From NCBI GenBank assembly GCA_020719005.1, contig DYQZ01000004.1:1-46125 (forward strand): 46,125 nucleotides of DNA, given 5' to 3'. Every line of letters begins with the position of its first letter. Positions within the stretch are counted from its first letter, which is position 1. The position numbers and the translations under genes were made by a program. The notes under the pieces are model-generated. The model ran no database searches. It was not told the origin of the DNA and worked only from the letters and a program-made list of their open reading frames with translations. Positions 1 to 46,125 of this stretch are shown here, piece by piece. This DNA is from Candidatus Omnitrophus sp. (GTDB lineage Bacteria > Omnitrophota > Gorgyraeia > Zapsychrales > Fredricksoniimonadaceae).

Positions 1-1
1 T

Positions 2-940
2 GCCTCTATCGAGGGAGAACGCGGTATGCCGCGACCCAAGCCGCCGTTCCCGGCGATCTCAGGGCTTTGGGGCAAACCGACGGTTATCAATAATGTGGAA
101 ACGCTGGCGACCGTTCCTTTGATCATGACAGTGGGTGTGAAAAAGTTCCGTGAAATGGGGACACAGACTTCGCCTGGCACCAAGACGTTCGCGCTTTCCG
201 GGCATGTGGCGAACACGGGGCTTATTGAAGTGCCTTTTGGTCTTACGTTAAAAGAGATCATTTTTGATATCGGGGGCGGCGTGACCGATAAGAAGGGCAA
301 GATCGATCCCGATGGTTTTAAGGCAGTGCAGATCGGTGGCCCGTCGGGCGGTTGTTTGACCAAGGCTCATTTTGATCTTCCACTGGATTTTGATTCATTG
401 CGCAGTATCGGTGCCATGGTTGGTTCCGGCGGTCTTGTCACGATGAACAAGACGACCTGCATGGTCAGGATCGCGCGGTATTTTATGCAGTTCACACAGA
501 AGGAATCCTGCGGTAAATGTGTGCTTTGCCGTGAAGGTACGAAACAGATGCTGTATCTCTTGGATGATATCGTCGAAGGGCGCGCAACGCTTGAGACGCT
601 GGATCTGCTTCAGGAATTGGCGGGTGTGGTATCAAAGGGCTCTTTATGCGGCCTTGGTAAAACAGCGCCTAATCCAGTTCTTTCGACACTCAAGTATTTC
701 AAGGATGAGTATCTGGCGCATGTGGTAGATAAGCGTTGTCCGACAGGTGAATGTAAGACGCTCGCCAAACCTGAGATACTTGCTACCAAGTGCAAGGGGT
801 GTACGGCGTGTGTGAAAAAGTGTCCGGTCCACGCGATCACGGGTGAGGTAAAGAAAGCGCATGTTATTGACGAGAAGTTATGTATCAAATGTGGTGTTTG
901 TGCGCTCACCTGCAAATTCGATGCTGTGGTCGGGGTTTGA
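2..940 (+). CDS. hydB: NADH-dependent [FeFe] hydrogenase flavoprotein subunit (HydB/NuoF-like), C-terminal part; 5' end lies outside the window
   Basis: The frame is open upstream of the listed ATG: ASIEGERGMPRPKPPFPA...GLWGKPTVINNVETLATVP is a NuoF signature. Also ESCGKCVLCREGTKQM and a C-terminal 2x[4Fe-4S] ferredoxin (CKGCTACVKKCP, CIKCGVCALTCK). Confidence 0.9.
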   Translation, partial: ASIEGERGMPRPKPPFPAISGLWGKPTVINNVETLATVPLIMTVGVKKFREMGTQTSPGTKTFALSGHVANTGLIEVPFGLTLKEIIFDIGGGVTDKKGKIDPDGFKAVQIGGPSGGCLTKAHFDLPLDFDSLRSIGAMVGSGGLVTMNKTTCMVRIARYFMQFTQKESCGKCVLCREGTKQMLYLLDDIVEGRATLETLDLLQELAGVVSKGSLCGLGKTAPNPVLSTLKYFKDEYLAHVVDKRCPTGECKTLAKPEILATKCKGCTACVKKCPVHAITGEVKKAHVIDEKLCIKCGVCALTCKFDAVVGV

Positions 941-992
941 TAAAAAGAGCTTACTATAAAAAGTAATGAAAGAACAATATCAGGAGCTTAAT

Positions 993-2360
993 ATGGATCC
1001 GGTCAAATATGTGAATATAGATGGCAGGGATATCCCTCTCGAAGGCGAGAAAAGCCTTCTTGATGTTATCCGTAAAGCGGGCATTGAGATACCAACGTTC
1101 TGTTATGTATCAGAACTGAGCGTGTATGGGGCATGCCGTATGTGTACGGTCGAGATCGAAGGGCGGGGGCTTCAGACCTCGTGTTCGACGCCGCCTGAGC
1201 CGGGGCTTAAGATCAAGACCAATACCGAGACCGTGCGTCAGATCCGCCGCGTGGCGCTTGAACTTATTTTAGCGAACCATGAGCGTGAGTGCACGACCTG
1301 CGGCAAGAGCACCAATTGCAAATTGCAGGATCTGTCGAAAAAACTCGGGGTGGAGAAGATCCGTTTCCGTTCTGTGCTTAAACCTGTTCCCGTCGATGAA
1401 TCAAATCCGTCGATCGTTCGTAATCCCAATAAATGCATCCTCTGCGGGGATTGTGTGCGCATGTGCCAGGAAGTCCAGGGGATAGGGGCGATCGATTTTG
1501 CGCACCGCGGGCATCATGTTGTTGTTCAGCCTGCTTTCGGCAAGGGCCTTCAGGACGTGCAGTGTGTTTATTGCGGGCAGTGTGCGCGGGTATGTCCGAC
1601 GGGTGCTTTAACGCCAAAGTCAGAGGTTGATGTGGTCTGGAAGTCGTTGCAGGATAATAAAAAGACGGTTGTCGTTCAGATCGCACCGGCTGTGCGCGTG
1701 GCGCTCGGGGAGGCTTTTGGTTATCAGCCCGGGGAGGTGACCACAGGTCAGATCGTGGCCGCGCTTAAGATCATGGGTTTCAAGAAAGTCTTTGATACGT
1801 GTTTCTCGGCGGATCTGACGATCCTTGAAGAAGGGAATGAGTTCATCAAGCGTTTGACGAATGATCTGCCTCTGCCTATGTTCACGTCATGTTGTCCGGC
1901 GTGGGTCAAATATGTAGAGCAGCATCATCCTGAGCTGATCCCGAACCTTTCGACCTGCAAGTCGCCTCAGCAGATGTTCGGTTCAGTGGCCAAGGATATT
2001 TTTGCACCCGAGATGGGGGTCAGGAAAGAGGACATGGTCGTTGTTTCGATCATGCCGTGCACGGCTAAGAAGTTCGAGGCCAAGCGTCCGGAGTTCAGTA
2101 ATAACGGGATGGCGGATGTGGATCATGTGATCACGACCCAGGAATTGGCACAGATGATCAATGAATACGGTATCCAGTTCCGTAATTTGAAACCAGAGTC
2201 TTTGGATATGCCCATGGGTTTTAAGACGGGTGCTGGTGTTATTTTTGGCAATACAGGAGGCGTGATGGAAGCGGCTCTCCGTTATGTTTATGAAAAGGTT
2301 GAGGGAAAGACCTTGGATAACCCTGATTTCCATGAAGTGCGCGGGGATCCGCGAGGCTGA
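993..2360 (+). CDS. hydA: [FeFe] hydrogenase catalytic subunit HydA, N-terminal and H-cluster part; reading frame broken near 2346
   Basis: N-terminal [2Fe-2S] domain (CYVSELSVYGACRMC), NuoG-like Cys motifs, 2x[4Fe-4S], and H-cluster motifs FTSCCPAW and MPCTAKKFE. CAGGAG Shine-Dalgarno lies before the ATG at 993. Confidence 0.88.
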   Translation: MDPVKYVNIDGRDIPLEGEKSLLDVIRKAGIEIPTFCYVSELSVYGACRMCTVEIEGRGLQTSCSTPPEPGLKIKTNTETVRQIRRVALELILANHERECTTCGKSTNCKLQDLSKKLGVEKIRFRSVLKPVPVDESNPSIVRNPNKCILCGDCVRMCQEVQGIGAIDFAHRGHHVVVQPAFGKGLQDVQCVYCGQCARVCPTGALTPKSEVDVVWKSLQDNKKTVVVQIAPAVRVALGEAFGYQPGEVTTGQIVAALKIMGFKKVFDTCFSADLTILEEGNEFIKRLTNDLPLPMFTSCCPAWVKYVEQHHPELIPNLSTCKSPQQMFGSVAKDIFAPEMGVRKEDMVVVSIMPCTAKKFEAKRPEFSNNGMADVDHVITTQELAQMINEYGIQFRNLKPESLDMPMGFKTGAGVIFGNTGGVMEAALRYVYEKVEGKTLDNPDFHEVRGDPRG

Positions 2361-3003
2361 GGTGGTGCTTGCGGGCAAGACTTATAAACTGGCGGTCATT
2401 CATTCACTTGCTAACGCCAAAGAGATCATTGCCAAGATCAAAAGCGGGGAGAAGAAATATCATTTTATCGAATTCATGTCGTGTCCTGCGGGGTGTATCA
2501 ACGGGGCGGGTCAGCCGGTCAATATGACGCCGGATTACCGCAAGAACCGTACCAAGGGGCTCTACGAAGCAGACAAGATGCTTCAACTTCATAAATCGCA
2601 GGATAATCCGTACCTGAAAGAACTGTATTCTTCAAAACTCGGTGATGTCGGCGGAGAGAAGGCGCATCATTTGTTGCATACGCATTATAATGCGCGCCGG
2701 CGCCTCAAGGGCAAGTCCATGCTCATCATGGACGGAAAGAACGACAACCGGCTTGAGATCCGTGTCTGTGTTGGAACGAGTTGTTACTTAAAGGGATCGC
2801 AGGATATCCTTCATCATTTGGCAAAGCATGTTGCGGATAAAGATCTGCAGGATCAGGTCGTTGTCAAGGCAACGTTCTGTTTTGAGAAATGTAATAAAGG
2901 GCCGACCATCAAGATCGGGAACACTGTTATCAGCGGGTGTGACATTATCAAGGCGACCGAGGCTGTTGACAAGGCGGTTGAGATGAGAACACATAACGTT
3001 TGA
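2284..3003 (+). CDS. hydA: HydA C-terminal part in the +1 frame: third H-cluster motif plus fused thioredoxin-like [2Fe-2S] domain; homologous reading starts about 2347
   Basis: EFMSCPAGCINGAGQP matches the third H-cluster motif. The C-terminus RVCVGTSCYLKGS...FCFEKCNKGP is a NuoE-like 2Fe-2S domain. No independent start is convincing; this reads as the continuation of 993..2360. Confidence 0.8.
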   Translation: MFMKRLRERPWITLISMKCAGIREAEVVLAGKTYKLAVIHSLANAKEIIAKIKSGEKKYHFIEFMSCPAGCINGAGQPVNMTPDYRKNRTKGLYEADKMLQLHKSQDNPYLKELYSSKLGDVGGEKAHHLLHTHYNARRRLKGKSMLIMDGKNDNRLEIRVCVGTSCYLKGSQDILHHLAKHVADKDLQDQVVVKATFCFEKCNKGPTIKIGNTVISGCDIIKATEAVDKAVEMRTHNV

Positions 3004-3021
3004 TCGGCTAAAGAGGTTGTT

Positions 3022-4761
3022 ATGACCAACGAACCGGATCATCAGCAGGTTATCTTTACCAATGAAGCGCGGTGCCGTGATTGTTACCGGTGCGTACGCG
3101 TCTGTCTTATCAAAGCCATTAAAGTGGAGAACAACCAGGCGCGTGTGGATGTGCTGCGTTGTATCAGCTGTGGGACCTGTGTGCGCGAGTGCCCGCAAGG
3201 GGCAAAGACGTACCGTCGGGATATCACCAAAGCGGATGAGATCCTTAAAAGCGGCGCGTTCGTTGCGGCCAGCATTGCGCCTGCTTTTGCCGGTGTGTTT
3301 GAAGAATGGGAATATCAGCGTATCCCGGCGGCATTGCGGCGTCTTGGATTTAAATATGTTGCCGAGACCGCGGTCGGAGCGTATCTGGTGGCGCGCGATA
3401 CGGTCGATATTATCAAGGATGAAAAAAAGCCGCATATCTGCACAGCGTGTCCGGCGGTGGTCAATTACATTGAGAAATATGAGCCGGATAAGGTGGTGAA
3501 CCTGGTGCCGCTTGTGTCGCCCATGATGGCTCATGTGCGGCATATCAAAACAAAATTCGGGATGGATGCCAAGGTGATCTTCATTGGCCCGTGCGCGGCC
3601 AAAAAGGCTGAAGCCGAGCGGCGTGAGCTGAAGGGCCTGGTGGATTGTGTGCTTACCTTCGAGGAGCTTGAGGAGTGGCTTGAGGTAAAGGGGATGGGCC
3701 TTGGTAGCTGCGAGGAAAGTTCTTTTGACGAGGAGCCCTTTGGGAAAGCCCGTCTTTTTCCCGTTGAGGGAGGTTCGATCGCTACGTCCTTGATGGAGAC
3801 AAGTGTCCTTGATGAGAGGCTTATTTTCATCAGCGGGTTTGATGAGATAAGGGAATGTTTCAAGTCGCTTAAGACGGCTAAGGGGACTGCTGTTGTTGAG
3901 CCTTTGTTATGTCCGCATGGTTGTGTGAATGGACCCGGCACAAAGAAAGACGGCAATCCTTTTGAACGGCGTTCGAAGATCATCCGGTATGCAAGATCCA
4001 AGAAGCCGGCACAGGGAGACGCTCCGAAGAACATTGATCTCTCGACGCATTTTAAGATCCAGGAACAGGCAGAAGGCGCTCTTCTATCCGAGGAAAAGAT
4101 CCGCTCGGTGCTTGATAAGACAGGCAAGGCACGTGTGGAGTATCAGCTCAATTGCGGTGCGTGCGGTTATCCATCGTGCCGTGATCAGGCGATGGCAGTC
4201 GTGAGCGGCATGGCAGAGACCGAAATGTGCATTCCCTATATGCGACGTCTGGCAGAACAACGCTCAGACCGTATCATGGAAACAAGTCCGAATGCGATCG
4301 TTATCCTGGATCAGCATCTGAACATCATCAATATCAATCCTGCTTTTGCGCTGATGTTCAAAAGCGGTTTATCGGCGGTGGGGAAACATGTTTCCCAGTT
4401 CATGGACCCGGATCCTTTTGAGAAAGTGGCATCAGGTCAGATCGATGTTTTTGATGATGCGACAGATCATCCTCAGTATGGTGTGGTCTTAAGAGAAGTG
4501 GTGTATGCGCTCCGCGCTGAGCATCAATACGTCGGGATGTTCATCAATATCACTTCCAGCAATCTTAATGCCGAACGCTTGAGGCAGGTGAAGGATGAGA
4601 CTGTCCGGCAGGCGCGTGAGCTTTATGCCCACCAGATCGAAATGGCCAAGACGTTCGCGAATTTTCTCGGAGAATATACCGCCAAGGGGGAACAGCTTGT
4701 TGAAAAGCTGATCGATGCGGTGAAGGAAAAAGACGTTGCGGATGACAAGAAAGACGCTTGA
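3022..4761 (+). CDS. Putative sensory [FeFe] hydrogenase: 2x[4Fe-4S] ferredoxin, H-cluster domain, Cys4 FeS domain, PAS domain
   Basis: CRDCYRCVRVC, CISCGTCVRECP, H-cluster motifs TACPAVVNY, GPCAAKKAE and CPHGCVNGPG, then NCGACGYPSC and PAS-like SDRIMETSPNAIVILDQHLNIININPAF. Confidence 0.88.
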   Translation: MTNEPDHQQVIFTNEARCRDCYRCVRVCLIKAIKVENNQARVDVLRCISCGTCVRECPQGAKTYRRDITKADEILKSGAFVAASIAPAFAGVFEEWEYQRIPAALRRLGFKYVAETAVGAYLVARDTVDIIKDEKKPHICTACPAVVNYIEKYEPDKVVNLVPLVSPMMAHVRHIKTKFGMDAKVIFIGPCAAKKAEAERRELKGLVDCVLTFEELEEWLEVKGMGLGSCEESSFDEEPFGKARLFPVEGGSIATSLMETSVLDERLIFISGFDEIRECFKSLKTAKGTAVVEPLLCPHGCVNGPGTKKDGNPFERRSKIIRYARSKKPAQGDAPKNIDLSTHFKIQEQAEGALLSEEKIRSVLDKTGKARVEYQLNCGACGYPSCRDQAMAVVSGMAETEMCIPYMRRLAEQRSDRIMETSPNAIVILDQHLNIININPAFALMFKSGLSAVGKHVSQFMDPDPFEKVASGQIDVFDDATDHPQYGVVLREVVYALRAEHQYVGMFINITSSNLNAERLRQVKDETVRQARELYAHQIEMAKTFANFLGEYTAKGEQLVEKLIDAVKEKDVADDKKDA

Positions 4762-4779
4762 TAGAAGGGCCGTGTCACC

Positions 4780-5928
4780 ATGCCATATCAGCATATTGAA
4801 ATAGAAAGTCATCAAAGTTCCAAACGCCTTGGTGCGCCGTGTGGGGATGCGTTTTTGGTGAAACGCACGCCGTTCCATACGACCATCATTTGTGCTGATG
4901 GGATTGGTTCGGGTATCAAAGCGCATATCGCCTCCCAAATGAATATTGCCCGTCTAGGGGCGCTTCTTGAGGGTGGGACAACACTGCGTGATGCTTTCCT
5001 GAGTGTTGTTGGAACCATGAGCACCTGGCGTGACCGTAGTATGCCGTTCTCGGCGTTCATCGTGATGAGGGTCCTGAATGAAGGCACCACCACGATCCTG
5101 AATTATGAGATGCCTGATCCTATTCTTTTAAGCAAGAAAGATGTGTCCATCCTTTCCTCTGACCCTTTGGTCGTTCCGGCGGGGGTGGCGAGTGAATATC
5201 ATGTGCATCTGCATCCTGATGAAGGCGTTCTTTTGATGAGTGACGGGATCATTCAGGCAGGGTTAGGCAAAGGGTTGGTATCGGGGTGGACGACCGCCGG
5301 TGTTGAGGAATTCTTGGAGTCGTGGCTTGGTAAAAAGGTTGATTTCAAGCAAGCCGCGCGCGACGTGATGCGCCAGGCCCAACATTACGACGGGGATAGA
5401 AGCGGGGATGACCGGACTGTTCTCCTTGCGCATTGCCGCACAGGACAGATCGTGGACTTGTTCACCGGGCCGCCTGAGGACCGATCCAGGGATGCGGCGG
5501 TCGTAGCGTCTTTTCTTGCTGATGAAAGTGTGAAGGTTGTTTGCGGTGCGACGAGTGCTGATATTGTGGCGCGTTTTTCGGACCTGGAACTTGAGGTGGA
5601 GCAACGGCCCTCATCTTTTACGACCCCGCCGCGTTATTTCATGGAAGGCATCGATCTGGTGAGCGAGGGGGCGATTACGCTCACGCAGGCTTATAATATC
5701 CTCGAAGAAGACCTTATCAAAACAAGCGACCGTTCTGCGGCGTCGGACCTGGCTTATATTTTACAGCAGGCGGATCATGTGCGTTTTACGGTGGGGCTTG
5801 CGCGCAATCCGGCGAATACAGATATCGTTTACCGTAAACAGGGCATTCTTGCCCGCGACAAGATCGTTCCTCTTCTGGCTGACAAGCTTGAGAAAATGGG
5901 CAAGCTCGTTACTGTTCGTTTTGTTTAA
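4780..5928 (+). CDS. SpoIIE/PP2C-family serine phosphatase
   Basis: GDAFLVKRTPFHTTIICADGIGSGIKAHIASQMN, VLLMSDGIIQAG and DDRTVLLAHC match SpoIIE/RsbU-type phosphatases. Directly follows the PAS hydrogenase. Confidence 0.8.
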   Translation: MPYQHIEIESHQSSKRLGAPCGDAFLVKRTPFHTTIICADGIGSGIKAHIASQMNIARLGALLEGGTTLRDAFLSVVGTMSTWRDRSMPFSAFIVMRVLNEGTTTILNYEMPDPILLSKKDVSILSSDPLVVPAGVASEYHVHLHPDEGVLLMSDGIIQAGLGKGLVSGWTTAGVEEFLESWLGKKVDFKQAARDVMRQAQHYDGDRSGDDRTVLLAHCRTGQIVDLFTGPPEDRSRDAAVVASFLADESVKVVCGATSADIVARFSDLELEVEQRPSSFTTPPRYFMEGIDLVSEGAITLTQAYNILEEDLIKTSDRSAASDLAYILQQADHVRFTVGLARNPANTDIVYRKQGILARDKIVPLLADKLEKMGKLVTVRFV

Positions 5929-5929
5929 T
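5884..5929 (+). repeat. Copy 1 of a 46-bp direct repeat (3' end of the phosphatase gene)
   Basis: aagcttgagaaaatgggcaagctcgttactgttcgttttgtttaat; 41/46 identical to 8865..8910. Confidence 0.9.
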
Positions 5930-6102
5930 GATCAGGCTAGTGAATGTCTCAAGGAATATGATCAAGTTGTTCTTCCAGAAGTATTTAAAACACTTATAGC
6001 AACACGCGTCTTAGCAATGGAGTATAGACCGATCAAAGAAATCCGGGCATATAAGGTTGACAGGCCAACTATCATGTGGTACATTTTCATCAGGAGGTTG
6101 AT

Positions 6103-7098
6103 ATGTCAACTGATGCTGTGAAAAGAGTCAAAGAAATGACGATGAGATTGATTAGAGCTACGCTGATCAGTTTGTGCGTAATTCTTTCTACAACATATGG
6201 CTGGCAACCGGCTTTTACCTCATTTCAGAAAAATGCTTCTACAGAAGCCGCCGCAGCCAGGTTAAATGCAACAGTCCGTTGTTTAAGTGAAGATATCGGG
6301 ATAAGAAATGAGGCGTTCTATGATAATCTCCAGAGTGCGGCACAATTTATTGAGAATAGTTTCGTCGATCTCGGATATGAGGTCGAGAGCTGGTCGTATA
6401 CTATTAATGGACGGTCGTTTAGAAATATTGTAGCCAGACTTAAGAATAATGAGTCTGATGAATATGTCCTGATAGGGGCACACTATGATTCCTGCTTCAA
6501 TCCTGGAGCGGATGACAATGCGAGCGGTGTTGCTGGCGTCTTGGAATTGGCCAGCAGTTTGAAGAAAGAGCCCCTTAGATCAAATATTATGTTCGTTGCT
6601 TTTACAAATGAAGAGCCTCCGTTCTTTCAGACGTCACAAATGGGCAGTCGCGTTTTTGTAAGAGAACTTGCCAGCAAGAAAATAAAGATACGTGAGGCGA
6701 TTATTCTTGAAATGATCGGTTATTATTCAACCGGATGGTTTCAGCAGAAGTATCTACCGCTTTTAGGGCCTTTCTATCCGCATAAGGGGGATTTTATTGC
6801 ACTCGTCGGGGATTTTGCGTCCCGAAAGATGGTTGATCATATTCAAAAAAGCTTCTCTGTTCAGAAGATCGCGCCTATGCGTACTATTGTTGCCCCTCGC
6901 ACCGTTCCGGCTCTTAGTTTCTCAGATCATGCCTCTTTTTGGGAAATGAATATTCCCGCAGTCATGCTGACGGACTCGGCATATTTGAGAAATCCACATT
7001 ATCACAAAGATACTGAAACATGGGATAAGCTGGATTATCAGAAAATGGCGGCTGTTGTTGAGGGACTGAGAATGGCGATCGTGAAGTTGGCTAATTGA
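6103..7098 (+). CDS. Secreted or membrane-anchored M28-family aminopeptidase
   Basis: GAHYDSCFNPGADDNASGVAGVLELA, AFTNEEPPFF and DHASFWEMNIPAVMLTD fit M28 metal-binding motifs; N-terminal hydrophobic segment. AGGAGG at 6092..6097 supports the ATG at 6103. Confidence 0.88.
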   Translation: MSTDAVKRVKEMTMRLIRATLISLCVILSTTYGWQPAFTSFQKNASTEAAAARLNATVRCLSEDIGIRNEAFYDNLQSAAQFIENSFVDLGYEVESWSYTINGRSFRNIVARLKNNESDEYVLIGAHYDSCFNPGADDNASGVAGVLELASSLKKEPLRSNIMFVAFTNEEPPFFQTSQMGSRVFVRELASKKIKIREAIILEMIGYYSTGWFQQKYLPLLGPFYPHKGDFIALVGDFASRKMVDHIQKSFSVQKIAPMRTIVAPRTVPALSFSDHASFWEMNIPAVMLTDSAYLRNPHYHKDTETWDKLDYQKMAAVVEGLRMAIVKLAN

Positions 7099-7106
7099 GG
7101 GTAGAT

Positions 7107-7286
7107 ATGACTTTATCAGAGCTTTTCCTGATCGTAATCCCCGCAGCTTGGCTTTTGTGGAGCTTATTTGTCACAAAGCCAGCGGGTACGTTAAAGTTTG
7201 TATTGCGTTGGGCCGTCCCTTTGATCGGTTGTTTAGCCTTGAGCTACTTGATGAATCAAAAGTTAAGTCAAATGATGGGGGGGTGA
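7107..7286 (+). CDS. Small hydrophobic membrane protein
   Basis: MTLSELFLIVIPAAWLLWSLFVTKPAGTLKFVLRWAVPLIGCLALSYLMNQ; two predicted hydrophobic helices. Confidence 0.5.
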   Translation: MTLSELFLIVIPAAWLLWSLFVTKPAGTLKFVLRWAVPLIGCLALSYLMNQKLSQMMGG

Positions 7287-7338
7287 ATGGGCGTGGGGCA
7301 ATGCGCTGTATTACGGATGGCAGCTTTTTTCATTTCTT

Positions 7339-8283
7339 ATGATCTTGCAGATCATCAAAAAGGTATTCGAGGCGGTGTTATGTAAGATGATCCGATGGCC
7401 TTCTAACGAGAGAATTCGAAAAGCATCCATTATTTTCATGTGTTACATTTTCTTGTTTATTGTGATGGTCCCTTTTTTCTTGGCCATGACCTCGATCCAT
7501 CGAATTAAGATCAAGGATGCTTTTAATCCGAAGACGGAACTTGGCATAACGTATGAGGATGTTTCTTTAAAAACAAAGGACGGATTGAACATAAAAGGGT
7601 GGTTCGTTCCGGCGGATTCTGACAAGGCTGTAATTATTGCTCATGGGTTGGGTGCTAATAAGTCAAACTTTATCGGAACTGTTGATATGTGGCATCAGCT
7701 CAATTTCAATGTCCTAATTTTTGACTTCCGTGGACATGGTATGAGCGATGGGCATACGGTAACATTTGGTTACAAGGAGCGGCTGGATGTTATGATAGGA
7801 TTGGAATACTTAATGAAGAGTAAGAAATTTTTGCCGGAGAAGATTGTTGGTTACGGAGTATCTTTTGGTGGGGCGGCGATGATCCACGCCGCGAATGAAA
7901 TGAGGGTCTTTCATAAGATCATTATTGATTCATCATTTGCCAGTCTTGATGATATGGCGGATACGATCGTAGACGGAGAGTCAATTATTCCTGTGTTTTG
8001 TCGAAAGATGTTCAAAGAAATGGGGCTGTTCTTTATTCGCCTCGATGTGGGTTTTGATATTAGGGAGCATTCGCCAGAGAATGTTGTTGGGCGTCTTGCT
8101 GGAACACCGATGCTTTTTATCCATGGGAAGGGAGATCCTCTTATTAATTGGGAACAAACGCAGCGATTGTATGAAAAGGCAGGGGGGCCCAAAAAGGTTG
8201 TTTTCTTGGAAACGCAAGGGCATTTTGGGACGATGAATGACGCAAGTTATGTCGACATCATTCGTGGGTTCGTTGTTAACTAA
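7339..8283 (+). CDS. Alpha/beta hydrolase with N-terminal membrane anchor
   Basis: VIIAHGLGANKSNF (oxyanion region), DFRGHGMSDG, GYGVSFGGAA (nucleophile elbow), HGKGDPLI and QGHF. Confidence 0.85.
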   Translation: MILQIIKKVFEAVLCKMIRWPSNERIRKASIIFMCYIFLFIVMVPFFLAMTSIHRIKIKDAFNPKTELGITYEDVSLKTKDGLNIKGWFVPADSDKAVIIAHGLGANKSNFIGTVDMWHQLNFNVLIFDFRGHGMSDGHTVTFGYKERLDVMIGLEYLMKSKKFLPEKIVGYGVSFGGAAMIHAANEMRVFHKIIIDSSFASLDDMADTIVDGESIIPVFCRKMFKEMGLFFIRLDVGFDIREHSPENVVGRLAGTPMLFIHGKGDPLINWEQTQRLYEKAGGPKKVVFLETQGHFGTMNDASYVDIIRGFVVN

Positions 8284-8297
8284 AAAGGGAAGTGTTT

Positions 8298-8777
8298 ATG
8301 GATTGTCTGGAACCGTACGGGGTTGAGGTTGGTAAGGGTAACTATCATGAAGAGATCATCTACCGTTTGGTCATTCTTTCTAATCGTATTTTGGATGAGA
8401 TCTCGGATTATTTGGGAAAGTACAAGTTAACGCCGGCGAAAATGAATGTATTAATGATCGTTAAACATCAAGGCGGTGAAAAAGGCATTAGTCAGGTTGA
8501 CTTAAGTCAACGTCTTATGGTATCCACATCAAATTTAACCCGGGTGTTGGCAAAACTCCAGCGGGACAAGTTGGTTGCCAGAGGGAGCATTGCTAATGAT
8601 CGCAGGTTCAAAACGATCCATGTTACGGCCAAGGGGTCGAAATTGCTGGATGCTGTTTTGCCGGGATATACCCAAAAGCTGGTCGGTCTGACGGGGGGGA
8701 TGGATGAAGAGAAGAAACGATTGTTGTCTGAGATGCTGTCCCAGTGGATGGCGCTTGTTATTAAAGAACAGAAATAA
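8298..8777 (+). CDS. MarR-family transcriptional regulator
   Basis: LTPAKMNVLMIVKHQGGEKGISQVDLSQRLMVSTSNLTRVLAKLQRDKLVARGSIANDRRFKTIHVTAKG: winged helix with DRR..xxV.LTxKG wing. A GTG start at 8292 is also possible. Confidence 0.85.
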   Translation: MDCLEPYGVEVGKGNYHEEIIYRLVILSNRILDEISDYLGKYKLTPAKMNVLMIVKHQGGEKGISQVDLSQRLMVSTSNLTRVLAKLQRDKLVARGSIANDRRFKTIHVTAKGSKLLDAVLPGYTQKLVGLTGGMDEEKKRLLSEMLSQWMALVIKEQK

Positions 8778-8791
8778 CTAAAATGTAAATT

Positions 8792-8809
8792 ATCGATACT
8801 CGTATCGAT
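8792..8809. promoter_or_regulatory. Perfect 8-2-8 palindrome ATCGATAC-TC-GTATCGAT, possible operator
   Basis: Read directly in the sequence downstream of the MarR gene. The half-site TATCGATCA recurs at 8821..8829. Confidence 0.4.
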
Positions 8810-8864
8810 CAGTTTCGGGATATCGATCAAGGAAGGCGAACAGCATGAAATTCTTTAACAGAGA

Positions 8865-8910
8865 AAGCTTTAGAAGATGGGCAAGCTTGTGACTGTTCGT
8901 TTCGTTTAAT
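8865..8910 (+). repeat. Copy 2 of the 46-bp direct repeat: vestige of a phosphatase 3' end
   Basis: aagctttagaagatgggcaagcttgtgactgttcgtttcgtttaat; decodes as KL*KMGKLVTVRFV* against KLEKMGKLVTVRFV* at 5884..5928. Confidence 0.9.
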
Positions 8911-8992
8911 AGTGGGTCGTTCAGAAAGCGCTGCTTCGATATATTGTCGGAGCATGGCTTTGTCGCCATTTCCAGTGCCATGAAATAAGAAA

Positions 8993-9020
8993 TTGACATT
9001 TTCGTTTTTCATGATATTCT
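8993..9020 (+). promoter_or_regulatory. Candidate sigma70-like promoter TTGACA-N16-TATTCT
   Basis: -35 box 8993..8998 is consensus; -10 box 9015..9020 matches 4/6. It ends only 6 nt before the ATG at 9027. Confidence 0.45.
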
Positions 9021-9026
9021 TGAGGC

Positions 9027-10178
9027 ATGATAAAGCGAGGCGATTACAAAGAGTTTGTAGATAAGGCGTTGGGCCGTAGCCGGGCTGTGGCTTTGTTGGG
9101 CCCTCGGCAGTGCGGCAAGACGACCTTGGCGCGCGAGTTCGTTGACATTTACTCTCCAAATTATTTCGATCTCGAAGATGATCCTAGCATTATTGCTTTG
9201 GCTGACCCTAAGACTGCACTTGCCTCTTTGAAGGGGCTGATTGTCATTGATGAGGTTCAGCGACGTCCAGAGATCTTTCCTATACTCCGGGTATTGTTGG
9301 ACCGCACACCGTTACCTGCAAAATTCCTAATTCTTGGAAGTGCTTCACCTGATCTGTTAAGACAATCTTCTGAATCTCTTGCCGGACGTTTGGAATTGAT
9401 CGAAATGGATGGCTTTAATTTATCTGAGGTGGGAGTGAAAAAAGCGTCGCTTCTTTGGACGCGGGGCGGATTCCCTTTGTCGTTCCTTGCCAAGAATGAT
9501 GCGGATAGTTTTGCCTGGCGGAATAGCTTTATAAAGACATTCCTCGAGCGTGATCTTCGTGCACAGGGGATCGATGTGCCGACGGTCGCATTGCATCGTT
9601 TCTGGACCATGTTGGCACATAGTCATGGGCAGATATGGAATGCTGCGCCGTTTGCGACATCATTGGGTCTAAGTCAGCCGACTGTGCGGAAGTATCTGGA
9701 TATCCTGACCGGTTTGTTCATGGTTCGTCAGATCCAACCGTGGTATGCGAATATTAAAAAACGCCAAGTGAAGGCACCAAAGATCTATATTCGAGATACG
9801 GGTATTCTTAATTCATTGCTGGGAATAAAGACCGACGCGGATGTCCCGCGGCACCCTAGCTGTGGTGCGTCATGGGAAGGGTTTGTGATCGAGGAGATCA
9901 TTCATACCGTTGAGCCGGATGACGTTTATTATTGGGCGACCCATCAGGGTGCGGAGATCGATCTGATCCTGTTCAAGGGAGGGAAAATGTATGGCGTTGA
10001 GATCAAGCGCCAGGACGCCCCGACCATGACGCCGTCCATGCGCATCGCATTGGAAGATCTGAAGCTAGAACACATTGCGGTGATCTATCCGGGCACGAAA
10101 CGTTATGAACTTCATAAGAAAGTCTCCGTCGTGCCGTTTCAGCAGATCATAACTGGAATGCAGGGGCTGTTCAGATAA
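9027..10178 (+). CDS. AAA-family ATPase with DUF4143 C-terminal domain
   Basis: ALLGPRQCGKTTLARE (Walker A), GLIVIDEVQRRPEIFPILR, ILGSASPDLL, and the C-terminal nuclease-like YYWATHQGAEIDLILFKGGKMYGVEIKR. Confidence 0.9.
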   Translation: MIKRGDYKEFVDKALGRSRAVALLGPRQCGKTTLAREFVDIYSPNYFDLEDDPSIIALADPKTALASLKGLIVIDEVQRRPEIFPILRVLLDRTPLPAKFLILGSASPDLLRQSSESLAGRLELIEMDGFNLSEVGVKKASLLWTRGGFPLSFLAKNDADSFAWRNSFIKTFLERDLRAQGIDVPTVALHRFWTMLAHSHGQIWNAAPFATSLGLSQPTVRKYLDILTGLFMVRQIQPWYANIKKRQVKAPKIYIRDTGILNSLLGIKTDADVPRHPSCGASWEGFVIEEIIHTVEPDDVYYWATHQGAEIDLILFKGGKMYGVEIKRQDAPTMTPSMRIALEDLKLEHIAVIYPGTKRYELHKKVSVVPFQQIITGMQGLFR

Positions 10179-10212
10179 TATAAAAAGTTACGGATCGAAG
10201 AGAAGAAGGGAA

Positions 10213-11238
10213 ATGTGTATGAAAGATAATAACAAGAAAACCCTGATCACCGTCCTGGATTATGATGCCAATACGTTCGTTGAGAAAACGGTCACGGACG
10301 TTAAGGATTGCCTGCCGTATAAGGATCAGCCGACGGTCACATGGATCAATGTCGACGGACTTGATTGTCCCGAGGTGATGGCCAAGCTCAATGAGGTTTA
10401 TTGTGTGCATCATTTGCTTATTGAGGATATCCTCGATATTGACCAGCGCCCCAAGATGGTCGAGCAGGACGGTCATGTGTTTCTTGCGGCCAAGATGTTG
10501 TTTTATGCTGCTGATGGCCAGACGCTGCTAGAGGAGCAGGTGAGTTTTATTCTTGGGAATAATTTTTTGATCACCTTCCAGCAAGGGGTCGAGGGGGATG
10601 TGTTCGAGCCGGTGCGTCAGCGTTTGCGCGTCGGACGTTCTCGTCTGCGTTCACACGGTGCAGATCACCTTTTATATGAGCTTTTGGATGCGATCACGGA
10701 CAAGTATTTTACTGTCGTTGACAAGGTGGGCGAACGTCTGGAAAAGCTTGATGATGTGCTGTTGAAGCACCCGGATCCGTCGGTGCTTAAAAAGATAGGA
10801 AAGATCAAAAAAGACCTCCTGGTCTTACGGAGGTCGGTGTGGCCGCTCAGGGACGCTATTCACTCGCTGGCACATAGTGATACAGATCTTGTGCACGATG
10901 AGACGCGGGCTTATTTTCACAGCATCCATGATCATGTGATACAGGTGGCTGATACCGTCGAGATATTGAGGGATACGACATCAGGCATGCTGGATATTTA
11001 TCTTTCGAGTGTGAGCTATCGCCTTAATGAAGTGATGAAGGTGCTTACGATCATTGCGACCGTCTTTATGCCGCTTACGTTTATCGCCGGCCTTTACGGG
11101 ATGAATTTCAATACATCGGCCTCGCCTTATAATATGCCCGAGCTGACATGGCCGTTCGGTTATGTCATGGTCCTGGGTGTCATGCTGTGTATCGTGATCG
11201 GCATGCTTCTTTTTTTCAAGAACAAGAAATGGATCTAG
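10213..11238 (+). CDS. corA: CorA-family Mg2+/divalent cation transporter
   Basis: C-terminal YGMNFN signature between two transmembrane helices, and VYCVHHLLIEDILDIDQRPKM. Confidence 0.93.
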   Translation: MCMKDNNKKTLITVLDYDANTFVEKTVTDVKDCLPYKDQPTVTWINVDGLDCPEVMAKLNEVYCVHHLLIEDILDIDQRPKMVEQDGHVFLAAKMLFYAADGQTLLEEQVSFILGNNFLITFQQGVEGDVFEPVRQRLRVGRSRLRSHGADHLLYELLDAITDKYFTVVDKVGERLEKLDDVLLKHPDPSVLKKIGKIKKDLLVLRRSVWPLRDAIHSLAHSDTDLVHDETRAYFHSIHDHVIQVADTVEILRDTTSGMLDIYLSSVSYRLNEVMKVLTIIATVFMPLTFIAGLYGMNFNTSASPYNMPELTWPFGYVMVLGVMLCIVIGMLLFFKNKKWI

Positions 11239-11418
11239 AGATGATCTTTTGTCGAACATTCTGTAAATTTTAAAAGTAATTGATTGGTCTTCTTTTAGGT
11301 CGCGGTATTCTCCGCGAGAAAACAGAAAATATGAGAAATAGTGCTTAAAAAAGGTAATAACCAACGTATAGTTATAAATATTAATCAATAAATTTTTATC
11401 GAATAGAAAGAGGCGCAT

Positions 11419-13287
11419 ATGTTTTTTAATAACATGAAGATGAAGATCAAATTATTATCTGTTCTTTTGGCATTTATTGTTGTCCCGTTACTGTCACTTG
11501 GGATATTCGCGTATAGCCTTTCGAAAGATGCTTTGTTCGTCGAGATCGAAGGATCCTTGCAGACGCAGGTGAAGGGGTATGGGGGTGAGATCTCTAATAT
11601 TATTTCTTCGGTCGATAACAATCTGGTCACGGCGTTATCGGTGCTTGAAGCCAAGGCTTTTCCTTGTTTTTCGGCGGGAGAGCGCCATATTGAGATGGAA
11701 GAAGGATCTTTGGTATGTGTTTCTGCTGATGGAACAAAGCGTGCTTTTAATATGGAGAATCATGACTTTATTGATTATGTGACCAATGCTATTGGGAATG
11801 GTTATGTGGCAACGATCTTTAAAGTGTCAAATGGCGAGGCAGTACGTGTGACGACGTCTGTTAAGAATGCCGAAGGGAAGCGTGCGGTCGGGACGAAGTT
11901 GGATCCAACGGTGTTTTCAAATGTCATGAATGCGAATGGCGATTATATTGGCCGCGCTAAAATATTGGGTTCAGATCATTTTGTGGTATATCGTCCGATG
12001 AAAGGGGCGAACGGACAGGTGAACGCGATCCTTTTTGCCGGGGTCAAGGTGGATCAGATTTTTGTTAATTTCCGTAAAAGTCTTAAAGAAGTCAAGGTTG
12101 GCTCGACCGGTTATATGTATGTTATAAATTCTATTGGAGATGTGTTGATCCATCCTTCTTTGGAAGGCAAGAATTTGTCAAAATATGATTTTGCGCAAAA
12201 GATCATGAAGAATAAAGAGGGGGTCCAGATCTATTCCTGGGAAGGTCGTGAGAAGATCTCCGCATATACGTATAATAAAGAATTGGACTGGATCCTTGTT
12301 TCAGGAAGTTATTTATCTGACTTTCTTGGTCCTGTTGTCAAGATCCGCCTGATGATCATCGGATGCCTGGTAGTGTTCGTTATTTTAGGGATCATGTTAG
12401 CTTTGCCCATTGCTTCGTCGATCACATCCCCGTTGAACAAGGGAATGTCTGTGCTTAAGAAAATGGAAGACAAAGACCTGACCGAGCGTCTTAAGATGGA
12501 CCGTAAGGATGAGATCGGTGTGATGACGCGGGCGATGGATAGTTTTTCGGATAAGTTGTCGTCTGCGTTCGGGCATATCAGAGGGTCTGTTGAACAGATC
12601 CTTTCTGCGTCAAGTGAAGTGGCATCAGGTTCCCAGCAGATCGCGGACGGTGCTCAACAGCAGTCGGCGTCTTTCGAGGAATTGTCGAGTTCTGTACAGG
12701 CTAATGCTGAAAATGTGCGTAATGCTAACAGTGTCGCTCAGGATGTCGCCAGGCAGGCATTGGCGGCGGGGCAGTCGATGGATAATACGGTTGAGGCGAT
12801 CAGCGGTATTGAAAAGGGGTCTAAGCAGATGGCGGATGCTGTTGAGCTTATTACTGATATCGCGGATCAAACGAATTTGTTGGCATTGAACGCGGCTATC
12901 GAAGCGGCGCGTGCCGGTGAGCACGGCAAAGGATTTGCTGTCGTCGCTGATGAGGTGAGGCTTCTCGCCGAGCGTAGTGCTACTTCTGCCAAGGAGATCC
13001 AGAACCTTATTAAAGACAATTTAAAGCAGGTCGAGAACGGCGTTCATATTTCAAAAGAGGCCGGGCAGCAGACCAAGATGATCATTGATAGTATTAAAAA
13101 GATCTCGGATCAGCTTCAGCAGGTCGCGAATGCCACTCAGGAACAGGCCGCGGCGATGGAAGAGAATACATCAATCACAGAATCTAATGCGTCAGCTGCT
13201 GAAGAATTGGCCGCGTCTGCCGAGGAGATGACATCTCAGGCCGAGTCGTTACGGGATATTGTGGCGCAGTTTAAGATCAAAGCATAA
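11419..13287 (+). CDS. Methyl-accepting chemotaxis protein with extracytoplasmic Cache-type sensor and HAMP
   Basis: Hairpin motif [48 protein letters not shown]; two transmembrane segments and HAMP-like [22 protein letters not shown]. Confidence 0.95.
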
Positions 13288-13381
13288 GAAACTTGTTTCT
13301 GGGTAGTCCATTGATGCGCTGTCTCTTCTTATTAGCAAGAAGCACGGGCGCCTGTACCTTTTTTATGGCAAGGCAGAAGAG

Positions 13382-14470
13382 GTGGTCACAGAACTGGTCG
13401 CGCTTAACACGTTTGATGCCGTTTTTATCAATAAAGACTACACGCCTTTTAGCCGCCGCCGGGATGATGCGATCCGTAAGACCCTTCAGAAGCGCGGGGT
13501 AGTCTTCAACGAGTATGATGATGCGCTTCTTTGTCCGCCAGGATCGGTCTTGAAGAAAGAAGGCGGGCCATATACGGTGTTCACGCCTTTTTATAAGAAA
13601 GCACTTCAACTCGGCGTGCCTTTGCCACAGAGCACGGTGTGTGGACATTTTATGACCGCGGATATCAAAAGTTCATTCTTGCTCAAACCCGGGCAGTTAA
13701 AGGAATATAGCAGTAAGAACAGTGTTATTAACGGCGGGCGCGGCGCAGGGGAGTCCATCCTTAAGGTTTTGGCACCTTATAAGGATTATGCCTCGGCGCG
13801 AGATATTCCGGCGCTGGATGCGACCACCAAATTGTCGGCGCATCATAAGTTCGGCACAGTGTCGGTGCGTGAGAGCTTTTGGGCTGTTCATAAGGCGCTC
13901 GGCGGGGATCATCCGCTCCTTCGTCAGCTTTACTGGAGGGATTTCTTTTCGCATATCGCGTATTATTTCCCGCATGTGTTCGGGCATTCATTTTACGACG
14001 AGTATGATCATATCCCATGGACGAATGATGAGCGTTCCTTTAAGGCATGGTGTGAAGGCAGAACAGGTTTTCCCATTGTTGATGCGGGCATGCGGGAGCT
14101 GAATGCGACGGGGTTCATGCATAATCGCGTGAGGATGATCACGGCGTCATTTCTGGTCAAGGACCTCCATATCGACTGGAGATTGGGCGAGAAATATTTC
14201 GCACAGCATCTGGTTGATCATGACCCTGCTGTCAATAACGGCAACTGGCAGTGGGTTGCCTCGACGGGGTGTGACCATCAGCCGTATTTCCGTATCTTTA
14301 ATCCGACGCTCCAACAGAAGCGTTTCGATCCCGACGGAGAATATATCCGCCGTTGGGTGCCTGAGATCAAAACGTCACAGTATCCACCTCCCTTGATTGA
14401 TCACACCGACGCGTGCGCATGGACAAAACGCACTTTCAAAGACGCTTCTCGACGTAAGGAAAGAAGTTGA
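13382..14470 (+). CDS. Cryptochrome/photolyase family protein, 5'-truncated (possible pseudogene); in-frame homology extends back to about 13307
   Basis: FAD-domain motifs LLRQLYWRDFFSHIAYYFPHV, FPIVDAGMRELNATGFMHNRVRMITASFLVKDLHIDWRLGEKYFAQHLVDHDPAVNNGNWQWVASTGCD. In-frame upstream codons read SIDALSLLISKKHGRLYLFYGKAEEV after a TAG at 13304. Confidence 0.85.
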   Translation: MVTELVALNTFDAVFINKDYTPFSRRRDDAIRKTLQKRGVVFNEYDDALLCPPGSVLKKEGGPYTVFTPFYKKALQLGVPLPQSTVCGHFMTADIKSSFLLKPGQLKEYSSKNSVINGGRGAGESILKVLAPYKDYASARDIPALDATTKLSAHHKFGTVSVRESFWAVHKALGGDHPLLRQLYWRDFFSHIAYYFPHVFGHSFYDEYDHIPWTNDERSFKAWCEGRTGFPIVDAGMRELNATGFMHNRVRMITASFLVKDLHIDWRLGEKYFAQHLVDHDPAVNNGNWQWVASTGCDHQPYFRIFNPTLQQKRFDPDGEYIRRWVPEIKTSQYPPPLIDHTDACAWTKRTFKDASRRKERS

Positions 14471-14596
14471 CGTTGTCGCTGGCCCTGGAGTAAGATGCTG
14501 ACCGTTCTTGCAGGAAGGCTTCAGAAAGCTTTTTTCTCTTCGAGGAGCACATCTCTTCCGACGGTAAAAATAATGAAAAAAAGTCTTAAAAACGTA

Positions 14597-14624
14597 TTGA
14601 CAAACCATTTCGCAGGGCTACTAT
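14597..14624 (+). promoter_or_regulatory. Candidate promoter TTGACA-N16-TACTAT upstream of the radical SAM gene
   Basis: Consensus -35 box and a weak -10 box in an AT-rich intergenic region about 95 nt before the ATG. Confidence 0.35.
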
Positions 14625-14718
14625 ATGTAGTGGGGCCTGGGTCAAGGGGCAACAATATATAGTTCTTTCAAGGCATCTTTAACAAGCTCATTTTTTAATA
14701 TTTCTTGATATTTTTAGC

Positions 14719-15522
14719 ATGGTCGAATTAATGTCTCTTCCACAATTGAAGCTTATCTATGGACCGGTTTATTCGTGGCGCATCGGGATGTCGCTGGGGA
14801 TAGATCCTCTGAATACCACTCACAAGTACTGTAATTTTGGATGCGCTTATTGTCAATTGTGGCAAGCTGTTGCCGTGCAATCAGATAGGGCTGTGTTTGT
14901 GTCTGAAGAAGAGGTCCTGGATGAAGTCAGGTCACTTCCTTTGAACGTTAAGCTCGATCATTTTACCTTCTCTGGTAATGGTGAACCGACATTGGCGGCC
15001 AACCTTGGGAAGATGATCAGTTCGCTTAAAGAGGCTTTTCCAGCTGTTAAGGTTGCTGTTATCACGAATTCCACGACCATTGGTCGTTCGGATGTGCAAC
15101 AAGACCTCTTGAAGGCGGATCTTGTTCTTTTTAAGATAGAAGCGGCAACGCAAGAAACCTTTGAAAAGATCAATCGTCCGGCTAAGGGTATCCTTCTTAA
15201 GGATATTGTGGCAGGTATCAAGGCTTTTAAGGCTCTTTATAAAGGGAAGTTGGCGCTTCAGGTCATGCTGACGGATATTAATAAGGCCGAAGTGCAGGAT
15301 ATAGCACGCATCGCGCGTGATATAGCGCCTGATGAGGTCCAGCTCAATACACCGCTTCGTCCTAGTCCTGTTAAGCCGTTGGGTGAGGCTGAGATGGCGC
15401 GGTTAAAGGGATATTTTACAACAGAAGGTTTGAATGTCCTTTCTGTGTATGAACAAGAGAAGAAAGAATATACGCCTTTTGATGCTTCTGCGACGAAAAA
15501 ACGTCATGGGCAGTATAATTAA
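14719..15522 (+). CDS. Radical SAM protein
   Basis: CNFGCAYC (CX3CX2C), FSGNGEPTL and VITNSTTI. Confidence 0.85.
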   Translation: MVELMSLPQLKLIYGPVYSWRIGMSLGIDPLNTTHKYCNFGCAYCQLWQAVAVQSDRAVFVSEEEVLDEVRSLPLNVKLDHFTFSGNGEPTLAANLGKMISSLKEAFPAVKVAVITNSTTIGRSDVQQDLLKADLVLFKIEAATQETFEKINRPAKGILLKDIVAGIKAFKALYKGKLALQVMLTDINKAEVQDIARIARDIAPDEVQLNTPLRPSPVKPLGEAEMARLKGYFTTEGLNVLSVYEQEKKEYTPFDASATKKRHGQYN

Positions 15523-15593
15523 GAGGCTGACATATAAGGTTTAAGGGATTTGGGCATATATATCAGGGTAAACATCAGAGAGGGGAGAACATC

Positions 15594-17723
15594 ATGTACG
15601 CAACAGAGATTTTTGGCAAGATCCTGAAAAGGAACGGGGAAGAGGTTTCTTTTGAACCCGAGAAGATCGCAAAAGCGATCCTGAAAGCGGGACAGGCAAC
15701 GGGTGAGTATGATCAGGAGATGTCCGATAAATTGACCCTCCGTGTGCTTAATCTGGCGCTGCAGTATTATTCAAAACAGCTCCCGACTGTTGAAGGTATT
15801 CAGGATATGGTCGAGGAAGTTCTCTTGACATCTCCCTATAAAAAGACGGCCAAGGCGTATATTATCTATCGCGATCAGCATTCACGCAACCGTGAGATCG
15901 CCTCGATGTTCAATGTTGATCTCGTCGAGAAATATCTTTCCCGCCGCGACTGGAAGGTCAATGAGAATTCCAACATGGCCTATTCGCTTCAGGGGCTTAA
16001 TCATTATATTTCCTCCGAGATCTCCCAGGCCTATTGGCTGAACAAGGTTTACCCTATGGAAGTGCGTGATGCACATACCAACGGGGATCAGCATATCCAT
16101 GACCTGGGGTCGATCAGCGTTTACTGCGTTGGTTGGGACCTGTATGATCTTCTTTTGCAGGGTTTTCAAGGCGCATCAGGTAAGGCTGAGTCACGTCCGG
16201 CTAAGCATTTCCGTTCAGCATTAGGTCAAGTTGTTAATTTCTTTTATACCCTTCAGGGGGAGGCCGCAGGCGCTCAGGCGTTCTCGAACTTCGACACACT
16301 CCTTGCCCCGTTCATCCGTTATGATGGTTTGAGCTATAAGGAAGTGCGTCAGGCATTGCAGGAATTCTTATTCAATGTGAATGTGCCGACCCGTGTCGGT
16401 TTTCAGACGCCCTTTACCAATGTGACCATGGACGTCCGTGTTCCGACGTATTACAAAGACAAGGGTGTTATTGTCGGTGGTGAGGTCAAGGAAGATGTTT
16501 ACGGCGATTTTCAGAGGGAAATGGACATGTTCAACAAGGCGTTCCTTGAGGTTATGCTCGAGGGCGATGCCAAGGGCCGTGTCTTCACATTCCCGATCCC
16601 GACCTATAATATCACCAAGGATTTTGACTGGGAGAACCCGGAGCTCAAGCCTTTATGGGATATGGCGGGCAAATATGGTATTCCGTATTTCACCAACTAT
16701 ATCAATTCTGACATGAGCCCAGATGATGCGCGCAGTATGTGTTGTCGTCTGCGTATCGATAACCGTCAGTTGAATTCCCGCGGCGGTGGACTCTTCGGTG
16801 CGGCACCGCTTACCGGTTCCATCGGGGTTGTCACGATCAATATGCCTCGTCTGGGGTATTCCTGCAAGAATGAAGAAACGTTCTATGCGTCACTTGAACA
16901 TCAGATGATCCTGGCCAAGGAAAGCCTTGAGATCAAGCGCAAGGTTTTGGAAACGTTCATGGATGACAGTCTTTATCCTTATATGAAGTTCTATCTGCGC
17001 AACATGCATTCCCGTTTCGGCCAGTATTGGAAGAACCATTTCTCGACCATCGGTCTTGTGGGGATGAACGAATGCTGTTTGAATTTCCTGGGTGAGAATA
17101 TTGCGACGCCTAAGGGTAAAAAGTTCGCGGAAGATACGCTGGATTTCATGCGTAAAGTGCTCCTTAAGTTCCAGGAAGAGACAGGGAATAACTATAATCT
17201 TGAAGCCACACCTGCCGAAGGCGTTTCTTATCGCCTCGCGCGCATGGATAAGGACCTGTATCCTGAACTCAAGCGTGACTGCCCGGCTGAAGCTGCCGGC
17301 GGTGAGCCGTTCTACTCGAATTCAACGCATCTTCCGGTGCATCAAACAGAAGATATCTTTGAGCTCTTTGATCATCAGGACAGTCTTCAGGCGCGTTATA
17401 CCGGTGGGACAGTTATCCATGTGTTCGTGGGCGAGCGCATTGACAACACCGAATCGGTCAAGAACTTTGTACGCACGGTCTGCGAGAAATACAGCCTTCC
17501 GTATTTCACGCTGTCGCCGACGTTCAGCGTTTGCCCGACCTGTGGCTATATCCGCGGGGAGCATCAGGCGTGTCCGAAGTGTGCAAGCGAGTGTGAAGTT
17601 TATTCCCGTATCGTGGGATACCTTAGACCTGTTAAACAGTGGAACAAGGGCAAAAAAGCCGAGTTCCTCCAGAGAAAGACATTCAGTGTATGCGCCTCGG
17701 GGGGTTGCTCAAGTTCTCTTTAA
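15594..17723 (+). CDS. nrdD: Anaerobic (class III) ribonucleoside-triphosphate reductase
   Basis: N-terminal ATP-cone (ILKRNGEEVSFEPEKIAKAILKA), C-terminal Zn motif CPTCGYIRGEHQACPKC, and glycyl-radical region SRIVGYLRPVKQWNKGKKAEFLQRKTF. Confidence 0.95.
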   Translation: MYATEIFGKILKRNGEEVSFEPEKIAKAILKAGQATGEYDQEMSDKLTLRVLNLALQYYSKQLPTVEGIQDMVEEVLLTSPYKKTAKAYIIYRDQHSRNREIASMFNVDLVEKYLSRRDWKVNENSNMAYSLQGLNHYISSEISQAYWLNKVYPMEVRDAHTNGDQHIHDLGSISVYCVGWDLYDLLLQGFQGASGKAESRPAKHFRSALGQVVNFFYTLQGEAAGAQAFSNFDTLLAPFIRYDGLSYKEVRQALQEFLFNVNVPTRVGFQTPFTNVTMDVRVPTYYKDKGVIVGGEVKEDVYGDFQREMDMFNKAFLEVMLEGDAKGRVFTFPIPTYNITKDFDWENPELKPLWDMAGKYGIPYFTNYINSDMSPDDARSMCCRLRIDNRQLNSRGGGLFGAAPLTGSIGVVTINMPRLGYSCKNEETFYASLEHQMILAKESLEIKRKVLETFMDDSLYPYMKFYLRNMHSRFGQYWKNHFSTIGLVGMNECCLNFLGENIATPKGKKFAEDTLDFMRKVLLKFQEETGNNYNLEATPAEGVSYRLARMDKDLYPELKRDCPAEAAGGEPFYSNSTHLPVHQTEDIFELFDHQDSLQARYTGGTVIHVFVGERIDNTESVKNFVRTVCEKYSLPYFTLSPTFSVCPTCGYIRGEHQACPKCASECEVYSRIVGYLRPVKQWNKGKKAEFLQRKTFSVCASGGCSSSL

Positions 17724-18391
17724 TTGATTACCCGGGCAAGGTTGCAGCCGTGGTCTTCACCCAGGGCTGCAACTACCGGTGTCCTTTCTGTCATAACCCG
17801 GAATTGGTATTGCCGGACCTCTTCAGCGAGCCTTTGCTTGTTGAGGAGATCCTTTCTTTTTTAGAAAAAAGACGTGGTCAATTGCAAGGGCTTGCGATCA
17901 CGGGAGGTGAACCGACCCTGCACCACGATCTTCCTGATTTTATTCGTGCCGTTAAGGCCAAGGGTTTTCTGGTCAAGCTTGATACGAATGGTTCGAACCC
18001 TAAGATGCTGCGTCTTCTTATTGAAGAGAAGCTTGTAGATCATATCGCCATGGATATCAAATCATCCTTGGCATCGTATGACCATGCGACAGGCGTTAAG
18101 ACAGATATAGAAGCTCTCAAGGCGTCCATTGAGCTTATTAAAACATCCGGTATTGAACACGAATTTAGGACAACGGCTTTGAAAAGCATAGTTTCAGATG
18201 CGGATATGGTGGCGATCTCATCCCTCATTGGTCCGGGAGAGGTGTATAATCTCCGACGGGGGAATTTAAACGGCAAGATCCTGGATTATGCGGCGTTCGC
18301 GGATAAAGCTGATTATACCGATGAAGAATGGACGCGCATGAAGAAAATATATCCTGATGCGCCGATAACGGGGATGGATATTGATATGTAA
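17690..18391 (+). CDS. nrdG: Anaerobic ribonucleotide reductase activating protein (radical SAM)
   Basis: MRLGGLLKFSLIDYPGKVAAVVFTQGCNYRCPFCHNPELV (CX3CX2C) and ITGGEPTLH. Overlaps the nrdD 3' end by 34 nt. Confidence 0.9.
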   Translation: MRLGGLLKFSLIDYPGKVAAVVFTQGCNYRCPFCHNPELVLPDLFSEPLLVEEILSFLEKRRGQLQGLAITGGEPTLHHDLPDFIRAVKAKGFLVKLDTNGSNPKMLRLLIEEKLVDHIAMDIKSSLASYDHATGVKTDIEALKASIELIKTSGIEHEFRTTALKSIVSDADMVAISSLIGPGEVYNLRRGNLNGKILDYAAFADKADYTDEEWTRMKKIYPDAPITGMDIDM

Positions 18392-18582
18392 GGATAAGAA
18401 GGTGGCAAAAGAAAAATAATTTGCTCATTAACTTATCTATTGACAAGAGGATAGCGAAGATTAAAATATCTTAATTATCGTTCCATTTTTTAATAATGAA
18501 GGGCTTAAGGCTCTTTTGATGGCAAATATGATCTTTTAGGAACAAGGTTTGAAAAAATAAACAGGATGAAAGGGAGAATCAA

Positions 18583-19047
18583 ATGAAGACAATGATCTTG
18601 GCTGTTTTGTTGTTGGTTGGGATTTCTTTGGTGGGCGTTCGTTTGTCAGTTGCCCAGGAAGCTGATACGGACAAATTTTCTTTCGGTAAGGTTGTTAGCG
18701 TTGCGGCTGATCAGGTCACGGTGAAGGAATATGATTTCGCTAAGGATGCGGATGTTGAAGTTGTTTATGCGACCACTGCTGAAACAGAGCTTGGCAATAT
18801 CAATGCCGTGGCAGACCTTAAGGCTGAAGATGATGTGGTCATTGATTATGTTGAAAAAGAAGGTAAACGCGTTATCACAACGCTCGTGAAAGAAGAAAAA
18901 GGCGCTGAGGTCCCGGCAGCTGCGACGGACGAGGGCATGGCCCCGGTCGTAGAAGCACAGGCGCCTGTTGCACCTGCGGCGGATGCCGTTACTCCTGAAG
19001 AAGTCAAGGTTGAAACACCGGCAGAAACCGCACCGGTACAGCAATAA
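18583..19047 (+). CDS. Small secreted protein with Ala/Pro/Glu-rich tail
   Basis: Signal peptide MKTMILAVLLLVGISLVGVRLSVAQ; C-terminus APVVEAQAPVAPAADAVTPEEVKVETPAETAPVQQ. Confidence 0.65.
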   Translation: MKTMILAVLLLVGISLVGVRLSVAQEADTDKFSFGKVVSVAADQVTVKEYDFAKDADVEVVYATTAETELGNINAVADLKAEDDVVIDYVEKEGKRVITTLVKEEKGAEVPAAATDEGMAPVVEAQAPVAPAADAVTPEEVKVETPAETAPVQQ

Positions 19048-19118
19048 TAAAGCGGTTAGGCAGAGCCCCGTTCGTCGGGAAAATGATCAAACAGTAGCTG
19101 GAAGAAAGAGAAGCAAAA

Positions 19119-19361
19119 ATGACAAAAGGTAAAGTGAAGTGGTTCGATCGCAAAAAGGGTTATGGTTTCGTGACAATGGAAGAAGGTAAGGACGTTTATG
19201 TCCATTACAGTGGTATCAATGGCGATGGTTACAAGTATCTCGTTGATGGTGAGGATGTGGAATTTGAAGTTCAGGAAGATTCCCGTGGTCCTAAGGCTGT
19301 CAATGTGACGCGTCTGAATCCGCCGGCAGAAAAGCCGCGTTCCAGCCGTTACGGCGAGTAA
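19119..19361 (+). CDS. Cold-shock domain protein
   Basis: KGKVKWFDRKKGYGFVTMEEGKDVYVHYSGI: RNP1/RNP2 of the cold-shock domain. Confidence 0.93.
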   Translation: MTKGKVKWFDRKKGYGFVTMEEGKDVYVHYSGINGDGYKYLVDGEDVEFEVQEDSRGPKAVNVTRLNPPAEKPRSSRYGE

Positions 19362-19385
19362 TTTTCGCGTGAGCGAAGTTTCTAA

Positions 19386-19418
19386 GGGGCATGTCACCAC
19401 GTTGACATGCTCCTTTTT
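19386..19418 (+). terminator. Intrinsic terminator after the cold-shock gene
   Basis: ggggcatgtca-ccacgt-tgacatgctcc followed by ttttt. Confidence 0.85.
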
Positions 19419-19459
19419 ATTTAAACAAGATGACGGACGGTTATAGGGTTTTTGGAAAG

Positions 19460-19569
19460 AGCCATTGGTCGGCACACCCCAATCGCTCAGACAGAAAAAA
19501 CCGTCTTTTCTTTTTGGTTAGGGGTGGACGGTTTTTTAACTCGCGCTTGGGGTATGCCGACCCATGGCT
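19460..19569. repeat. Nested inverted repeat: 27-bp outer arms (24/27) around an 11-bp perfect inner hairpin flanked by A6/T6
   Basis: Outer arms 19460..19486 and 19543..19569; inner arms aaaaaaccgtc 19495..19505 and gacggtttttt 19527..19537. Confidence 0.85.
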
Positions 19570-19599
19570 TATAAAAAGCACAATAGATTGTAAGGTGTT

Positions 19600-20160
19600 A
19601 TGACTATTTTGATGATCCTGTTCACGGCGGTGGGGCTTTCGATGGATGCGTTCGCGGTCGCGGTGGCGGCCGGGGCATCGGGGGTTAAAAGCATGCGTGA
19701 TACGCTGAAGATCGCGGGCGCATTCGGGTTCTTTCAGATGATGATGCCGTTGGCAGGATGGGTGCTGGGGGTGCAGCTAAAATATTTCATCAGAGCTTTC
19801 GATCATTGGGTGGCGTTCTTGCTGTTGGCTTTTATCGGCGGGAAGATGGTGCATGAAGCGTTCTCGTCCGAGGAGAAGTGCGAACGTGAAGAAGGCGTGA
19901 TGACGAACAAACGGCTTTTGCTTTTAGCGGTGGCGACGTCCATTGATGCACTGGCCGTCGGGGTAAGTCTTGTTATGCTTGAACAGCCAGTGCTGTTGGC
20001 TGCAGGGATCATTGGTGTAGTTACCTTTATTCTTTCTTTGGCCGGTGTTTTTATCGGCCGGTTCTGCTGTTGTGTATGGGGTAAGCGTGCGGAGTTCGCG
20101 GGCGGTGTTATCCTTATCCTTATCGGTATCAAGATCCTTTTGGATCATCTCAAAGGTTAG
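19600..20160 (+). CDS. mntP: Manganese efflux pump MntP
   Basis: GLSMDAFAVAVAAG, GGKMVHEAF, ATSIDALAVGVSL and GKRAEFAGGVILILIGIKILLDHL are characteristic of MntP. Confidence 0.93.
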   Translation: MTILMILFTAVGLSMDAFAVAVAAGASGVKSMRDTLKIAGAFGFFQMMMPLAGWVLGVQLKYFIRAFDHWVAFLLLAFIGGKMVHEAFSSEEKCEREEGVMTNKRLLLLAVATSIDALAVGVSLVMLEQPVLLAAGIIGVVTFILSLAGVFIGRFCCCVWGKRAEFAGGVILILIGIKILLDHLKG

Positions 20161-20861
20161 ATCTTTCCTTCCAGATATTTTTTGTAGAGTGGGCGTGGGA
20201 ATCTTTCGATGGCGTAGCGTAGGAGCGTGCGCGGCATTTGTTGATAGCGCGGCGTAAGATAATCCTTCAGTGCCCGCAGGTCTTTTTTCCCAGCTTCTCT
20301 CAACATCCAGCCAACAGCTTTGTGAATAAGATCTTCATCGTCGGAAAGAAGCATGTCGGCGATACGGAAAGTATCGTGGATGTCGCCTGTGCGGATAAAA
20401 GCAAAAGTGCTGACGATGGCGATACGGCGTTCCCACATATTTGTTGAACGGGCAAGTTGATCGAGCAAAGTGCGGGGTTTATCTTTCAAATGATCCCCGA
20501 GCAGTTTGTGGGCTGAAAGATCGACCAGGTCCCAGTTATTGATGCTGCCTGTGTGTTTCAGATAGAGCGCAATGATCTTTTCTTTTTCCGTTGTTGTGCC
20601 GCACGTGTATTGTTCGATCAGGATAAAAAGGGCAAGGAGCCGTTCTTCATGGATGGGGGATGTTAGAAGGGATGTAACTTCTTTCTTATCAAGAGTATGG
20701 AATGTATGGGCAATGCTACGGATCTCAGGTACTTTTACGCCGATAAAGACATCGCCTTCACCATATTCGCCCGGTCCTGTTTTAAAGAAAGAGGAGAGGA
20801 TACGTGCTTTTTCTGTGCTTGCACAAGCGTGCAGGTGTTTTCGGGCTAGAGACGCTGACAT
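20157..20861 (-). CDS. alkD: DNA alkylation repair protein, AlkD family
   Basis: FFKTGPGEYGEGDVFIGVKVPEIR, NNWDLVDLSAHKLLG, MWERRIAIVSTFAFIRTG and DLIHKAVGWMLREAGKKD. Confidence 0.93.
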   Translation of the reverse strand: MSASLARKHLHACASTEKARILSSFFKTGPGEYGEGDVFIGVKVPEIRSIAHTFHTLDKKEVTSLLTSPIHEERLLALFILIEQYTCGTTTEKEKIIALYLKHTGSINNWDLVDLSAHKLLGDHLKDKPRTLLDQLARSTNMWERRIAIVSTFAFIRTGDIHDTFRIADMLLSDDEDLIHKAVGWMLREAGKKDLRALKDYLTPRYQQMPRTLLRYAIERFPRPLYKKYLEGKI

Positions 20862-21006
20862 GGTGATGCCTTTTAATTAACTCTATTAACTAGTTTATAT
20901 TATAATTTAAAGTTGCCATCTTTAACCTCTAGGGGTATCATAACATAAGTTCATTCTTTAAAAAATCCTCTACTTAACTCCTTGTTAATATCGACGGGAA
21001 AAATGC

Positions 21007-21933
21007 ATGAAAAAGACATTGTTTTTAGTATGCTGCCTTGTGTATGGATGTGTCCTTTTTGTTACCTCCCTTTTTGCCCAGCAAAGTGCTGAGATCATCA
21101 ATATCAATTATAAATATAAGATCGCTTTTGCGGACCTGACCGAGAAAGATGTAAAACCCGGGGATATGGTCACTGTTGGTACATCTAATGGCGAGCAGGT
21201 TTATCTGAAAGTGGTCGAGGCGTATCCGGTCATGGTAAAGCTTATGATCGCGGATGAGCCTGAATATAAACTGACGGAGGAAACGTTCAGTCATATTGTT
21301 GTTGGCGGAAGCGTTGTTGTTGGTAACGCGGGAAAAAAAAGAATGGCAGCGCCTGTTGTGAGCATGCCTTCTGTTAAGGCTGAAGAAAAGACGGTTGATG
21401 AAGATATCGCTCATGTGGAAAGTTATTCACCTTCTTCTCTGCGTGAGACAAAGCCTGTGGAGAGGCCGCTCAAGAATGCCCCGCTTGTGGTGCCGGTGTC
21501 TGTTCCCGTCAAGGAAACGGTTGAAGCTCCTCTTGTTATGGTGCCCGCGGTTGCTGTTTCAAATGATGCTGACGTGTGTAAAAGTCGGTTGGCGACGGTG
21601 GAGAAACGGCTTGATCAGGTCATGAACAACAATGTGTCGTTGTCGGAAAATGTGACCATGCTTTTGGCAGACAAGAATGCGGTTGAGGAAAAAGTGCGGG
21701 TGAAAGAGGCTGAGGCGGTTGTCTTGAAGCAAAAACTCGATGAGGCTCTTCCTGCCCGTAGTGCACTTGAAGGGCAATTAAAAAGCGTCCAGGCGGACCT
21801 TGTGAATGCACGTTCACAAAAAGAGAGCGCGGATAAAGAGATCCAGTCCCTGAACATCAAACTTGTCGAACTTAAGAAAAAACTTGCTCGCATGGTCGAG
21901 ATCATCAACAACAATGTGAAAGTCTATGAATAA
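21007..21933 (+). CDS. Secreted two-part protein: N-terminal beta-rich domain, C-terminal coiled coil
   Basis: Signal peptide MKKTLFLVCCLVYGCVLFVTSLFAQ; N-domain IAFADLTEKDVKPGDMVTVGTSNGEQVYLKVVEAYPVMVKLM; coiled coil from about residue 190. Overlaps the next ORF by 8 nt. Confidence 0.75.
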   Translation: MKKTLFLVCCLVYGCVLFVTSLFAQQSAEIININYKYKIAFADLTEKDVKPGDMVTVGTSNGEQVYLKVVEAYPVMVKLMIADEPEYKLTEETFSHIVVGGSVVVGNAGKKRMAAPVVSMPSVKAEEKTVDEDIAHVESYSPSSLRETKPVERPLKNAPLVVPVSVPVKETVEAPLVMVPAVAVSNDADVCKSRLATVEKRLDQVMNNNVSLSENVTMLLADKNAVEEKVRVKEAEAVVLKQKLDEALPARSALEGQLKSVQADLVNARSQKESADKEIQSLNIKLVELKKKLARMVEIINNNVKVYE

Positions 21934-24900
21934 AAAATCCATTCTTCCCGGTATTCTTGCAGTTGTTTTTCTGTCATCGAATCTTATGCCGTACGGCGTG
22001 CATGCGGCGCCTCTTGATATGGTGGCGCAGGACGAGCTTTTCTTTGCCCAACAGGAACTGAAGCAGGCAAAGGACAAATTGCTTGCTAAAGAGGCGGAGC
22101 TTTCAAAACTCGTCATGGAAAAAGAAGTGGCGAAAATGAATGCTGAGACAGCGTCTCGAGAAAAGGAACTGCTTCAGGCCAAGATCGACGGCTTGCAAAA
22201 GAATATCGTTGAACGGGACCAGTCTTTGCCTAAACAGATCGAACAATCCATCGGGCCTTTGCAGAGCAGGGCGGATGAATTGAGCCAGGAATTGAAAGTG
22301 TTGCAGTTCTCCCTTGAGCAAAAGAATATCAGGCTTGCTGAAGTGGAAGCTCAAAAGCAGGGCATCGAACTTCAGATGAGAAAGACTGATGATGAGAAAC
22401 TTTTGTTGCGTGATTCGTTAAGAAGGGTCGGCGATGAACTCGACAAGCTTAAGACCAACCTTGCGAAGCGTGTTCAGGAAGAAACAGCTGTTCAGCAGGC
22501 AAAGATCGTTGAACTTGAAAGTAAGGCGTCGGCTCAAAAGACCCTAACGGATGAGAAGATCAAGCAGGCGTCGGTAGTGCTTGAGGACAAGGTCCGCAGT
22601 CTGGATCTGCAACTTAAATCAAAGGATGATGAAGCAAATGCCAAAGTAGCGGCGATCAAAGAGCAATTAGATCAAAAAATAAAGAATTTGGAAGCGGCGT
22701 TGTTGAGTGCAAAGAATGAGACGGCAGGTGCTCTTAAGAATGCGGAAGGCCTTTCCAAAGCAACGATCGAAACATTACGCCAGGAATTAGGCGCCAGGGA
22801 GGCAGATGCCCAGCGTCGCGTTGCTGAGGCTAAGGTGCCGTATGAGGAAAAGATCAAACAGCTGACCTCAAATATTGCGACGGTTAAAGAAGCGGCCCTT
22901 AAAGATGTGCAGGTGATCAAGGGTAAGTATGAGGAAAAAGTGACGGCTCTTCAGGCTGAAATGGGTAAGGCTAAGACAGACGCTGATGTTAAGGTCAAGG
23001 CGGTCAGGGAAGAGTTACAGAAAAAGATCGATGAACTCAACAATAAGATTGAACAGGATAAGACGGACGCCGCGGGTAAATTAGGCGCACAGCGTTTGGA
23101 TTATGATGGAAAATTGGCCCTTGTTAAACAGGAGACGCTCAAAGTCCAGCAGGAATTGTCTTCACGTGAGGGGATGATCGCGTCGTTGAAGCAGGAGAGG
23201 GATGCTCTTTTACTCAAGGGTGAGGATGCAAAAAAGAGCGAGGCTGTGCTTACTGCGAAGATCAGCGGGTTGCAGGATGAAATGGCGGCGCTTAAGAAGA
23301 ATGCCGAACTTCAGGTGCAGGTGGCAAAGAATGATTCAGCGTTGATCGTCGAGAAAATGAAGACAGACGCGCAGTTGGCTCAGGAGAAGATCAAGGCCGA
23401 GGCTGATAAAGCGTTGGCTAATGCGGATGGCAGGGTGGCTAAGATACAAGAAGAGCTCAACGCCTTGCGTATCGTATTGAAAGATAAGGAGACGCAGGCT
23501 CAAGTGGCTGAGAAAGAGCGTGACGCTCTTAGTGCAAAGCTGGCAACGGCGCTCTCTTCAGGTGATGCGCTCCGTAAGAACATGGAAATGGTGCAGGCTG
23601 AATTAAAAACGTTCCAGCAGTCATTGCCTCAAAAGCTTGAGGAAGGAAAAGCTCCTCTGGCAGCTGAGATAGGAATGCTGAAAGCAAAGATCACCGCTCT
23701 TGATGTTGCGGCGCGTGATGCTGATGCCAAAGCACGTTTGGATATTGAGAAGGCGGAAGCCCGGACGGCGGTCGAGGTTGCTAGGATCAAAGAGGAATCG
23801 GCTAAGGCGCTGGCTGTTGTCAAAGACGATGCCTCAAAAGCGTTAGCGTTAGCAAAAAATGATACGGTCGTGGGAGTGAAGGCGGCGAAAGAGGAGGCTG
23901 CTGCGGCTGTGGTCCTTGTCAGGAACGAGAGTGCTGGGGAAATCGCCAGGATCAAGGCGGAAGCTTCACAAATGAAAGATGCGTCTGGCGAAGAGATCCG
24001 TCTTTTAAAAGCCAAGATCGCGGAAGTGCAATCTTCTTTGCCGCGGCTTGTTGAGTTAGAGAAAACACCGTTGCAGGAAAAGATCCGGGTTCTTGAGACG
24101 GAATTACAACAGGCATTGATCGTCGCAGAAAAGACGTCAGGAGAGATAAAGTCAGGGTATGAAACAAAATTGACCGGGTTAAAAAATACCCTTGATCAGC
24201 AAAAAGTGACGTTTGAAGAACAGCTAAGGGCTGTGAAGACGCCTCTTGAGGCAGAGGTGCGTTCTTTACAGCAAAAGCTTGCGGAGATGGATGGGACGCT
24301 AAAGGTGAAAGAAGAAAAGATCGCGGCATTATCGTCTGACCGTGAGGCGCTTTTGAAAGAAAAAGAAAAGACTGCTCTTTCTTTTGCGGGTGAAAAGAAT
24401 GCATTGATGTCGGCGAAAGCAGACCTTGAAGGCTTGATCAAGGCGGCTCAGGATGAGGGTAAACAAAGCGCGCTACGTTTGAAGGAATTGTCTGATCGCA
24501 AGGCCTTTTTGGATGAGGCATTGGCTAAGGCATCGGCAGAACGTGTGAGGTTGACGACGTCGCTTGAGACTGTTCAACAGGAATTGAAGGTGGCTCGGGA
24601 GAGTGTCCCCCTCGAGGTCGCGAAGGCGGCGGATCCGTTAAAGGGAAAAATTGCGGATATTGAGGCAAAGGCAAAAGAAGAAGCGGCGCGGATGCAGATG
24701 AGCATAAGTGATCTTGCAGCGAAAATGAAGGCAATGACCACTGAGCGTGATGCTCTTTTGAAAGAAAAAGAAAAGCTGGTGGTCTTACGCGCGAATATCG
24801 AAGAGGAGCTTAAGACATTAAAGGAGACTGCGACGAAAGAGGTTGAGGCATTGCCACTAAAACTTGCTGAAGCCAGGAAACCGTTGGAAGAAAAGATCGG

Positions 24901-27900
24901 CGCACTTTCACTTAAGACGGTCTCATTGGAGGCGGCTTTAAAAGATAAAGATGCGGCACTGTTGGTCTTGAGCAAAGAACGTGAAGCGTTGACCTGGCAA
25001 CGTGCGACGCTACAGAGCGAGAAAGAAAAGCTTTCACTTGAGGCGGAGCGCAATGTTCAGACATTAAAAATGAAGCTTGATGATCTTCAGGAAGAGGGTG
25101 TTGCAAAGGCTCAGGCGGCGAAGGTTCAATTGGCATCTGTTCAGGAAGATGGCTTGAGGAAGGTAAAGGCGTCGGAAGAGGCGCTGTCCCTCCAGCAGAA
25201 GAATGCTGATGAGCAAATGAGAAAAGTGCAGGCGTCTTTGGATGCGTCGAATGCGCAGTTGAAAAAAGTGCAGGCATCGCTTGAGGCGTCTAACATTGCA
25301 TTGAAAGAAAAACAGGATTCTCTCACCGTGTTGACCGGGGAGCGTAATGTTTTGTCCGCAGAGAAAGTCAAAGCCGTTGAGTTGAAGGCATCGACGGAAG
25401 AGGCGTTAAAGAACGTGAAAGCGGAATTGGCCAAAGAGAATGCATCACTGCCGGAGAAGTTGGCACAAGTTAAAAGACCTCTTGAGGCAGAATTGGCAAA
25501 GGTGAAGGCAGAGTGGATGTCGTTGAATGAAGGGTTGAAGAATAAAGAGGCTCAGTTCAATGTTTTATCCAAAGAGCACGCGGATCTGTTGAATGAAAAA
25601 GAAAAACTTGTTGTTTCAAAAGGTGAACTGGAAGCGGCGCTCAAAGATGTAAAAGGATCTTTAATGGCAGCGGTGGCAGAGATGCCGGGGAAGATCGCGG
25701 AAGCAAAGAAGCCGTTGGAATCAAAGGCTGCCGGGCTTGAACAGGAATTGAGAAAGGTTTCAGCTCAGTTAACGTCAGCGAACGACAAGATCCAGACGCT
25801 GTTATCTCAGCAGACCAAGGTTATGCAGGAGAATGCTGCTCTTCTTGAAGCGCGTAATACGGCTGTGGCGCGTGTGGCGCAGTTAACGATTGATCAAAAA
25901 GACCAGGCTGAGGCATTGCCGGTCAAATTGGCTGAAACCAAACGACCGCTGGAAGAAAAGATACAGGACCTTGAAGAGACGGTGGCTACATCGCAAAAGA
26001 CCATTGCTGAGAAAGAGAACGCGATAAGCGCATTGGATAAAGAAAAAGCTCAGCTTATGAAGGATAAGGATTCTTTGGGTGCGGCTGTGCGAGGGGCGAA
26101 TGAAAAGATAGCGTTGTTGCAGGCTGATATCGCGCGCGCGCGTCAGGACATTGATAGCAAGAAGGCGGAAAATGCGGCGCTGTTAAAGGAACGCGACGGG
26201 CTGGAAAATGAGAAAGCCGCGACGCTGAAAGAGACAGCGGCATTTAAGAAAGAGTTTTTGGCGTTGCAGGGGCGTGCTGAAAAGATAGCGCAGGCATTTG
26301 AAGAGAAAGAAAAGGCCCTTGGCGCGACGATCAAAGAGAGAGATGGGCTTTTAAAAGATAAAGTATCTTTGGAGGCGTTACGTTCATCACTTGAAGGTCA
26401 GCTTAAGGAATCACGGGAGAAATTTGCTTCTGAAGCAGATGCTCTTCCTGAGAAATTATTAAAAGCCCAGGAACCGATCGCTTTGCAGGTTAAAGAGGCT
26501 GAGGCAAAATACACGACGGCAAGTGAAGCGTTGAAGAATAAGTCGGACGAAGCTAAGAGCCTTCAGATAAGGCTTGAAGAGATGACCAAGAAAGCGGCGA
26601 GCCTTGATAATGAACGTGCCAAATTGACGCAGGCATTGTCGGCGCTGCAGCAGGAAAAGGAAACATTGAATGCATCGATCCCGGGGCGGGTCGCGAGCGT
26701 TGAGGTGCCGCTGAAAGAAAAAGTGGAAGCGTTGCAGAAACAGCTTTCTGACATGAACAGTGCCTATAAGTCTTCTGAGACGGAAAAAGGGCGTATCTTG
26801 ACCCAGCTGGGGGCGGTCATGAAAGAGCGCGATACGTTGAACGTTGCTGTGGCTGATCTAAGCGGGCAGTTAACACAATTTAAAGGCCAGCTTGTTGAAA
26901 CACGCGAGGCCTTAAAGACAAATGAAACGCTCCTTCCGGAGAAACTTGCCTCGGCGCAGGCGGAAGCGTTAAGACCTGTCACGGATGAACTCGCGGGGGT
27001 GAAGGCCAAGTTGACGGATGTTTCAGCCCAGCTCGTGGTTAAGGCAAAAACTGTGGAAGATCTTTCAGCTGAGCGCGAGGCGCTTAAGAAACAGATCGAA
27101 GGCGTGAACGCAAGATACGGCAAGCTGGAAATGCTTCTTAAGACGCGCATGGATGAGATGCAAAAGGTGATCGGCGAAAAAGATGCCGCATTGACTAAGT
27201 TGAAAGAAGATTCTCAGGCGCGTTGGGAAAGTCGTGAGGTCGAGGTCGCAGGAGTTGCAAAGGCTAAGGATGCGTTGTTGAAAGAAAAAGAGCAGGCCTT
27301 GTCGGTCTTGGGGAAAGAGGCACAGGCGCTTAAGACGCAGTTGGATCAGGTCATTAAAGAAAAAGAAAACGCGGTTGTTGATATCCAACAGTTGAGCAGT
27401 GATAAAGCTGCGCTTGAAAAGAGTATTCCGCTCAAGGTGTCTGAGGCTCTGCGCCCTCTTGAGGCAAAAACAGCACAGATCGTCGCTGAACTTGATAAGA
27501 ATGCGGCGCTATTGGCGTCAAAAGAAAAAGAACTTTCAGCGTTGAACGGTGCGCAGGCGGCACTTCAAAAAGAATTTAAAGGGGCTCAAGAAGAGATAGC
27601 AGGGCTTTCTTTGTCATTGACGCGCGCAGGAGAAACAGCGTCAGTGACGGGTGCAAGACTTCAGGATGCTAAGAAAGAATTGAATGATCTTACGAAAGAA
27701 AAGGATGCGTTAGTAAAGAATATTGGGCAGTTGTTGGATGAGAAGAAAGGCTTGGAAGAGGCTTTAATGGCGTCGAGAAGAGAGGCGGAAAGTCTTCAGG
27801 CATCGATCCCGGAACGTCTTTCGCAGGTACAGACACCGCTCAACGTTAAATTGAGTGCGCTAGAGAAAACAACCCTTGAAAAGGACCAGGTGATCAAAGG

Positions 27901-30900
27901 GTTGGAGGCTGATCTTTCTGCGGTTGGCCAGGAATTGGCGCTTGTTAAGAAAGAATATGCGACGCTGACGGCGGAGAAAATGAAAGCGGATGCGGGAAAT
28001 CAAACGTTGGCCAAAGAACTGCAGGCGCTTAAGGGATCCATACCACAGCAGTTGGCTTCCGTCGAGAAGCCGTTGACAGTGAAGATCGCGGATGCAGAAG
28101 AGCGCGCACGCGGGATGCAGGAGATGTTGTCCCGGAAAGAGGCACTGATCAAAGATGCCGGGGCGCGGCAGGCGGCACTCTTGAAGGAAATGAATGAAGT
28201 TAAACAAGCAAAGAGTGATCTTGAGGTGTTGTTGGCGAAAGAAAGGACGGATCATGAGGCATTTGTCGCCGGTGTGCCGCAACAACTGTTGTCTGTTGAG
28301 ACGCCGCTTAAGAATGAAGTCATGCTTTTGCAGAAGAAGCTCGCAGACAATGCGTCCTTGATACATCAAAAAGAAGAAGTGTATGCCCGGCTTACAACAG
28401 AGCGGGATGGTCTTCTTAAAGATAAGAATGCGGCAGTGGAAGAAGTCAAACGTTTGTCGTTGTTGGTTGATCGTTCCAGGGAAGAGCAGAGTGCGATATC
28501 GACGGCGCTTGTGAATGCACAAAAGGCGCTCAATGATGAAAAGACTGCATTGCCTTTGCGTCTTTCGCAATTGAAAGCACAGACAGAAGCGCCATTGAAT
28601 GCCAGGCTTGCTGAATTGGATTCAACAGAAAAGGCGTTAAATGCGGCATTAAGTGAGAAGCAAAAGAATATTGTTCAGTTGTTGAGTGAGAAAGATCGTT
28701 TGTCGGCACAGTTAAAAGAAGAACAGGGTCGCGCGGCGCAGTTGAGCGGTGCGTTGGATGTCTCCAGAGCAGAAGCATCGCGTCTTAAAGAGGCTTTGCC
28801 TAAAGAGATCGAAGAAGCGCGTAGTAAAGCGCGTGATGAAGCGACACGTCCGCTTCAGGCAGAGGTGGCCCGTCTTAATACGTCACTGGTCGATCAGAAG
28901 AAGACCTTGGACCTTACGAATGAGCAGTTGAGGATCAAGGCTGAGAATGAAAAAACCGCGCTTCAGGCCCGTATCAGTGATGCGGAAAAGAGCATTCAGA
29001 CCAAAGATGAGGCCTTAAAAGCATTGGCTGTATCAAAGGACAAACTTGATGTGCAGCTTAAGGAAGCGCTGGCACAGCGTCAGCGTCAAGAAGAGGCGGC
29101 GCTGAAGGCTCAAGCACTGTTCACTGAAAGATTAAAGGCTGCTGAAACGGCTCTTGTTGAGGTCCAGAAGAAAGCAGAACTTCAACTTGGTCAGGCTCAG
29201 GAATCCGGTCGTGCTGAATTGACGAATGTGAAGGCGGCCGCGCAAAATGCACAGGCGTCTTTGTCAGGAAAGGTCACGGAACTTAGCGAGAAGATAAAGG
29301 AACAGAATAGCGTTATCAAAGAGAGAGAAGACCGGTTAACGGCACTTGATCGTCAGAGAACGGGTCTGCAGCAAGAACTAAAAACATCTCAAGACCGCGT
29401 TATTTCTCTTGAGGCGGATCTTAAGTCCGTCGGGGAGAAGCTTTCTTCTGCTGAAAAGAGTATCCCACAGCGTCTTTCCGCGCTGCGTGTTGAAGTGGCG
29501 CAGCCGTTAGAGGCAGAGATGGCCGCGTTAAAAGCAAAGACAGCTGGCGATCTGACGGCGCTTCAGGTTAAAGCGGGCGAGGATGTTAAACGCGCACAGG
29601 CACAAACAGCAGAAGTGAAAGCCTCTCTTGAGAAAGCATTGGCAGATGCCGGAGCGCGCGTGTCAGCGCTTGATCAGCAGGTTTCTGACAGGCAGGCGCA
29701 GGTCGTTCTTTTGACCAAAGAGAAAGAAGAAGTAACGCGTTCATTGGCGGGCGAACGCGCAGGTTATGCCAAACTGACAAAAGAGCATCAGGATCTCATC
29801 GAGAAAATGAAGATCGTCGAGGCCAGCGTGCCTCAAAAGATCGAGCAGTCGGTCATGGCGTCTGTTGCGGCGGCGCGTGAGCCGTTACAGAATAAGATCG
29901 CTGAATTAGAGAAGAGAACGTCTGCGATGTCAGATGCGATCGGCCAGAAAGATGTGGAATTGTCCCGTCGTGCCGAAGCATTGGCGAAGTTGGTCAAAGA
30001 ACGTGATCTGACGTCAAATGAATTGAACAGTGTTAAGGCCGAAAAGGGAAAGATCCTCGCGGATCTCATGCGCACTGAGGCGGATCTTAAGGCGACCGCC
30101 AGTGCTCTTCCAGAAAAGCTGGCAGCGGTCCGCATGGACGCAACGAAACCTCTTGAGGCGGAACTGGCAAAGACAAAACAAAAAGCGGATGAGGATGTGA
30201 AGGCTGCAATGGCTGATGCCCTTTCTAAGGTCAACGACGAGAAAGCTCGCCGTGAGGCGGAGCAGAGAACGCTGCAGGAAAAGATGGGCGTGCTTAATAA
30301 AGAACTCCTAAATGCCCAGAATGCAATGCTTGGCGTGAAGACAAGCCTTGAGGGAATAAGTCAGCAGCGGAATTCTTTGGTGAATGAAGTTGCAGCTCTA
30401 AAGAAGGAAAATACTGTATTGGCCCGGACGCTTGATGAGGTCCGCTCGGAGGGCCTTAAGGAAAAAGAAGCGGGCGGTGTGCGTATCGCGAACTTAGAGG
30501 CGCAGATGAAGGCAAAGACCGACGATCTTATGAAGCAGGTTGAGGAGCGTATTCGTCAGGCCGAGAATAAGGTTGTCGAAATGCGTCAACAGGCTGAAGA
30601 TCGTTTGGCCATGGCAAAGGCGGAAAATCAGCGTGCCGTGGAAACAGTAAGTGCAGAAGCTGTGAAGACCCGTCAGGAAGCTGAAGGGAAATTAGCGCAG
30701 TTCAATAAAGAGGCGGGGCAGAAAGAAAAAGCATTGCAGGATGAACTTTCGGCATTACGTCAGTCGCTCGACGTTCGTGTTAAAGCGCTCTCAGATGAGC
30801 TAAAGACAGGTGAGAATTCTTTTCTTGCAATGAAGCAGGAACGTGATGCGTTGTCGTTGCGTCTGAAAGAAGAACAGGCGGCTTCTTTAAAATTGAATGT

Positions 30901-33900
30901 TTCATTGAATGACGCGAAGAATGAATTGGCGCGTGTACAACAGGCGATTCCCGCCCAGGTCGCTACTGCAGTTGCGGCTGTTCGCGCTCCTCTTCAGACG
31001 GAGAATAGTACACTCAAGGATGCTTTAACGAAAGCAAAAGAGGAGCTTGCGGTAAAGCTTGAAGAGCTTAAAGACCTGAATGCTGAATTTGATGGGGTCA
31101 AGGAAGCGTTGGTCGCTTCGGAAAAAGAACGAGTGATCAGAGAGAAGCAGGGGGTCATGCTGACAGCTAAATTGTCATCGCTTAGCACCTCGATCCCTGA
31201 TCAGGTTGCATCAGCCAGAGAGCCTGTTCTTAAGGAGTTAAATACACTCAAAGAAAAGATCGTAGAGCAGACGGCGGATATGACAGAGAAACAGCGTCTT
31301 ATCGACGTACTTAGTGCGGATAAGGCGATGCTTTTAAAACAGGCGGAAGACCTGCGTCTTAAGCAGTCTGGCATGGGCCAGGAATTGCTCAGCACGCGCA
31401 CGGCGTTGAAAGCGCAGGAAGAAGATGTTGTTGTGAAGATGGCGCTTGCCAAGAAGCCTTTGGAAGAAGCACTTATTCAGGCGAAGAAAGATCAGGATAA
31501 GCTGCGTGCAGAGATAGGTTTGACCGCCGATCAGCTTCGGGCCAAGATGGCGGCACTTGATCAGTTGAATACGTCGTTGGTTGGTTTGACCAAAGAGCGT
31601 GATCTGTTGATTACTGAAAAGATGCAGTTGAATGCTCAGCTTGAGCAAATAAAGCTTAAAGCGGCCGTTGATGAAAAGAGCGCGATCGAGCGTTTGGCAC
31701 AAGCTGAGACTAATGTGCGCCAGCCCCTGGAAGCTCAAGTGGTAAAGGTCCGGAATGAGATGAGTGCCGAGATAAAAGCGCTTGAAGAAAAGAGTGGGAA
31801 AGAAGCGGAGGCGTTGCAAGCTAAGATCTCGTCGTTGGACATGGCGGCAAAGGACCTTTCAGGTCGCCTCGCGGAAAAAGAAGCGGTATTAAAAAGTTTA
31901 AGCGAGGAAAAACAGAACCTTTCTATGGGACTTGCTTCTCAGGAAAAAGCAAAGGCCTCTCTTGAAGGGAACATTGCGGCGTTAAAAAAGGAAATGGAGG
32001 CGGTGAATGCTTCTGTTGCGGAGCGTGTGGTGAAGGCCAAAGAGCCTTTGGAAAAGCATATCAAGGACCTTGAGAATCAGTTACGTGCAAGTGAGATCCT
32101 CGCCGGATCAAAGCTCAATCAGATGCAGGTCCCTCTTAAGGACAGGATCAGTTTTCTTGAAAATGAAGTTAAAACCGCGCAGGACCTGTATCAACAACAG
32201 GAAAAAATGGTAAAAGAAATGGTCGCTAAGCGCGATGAGCTCCTTAAGAACCTTGGTGAGGTCGAGCGTGACCGTCAGTCGCTTAAAGTTCAGGTCACGG
32301 GTCTGACGAATAAATTAACTGAAAGTGAGAGCGCGCTTCCTGTACGTTTAGCTCAGGCCAAGGCTCCGTCGGAGGCTAAGACCGTTGAACTGGAAAGTCA
32401 GGTCGAGAAATTGACCGCGGCACTTAAAGAAGCACTGGAAAATAAGGACAAGATGGCAGCGGAGTCGCTGAAAGAAGCGCAGGCTTTGCGTCAATCACTT
32501 GATCAGGCGGTGCGTGAGAAGACGTCTGTTGGTAATGAGCTCTCTGTTCTTAAGGCTACAGCAGAGGGGCTGTCGGTGTCCTCTGAGGAAAGAGCTCGAA
32601 GTGTAGAAGAGTTGCGTCAGAAGAATTTTGAACTGACACGTGAGCTTTCAGCGCTTCAGGGGAACAAGGCTTCGTTGGATAAGAAATTCCAGCAGACGGA
32701 TGCGGAGCTTAAAAATTTCCAGGGTTCCATCAGCAAGCGTATTGAAGAAGCCCGTCAGCCTTTGGAAGATACGCTGCGGTCTCTCGAGAAAAATTTGTTC
32801 GAGAAAGATACAGCTCTCAAGGATAAAGATGCCGAGATCATGCGCCTGACCAAAGAGCGCAATAATTTCGTTGGCAAGTTTTCTCAGGCGGAAGAACAAG
32901 GGAAGACATCATTAAGCAAAATGGCTCAGCTTGAAAGCCAGCAGGCAGCATTTGACCAGAAGATGAATGAGACCATTGCTCAGACCAGGGGGCCTCTTGA
33001 AAAACAGATCACGGACCTGACGCTTCGTTTGTCGTCGTTACAAGCTGAGCGCAAGGCGGAGACTGATGGCGTATCTGTCAAGTTGGCTGCTACGAATGCC
33101 GGTTGGGAAAAGCAGATGGCGGCTCTGAAGGCCGAGATGGAACGCATGACGGCAGCTTCCCGTTCTTCGTCGGAAGCGTTAAAGGTTTCTTATGAAGAGA
33201 AGATCGCACAGCTTAATATGCGTCTTAATGAATTGAAGGCCGATCTGGATGGCCGTGTTAAAACAGCGTCGGATGCGAGATCGGCGCAAGATGCACAGCG
33301 GGCGGCATTAAATGCGCTCAAGGAAGAGAAAGCAAAGATGTCGGCGGAGATCCTTCAATTGCGCGAGGCATTAAAAGTGAAAGAAGCTGATATGACGCTT
33401 AAGGTTTCTTCACTTAGCGCTTCCCGTCAGGATGAGATAAAAGCGGTTGAGGAAAAATGGGGCGCTTCAAAAGCAGAGATCGAAAAGACAGCGCAGGCGC
33501 TGAAGGCGCAGTTGAATGCGCAGTCTCTTGAGTTCACGCGGCAAATGCAGGCCAAAGAAATGATCCTCAAGGAGAAAGAATTGGCCGTATCTCAGATGCA
33601 GTTCAGGATCGAAGGGCTGGAGAAAGATCTTGATATGATGAAACAGGACAAGACATCTCTTGATGAAGAGAAGGCCCGTATGGAACAAACCCTCAAGGAG
33701 TCAAAGGCGGGTTCGATCGAATCCCGTCGTGTTGAGATCGACGCGGCTAAGGCACCATTGCTTGAGCAGTCGCGTCAACTTCAAAAGACGGTTGAATTGA
33801 AGGAGGAGGAGATCAAGGCTCAAAAGGCGCGCGAATCTGTTTTGATCCAGACCCGTGAAAAAATGAACGGCGAGTTCGTTCTGTTGAAGGATCAGCTGGG

Positions 33901-34285
33901 CAAACTCGAGGCACAATATGCCGAGGCCATGGCCTTATTGTCTAATGTGCAAGGGGCGGGACGCACAAACCTTGATGAGGCGCGTAAAGAATTAGAGGGG
34001 AAGATCGTCCAGATCCAGGCAGAGTCAGCACCTCTTAAAGCTCAAATAATGGAGAGGGACGCATCGATCAAAGCATTGAAAGCCTCATTAGAAGCATCAG
34101 TGAAAGAGAAAGATGTTATGAATGCCGAGGCTTTAAGGCTGAAAGAGAAAACCGCGGCATTGGAAACAGAATTGAGGTCTAAAGATAAAGCGTTCACAGC
34201 CCTTCGTCAGCAAGTTGATACGAAACAGCAGGACCTGAAGGCTGTTCAGGATGAATTGAACGGAGCGATGGAACTGGTCAAGTAG
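21926..34285 (+). CDS. Giant (4119 aa) secreted coiled-coil protein with periodic two-proline hinges
   Basis: Single uninterrupted ORF; signal peptide MNKKSILPGILAVVFLSSNLMPYGVHA|AP; continuous K/E/A/L/Q heptad-like sequence; recurrent motif such as SLPEKLAQVKRPLEAEL, ALPVKLAETKRPLEEKI, EMPGKIAEAKKPLESKA. Confidence 0.92.
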   Translation: MNKKSILPGILAVVFLSSNLMPYGVHAAPLDMVAQDELFFAQQELKQAKDKLLAKEAELSKLVMEKEVAKMNAETASREKELLQAKIDGLQKNIVERDQSLPKQIEQSIGPLQSRADELSQELKVLQFSLEQKNIRLAEVEAQKQGIELQMRKTDDEKLLLRDSLRRVGDELDKLKTNLAKRVQEETAVQQAKIVELESKASAQKTLTDEKIKQASVVLEDKVRSLDLQLKSKDDEANAKVAAIKEQLDQKIKNLEAALLSAKNETAGALKNAEGLSKATIETLRQELGAREADAQRRVAEAKVPYEEKIKQLTSNIATVKEAALKDVQVIKGKYEEKVTALQAEMGKAKTDADVKVKAVREELQKKIDELNNKIEQDKTDAAGKLGAQRLDYDGKLALVKQETLKVQQELSSREGMIASLKQERDALLLKGEDAKKSEAVLTAKISGLQDEMAALKKNAELQVQVAKNDSALIVEKMKTDAQLAQEKIKAEADKALANADGRVAKIQEELNALRIVLKDKETQAQVAEKERDALSAKLATALSSGDALRKNMEMVQAELKTFQQSLPQKLEEGKAPLAAEIGMLKAKITALDVAARDADAKARLDIEKAEARTAVEVARIKEESAKALAVVKDDASKALALAKNDTVVGVKAAKEEAAAAVVLVRNESAGEIARIKAEASQMKDASGEEIRLLKAKIAEVQSSLPRLVELEKTPLQEKIRVLETELQQALIVAEKTSGEIKSGYETKLTGLKNTLDQQKVTFEEQLRAVKTPLEAEVRSLQQKLAEMDGTLKVKEEKIAALSSDREALLKEKEKTALSFAGEKNALMSAKADLEGLIKAAQDEGKQSALRLKELSDRKAFLDEALAKASAERVRLTTSLETVQQELKVARESVPLEVAKAADPLKGKIADIEAKAKEEAARMQMSISDLAAKMKAMTTERDALLKEKEKLVVLRANIEEELKTLKETATKEVEALPLKLAEARKPLEEKIGALSLKTVSLEAALKDKDAALLVLSKEREALTWQRATLQSEKEKLSLEAERNVQTLKMKLDDLQEEGVAKAQAAKVQLASVQEDGLRKVKASEEALSLQQKNADEQMRKVQASLDASNAQLKKVQASLEASNIALKEKQDSLTVLTGERNVLSAEKVKAVELKASTEEALKNVKAELAKENASLPEKLAQVKRPLEAELAKVKAEWMSLNEGLKNKEAQFNVLSKEHADLLNEKEKLVVSKGELEAALKDVKGSLMAAVAEMPGKIAEAKKPLESKAAGLEQELRKVSAQLTSANDKIQTLLSQQTKVMQENAALLEARNTAVARVAQLTIDQKDQAEALPVKLAETKRPLEEKIQDLEETVATSQKTIAEKENAISALDKEKAQLMKDKDSLGAAVRGANEKIALLQADIARARQDIDSKKAENAALLKERDGLENEKAATLKETAAFKKEFLALQGRAEKIAQAFEEKEKALGATIKERDGLLKDKVSLEALRSSLEGQLKESREKFASEADALPEKLLKAQEPIALQVKEAEAKYTTASEALKNKSDEAKSLQIRLEEMTKKAASLDNERAKLTQALSALQQEKETLNASIPGRVASVEVPLKEKVEALQKQLSDMNSAYKSSETEKGRILTQLGAVMKERDTLNVAVADLSGQLTQFKGQLVETREALKTNETLLPEKLASAQAEALRPVTDELAGVKAKLTDVSAQLVVKAKTVEDLSAEREALKKQIEGVNARYGKLEMLLKTRMDEMQKVIGEKDAALTKLKEDSQARWESREVEVAGVAKAKDALLKEKEQALSVLGKEAQALKTQLDQVIKEKENAVVDIQQLSSDKAALEKSIPLKVSEALRPLEAKTAQIVAELDKNAALLASKEKELSALNGAQAALQKEFKGAQEEIAGLSLSLTRAGETASVTGARLQDAKKELNDLTKEKDALVKNIGQLLDEKKGLEEALMASRREAESLQASIPERLSQVQTPLNVKLSALEKTTLEKDQVIKGLEADLSAVGQELALVKKEYATLTAEKMKADAGNQTLAKELQALKGSIPQQLASVEKPLTVKIADAEERARGMQEMLSRKEALIKDAGARQAALLKEMNEVKQAKSDLEVLLAKERTDHEAFVAGVPQQLLSVETPLKNEVMLLQKKLADNASLIHQKEEVYARLTTERDGLLKDKNAAVEEVKRLSLLVDRSREEQSAISTALVNAQKALNDEKTALPLRLSQLKAQTEAPLNARLAELDSTEKALNAALSEKQKNIVQLLSEKDRLSAQLKEEQGRAAQLSGALDVSRAEASRLKEALPKEIEEARSKARDEATRPLQAEVARLNTSLVDQKKTLDLTNEQLRIKAENEKTALQARISDAEKSIQTKDEALKALAVSKDKLDVQLKEALAQRQRQEEAALKAQALFTERLKAAETALVEVQKKAELQLGQAQESGRAELTNVKAAAQNAQASLSGKVTELSEKIKEQNSVIKEREDRLTALDRQRTGLQQELKTSQDRVISLEADLKSVGEKLSSAEKSIPQRLSALRVEVAQPLEAEMAALKAKTAGDLTALQVKAGEDVKRAQAQTAEVKASLEKALADAGARVSALDQQVSDRQAQVVLLTKEKEEVTRSLAGERAGYAKLTKEHQDLIEKMKIVEASVPQKIEQSVMASVAAAREPLQNKIAELEKRTSAMSDAIGQKDVELSRRAEALAKLVKERDLTSNELNSVKAEKGKILADLMRTEADLKATASALPEKLAAVRMDATKPLEAELAKTKQKADEDVKAAMADALSKVNDEKARREAEQRTLQEKMGVLNKELLNAQNAMLGVKTSLEGISQQRNSLVNEVAALKKENTVLARTLDEVRSEGLKEKEAGGVRIANLEAQMKAKTDDLMKQVEERIRQAENKVVEMRQQAEDRLAMAKAENQRAVETVSAEAVKTRQEAEGKLAQFNKEAGQKEKALQDELSALRQSLDVRVKALSDELKTGENSFLAMKQERDALSLRLKEEQAASLKLNVSLNDAKNELARVQQAIPAQVATAVAAVRAPLQTENSTLKDALTKAKEELAVKLEELKDLNAEFDGVKEALVASEKERVIREKQGVMLTAKLSSLSTSIPDQVASAREPVLKELNTLKEKIVEQTADMTEKQRLIDVLSADKAMLLKQAEDLRLKQSGMGQELLSTRTALKAQEEDVVVKMALAKKPLEEALIQAKKDQDKLRAEIGLTADQLRAKMAALDQLNTSLVGLTKERDLLITEKMQLNAQLEQIKLKAAVDEKSAIERLAQAETNVRQPLEAQVVKVRNEMSAEIKALEEKSGKEAEALQAKISSLDMAAKDLSGRLAEKEAVLKSLSEEKQNLSMGLASQEKAKASLEGNIAALKKEMEAVNASVAERVVKAKEPLEKHIKDLENQLRASEILAGSKLNQMQVPLKDRISFLENEVKTAQDLYQQQEKMVKEMVAKRDELLKNLGEVERDRQSLKVQVTGLTNKLTESESALPVRLAQAKAPSEAKTVELESQVEKLTAALKEALENKDKMAAESLKEAQALRQSLDQAVREKTSVGNELSVLKATAEGLSVSSEERARSVEELRQKNFELTRELSALQGNKASLDKKFQQTDAELKNFQGSISKRIEEARQPLEDTLRSLEKNLFEKDTALKDKDAEIMRLTKERNNFVGKFSQAEEQGKTSLSKMAQLESQQAAFDQKMNETIAQTRGPLEKQITDLTLRLSSLQAERKAETDGVSVKLAATNAGWEKQMAALKAEMERMTAASRSSSEALKVSYEEKIAQLNMRLNELKADLDGRVKTASDARSAQDAQRAALNALKEEKAKMSAEILQLREALKVKEADMTLKVSSLSASRQDEIKAVEEKWGASKAEIEKTAQALKAQLNAQSLEFTRQMQAKEMILKEKELAVSQMQFRIEGLEKDLDMMKQDKTSLDEEKARMEQTLKESKAGSIESRRVEIDAAKAPLLEQSRQLQKTVELKEEEIKAQKARESVLIQTREKMNGEFVLLKDQLGKLEAQYAEAMALLSNVQGAGRTNLDEARKELEGKIVQIQAESAPLKAQIMERDASIKALKASLEASVKEKDVMNAEALRLKEKTAALETELRSKDKAFTALRQQVDTKQQDLKAVQDELNGAMELVK
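23759..23956 (+). repeat. Six consecutive 11-residue (hendecad) repeats within the giant ORF
   Basis: ARTAVEVARIK / EESAKALAVVK / DDASKALALAK / NDTVVGVKAAK / EEAAAAVVLVR / NESAGEIARIK. Confidence 0.8.
25223..25306 (+). repeat. 42-bp (14-codon, two-heptad) tandem duplication within the giant ORF
   Basis: KVQASLDASNAQLK / KVQASLEASNIALK. Confidence 0.85.
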
Positions 34286-34291
34286 AAAAAA

Positions 34292-34355
34292 TAGGGACAT
34301 GATGACTTTTCTAACATAAATAATAAGAAAAGTCATCGTGTCCCTACTTTTTTCG
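34292..34355. terminator. Strong, probably bidirectional terminator or REP-like palindrome after the giant gene
   Basis: agggacatgatgacttttct (34293..34312) pairs with agaaaagtcatcgtgtccct (34326..34345) over 20 bp with one G.U; A6 upstream, T6 downstream. Confidence 0.85.
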
Positions 34356-34473
34356 TGCCCCTCTTTCTTTATATAAGATAAGTATTTTATACTTCTATTC
34401 TTGACTATTTATTTATCAGCGTCAAAATAAAACTGTTGGTGTTACGTCCGATAATTAACAGGAGCCTAGACGC

Positions 34474-35544
34474 ATGATCGCAGCCTATCACCATCTTTGG
34501 GGCACTGTACTTCTTTTTCGGGATCCTTTCTTTCTTGCTATGTTTTTTGTTGTTGTTTTAACGCCTCTGATGATCGTTCTTGCGCATCGTTTTAATATCC
34601 TGGATCATCCGAATGAACGTAAACTACACTCTAAGCCTGTGCCGCGTTTGGGGGGGCTGGGGATCCTGATCGCTTTTTGGATGGCCGCTTTATTTCATTT
34701 GCCCTGGAGCAATGAATTCACTTCTATTCTGATCGGCGGTTCGATCATTGCGATCATGGGGATCGTTGATGATATTCGCGGCCTTTCTTCCGTGGTGCGT
34801 CTTGGTGGACAGCTTCTGGCATCTATCATTGTGATGTCGTCGGGGCTTATTGTTTCTTTTATGCCGCATACGCTTTTGGGAACGCTCATCGCATGGCTGA
34901 TCACACTCCTTTGGATCATCGGGATCATCAATGCCTTGAATTTTATGGATGGCCTGGACGGCCTGGCTTCCGGCATGACCATGATCGCAGCCTTCTTTTT
35001 CTTTTTAATGGCAGTTTATTTACGTCAGCTTGATGTGGCGCTCTTGGGTGCTGTTCTGATGGGGAGTGCAGCGGGATTTTTGTTCTATAATTTTAAACCG
35101 GCAAAAATATATCTTGGGGATGGCGGAAGCACTTTCTTTGGTTTTATGCTGGCGTGCCTGGCACTGTACGGCGGATGGTCGAATGACGGTTTCATTGTAG
35201 CACTGGGGGTTCCGACCATTATCCTGGGGGTGCTGGTGTTTGATATGATCTATATCACGATCTCGCGTATCAAGAATGGTGAGGTGAAGACATTCCGTCA
35301 GTGGCTTGATCATACGGGCAGGGATCATTTTCATCATCGTTTATTAAGCCTGGGGTTCTCTGAAGTAGGGGCCGTGCTGTTCATTTATCTGGTGTGTTTT
35401 ATCCTGGGGCTTAACGTGTTGGTGCTTGAGCGTTTGCGTAATCCATTGGGAGTTGGTATCCAGTTCTTCAATGCCATGCTTATTTTCCTGCTCATCTTAT
35501 CCTTGATGCGGACAGGGAGGGCGTTCCTTAGTAAGAAGAAATAG
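34474..35544 (+). CDS. Undecaprenyl-phosphate N-acetylhexosamine-1-phosphate transferase (WecA/TagO-like, MraY superfamily)
   Basis: DHPNERKLHSKPVPRLGGLGI, GIINALNFMDGLDGLASG, KIYLGDGGSTFFGF and HTGRDHFHHRLLSLGFS. Confidence 0.93.
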   Translation: MIAAYHHLWGTVLLFRDPFFLAMFFVVVLTPLMIVLAHRFNILDHPNERKLHSKPVPRLGGLGILIAFWMAALFHLPWSNEFTSILIGGSIIAIMGIVDDIRGLSSVVRLGGQLLASIIVMSSGLIVSFMPHTLLGTLIAWLITLLWIIGIINALNFMDGLDGLASGMTMIAAFFFFLMAVYLRQLDVALLGAVLMGSAAGFLFYNFKPAKIYLGDGGSTFFGFMLACLALYGGWSNDGFIVALGVPTIILGVLVFDMIYITISRIKNGEVKTFRQWLDHTGRDHFHHRLLSLGFSEVGAVLFIYLVCFILGLNVLVLERLRNPLGVGIQFFNAMLIFLLILSLMRTGRAFLSKKK

Positions 35545-35551
35545 GAGTGTT

Positions 35552-36637
35552 GTGCAGATCGATCTTGTAAAACGGACATTGCGATTTCTATTGACCCAGG
35601 GGGCTATCCTCGTCGGGGTCATTATGCTTTTTTTGATCTTAAGCAGTGTGTTCTTTGTTAAGAACGCGATCCGCTGGCATTTATCCAACATTGAACAGGA
35701 TGTGATCATATTTTCACAGCAGACCGCCCGTTCCGGTGAGGTCCCTAAACGCGGGGATCTTGGATCATATACATTTTTTATTATTGGTAATGACGGAAAA
35801 TATATCCTTCCCCGTCTACCGCGAGGGGATGAACGGGAACGTCTTTGGCAGGAATATGAAACGAAATTGATCTATGAGATGCAAAAAAGGCGGGATGGCT
35901 GGAGTTATTATCCTGATGAGAAAAGTTTGAAGTGGGGCGAGGGGCGTTATGTCATTCGTTATGTTTATCTTGAGAAACAGGGCTGGATCGTGGCCGCCGA
36001 AGGAGTTCTTCCAGGGTCGATCAGCCTGCTCGAAGGATTTTTAACAGCAAAGTTGTTCTTGGGGCTCTTTTTAATGTTGGCTCTTGCGATGGGACTTATG
36101 CTTTTTAATGCATTCTGGCATTTTAACAAAGTGATGCGCGCAGTGGCCCGGTCCCATGAAAATAATTTTATTGCCGTTCCATCATCGACGAGTGCTGAAG
36201 AAGTATCTCCGTTCGTGCAGGCTCCCGACAGGTCTTCATCGGGGGGTGGTATCCATAACAGGTCTTCGATGGTATTGCCCAAACACGTGATGGAGCCCGC
36301 GGTCGCTGTTCAACCGGAGCAAAAACCACAGGCTGTTGGAAGGGCGTTGGATCTGCTGCGAACATCGTCTGCACAAAAAAGTTTTTCATCCAGTGAATAT
36401 CCCGAGATCTCCGAACGGCATCAAGAGCAAGAAGCCCCATCGGAGAAAGAACGCGTACAGCATCCTAAAGAAAGATCCCAGGGGACGCGTTTAATGGATA
36501 CTTCTTTTATGCCCAGGCCCCAGACATCTGCCGCAGGGCCGCGGTCATTTGACGGCTTAGGTGAGGTTACGGTTGACACAACACAGATCAAGTCGCCTCT
36601 GCTTCGCAAGGCGATCGAACAGATCAGGGGGGAATAG
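35552..36637 (+). CDS. Membrane protein with extracytoplasmic sensor-like loop and low-complexity cytoplasmic tail
   Basis: GTG start. Two hydrophobic segments (LLTQGAILVGVIMLFLILSSVFFV; LFLGLFLMLALAMGLMLF) flank a ~140-aa loop; the polar tail ends DTTQIKSPLLRKAIEQIRGE. Confidence 0.65.
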   Translation: MQIDLVKRTLRFLLTQGAILVGVIMLFLILSSVFFVKNAIRWHLSNIEQDVIIFSQQTARSGEVPKRGDLGSYTFFIIGNDGKYILPRLPRGDERERLWQEYETKLIYEMQKRRDGWSYYPDEKSLKWGEGRYVIRYVYLEKQGWIVAAEGVLPGSISLLEGFLTAKLFLGLFLMLALAMGLMLFNAFWHFNKVMRAVARSHENNFIAVPSSTSAEEVSPFVQAPDRSSSGGGIHNRSSMVLPKHVMEPAVAVQPEQKPQAVGRALDLLRTSSAQKSFSSSEYPEISERHQEQEAPSEKERVQHPKERSQGTRLMDTSFMPRPQTSAAGPRSFDGLGEVTVDTTQIKSPLLRKAIEQIRGE

Positions 36638-36641
36638 AGGC

Positions 36642-37466
36642 GTGTATACCAAGCACTGGTCTCTTTTTGAAAAACCTTTTGAACTGACGCCGGACCCGAA
36701 GTACGTCTATTATTCCAAGGCGCATGAAGAGGCTCTCTTGAGGCTTGTTTATACGGTGCGGGATGCCAAGGGCGCGATGCTGTTGACAGGCGGATATGGT
36801 TGCGGCAAAACGATCCTCAGCCGCGTGTTCTTGAATGAGCTCGTGAGTGCATCCAAGTATGAAGTAGCGCTCATTACAAACCCGCGTTATTCGGCCAAGG
36901 AGCTTTTGATCGAGATCATCTATCAGCTCGGCGGAGAGCGTCACGACTATAAATCCAAAGGCGAGCTCTTGCATCTTTTTAATGAGACCATTTATCGGAA
37001 CTTGGAAAATCATAAAGAAACGGTTATAGTAATAGATGAGGCGCAGGCGATCGAGGACTTAGAGACGTTCGAGGAGCTTAGGCTTTTGCTCAATTTTCAG
37101 CAGAACAACCGCTTTTTGATCACGCTGATATTGATCGGTCAACCCGAACTTCGTGCACGTCTTAAGAGTTTACCGCAACTAAAACAACGCTTGATGATCG
37201 AGTATCACCTCAATGCGTTGGATGAACGTGATTGTTATCAGTATATTGATCATCGATTGCGTGTGGCAGGGGCCAAGCATGAGATATTTGAGGCGCGGGC
37301 AAAGAAAATGATCTACAAGATCTCGGCGGGTGTGCCGCGCGTGATCAATGGTTTGGCGGATATCGCATTACTCATCGGGTATTCCGAGAATAAAAAGAGC
37401 ATTGACGAAGATTTCATTAAACGGGTGGCTGAGAATAGCGAGATGTCAACGTCATGGTCAGACTGA
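36642..37466 (+). CDS. ExeA-like AAA ATPase (type often found in exopolysaccharide loci)
   Basis: GTG start VYTKHWSLFEKPFELTPDPKYVYYSKAHEEAL, Walker A TGGYGCGKTILSR and TVIVIDEAQAIEDLETFEELRLLLNF. Confidence 0.88.
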   Translation: MYTKHWSLFEKPFELTPDPKYVYYSKAHEEALLRLVYTVRDAKGAMLLTGGYGCGKTILSRVFLNELVSASKYEVALITNPRYSAKELLIEIIYQLGGERHDYKSKGELLHLFNETIYRNLENHKETVIVIDEAQAIEDLETFEELRLLLNFQQNNRFLITLILIGQPELRARLKSLPQLKQRLMIEYHLNALDERDCYQYIDHRLRVAGAKHEIFEARAKKMIYKISAGVPRVINGLADIALLIGYSENKKSIDEDFIKRVAENSEMSTSWSD

Positions 37467-38581
37467 TCCAGATCATTAAAAAGAACTTGAAGAAAAGCGC
37501 CTCATCAGATCCTCTTGAGGGAAGCGTTCTTTTGCCTGAGACAGCGTTGCCTCGTCTTGAGGCTGAATATCGTCCTCTTGTTCCATCAGATCCATATCCG
37601 CTGCCTAAAGATAATCCATATCGTCGCAAAGAAGGGGGTTTTTCTGAACCTTCGTATGTCTCGGGTGAGAAACTCAAAGCGCTTTATCTGGAATTGCATG
37701 CTTCAGTTCAGTTCGCATTGACCGGCATCATTCATCGGGAAAAGATCGAGGATCTGATCGGACGTATCGTTGATATGTTCATCAATGAGCCGTATAACGA
37801 CCTTCTTTTGCTGGCGTATTCTTTTTCACGCCAGCATTATTTATCGGCGCATATTGCCAATGATGTGATCCTGACAACCGGGTTTGCCCGTAGCCTTGGT
37901 TTCTCGAGGGAGGATATGTGTGACATCGCCTTGTGTGCGTTCACGCATGACCTTGGTATGGTCGGGTCTGAGGGTGCTTCTCAAAAAGGGCAGCAGCTTT
38001 CCTCAGATGATATCAATGATATAAAACAACATCCGTCGCGTGCGGCAGAGATCGTCCGTCCTGTTTTTTCAGAGAAGATCGCCTCCGTTGTTCTTGATGT
38101 GCATGAACGTGAGAACGGGCAGGGATATCCCCGCGGGATACCGGGTGTGCGTATCCACCTTTGGGCAAAGATCATTGCGGTATGTGATGCATTTGAGGCG
38201 CTGGTCCATCCGCGCGTTTTTCGTGCGTCTTACAGTCCTTATGAGGCGATCAAGATCATCATCAAGAAGAAAGATATTCTTTTCGATGACGTCGTTGTAA
38301 GAAGGTTCATCGATTTCTTGTCTATTTATCCGGTCGGTGCTTTTGGATATCTCAATAGCGGCGAGATCGCTATGGTGCTCGGATCATCTCCAGGCTTCCC
38401 GACGCGTCCCAAGGTCAGGGTCCTCGTCAATGAGAACCGTGAGATCGAAGAACAGGGGCGAGTGATCGACCTAGCGGAAAAAGATTTTGTTTATATTGCA
38501 AGTGTTCTGGAGCCCGAAAAAGAAAAAGAGATCCTTCATTTTCTTAATCCCAGAGGTCAGATGAATGTGGATGAGGTCTAA
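37454..38581 (+). CDS. HD-GYP-like phosphohydrolase
   Basis: AFTHDLGMVG, QHPSRAAEIVRPVF, VHERENGQGYPRGIPG and VCDAFEALVHPRVFRASYSPYEAI. Confidence 0.85.
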   Translation: MVRLIQIIKKNLKKSASSDPLEGSVLLPETALPRLEAEYRPLVPSDPYPLPKDNPYRRKEGGFSEPSYVSGEKLKALYLELHASVQFALTGIIHREKIEDLIGRIVDMFINEPYNDLLLLAYSFSRQHYLSAHIANDVILTTGFARSLGFSREDMCDIALCAFTHDLGMVGSEGASQKGQQLSSDDINDIKQHPSRAAEIVRPVFSEKIASVVLDVHERENGQGYPRGIPGVRIHLWAKIIAVCDAFEALVHPRVFRASYSPYEAIKIIIKKKDILFDDVVVRRFIDFLSIYPVGAFGYLNSGEIAMVLGSSPGFPTRPKVRVLVNENREIEEQGRVIDLAEKDFVYIASVLEPEKEKEILHFLNPRGQMNVDEV

Positions 38582-38585
38582 GGAT

Positions 38586-39416
38586 ATGAGAGAACGTGTT
38601 TTATTATTCACGGGTGTGCTACTTTTCTCCTCAGGAGCCCTTTGGGCTCAGGTTCCTGTGTCTGAAGCGATCCGTCAACAAAGCGTCATGGAATACGGGA
38701 AAAAAGTTCTTGGGGAGGGGCAAGCCACTGCCGTAAGCGGACAGATGACCCCCTATGAACGGGATACACGGGAACTTGCGTCCCAGTTACAGGTCGTTTC
38801 TGATAATGAGGATGTCAACTATACGATCGTCAGCGGGGATACCCTGACGATTGCTTTTAGCGACCGGGGGCAGATGGTGCGTGCCGCCTACAAAGTTTCA
38901 CAGTCAGGCGAGATATTTTTGCCGTTGGCTGGTAATATCAAAGTGGCAGGGCTGAACCGTCGTCAGGCGCGTGAACGGGTGGAGGCGATGCTCAAGGAAT
39001 ATATCCGTGAGCCGCGCGTCGGGATGGTCATTAATACGGATGGGCGTGTCATGATCTTCGGCGCGGTGGGAAGTCCGGGTATATTTAATATGACGAATAA
39101 GATGTCGGTCATGGAAGCTATTTTATCGGCGGGTGGCTTTAACAAAGATAAGGCTGAAATGACAAATGTCATCATTATCCGCGGTCCTGTCGAAAAACCG
39201 GTGATCCTGAAATTGAATTTGAAGAAGATGATCACCAAAGGCGACAGGACAGATGATATTGCCGTAAAGCCGGGTGATTTCATTTATCTTCCGACGACCG
39301 TTATCGGCAGCCTCGAACGCTTTTGGGATGTGGCGTCAGGTTTCTTGATGCGCTGGTATGGTCTGGGCGGAAGTCAACCGATCCAGGGTAAAAGCTGGGA
39401 CTGGGGTGGTTTCTAA
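38586..39416 (+). CDS. Polysaccharide biosynthesis/export protein (Wza-like)
   Basis: Signal peptide; NYTIVSGDTLTIAFSDRGQMVRAAYKVSQSGEIFLPLAGNIKVAGLNRRQARERVEAMLKEYIREPRVGM plus a SLBB-like segment. Confidence 0.9.
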   Translation: MRERVLLFTGVLLFSSGALWAQVPVSEAIRQQSVMEYGKKVLGEGQATAVSGQMTPYERDTRELASQLQVVSDNEDVNYTIVSGDTLTIAFSDRGQMVRAAYKVSQSGEIFLPLAGNIKVAGLNRRQARERVEAMLKEYIREPRVGMVINTDGRVMIFGAVGSPGIFNMTNKMSVMEAILSAGGFNKDKAEMTNVIIIRGPVEKPVILKLNLKKMITKGDRTDDIAVKPGDFIYLPTTVIGSLERFWDVASGFLMRWYGLGGSQPIQGKSWDWGGF

Positions 39417-41647
39417 TGGAACAAAATTACGAGATCCCTATTTCTGAATATTGGCGGGTCATGCGAAAACGCCGGATGACGGTCCTGGTCGTTTTTGGCC
39501 TGGTCGTGCTATCGACCGTTTTCTTTACAAAACTTCAGACGCCTGTTTATGTGGCGACCATCGAACTTAAGGTTGAACGGAGCATTCCCTTACAGCAGGC
39601 GCTCTCATCGGCTAAACCCGGTGATGCGACCCTTAAAGGCCTTGATCTTGGCACTGAGCTCAGGCTTTTTAAGAGCCTGAATATGTTAAGCAAGGTGGTT
39701 GAAAAGGTTGAGGTCCTGCCTGTTGAACCGGAGCGCAGAGCCCAGGCCTTGCATTCATTGGCCATGAGTTATCAGCGCAGGATCCGTGTTGAGCAGATCC
39801 CAGATACGACCATCATCACCATTACAGTGACGGCGGAAAGCCCGGAGAAAGCCGTGCTTGTGGCGAGCGCGGTCGCTGATGTTTATATGGTCGAGAACAC
39901 CCTCGGGAAGCGCCATCAGCTTGAGGCGGTATTAAAGTATGTGGATGCTCAGATCGCTCAGTACAGTCAGGAGATCGAAGCGTCTGAAGGCCGCCTTCTT
40001 AAATTCAAACAGGACGAAAAAGTCTTTGCGGTCACGCCCGAGATCAAAGCTAATCTTGACCGTATCAGTGTGGAGCGCACCTTTGAGTTTGAAGGCGAGA
40101 TGCTTTCGATCGATGCTGACCTTAAGACACTCGACGGATTGATCGCGCAAAAGAAAGCATCAGGCGACTCGTTCATGTCTGCGGATGATCTTGCGAATAA
40201 TTTTATCTTCACCGGGCTTAAACGCCGGCTTATTCAGCTGGAGTTTGAGCGGTTCCTTTTGTTGGTCGATTATACCGAGAAACACCCTGTCGTTATCGAG
40301 AAGGATACGGTCATTGCCTCGGTCAAGACCAGGATGATCGACATGATCAAGGGGGCGGTGGCCAAGCCGTTTGATGCCGAGATGGAGGCCAACCTTTCAT
40401 TCGTATTGAAGAAATTGTTCCTCGAAAGCCGCCGTGAAGTGTTATACCGCACGATCAATAAATACTATAATGACGAGGGTGCGTTGTCCTCTAATCAGAA
40501 GGATTATGTCAAACTCACACGTGAGCAGGAACGGCTCATGACCGCCTATAATAATTTGTTATCAAATCGTGAAGAAACGCGGCTTTCCATCGCTGGAACA
40601 GATGATCAGTCAGTTTCGATCGTTTCCCAGGCTAATGCCTCAAGGGACCCGATCTCGCCAAATGTGAAATTGAATTTTCTGGTCAGTATTGTTGCGGGGC
40701 TTCTGATGGGGCTGATGGCGGCGTTTATTCAGGAGAGCATGGACACGACGATCAACACGATCACGGATGTCGAGACCAAGTTGAACCTTGCTGTGCTCGG
40801 GATCATCCCGCTCATGAAAGGGGATGACACGCTTATTGTGTCCCAAGATGGGGTTGAAAAAACAGTTCCGCGTATTGACGGGCTTGTTACGTTCTACGAA
40901 CCCAGATCATGGCTTGCCCAAAGTTTTAAGATCCTTCGGACCAATTTGCTGCAGGTGATGAAGAATGGTGACAAGAAGGTCATCATGTTCACGAGTTCAG
41001 AGCAGCAGGAAGGAAAGTCAACGGTCATCGCGAATGTGGCGATCTCCATGGCGCAGCTCGGGAAAAAGACCGTGCTGTTAGGGATGAACCTGCGCCGCCC
41101 GACGCTCTACAAACGTTTTGGTCTTAAAAGAGAGCCGGGGTCAACGGATGTTCTTCTTGGTAAAGTGACATGGCAGGAGGTCCTAAAAGGATCGACCGAT
41201 ATCCTGGCGGGCGGGCTTGATGTGGATAAGTTACTTAAAATGCCGGGGCTTGATAATCTGAGGATCATCACCGCCGGGCATTCCATTGATAATATATCCG
41301 AGCTCATCAATTCATCTGCGTTTGATATCTTGATCGCTGACCTGAAAAAGAATTTTGATATTGTCCTTATTGATTGTCCGCCTATTTTGCCTGTTCCTGA
41401 TTCCATGACCATGGCCGGCCGTGTCGACGGTGTTGTGATGGTCTATAAAGTCGGGAAAACATCGCGTGATGTGCTGAAGATGGCGAAATCCCGTCTTGAG
41501 CATGTGAAGGCCCCGGTACTCGGGATCGTACTTAATCAGATCACGGGAGAAGAGCAGGTGGGCGCTTCCGCCTATCATTTCCGTGAATATGTGGAAACAA
41601 AGAACAAGTCTTCTTTTTCTCCGTTCAACTGGTTCTCCAGAGGATAG
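39416..41647 (+). CDS. Wzc-like chain-length determinant fused to a CpsD/CapB-type ATPase domain
   Basis: Wzz N-terminus, GNVR-type transmembrane region NVKLNFLVSIVAGLLMGLMAAF, Walker A EQQEGKSTVIANVA, Walker B FDIVLIDCPPILPVPDS. Confidence 0.9.
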   Translation: MEQNYEIPISEYWRVMRKRRMTVLVVFGLVVLSTVFFTKLQTPVYVATIELKVERSIPLQQALSSAKPGDATLKGLDLGTELRLFKSLNMLSKVVEKVEVLPVEPERRAQALHSLAMSYQRRIRVEQIPDTTIITITVTAESPEKAVLVASAVADVYMVENTLGKRHQLEAVLKYVDAQIAQYSQEIEASEGRLLKFKQDEKVFAVTPEIKANLDRISVERTFEFEGEMLSIDADLKTLDGLIAQKKASGDSFMSADDLANNFIFTGLKRRLIQLEFERFLLLVDYTEKHPVVIEKDTVIASVKTRMIDMIKGAVAKPFDAEMEANLSFVLKKLFLESRREVLYRTINKYYNDEGALSSNQKDYVKLTREQERLMTAYNNLLSNREETRLSIAGTDDQSVSIVSQANASRDPISPNVKLNFLVSIVAGLLMGLMAAFIQESMDTTINTITDVETKLNLAVLGIIPLMKGDDTLIVSQDGVEKTVPRIDGLVTFYEPRSWLAQSFKILRTNLLQVMKNGDKKVIMFTSSEQQEGKSTVIANVAISMAQLGKKTVLLGMNLRRPTLYKRFGLKREPGSTDVLLGKVTWQEVLKGSTDILAGGLDVDKLLKMPGLDNLRIITAGHSIDNISELINSSAFDILIADLKKNFDIVLIDCPPILPVPDSMTMAGRVDGVVMVYKVGKTSRDVLKMAKSRLEHVKAPVLGIVLNQITGEEQVGASAYHFREYVETKNKSSFSPFNWFSRG

Positions 41648-41648
41648 C

Positions 41649-43184
41649 GTGTTCTTCAGGACTGATAGTTCCTTCAACCGTGACGGTTTTTCCATACGGG
41701 GGCAGGCCTCACCGGCTGTGCTCTTGTTGGTCGGGATGTTGGGATTGGCGGGTCTCTTTTTCGGTCAGTTCATTGCAACAGCGCCGGCTGCCGCACCGCT
41801 GGTGATGGTCATCGCGTTGTTCGTCTTCGGTGTGGCGTTCTTTCGCATGGATCTGGCGCTGGTGTTCGTTATTCTGGCCATGTTATTGTCACCTGAGATC
41901 AGCGCGGGCGCTGTGGGAACGCGCGCTATCGCGATCCGTATCGAGGACGTCCTCATCGTTGTCCTGGGGATCGCATGGTTCGCGAAAGCATCTGTCCTCA
42001 AGGGCCTTGAGATCATCCCGCATACGTCCTTGAATGCCTTCATCGGGATCTATATCGGTTGTTTCTTCATATCAACGTTCCAGGGGATCATTACTATCGG
42101 TGGGAACCCGTTCAAGGCCATGTTCTATGCGCTTAAATACCTTGAATATTTTATTTTGTTCTTTCTGGTCGCCGGGACCGTGCGCCGCCGTAAAACAGCG
42201 GTAGTGTTCATCACGGCACTTCTTATCACGTTCTTCGTGGTCAATGTTTATGCGTTCACGCAGATAGGAACAGGCCGCGTCTCAGCCCCTTTTGAAGGCC
42301 CTTCCGGTGAGCCGAATACATTGGGAGGCTATCAGGTCCTGATGTTATGTGTGACATTGGGAATATTGTGTCATGCCTCTTCAAAGACATTGAGCGTGCT
42401 CCTTTCGCTGTTGGCACTTTCATGTATTTGGCCGTTTCTGCATACGCTGTCGCGTGCATCGTATGTGGCACTTGTTCCGGCTTATTTGGCGCTAGTGTTC
42501 TATTGCAGGACGCCGCGTAAAATACCGCTTATCATGATCATGCTGCTTGCGGTCTCCGTCGGTCTTCTTTTTATGCCTGAGCCTGTCAAAGAGCGTTTGG
42601 CTTATACGTTCAATGCGCCGGCGCAGGCAGGGATCACACCGGTCAAGATCTTTGGACTAACGCTTGATCCGTCTTCTTCAACACGTTGGCTCGACTGGTT
42701 GCGTGCATTTGATTATTGGAAAGCAGCACCGTTCTTTGGTTATGGTCTGGCAGGGGTCTCTTTTCTGGATAGTCAGTATGTGAATAATATGATCGAGCTC
42801 GGTGCGTTTGGTTTTGTTTCTTTTGCGTTATTGGTCTGGTTCCTTCATCGTCAGACGATCAAGGTATATCGGAATATCCAGGACCCATTGGGCAAGGGGC
42901 TTGCCCTTGGTTTTGCCGCCGGGAACATCGGGATGATCGTTCATGCGTTGACGGCGAACACGTTCATTCTTATCCGTATCATGGAGCCTTACTGGCTGAT
43001 AGCGGCGCTTATCATGGTGTGGCCGAGGATCGAGGCATTGTCACAAGTGAATACGGGAGAGGCTTATGGCGGATCATCAACAGCGTCGGCAGAAGAGCCT
43101 GTTGTTCGTCTTTCTGAAAAAAGCACTAAGCGCGTGCGTAATGTGGATATGTTGCTTAAAGATCGTAATATCGACGGGACATGA
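41649..43184 (+). CDS. O-antigen ligase/polymerase-family polytopic membrane protein
   Basis: GTG start about 41649; about 10-12 hydrophobic segments and the Wzy_C-type region LHTLSRASYVALVPAYLAL...GYGLAGVSFLDSQYVNNMIELGAFG. Confidence 0.82.
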   Translation: MFFRTDSSFNRDGFSIRGQASPAVLLLVGMLGLAGLFFGQFIATAPAAAPLVMVIALFVFGVAFFRMDLALVFVILAMLLSPEISAGAVGTRAIAIRIEDVLIVVLGIAWFAKASVLKGLEIIPHTSLNAFIGIYIGCFFISTFQGIITIGGNPFKAMFYALKYLEYFILFFLVAGTVRRRKTAVVFITALLITFFVVNVYAFTQIGTGRVSAPFEGPSGEPNTLGGYQVLMLCVTLGILCHASSKTLSVLLSLLALSCIWPFLHTLSRASYVALVPAYLALVFYCRTPRKIPLIMIMLLAVSVGLLFMPEPVKERLAYTFNAPAQAGITPVKIFGLTLDPSSSTRWLDWLRAFDYWKAAPFFGYGLAGVSFLDSQYVNNMIELGAFGFVSFALLVWFLHRQTIKVYRNIQDPLGKGLALGFAAGNIGMIVHALTANTFILIRIMEPYWLIAALIMVWPRIEALSQVNTGEAYGGSSTASAEEPVVRLSEKSTKRVRNVDMLLKDRNIDGT

Positions 43185-44017
43185 AAATGCGCATCAATGT
43201 ATATGAACCAAATAAAGTTTTTAAGCTGGGGCTAAATGTTTGGCCTGTTATGGTCAGTGAACTATGGGAGGCAAGAGAACTTGTTGTCCGTCTTTTTATC
43301 AGGAATTTGTCTGCGCGTCATAAGCAGTCTTTGCTCGGCATTGCTTGGTCATTTATCGTGCCTTTCGTGGCGATCGGCACATTCGTGCTGTTGAAGCGTG
43401 CGGGTATTTTAGCGATAGGGGATACGAACGTCCCGTATCCGTTGTTCGCGCTCTTGGGGCTGACATTATGGCAGTTCTTTGCAGGTGGGATATCGCTCGG
43501 CTGTAATGCGCTCATTGAGGCCGGGGATATGATCGCCAAGGTCAAGTTCCCCCGGGAAGTGCTGGTCCTTGCTTCATTAGCACAGGCGTTCTTTGAATTG
43601 CTTATTAAGTTGGGACTTATTGCGGCGGTTTGTGTTTATTATGGTTTTCTGCCGCCGTGGACAGCGGTGTTGGCTATTATGGCACTGGTGCCGTTGGTGT
43701 TCCTTACCACGGCTCTGGCGCTCTTGTTATCATTGGCTAATGCGGTCTTTCGGGATGTGGCGCAGGTCGTCATGTTCGTGACCACTTTCTGGATGTTCCT
43801 CACTCCTGTTTTATATCCTCCTTCGGGTAAGAGCGCGTGGTTATTCGCATTGAACCCGATGACCATTTTTATTCAAGTGCCGCGGGACCTGTTCTTGTAT
43901 GGAAAAACAGCTGACCCTCTAGGATTTATGGCGGCATCACTCGGAGCATTTATTCTTTTTTTATGTGCATGGCGGGTGTTCTATCTGGTTGAAACAAAGA
44001 TACCGGAGCGTTTGTAA
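43181..44017 (+). CDS. ABC-2 type polysaccharide export permease (Wzm-like)
   Basis: RHKQSLLGIAWSFIVPF, REVLVLASLAQAFFELLIKL and FLTPVLYPPSGKSAWLFALNPMTIFIQVPRDLFLYG. Confidence 0.92.
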   Translation: MKMRINVYEPNKVFKLGLNVWPVMVSELWEARELVVRLFIRNLSARHKQSLLGIAWSFIVPFVAIGTFVLLKRAGILAIGDTNVPYPLFALLGLTLWQFFAGGISLGCNALIEAGDMIAKVKFPREVLVLASLAQAFFELLIKLGLIAAVCVYYGFLPPWTAVLAIMALVPLVFLTTALALLLSLANAVFRDVAQVVMFVTTFWMFLTPVLYPPSGKSAWLFALNPMTIFIQVPRDLFLYGKTADPLGFMAASLGAFILFLCAWRVFYLVETKIPERL

Positions 44018-44019
44018 CG

Positions 44020-45240
44020 ATGGCGATCGCGATACGTTCTCTACAGGCAGGCAAGAAATTCTCAAAGACCCTTAAGCAGATGATGCTTTATGGCGCCCGG
44101 GATATGGCCGCGGCCGTTATCGACGGGGGAAGAGTACCGTCCACCAATCTGCGTCTGGGGGAGTTCTGGGCAGTGAAGGATGTATCTTTTGAGCTTAAGC
44201 AGGGAGGGTCGCTTGGGATCATTGGTGCGAATGGTTCAGGCAAGACAACGCTTCTTAGGATGCTCAACGGTATTTTTATGCCTGATGACGGACAGATCGA
44301 GACGCGCGGGCGCGTTGGAGGGCTTATCCATGTAGGCGCGGGATTCCATCCTATGCTGAGCGGCCGTGAGAATATTTATATCAATGGCGCGATCCTCGGC
44401 ATGTCGATGAAGATGATACGTCAGAAGTTTGATGCTATTGCGGCATTTGCAGACTTAGGGGATTTTCTTGATGCCCCTGTGAAGCAATACTCTTCTGGCA
44501 TGTATGTGCGCCTTGGGTTTGCGATCGCGGTTCACAGTGAGGCGGACATTCTTTTACTGGATGAAGTCCTCGCTGTGGGGGACCGTGATTTTCAGCTGAA
44601 ATGCTATCAGAAACTCAATGAACTTCGTCGTAACGGAGCGACCATTGTTTTTGTGTCGCACAATGAATATTCCATCCGTGAGATGACGGAGCACTGTTTG
44701 TATCTGTGTAAAGGAAGCCCTGCTTTCTTTGGTCCGAGTGAAGAGGCGATCAGTTGTTATTTAAAAGATGTTTATACCCAGCGCGCTGCGATTATGTCGG
44801 CGGAGAGGCCTTCTGTTGGAGCATCAAAGGCTTTTATCAGAGGGTTGTGTTTCCGGGATGCGGCGGGTGCTGTTGTTGAAAGTGTTGATTCAGGCAGTCC
44901 CTTGACGATCGATGTTGAGATGGAATTCAAGGGTCCGCTCGACCATGCGATCGTAGGGGTTAATTTTTATAATGAAGAGGGGTTGGTCTATGGTGCCAAT
45001 TCTTCCTATGAAAAAGTAATACTGCCTTCTTTTGCGCCAGGGCGTGCCACTGTGAGGATCTCACTGCCGCGTTTTGATCTGCCGTCGCGTAATTATCGCG
45101 TTTCGGTATCGCTGGCGCAAGGCATGGATACTGATTTTCTGGATGTTCATCATATGGCGTATTCATTCGTGGTTGCTCGTGCCAAAGACGCGCGGGGTGT
45201 TGTCAAATTTCCGACGCAGTGGTCGGTGATCAGGACTTAG
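44020..45240 (+). CDS. ABC polysaccharide exporter ATPase (Wzt-like) with C-terminal substrate-binding domain
   Basis: GANGSGKTTLLRMLNGIF, QYSSGMYVRLGFAIAVHSEADILLLDEVLAVGD, and a ~150-aa beta-rich C-terminal domain. Confidence 0.93.
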   Translation: MAIAIRSLQAGKKFSKTLKQMMLYGARDMAAAVIDGGRVPSTNLRLGEFWAVKDVSFELKQGGSLGIIGANGSGKTTLLRMLNGIFMPDDGQIETRGRVGGLIHVGAGFHPMLSGRENIYINGAILGMSMKMIRQKFDAIAAFADLGDFLDAPVKQYSSGMYVRLGFAIAVHSEADILLLDEVLAVGDRDFQLKCYQKLNELRRNGATIVFVSHNEYSIREMTEHCLYLCKGSPAFFGPSEEAISCYLKDVYTQRAAIMSAERPSVGASKAFIRGLCFRDAAGAVVESVDSGSPLTIDVEMEFKGPLDHAIVGVNFYNEEGLVYGANSSYEKVILPSFAPGRATVRISLPRFDLPSRNYRVSVSLAQGMDTDFLDVHHMAYSFVVARAKDARGVVKFPTQWSVIRT

Positions 45241-45248
45241 AAAATCTT

Positions 45249-45890
45249 ATGAAAATACAAAAGATATGTGTCAAGGCCCGCCGGAGGATAGTGTCTTGTT
45301 TATACGGCTTTTGGGTCCCTCCGTATGACGGGATGATGGATGAACGGCGATGCCGTTTTTTGTATGATCTGATCATTCGGCATCTTCCGAAGAATGGCCT
45401 TGCGGTTGAGATCGGTGTGTTCAAGGGATGTTCAACGGCCTGGGTCGCTGCTGCTTCCCGTCGAAAGAAAGCGCGAGGGGTTGTTGCGATCGATCTTTTT
45501 ACGGGGACGCCATCTTGGGGAGAGACATGGGATACGTATCCTGAATTCATGAAAAGGCTTGAACGCAATGCTTTTAAAGACCTGGTCCGTGTTAAACGCG
45601 GGGATTCACACCAGATCGCGTTAAGTTGGAAAAAAGAAGAAGAGATCGATCTCTTGCACATTGATGGTGATCATTCCGAGGAAGGCGCGTGCCGTGATGT
45701 TACGGATTATGTGCCGTTGCTTGCAAGAAGCGGCATCATTGTTCTTGATGACCATGACGCGCTTCATCCTGGGGTATTGAAAGCGGGCCAGTTGTTAGGG
45801 TCTTTAGGATTTGAGGAGTTGTCATGCGTTCGCGGGGACCTTATGAAGGGCGGCGGAAGCATGGCGTTCCAAAGAAAGAGGGTGGTCTGA
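45249..45890 (+). CDS. SAM-dependent methyltransferase (Methyltransf_24-like)
   Basis: GLAVEIGVFKGCSTAWVAAA, IDLLHIDGDHSEEGACRDVTDY and GIIVLDDHDALHPGV. Confidence 0.82.
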   Translation: MKIQKICVKARRRIVSCLYGFWVPPYDGMMDERRCRFLYDLIIRHLPKNGLAVEIGVFKGCSTAWVAAASRRKKARGVVAIDLFTGTPSWGETWDTYPEFMKRLERNAFKDLVRVKRGDSHQIALSWKKEEEIDLLHIDGDHSEEGACRDVTDYVPLLARSGIIVLDDHDALHPGVLKAGQLLGSLGFEELSCVRGDLMKGGGSMAFQRKRVV

Positions 45891-46125
45891 TGCCTGTGCT
45901 TGCCGTGATCCCCAGTGATCCTATCGAGGAGTATCTTTCCGGCGGGATCGACCATTTGATGGATTATTATAATCCACGCCGTTTTTTTGATAAGGTTTAC
46001 GTTCTTTCTCCTCTTGAAAAGAGGGAGCACGAAATAGACGGGCTGAGAATTATTCCGACGAAAGATAAACAGTTGCCGTCAAGGCTGAGCGATCTTGAAG
46101 TGGACCTTGTCAGGGCTTACGGCGG
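45890..46125 (+). CDS. N-terminal part of a probable glycosyltransferase, truncated by the window end
   Basis: MPVLAVIPSDPIEEYLSGGIDHLMDYYNPRRFFDKVYVLSPLEKREHEIDGLRIIP; ATG overlaps the preceding stop. Confidence 0.5.
   Translation, partial: MPVLAVIPSDPIEEYLSGGIDHLMDYYNPRRFFDKVYVLSPLEKREHEIDGLRIIPTKDKQLPSRLSDLEVDLVRAYG

Follow-up and report, generated by a model that had tools for sequence, protein, structure and literature searches.

The window analysed here, 46,125 nucleotides of a contig from an uncultured Candidatus Omnitrophus, contains a giant gene whose product is probably a secreted, essentially continuous and phase-locked coiled coil, assembled from proline cassettes and heptads. 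The spacing rule of the proline pairs (hinges), the continuity of the hydrophobic seam, the conservation and the gene order are all directly observed. The product (4119 aa) carries a signal peptide, as the N-termini of its relatives also appear to do, and lacks Cys; it probably forms a single very long coiled-coil rod. A Pfam search of all 4119 aa found no domain, and sequence searches of Pfam, NCBIfam and the PDB returned generic coil matches only. The C-terminal motif LKAVQDELNGAMELVK is near-identical in G029, G009 and G028, and a looser version is found in other families. Relatives occur in several Omnitrophota genera and families, with total lengths from 260 aa to 5134 aa in the largest, and syntenic copies of the gene are present in other genera. 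The coordinates of all features are collected in the table.

Features of the giant gene and its surroundings (window coordinates)
Feature	Position	Strand	Basis or remark
Partner gene, 308 aa	21007..21933	+	fold match, adjacency, fusion in G070
Giant coiled-coil gene	21926..34285	+	one open frame, 4119 aa
Predicted N-terminal signal peptide, ~residues 1-28 (...YGVHA/APLD)	21926..22009	+	sequence; without lipobox Cys
Hinge 1, P102/P111, in-pair 9	22229..22258	+	alignment; kept in G028
Hinges P895/904, P977/986; gap 82	24608..24883	+	
Hinges P1176/1185, P1254/1263, P1332/1341; gaps 78, 78	25451..25948	+	AlphaFold2 segment
Hinges P1508/1517, P1586/1595, P1671/1684 (13-type); gaps 78, 85	26447..26977	+	
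Hinges P1835/1844, P1962/1971, P2040/2049, P2118/2127; gaps 127 (78+49), 78, 78	27428..28306	+	
Hinges P2210/2223 (13-type), P2292/2309 (17-type); gap 82	28553..28852	+	
Hinges P2514/2527 (13), P2636/2653 (17), P2729/2742 (13); gaps 122, 93	29465..30151	+	
Hinges P3009/3022 (13), P3091/3100; gap 82	30950..31225	+	
Half-hinges, second proline only (P3178, P3267, P3374, P3403), and full hinge P3472/3481	31457..32368	+	
Conserved C-terminal motif ...LKAVQDELNGAMELVK-stop	34223..34282	+	G029, G009, G028 comparison
Exopolysaccharide operon	34474..45240	+	profile matches; some names by eye
Putative inner-membrane protein with extracytoplasmic segment	35552..36637	+	homologues in G062, G069

The window protein contains 23 proline pairs, with first prolines at residues 102, 568, 706, 895, 977, 1176, 1254, 1332, 1508, 1586, 1671 and 1835 (hinges 1-12) and 1962, 2040, 2118, 2210, 2292, 2514, 2636, 2729, 3009, 3091 and 3472 (hinges 13-23). 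The two prolines lie 9 residues apart in sixteen pairs, 13 in five and 17 in two. The 11 adjacent pair-to-pair gaps shorter than 96 aa measure 82, 78, 78, 78, 85, 78, 78, 92, 82, 93 and 82, which are excesses over 78 of 4, 0, 0, 0, 7, 0, 0, 14, 4, 15 and 4. A first-pass annotation had proposed spacings of 78 + 4a + 7b, and our recount reproduced every distance that it gave between complete hinges. Its value of 85 for 3167-3252 holds if two half-hinges are taken as different types; measured from proline to proline (3178-3267) the distance is 89, or 78+11, and thus on the lattice. Such a lattice is falsifiable only at excesses of 17 or less, where 1, 2, 3, 5, 6, 9, 10, 13 and 17 are forbidden. 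The 11 gaps above 100 aa are uninformative, because every integer above 17 can be written as 4a+7b, and the application of the formula to all gaps was rejected as vacuous. The non-zero excesses fall on allowed values in 7/7 cases (p ~(8/17)^7 = 0.005 against a uniform excess, post hoc and for one protein), and separate scoring of in-pair and linker indels gives 11/11 (p ~2.5e-4, likewise post hoc and for one protein).

The relatives provide an independent test, and they sharpen the rule to 29+7n, in which whole heptads are added to a cassette of 29 aa and a 4-residue stutter appears now and then. The in-pair distance is 9 in 148/156 hinges, and among complete hinges across the order 101 of the 124 linkers of 20-86 aa equal 20+7n. 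Three of these 124 (67, 67 and 70) are off the lattice and fit no simple version of it, and such linkers become more numerous once half-hinges are counted; linkers of 49 and 78 are on the lattice only if one or two proline-less cassettes are assumed. With one count per protein and length, 18/25 linkers below 100 aa equal 20+7n (p ~1e-10 against 1/7), and the figure is 50/115 for linkers below 130 aa with half-hinges included (p = 4e-14). Spacings of 29, 50 (41+9), 71, 78, 85, 92 and 127 are all seen, 78 being 29 plus seven heptads, and G081, G046 and G047 contain long runs at 29-aa spacing. At one orthologous indel the spacing of 131 in the window exceeds the 82 of G028 by 49, or seven heptads, and alignment places an orthologue of the P3403-P3481 segment at the matching position in G028. 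G121, from another order of the same class, matches with a quantum of 91 aa and stands outside the order-wide counts. The original formula describes the window gaps below 96 aa, but the lattice is better expressed as 29h + 7n (+4s). Neither in the window nor in the relatives did off-lattice gaps reach the frequency of +4 or +7 ones. The proposal that indels survive only when core phase is kept is supported, with a few true exceptions in relatives (the off-lattice linkers named above).

In 33 exact modules the core columns (-1, 3, 6, 10, 14, 17, 21, ... 77) run uninterrupted across the hinge, with P0 at e and P9 at c in 131/131 hinges each. The hinge block thus reads as a proline-flanked hendecad, and its 13 and 17 variants as a pentadecad and a nonadecad. 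A seven-state register HMM in which every shift type was free, and which may settle in local optima, assigned all 145 phase shifts of the window protein to stutters; in four relatives nearly all shifts were +4 or +1 (= 4+4), whereas shuffled sequences gave a mixed spectrum and a score roughly tenfold lower. Stutters number about two per hinge and concentrate on either side of the proline pair, between -4 and -1 and again at +7 and +8. The term hinge misleads insofar as the seam is not broken there. LIVMF residues occupy 60-65% of a/d positions and ~10% of the others, the global hydrophobic period is 3.55-3.56 in four relatives, and 36/40 segments of 100 aa exceed the 95% null for coiled-coil power. 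Continuity of the seam through nearly the full length, as the earlier reading had it, is well supported by these patterns. The associated phrase “register-critical” is apt for local phase but not for total length, which varies widely among the relatives. The postulated ancestral module of ~78 aa is borne out by a 78-column core profile that is nearly the same across different families of the order; this comparison used non-overlapping modules, as MAFFT slid overlapping ones by whole modules.

Core composition is I+V 32%, L 28% and K 12% at a, and L 46% at d, which fits the beta-branched a and Leu d of a parallel dimer. Attractive in-register g-e' charge pairing exceeded that of shuffled sequences in G000, G062, G069 and G079, and weakly in G029; this parallel signal was not found in G003 and G068, two of the seven proteins tested. 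Judged from these sequence patterns, the giant would most likely be a parallel, in-register homodimer. We consider it unlikely that the chain reverses at the proline pairs to form antiparallel hairpins, in the manner of SMC arms or of an accordion, with the spacing reflecting matched arm lengths. The AlphaFold2 monomer speaks for such a fold, as its helix is broken at the middle of the three modelled hinges (EMPGK) and it is most like SMC-type antiparallel hairpins (TM ~0.6), and so does the core layout of -1, 3, 6, 10 with P0/P9, which is symmetric about the hinge centre. However, the helix runs through hinges 1 and 3 of the same model, and monomer predictions often fold long coils back, burying the core. 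Moreover, runs at 29-aa spacing would leave arms of 20 aa, the single hydrophobic stripe present does not let a helix pair with both neighbours, and a turn of fixed length accounts less well than a coil for in-pair distances of 13 and 17.

Regular spacing could also be a by-product of repeats that duplicate and recombine unequally while in phase, free of selection on coiled-coil phase. Module identities of up to 95% in G003 and up to 79% in G029 indicate that duplication happens; the modules of the window protein, however, are ~21% identical to each other and nonetheless exactly spaced. Tandem DNA repeats were rejected as the cause of this spacing, as TRF found none in the window gene. In-pair distances change in exact steps of 4 across seven diverged hinges, and shifts outside the hinges are also stutters only, so that we regard this origin as rather improbable. 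Even less credence is given to the view that independent coiled-coil rods are joined by proline pairs acting as flexible linkers or processing sites, with incidental spacing: proline pairs are unusual in coils and pLDDT falls at the hinges, but linkers would need neither in-pair distances of 9, 13 or 17 nor an invariant e/c placement.

The phase-locked coil that we favour probably grew through the duplication of one ancestral unit, in which a proline cassette of 29 residues is combined with whole heptads (seven for the 78-aa form). Because the seam runs straight through the hendecad, each cassette would be a point of local unwinding and kinking and not a loop, with the 13 and 17 hinges as the next stutter steps; the rod may bend at these points. 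Since the seam must stay phased, the surviving length changes would be heptads, 4-residue stutters and 29-residue cassettes. The signal peptide and the neighbouring genes are what point to an envelope location, where the protein would most likely serve as a fibre or tether of up to ~0.6 µm with a possible kink every ~11.6 nm. Somewhat more tentatively, it may represent a new class of envelope fibre, a coil encoded by one gene and reaching 5,000 residues, in which 29+7n modules carry proline-flanked hendecads as kink or strain points set at even intervals and neutral to phase; length and flexibility would then evolve by module addition with the core never lost. The family also offers a natural experiment in coiled-coil mechanics, in which many indels of diverged proteins follow simple arithmetic, so that evolution shows how well each insertion length is tolerated, a reading open to laboratory test.

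Among the closest known systems are heptad coils interrupted by stutters, with hendecad and pentadecad segments, reportedly treated by Brown, Cohen and Parry in 1996 and by Gruber and Lupas in 2003, and also by Hartmann et al. in 2016 (PMC4786415). The classic tolerated discontinuities are insertions of 3 and 4 residues, of which the former strain the coil, while insertions of 2 or 6 break it; consecutive stutters produce 11/3, 15/4 and 19/5 periodicities in blocks of 11, 15 and 19 (PMC4786415). The giant shares with these proteins heptads interrupted by 4-residue stutters, but differs in its paired stutters at a conserved proline cassette and in tens of repeats with quantised spacing over thousands of residues. 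It resembles SMC/Rad50 ATPases (TIGR02168) in its long coil, with an NCBIfam E of 2.5e-45 over coil segments and a monomer model similar to SMC arm fragments. This assignment was rejected, given a score of 154.7 against a cut-off of 567 and the signal peptide; a search of the giant for Walker A and the SGG signature found neither. A trimeric autotransporter adhesin was dismissed (no Pfam domain, and a C-terminus of helical coil sequence), as was a crescentin or intermediate-filament-like protein (signal peptide, 4119 aa, no Pfam match). Within the same phylum, the very large ORFs described in Velamenicoccia, of unknown role, carry transmembrane helices or adhesin-like domains (PMC10066038), whereas the window giant consists entirely of coiled coil; the main text of that paper nowhere uses the word “coiled”. 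No published precedent for the design was found in the literature searched, which was covered in part. Very large ORFs abound in Omnitrophota, most of them without an explanation; one giant secreted family can be named among them and linked to an exopolysaccharide locus as well as to a partner protein.

The giant probably works with this FlgT-like partner beside the exopolysaccharide export machinery, as gene order suggests. The 3' end of the partner gene shares 8 bases with the start of the giant gene, the two adjoin in several genomes, and in G070 partner domain and coil are fused in one chain (hhalign E 4e-16); for G121, where the N-terminus matches the partner domain weakly (14% probability), no second fusion is claimed. 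The partner comprises a signal peptide, a small beta domain, a disordered linker and a C-terminal coiled coil. The best PDB fold match of its model is the flagellar T/H-ring protein FlgT (3w1e, E 6.7e-4), with the LPHT ring (8z5n) also among the top matches; the FlgT match is weak and confined to the beta domain. Unlike FlgT, the partner has the linker and coil in addition, and its locus is of the exopolysaccharide and not the flagellar kind. We rejected it as a true FlgT, as it has no Pfam FlgT match, shows fold likeness only and adjoins exopolysaccharide genes. Homologues of the putative inner-membrane protein lie immediately 3' of the giant in G062 and G069. The operon encodes a GT4 transferase, an XrtA-type ATPase, an HD domain protein, a Wza-like export protein and a Wzc-like kinase, together with an O-antigen polymerase-like protein and a Wzm/Wzt-like transporter (the polymerase-like and Wzt-like names were assigned by eye). 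The locus resembles XrtA/PEP-CTERM-type ones in that XrtA-associated models match three of its products, the ATPase, the export protein and the tyrosine kinase; the XrtA-specific matches are all below the model cut-offs, and the giant is in no such model. A weak match to Rod_CreS was seen in a single homologue of the partner protein.

The giant ORF carries a signal peptide, and A, L, E, K and Q make up ~60% of its composition; no cysteine occurs in its 4119 residues, and a Pfam search of it found no domain. Its 23 proline pairs, or hinges (first proline P0, second usually P9), have in-pair distances of 9 (16 pairs), 13 (five) and 17 (two). The first-pass annotation had proposed a hinge spacing of 78 + 4a + 7b residues; every complete-hinge spacing that it listed was reproduced on recount, and all 11 pair-to-pair gaps below 96 residues equal 78 plus 0, 4, 7, 14 or 15. 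The proposed spacing holds, with a limit left unstated there: any integer above 17 can be written as 4a + 7b, so the lattice is uninformative for long gaps. The window protein by itself gives the lattice modest support (p ~0.005, falling to ~2.5e-4 if indels within pairs and those in linkers are scored as separate events).

The spacing rule is made strong by relatives. Syntenic relatives were found via the upstream partner gene, and further members via a module profile; those that carry a name are MAGs of Candidatus Omnitrophota, which makes this very probably the phylum of the window as well. A giant follows the partner in G029 (3730 aa), G003 (a copy at the contig end), G028, G009, G062 (3426 aa), G069 (3913 aa), G068 (5134 aa), G060, G059 and others; the profile added G079, G081, G043, G046, G047 and others. 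In a set of 18 sequences, 148 hinges have an in-pair distance of 9, five of 13, two of 17 and one of 20. Among the complete hinges of this set, the 13- and 17-residue forms all belong to the window giant, within residues 1671–3022 (at 1671, 2210, 2292, 2514, 2636, 2729 and 3009). Linkers, measured from the second proline to the next first proline between complete hinges over a range of 20–86 residues (n = 124), have lengths of 20 (27 cases), 41 (2), 49 (13), 62 (6), 67 (2), 69 (63), 70 (1), 73 (1), 76 (2), 78 (5), 80 (1) and 83 (1). All except 67 and 70 equal 20 + 7n, 20 + 7n plus 4, or 20 + 7n plus one or two 29-residue cassettes, and the simplest rule is a proline-bearing cassette of 29 residues plus whole heptads. 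When each length is counted once per protein, the 20 + 7n class is enriched below 100 residues (p ~1e-10) and, with half-hinges (second proline only) included, below 130 residues (p = 4e-14), values that overstate the precision because the null of uniform residues mod 7 is crude and members of one lineage are non-independent. In some relatives (loci L056, L057, L098, L102, L103) the cassette repeats in long series to which hardly any heptads, or none, have been added. In G121, from another order of the class, a 2681-aa coil-rich protein has prolines 91 and 100/109 residues apart, not 78; this may be a quantum of its own (91 = 13 heptads).

The core seam is kept by the hinge. When 33 exact modules were stacked, hydrophobic columns fell at −1, 3, 6, 10, 14, 17, 21, 24, 28, 35, 38, 45, 49, 52, 59, 63, 66, 70, 73 and 77; they continue through P0 and P9, so that 78 resolves into 8 heptads and 2 hendecads. 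A register model restricted to stutters (4-residue phase shifts) assigned all 131 hinges the same phase, P0 to e and P9 to c, with about one stutter on either side. With all shift types free, the window protein gave 145 shifts, exclusively +4, and four relatives fitted singly gave +4 or +1 (equal to two stutters) with a single exception; for a shuffled sequence the shift types were mixed and the score was lower by a factor of about ten. Positions −1 to 10 of the hinge make up a hendecad, which is lengthened to 15 and 19 residues in the 13 and 17 hinges, and these blocks match the 11/3, 15/4, 19/5 stutter series known for coiled coils (PMC4786415). Three expected core columns are polar (31, K; 42, R/Y/K; 56, K) and are possible determinants of register or strand number; their usual polarity is conserved between families.

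The main rival is that the chain folds back at the hinges as an SMC-type hairpin. In an AlphaFold2 model of a three-hinge segment (nine-row alignment, mean pLDDT 90) the helix runs through hinges 1 and 3 and is broken at hinge 2; most of the top-ranked PDB matches of the model are hairpins of the SMC type. Both the break and the hairpin likeness are probably artefacts of modelling a monomer. A parallel dimer would be favoured by core composition, with I/V frequent at a, along with K, and L at d, and by attractive g–e′ pairing in five of seven proteins, weak in one of the five.

Modules within the window protein are ~21% identical, and a search of its DNA found no tandem repeat. Those of G003 reach 95% identity, so the family grows by duplication. 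That old, diverged copies still follow the phase rule points to selection behind it. A proline-to-proline distance of 131 residues in the window is 82 in the positional orthologue in G028, and this difference of 49 residues, or 7 heptads, shows the rule kept here too.

Four parts make up the 308-aa partner: signal peptide, small β domain with a match to FlgT, disordered linker and coiled coil. One 542-aa chain in G070 combines this β domain with a coil, and such a natural fusion argues that partner and giant act jointly. The giants have a C-terminal motif in common. Few stretches outside the hinges are as well conserved as the last ~17 residues, which terminate the protein in close relatives and suggest a docking end. 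We infer, for location and function alike, that the giant is a putative envelope fibre or tether. Exopolysaccharide genes lie downstream of it in the window, and homologues of the apparent inner-membrane protein come after the giant in G062 and G069. Among the XrtA/PEP-CTERM-like matches, only TIGR01007 (polysaccharide tyrosine autokinase) scored above its cut-off.

Features of the window and of two related loci
Feature	Position	Strand	Remark
Giant coiled-coil ORF, 4119 aa	window 21926-34285	+	whole finding within one ORF
Polar core columns 31, 42, 56	window 25451-25948		also in relatives
LKAVQDELxGAMELVK	window 34223-34282		also in relatives
Apparent inner-membrane protein	window 35552-36637		
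XrtA/PEP-CTERM-like ATPase, export protein, tyrosine kinase	window 36561-37466 and 38565-41647		
Fusion of the partner's β domain and a coil	G070, L064:970-2598		
Coil-rich protein	G121, L104:5907-13949		
Cryptochrome/photolyase-like protein; anaerobic ribonucleotide reductase-like protein	window 13382-14470 and 15594-17723		recognized by eye
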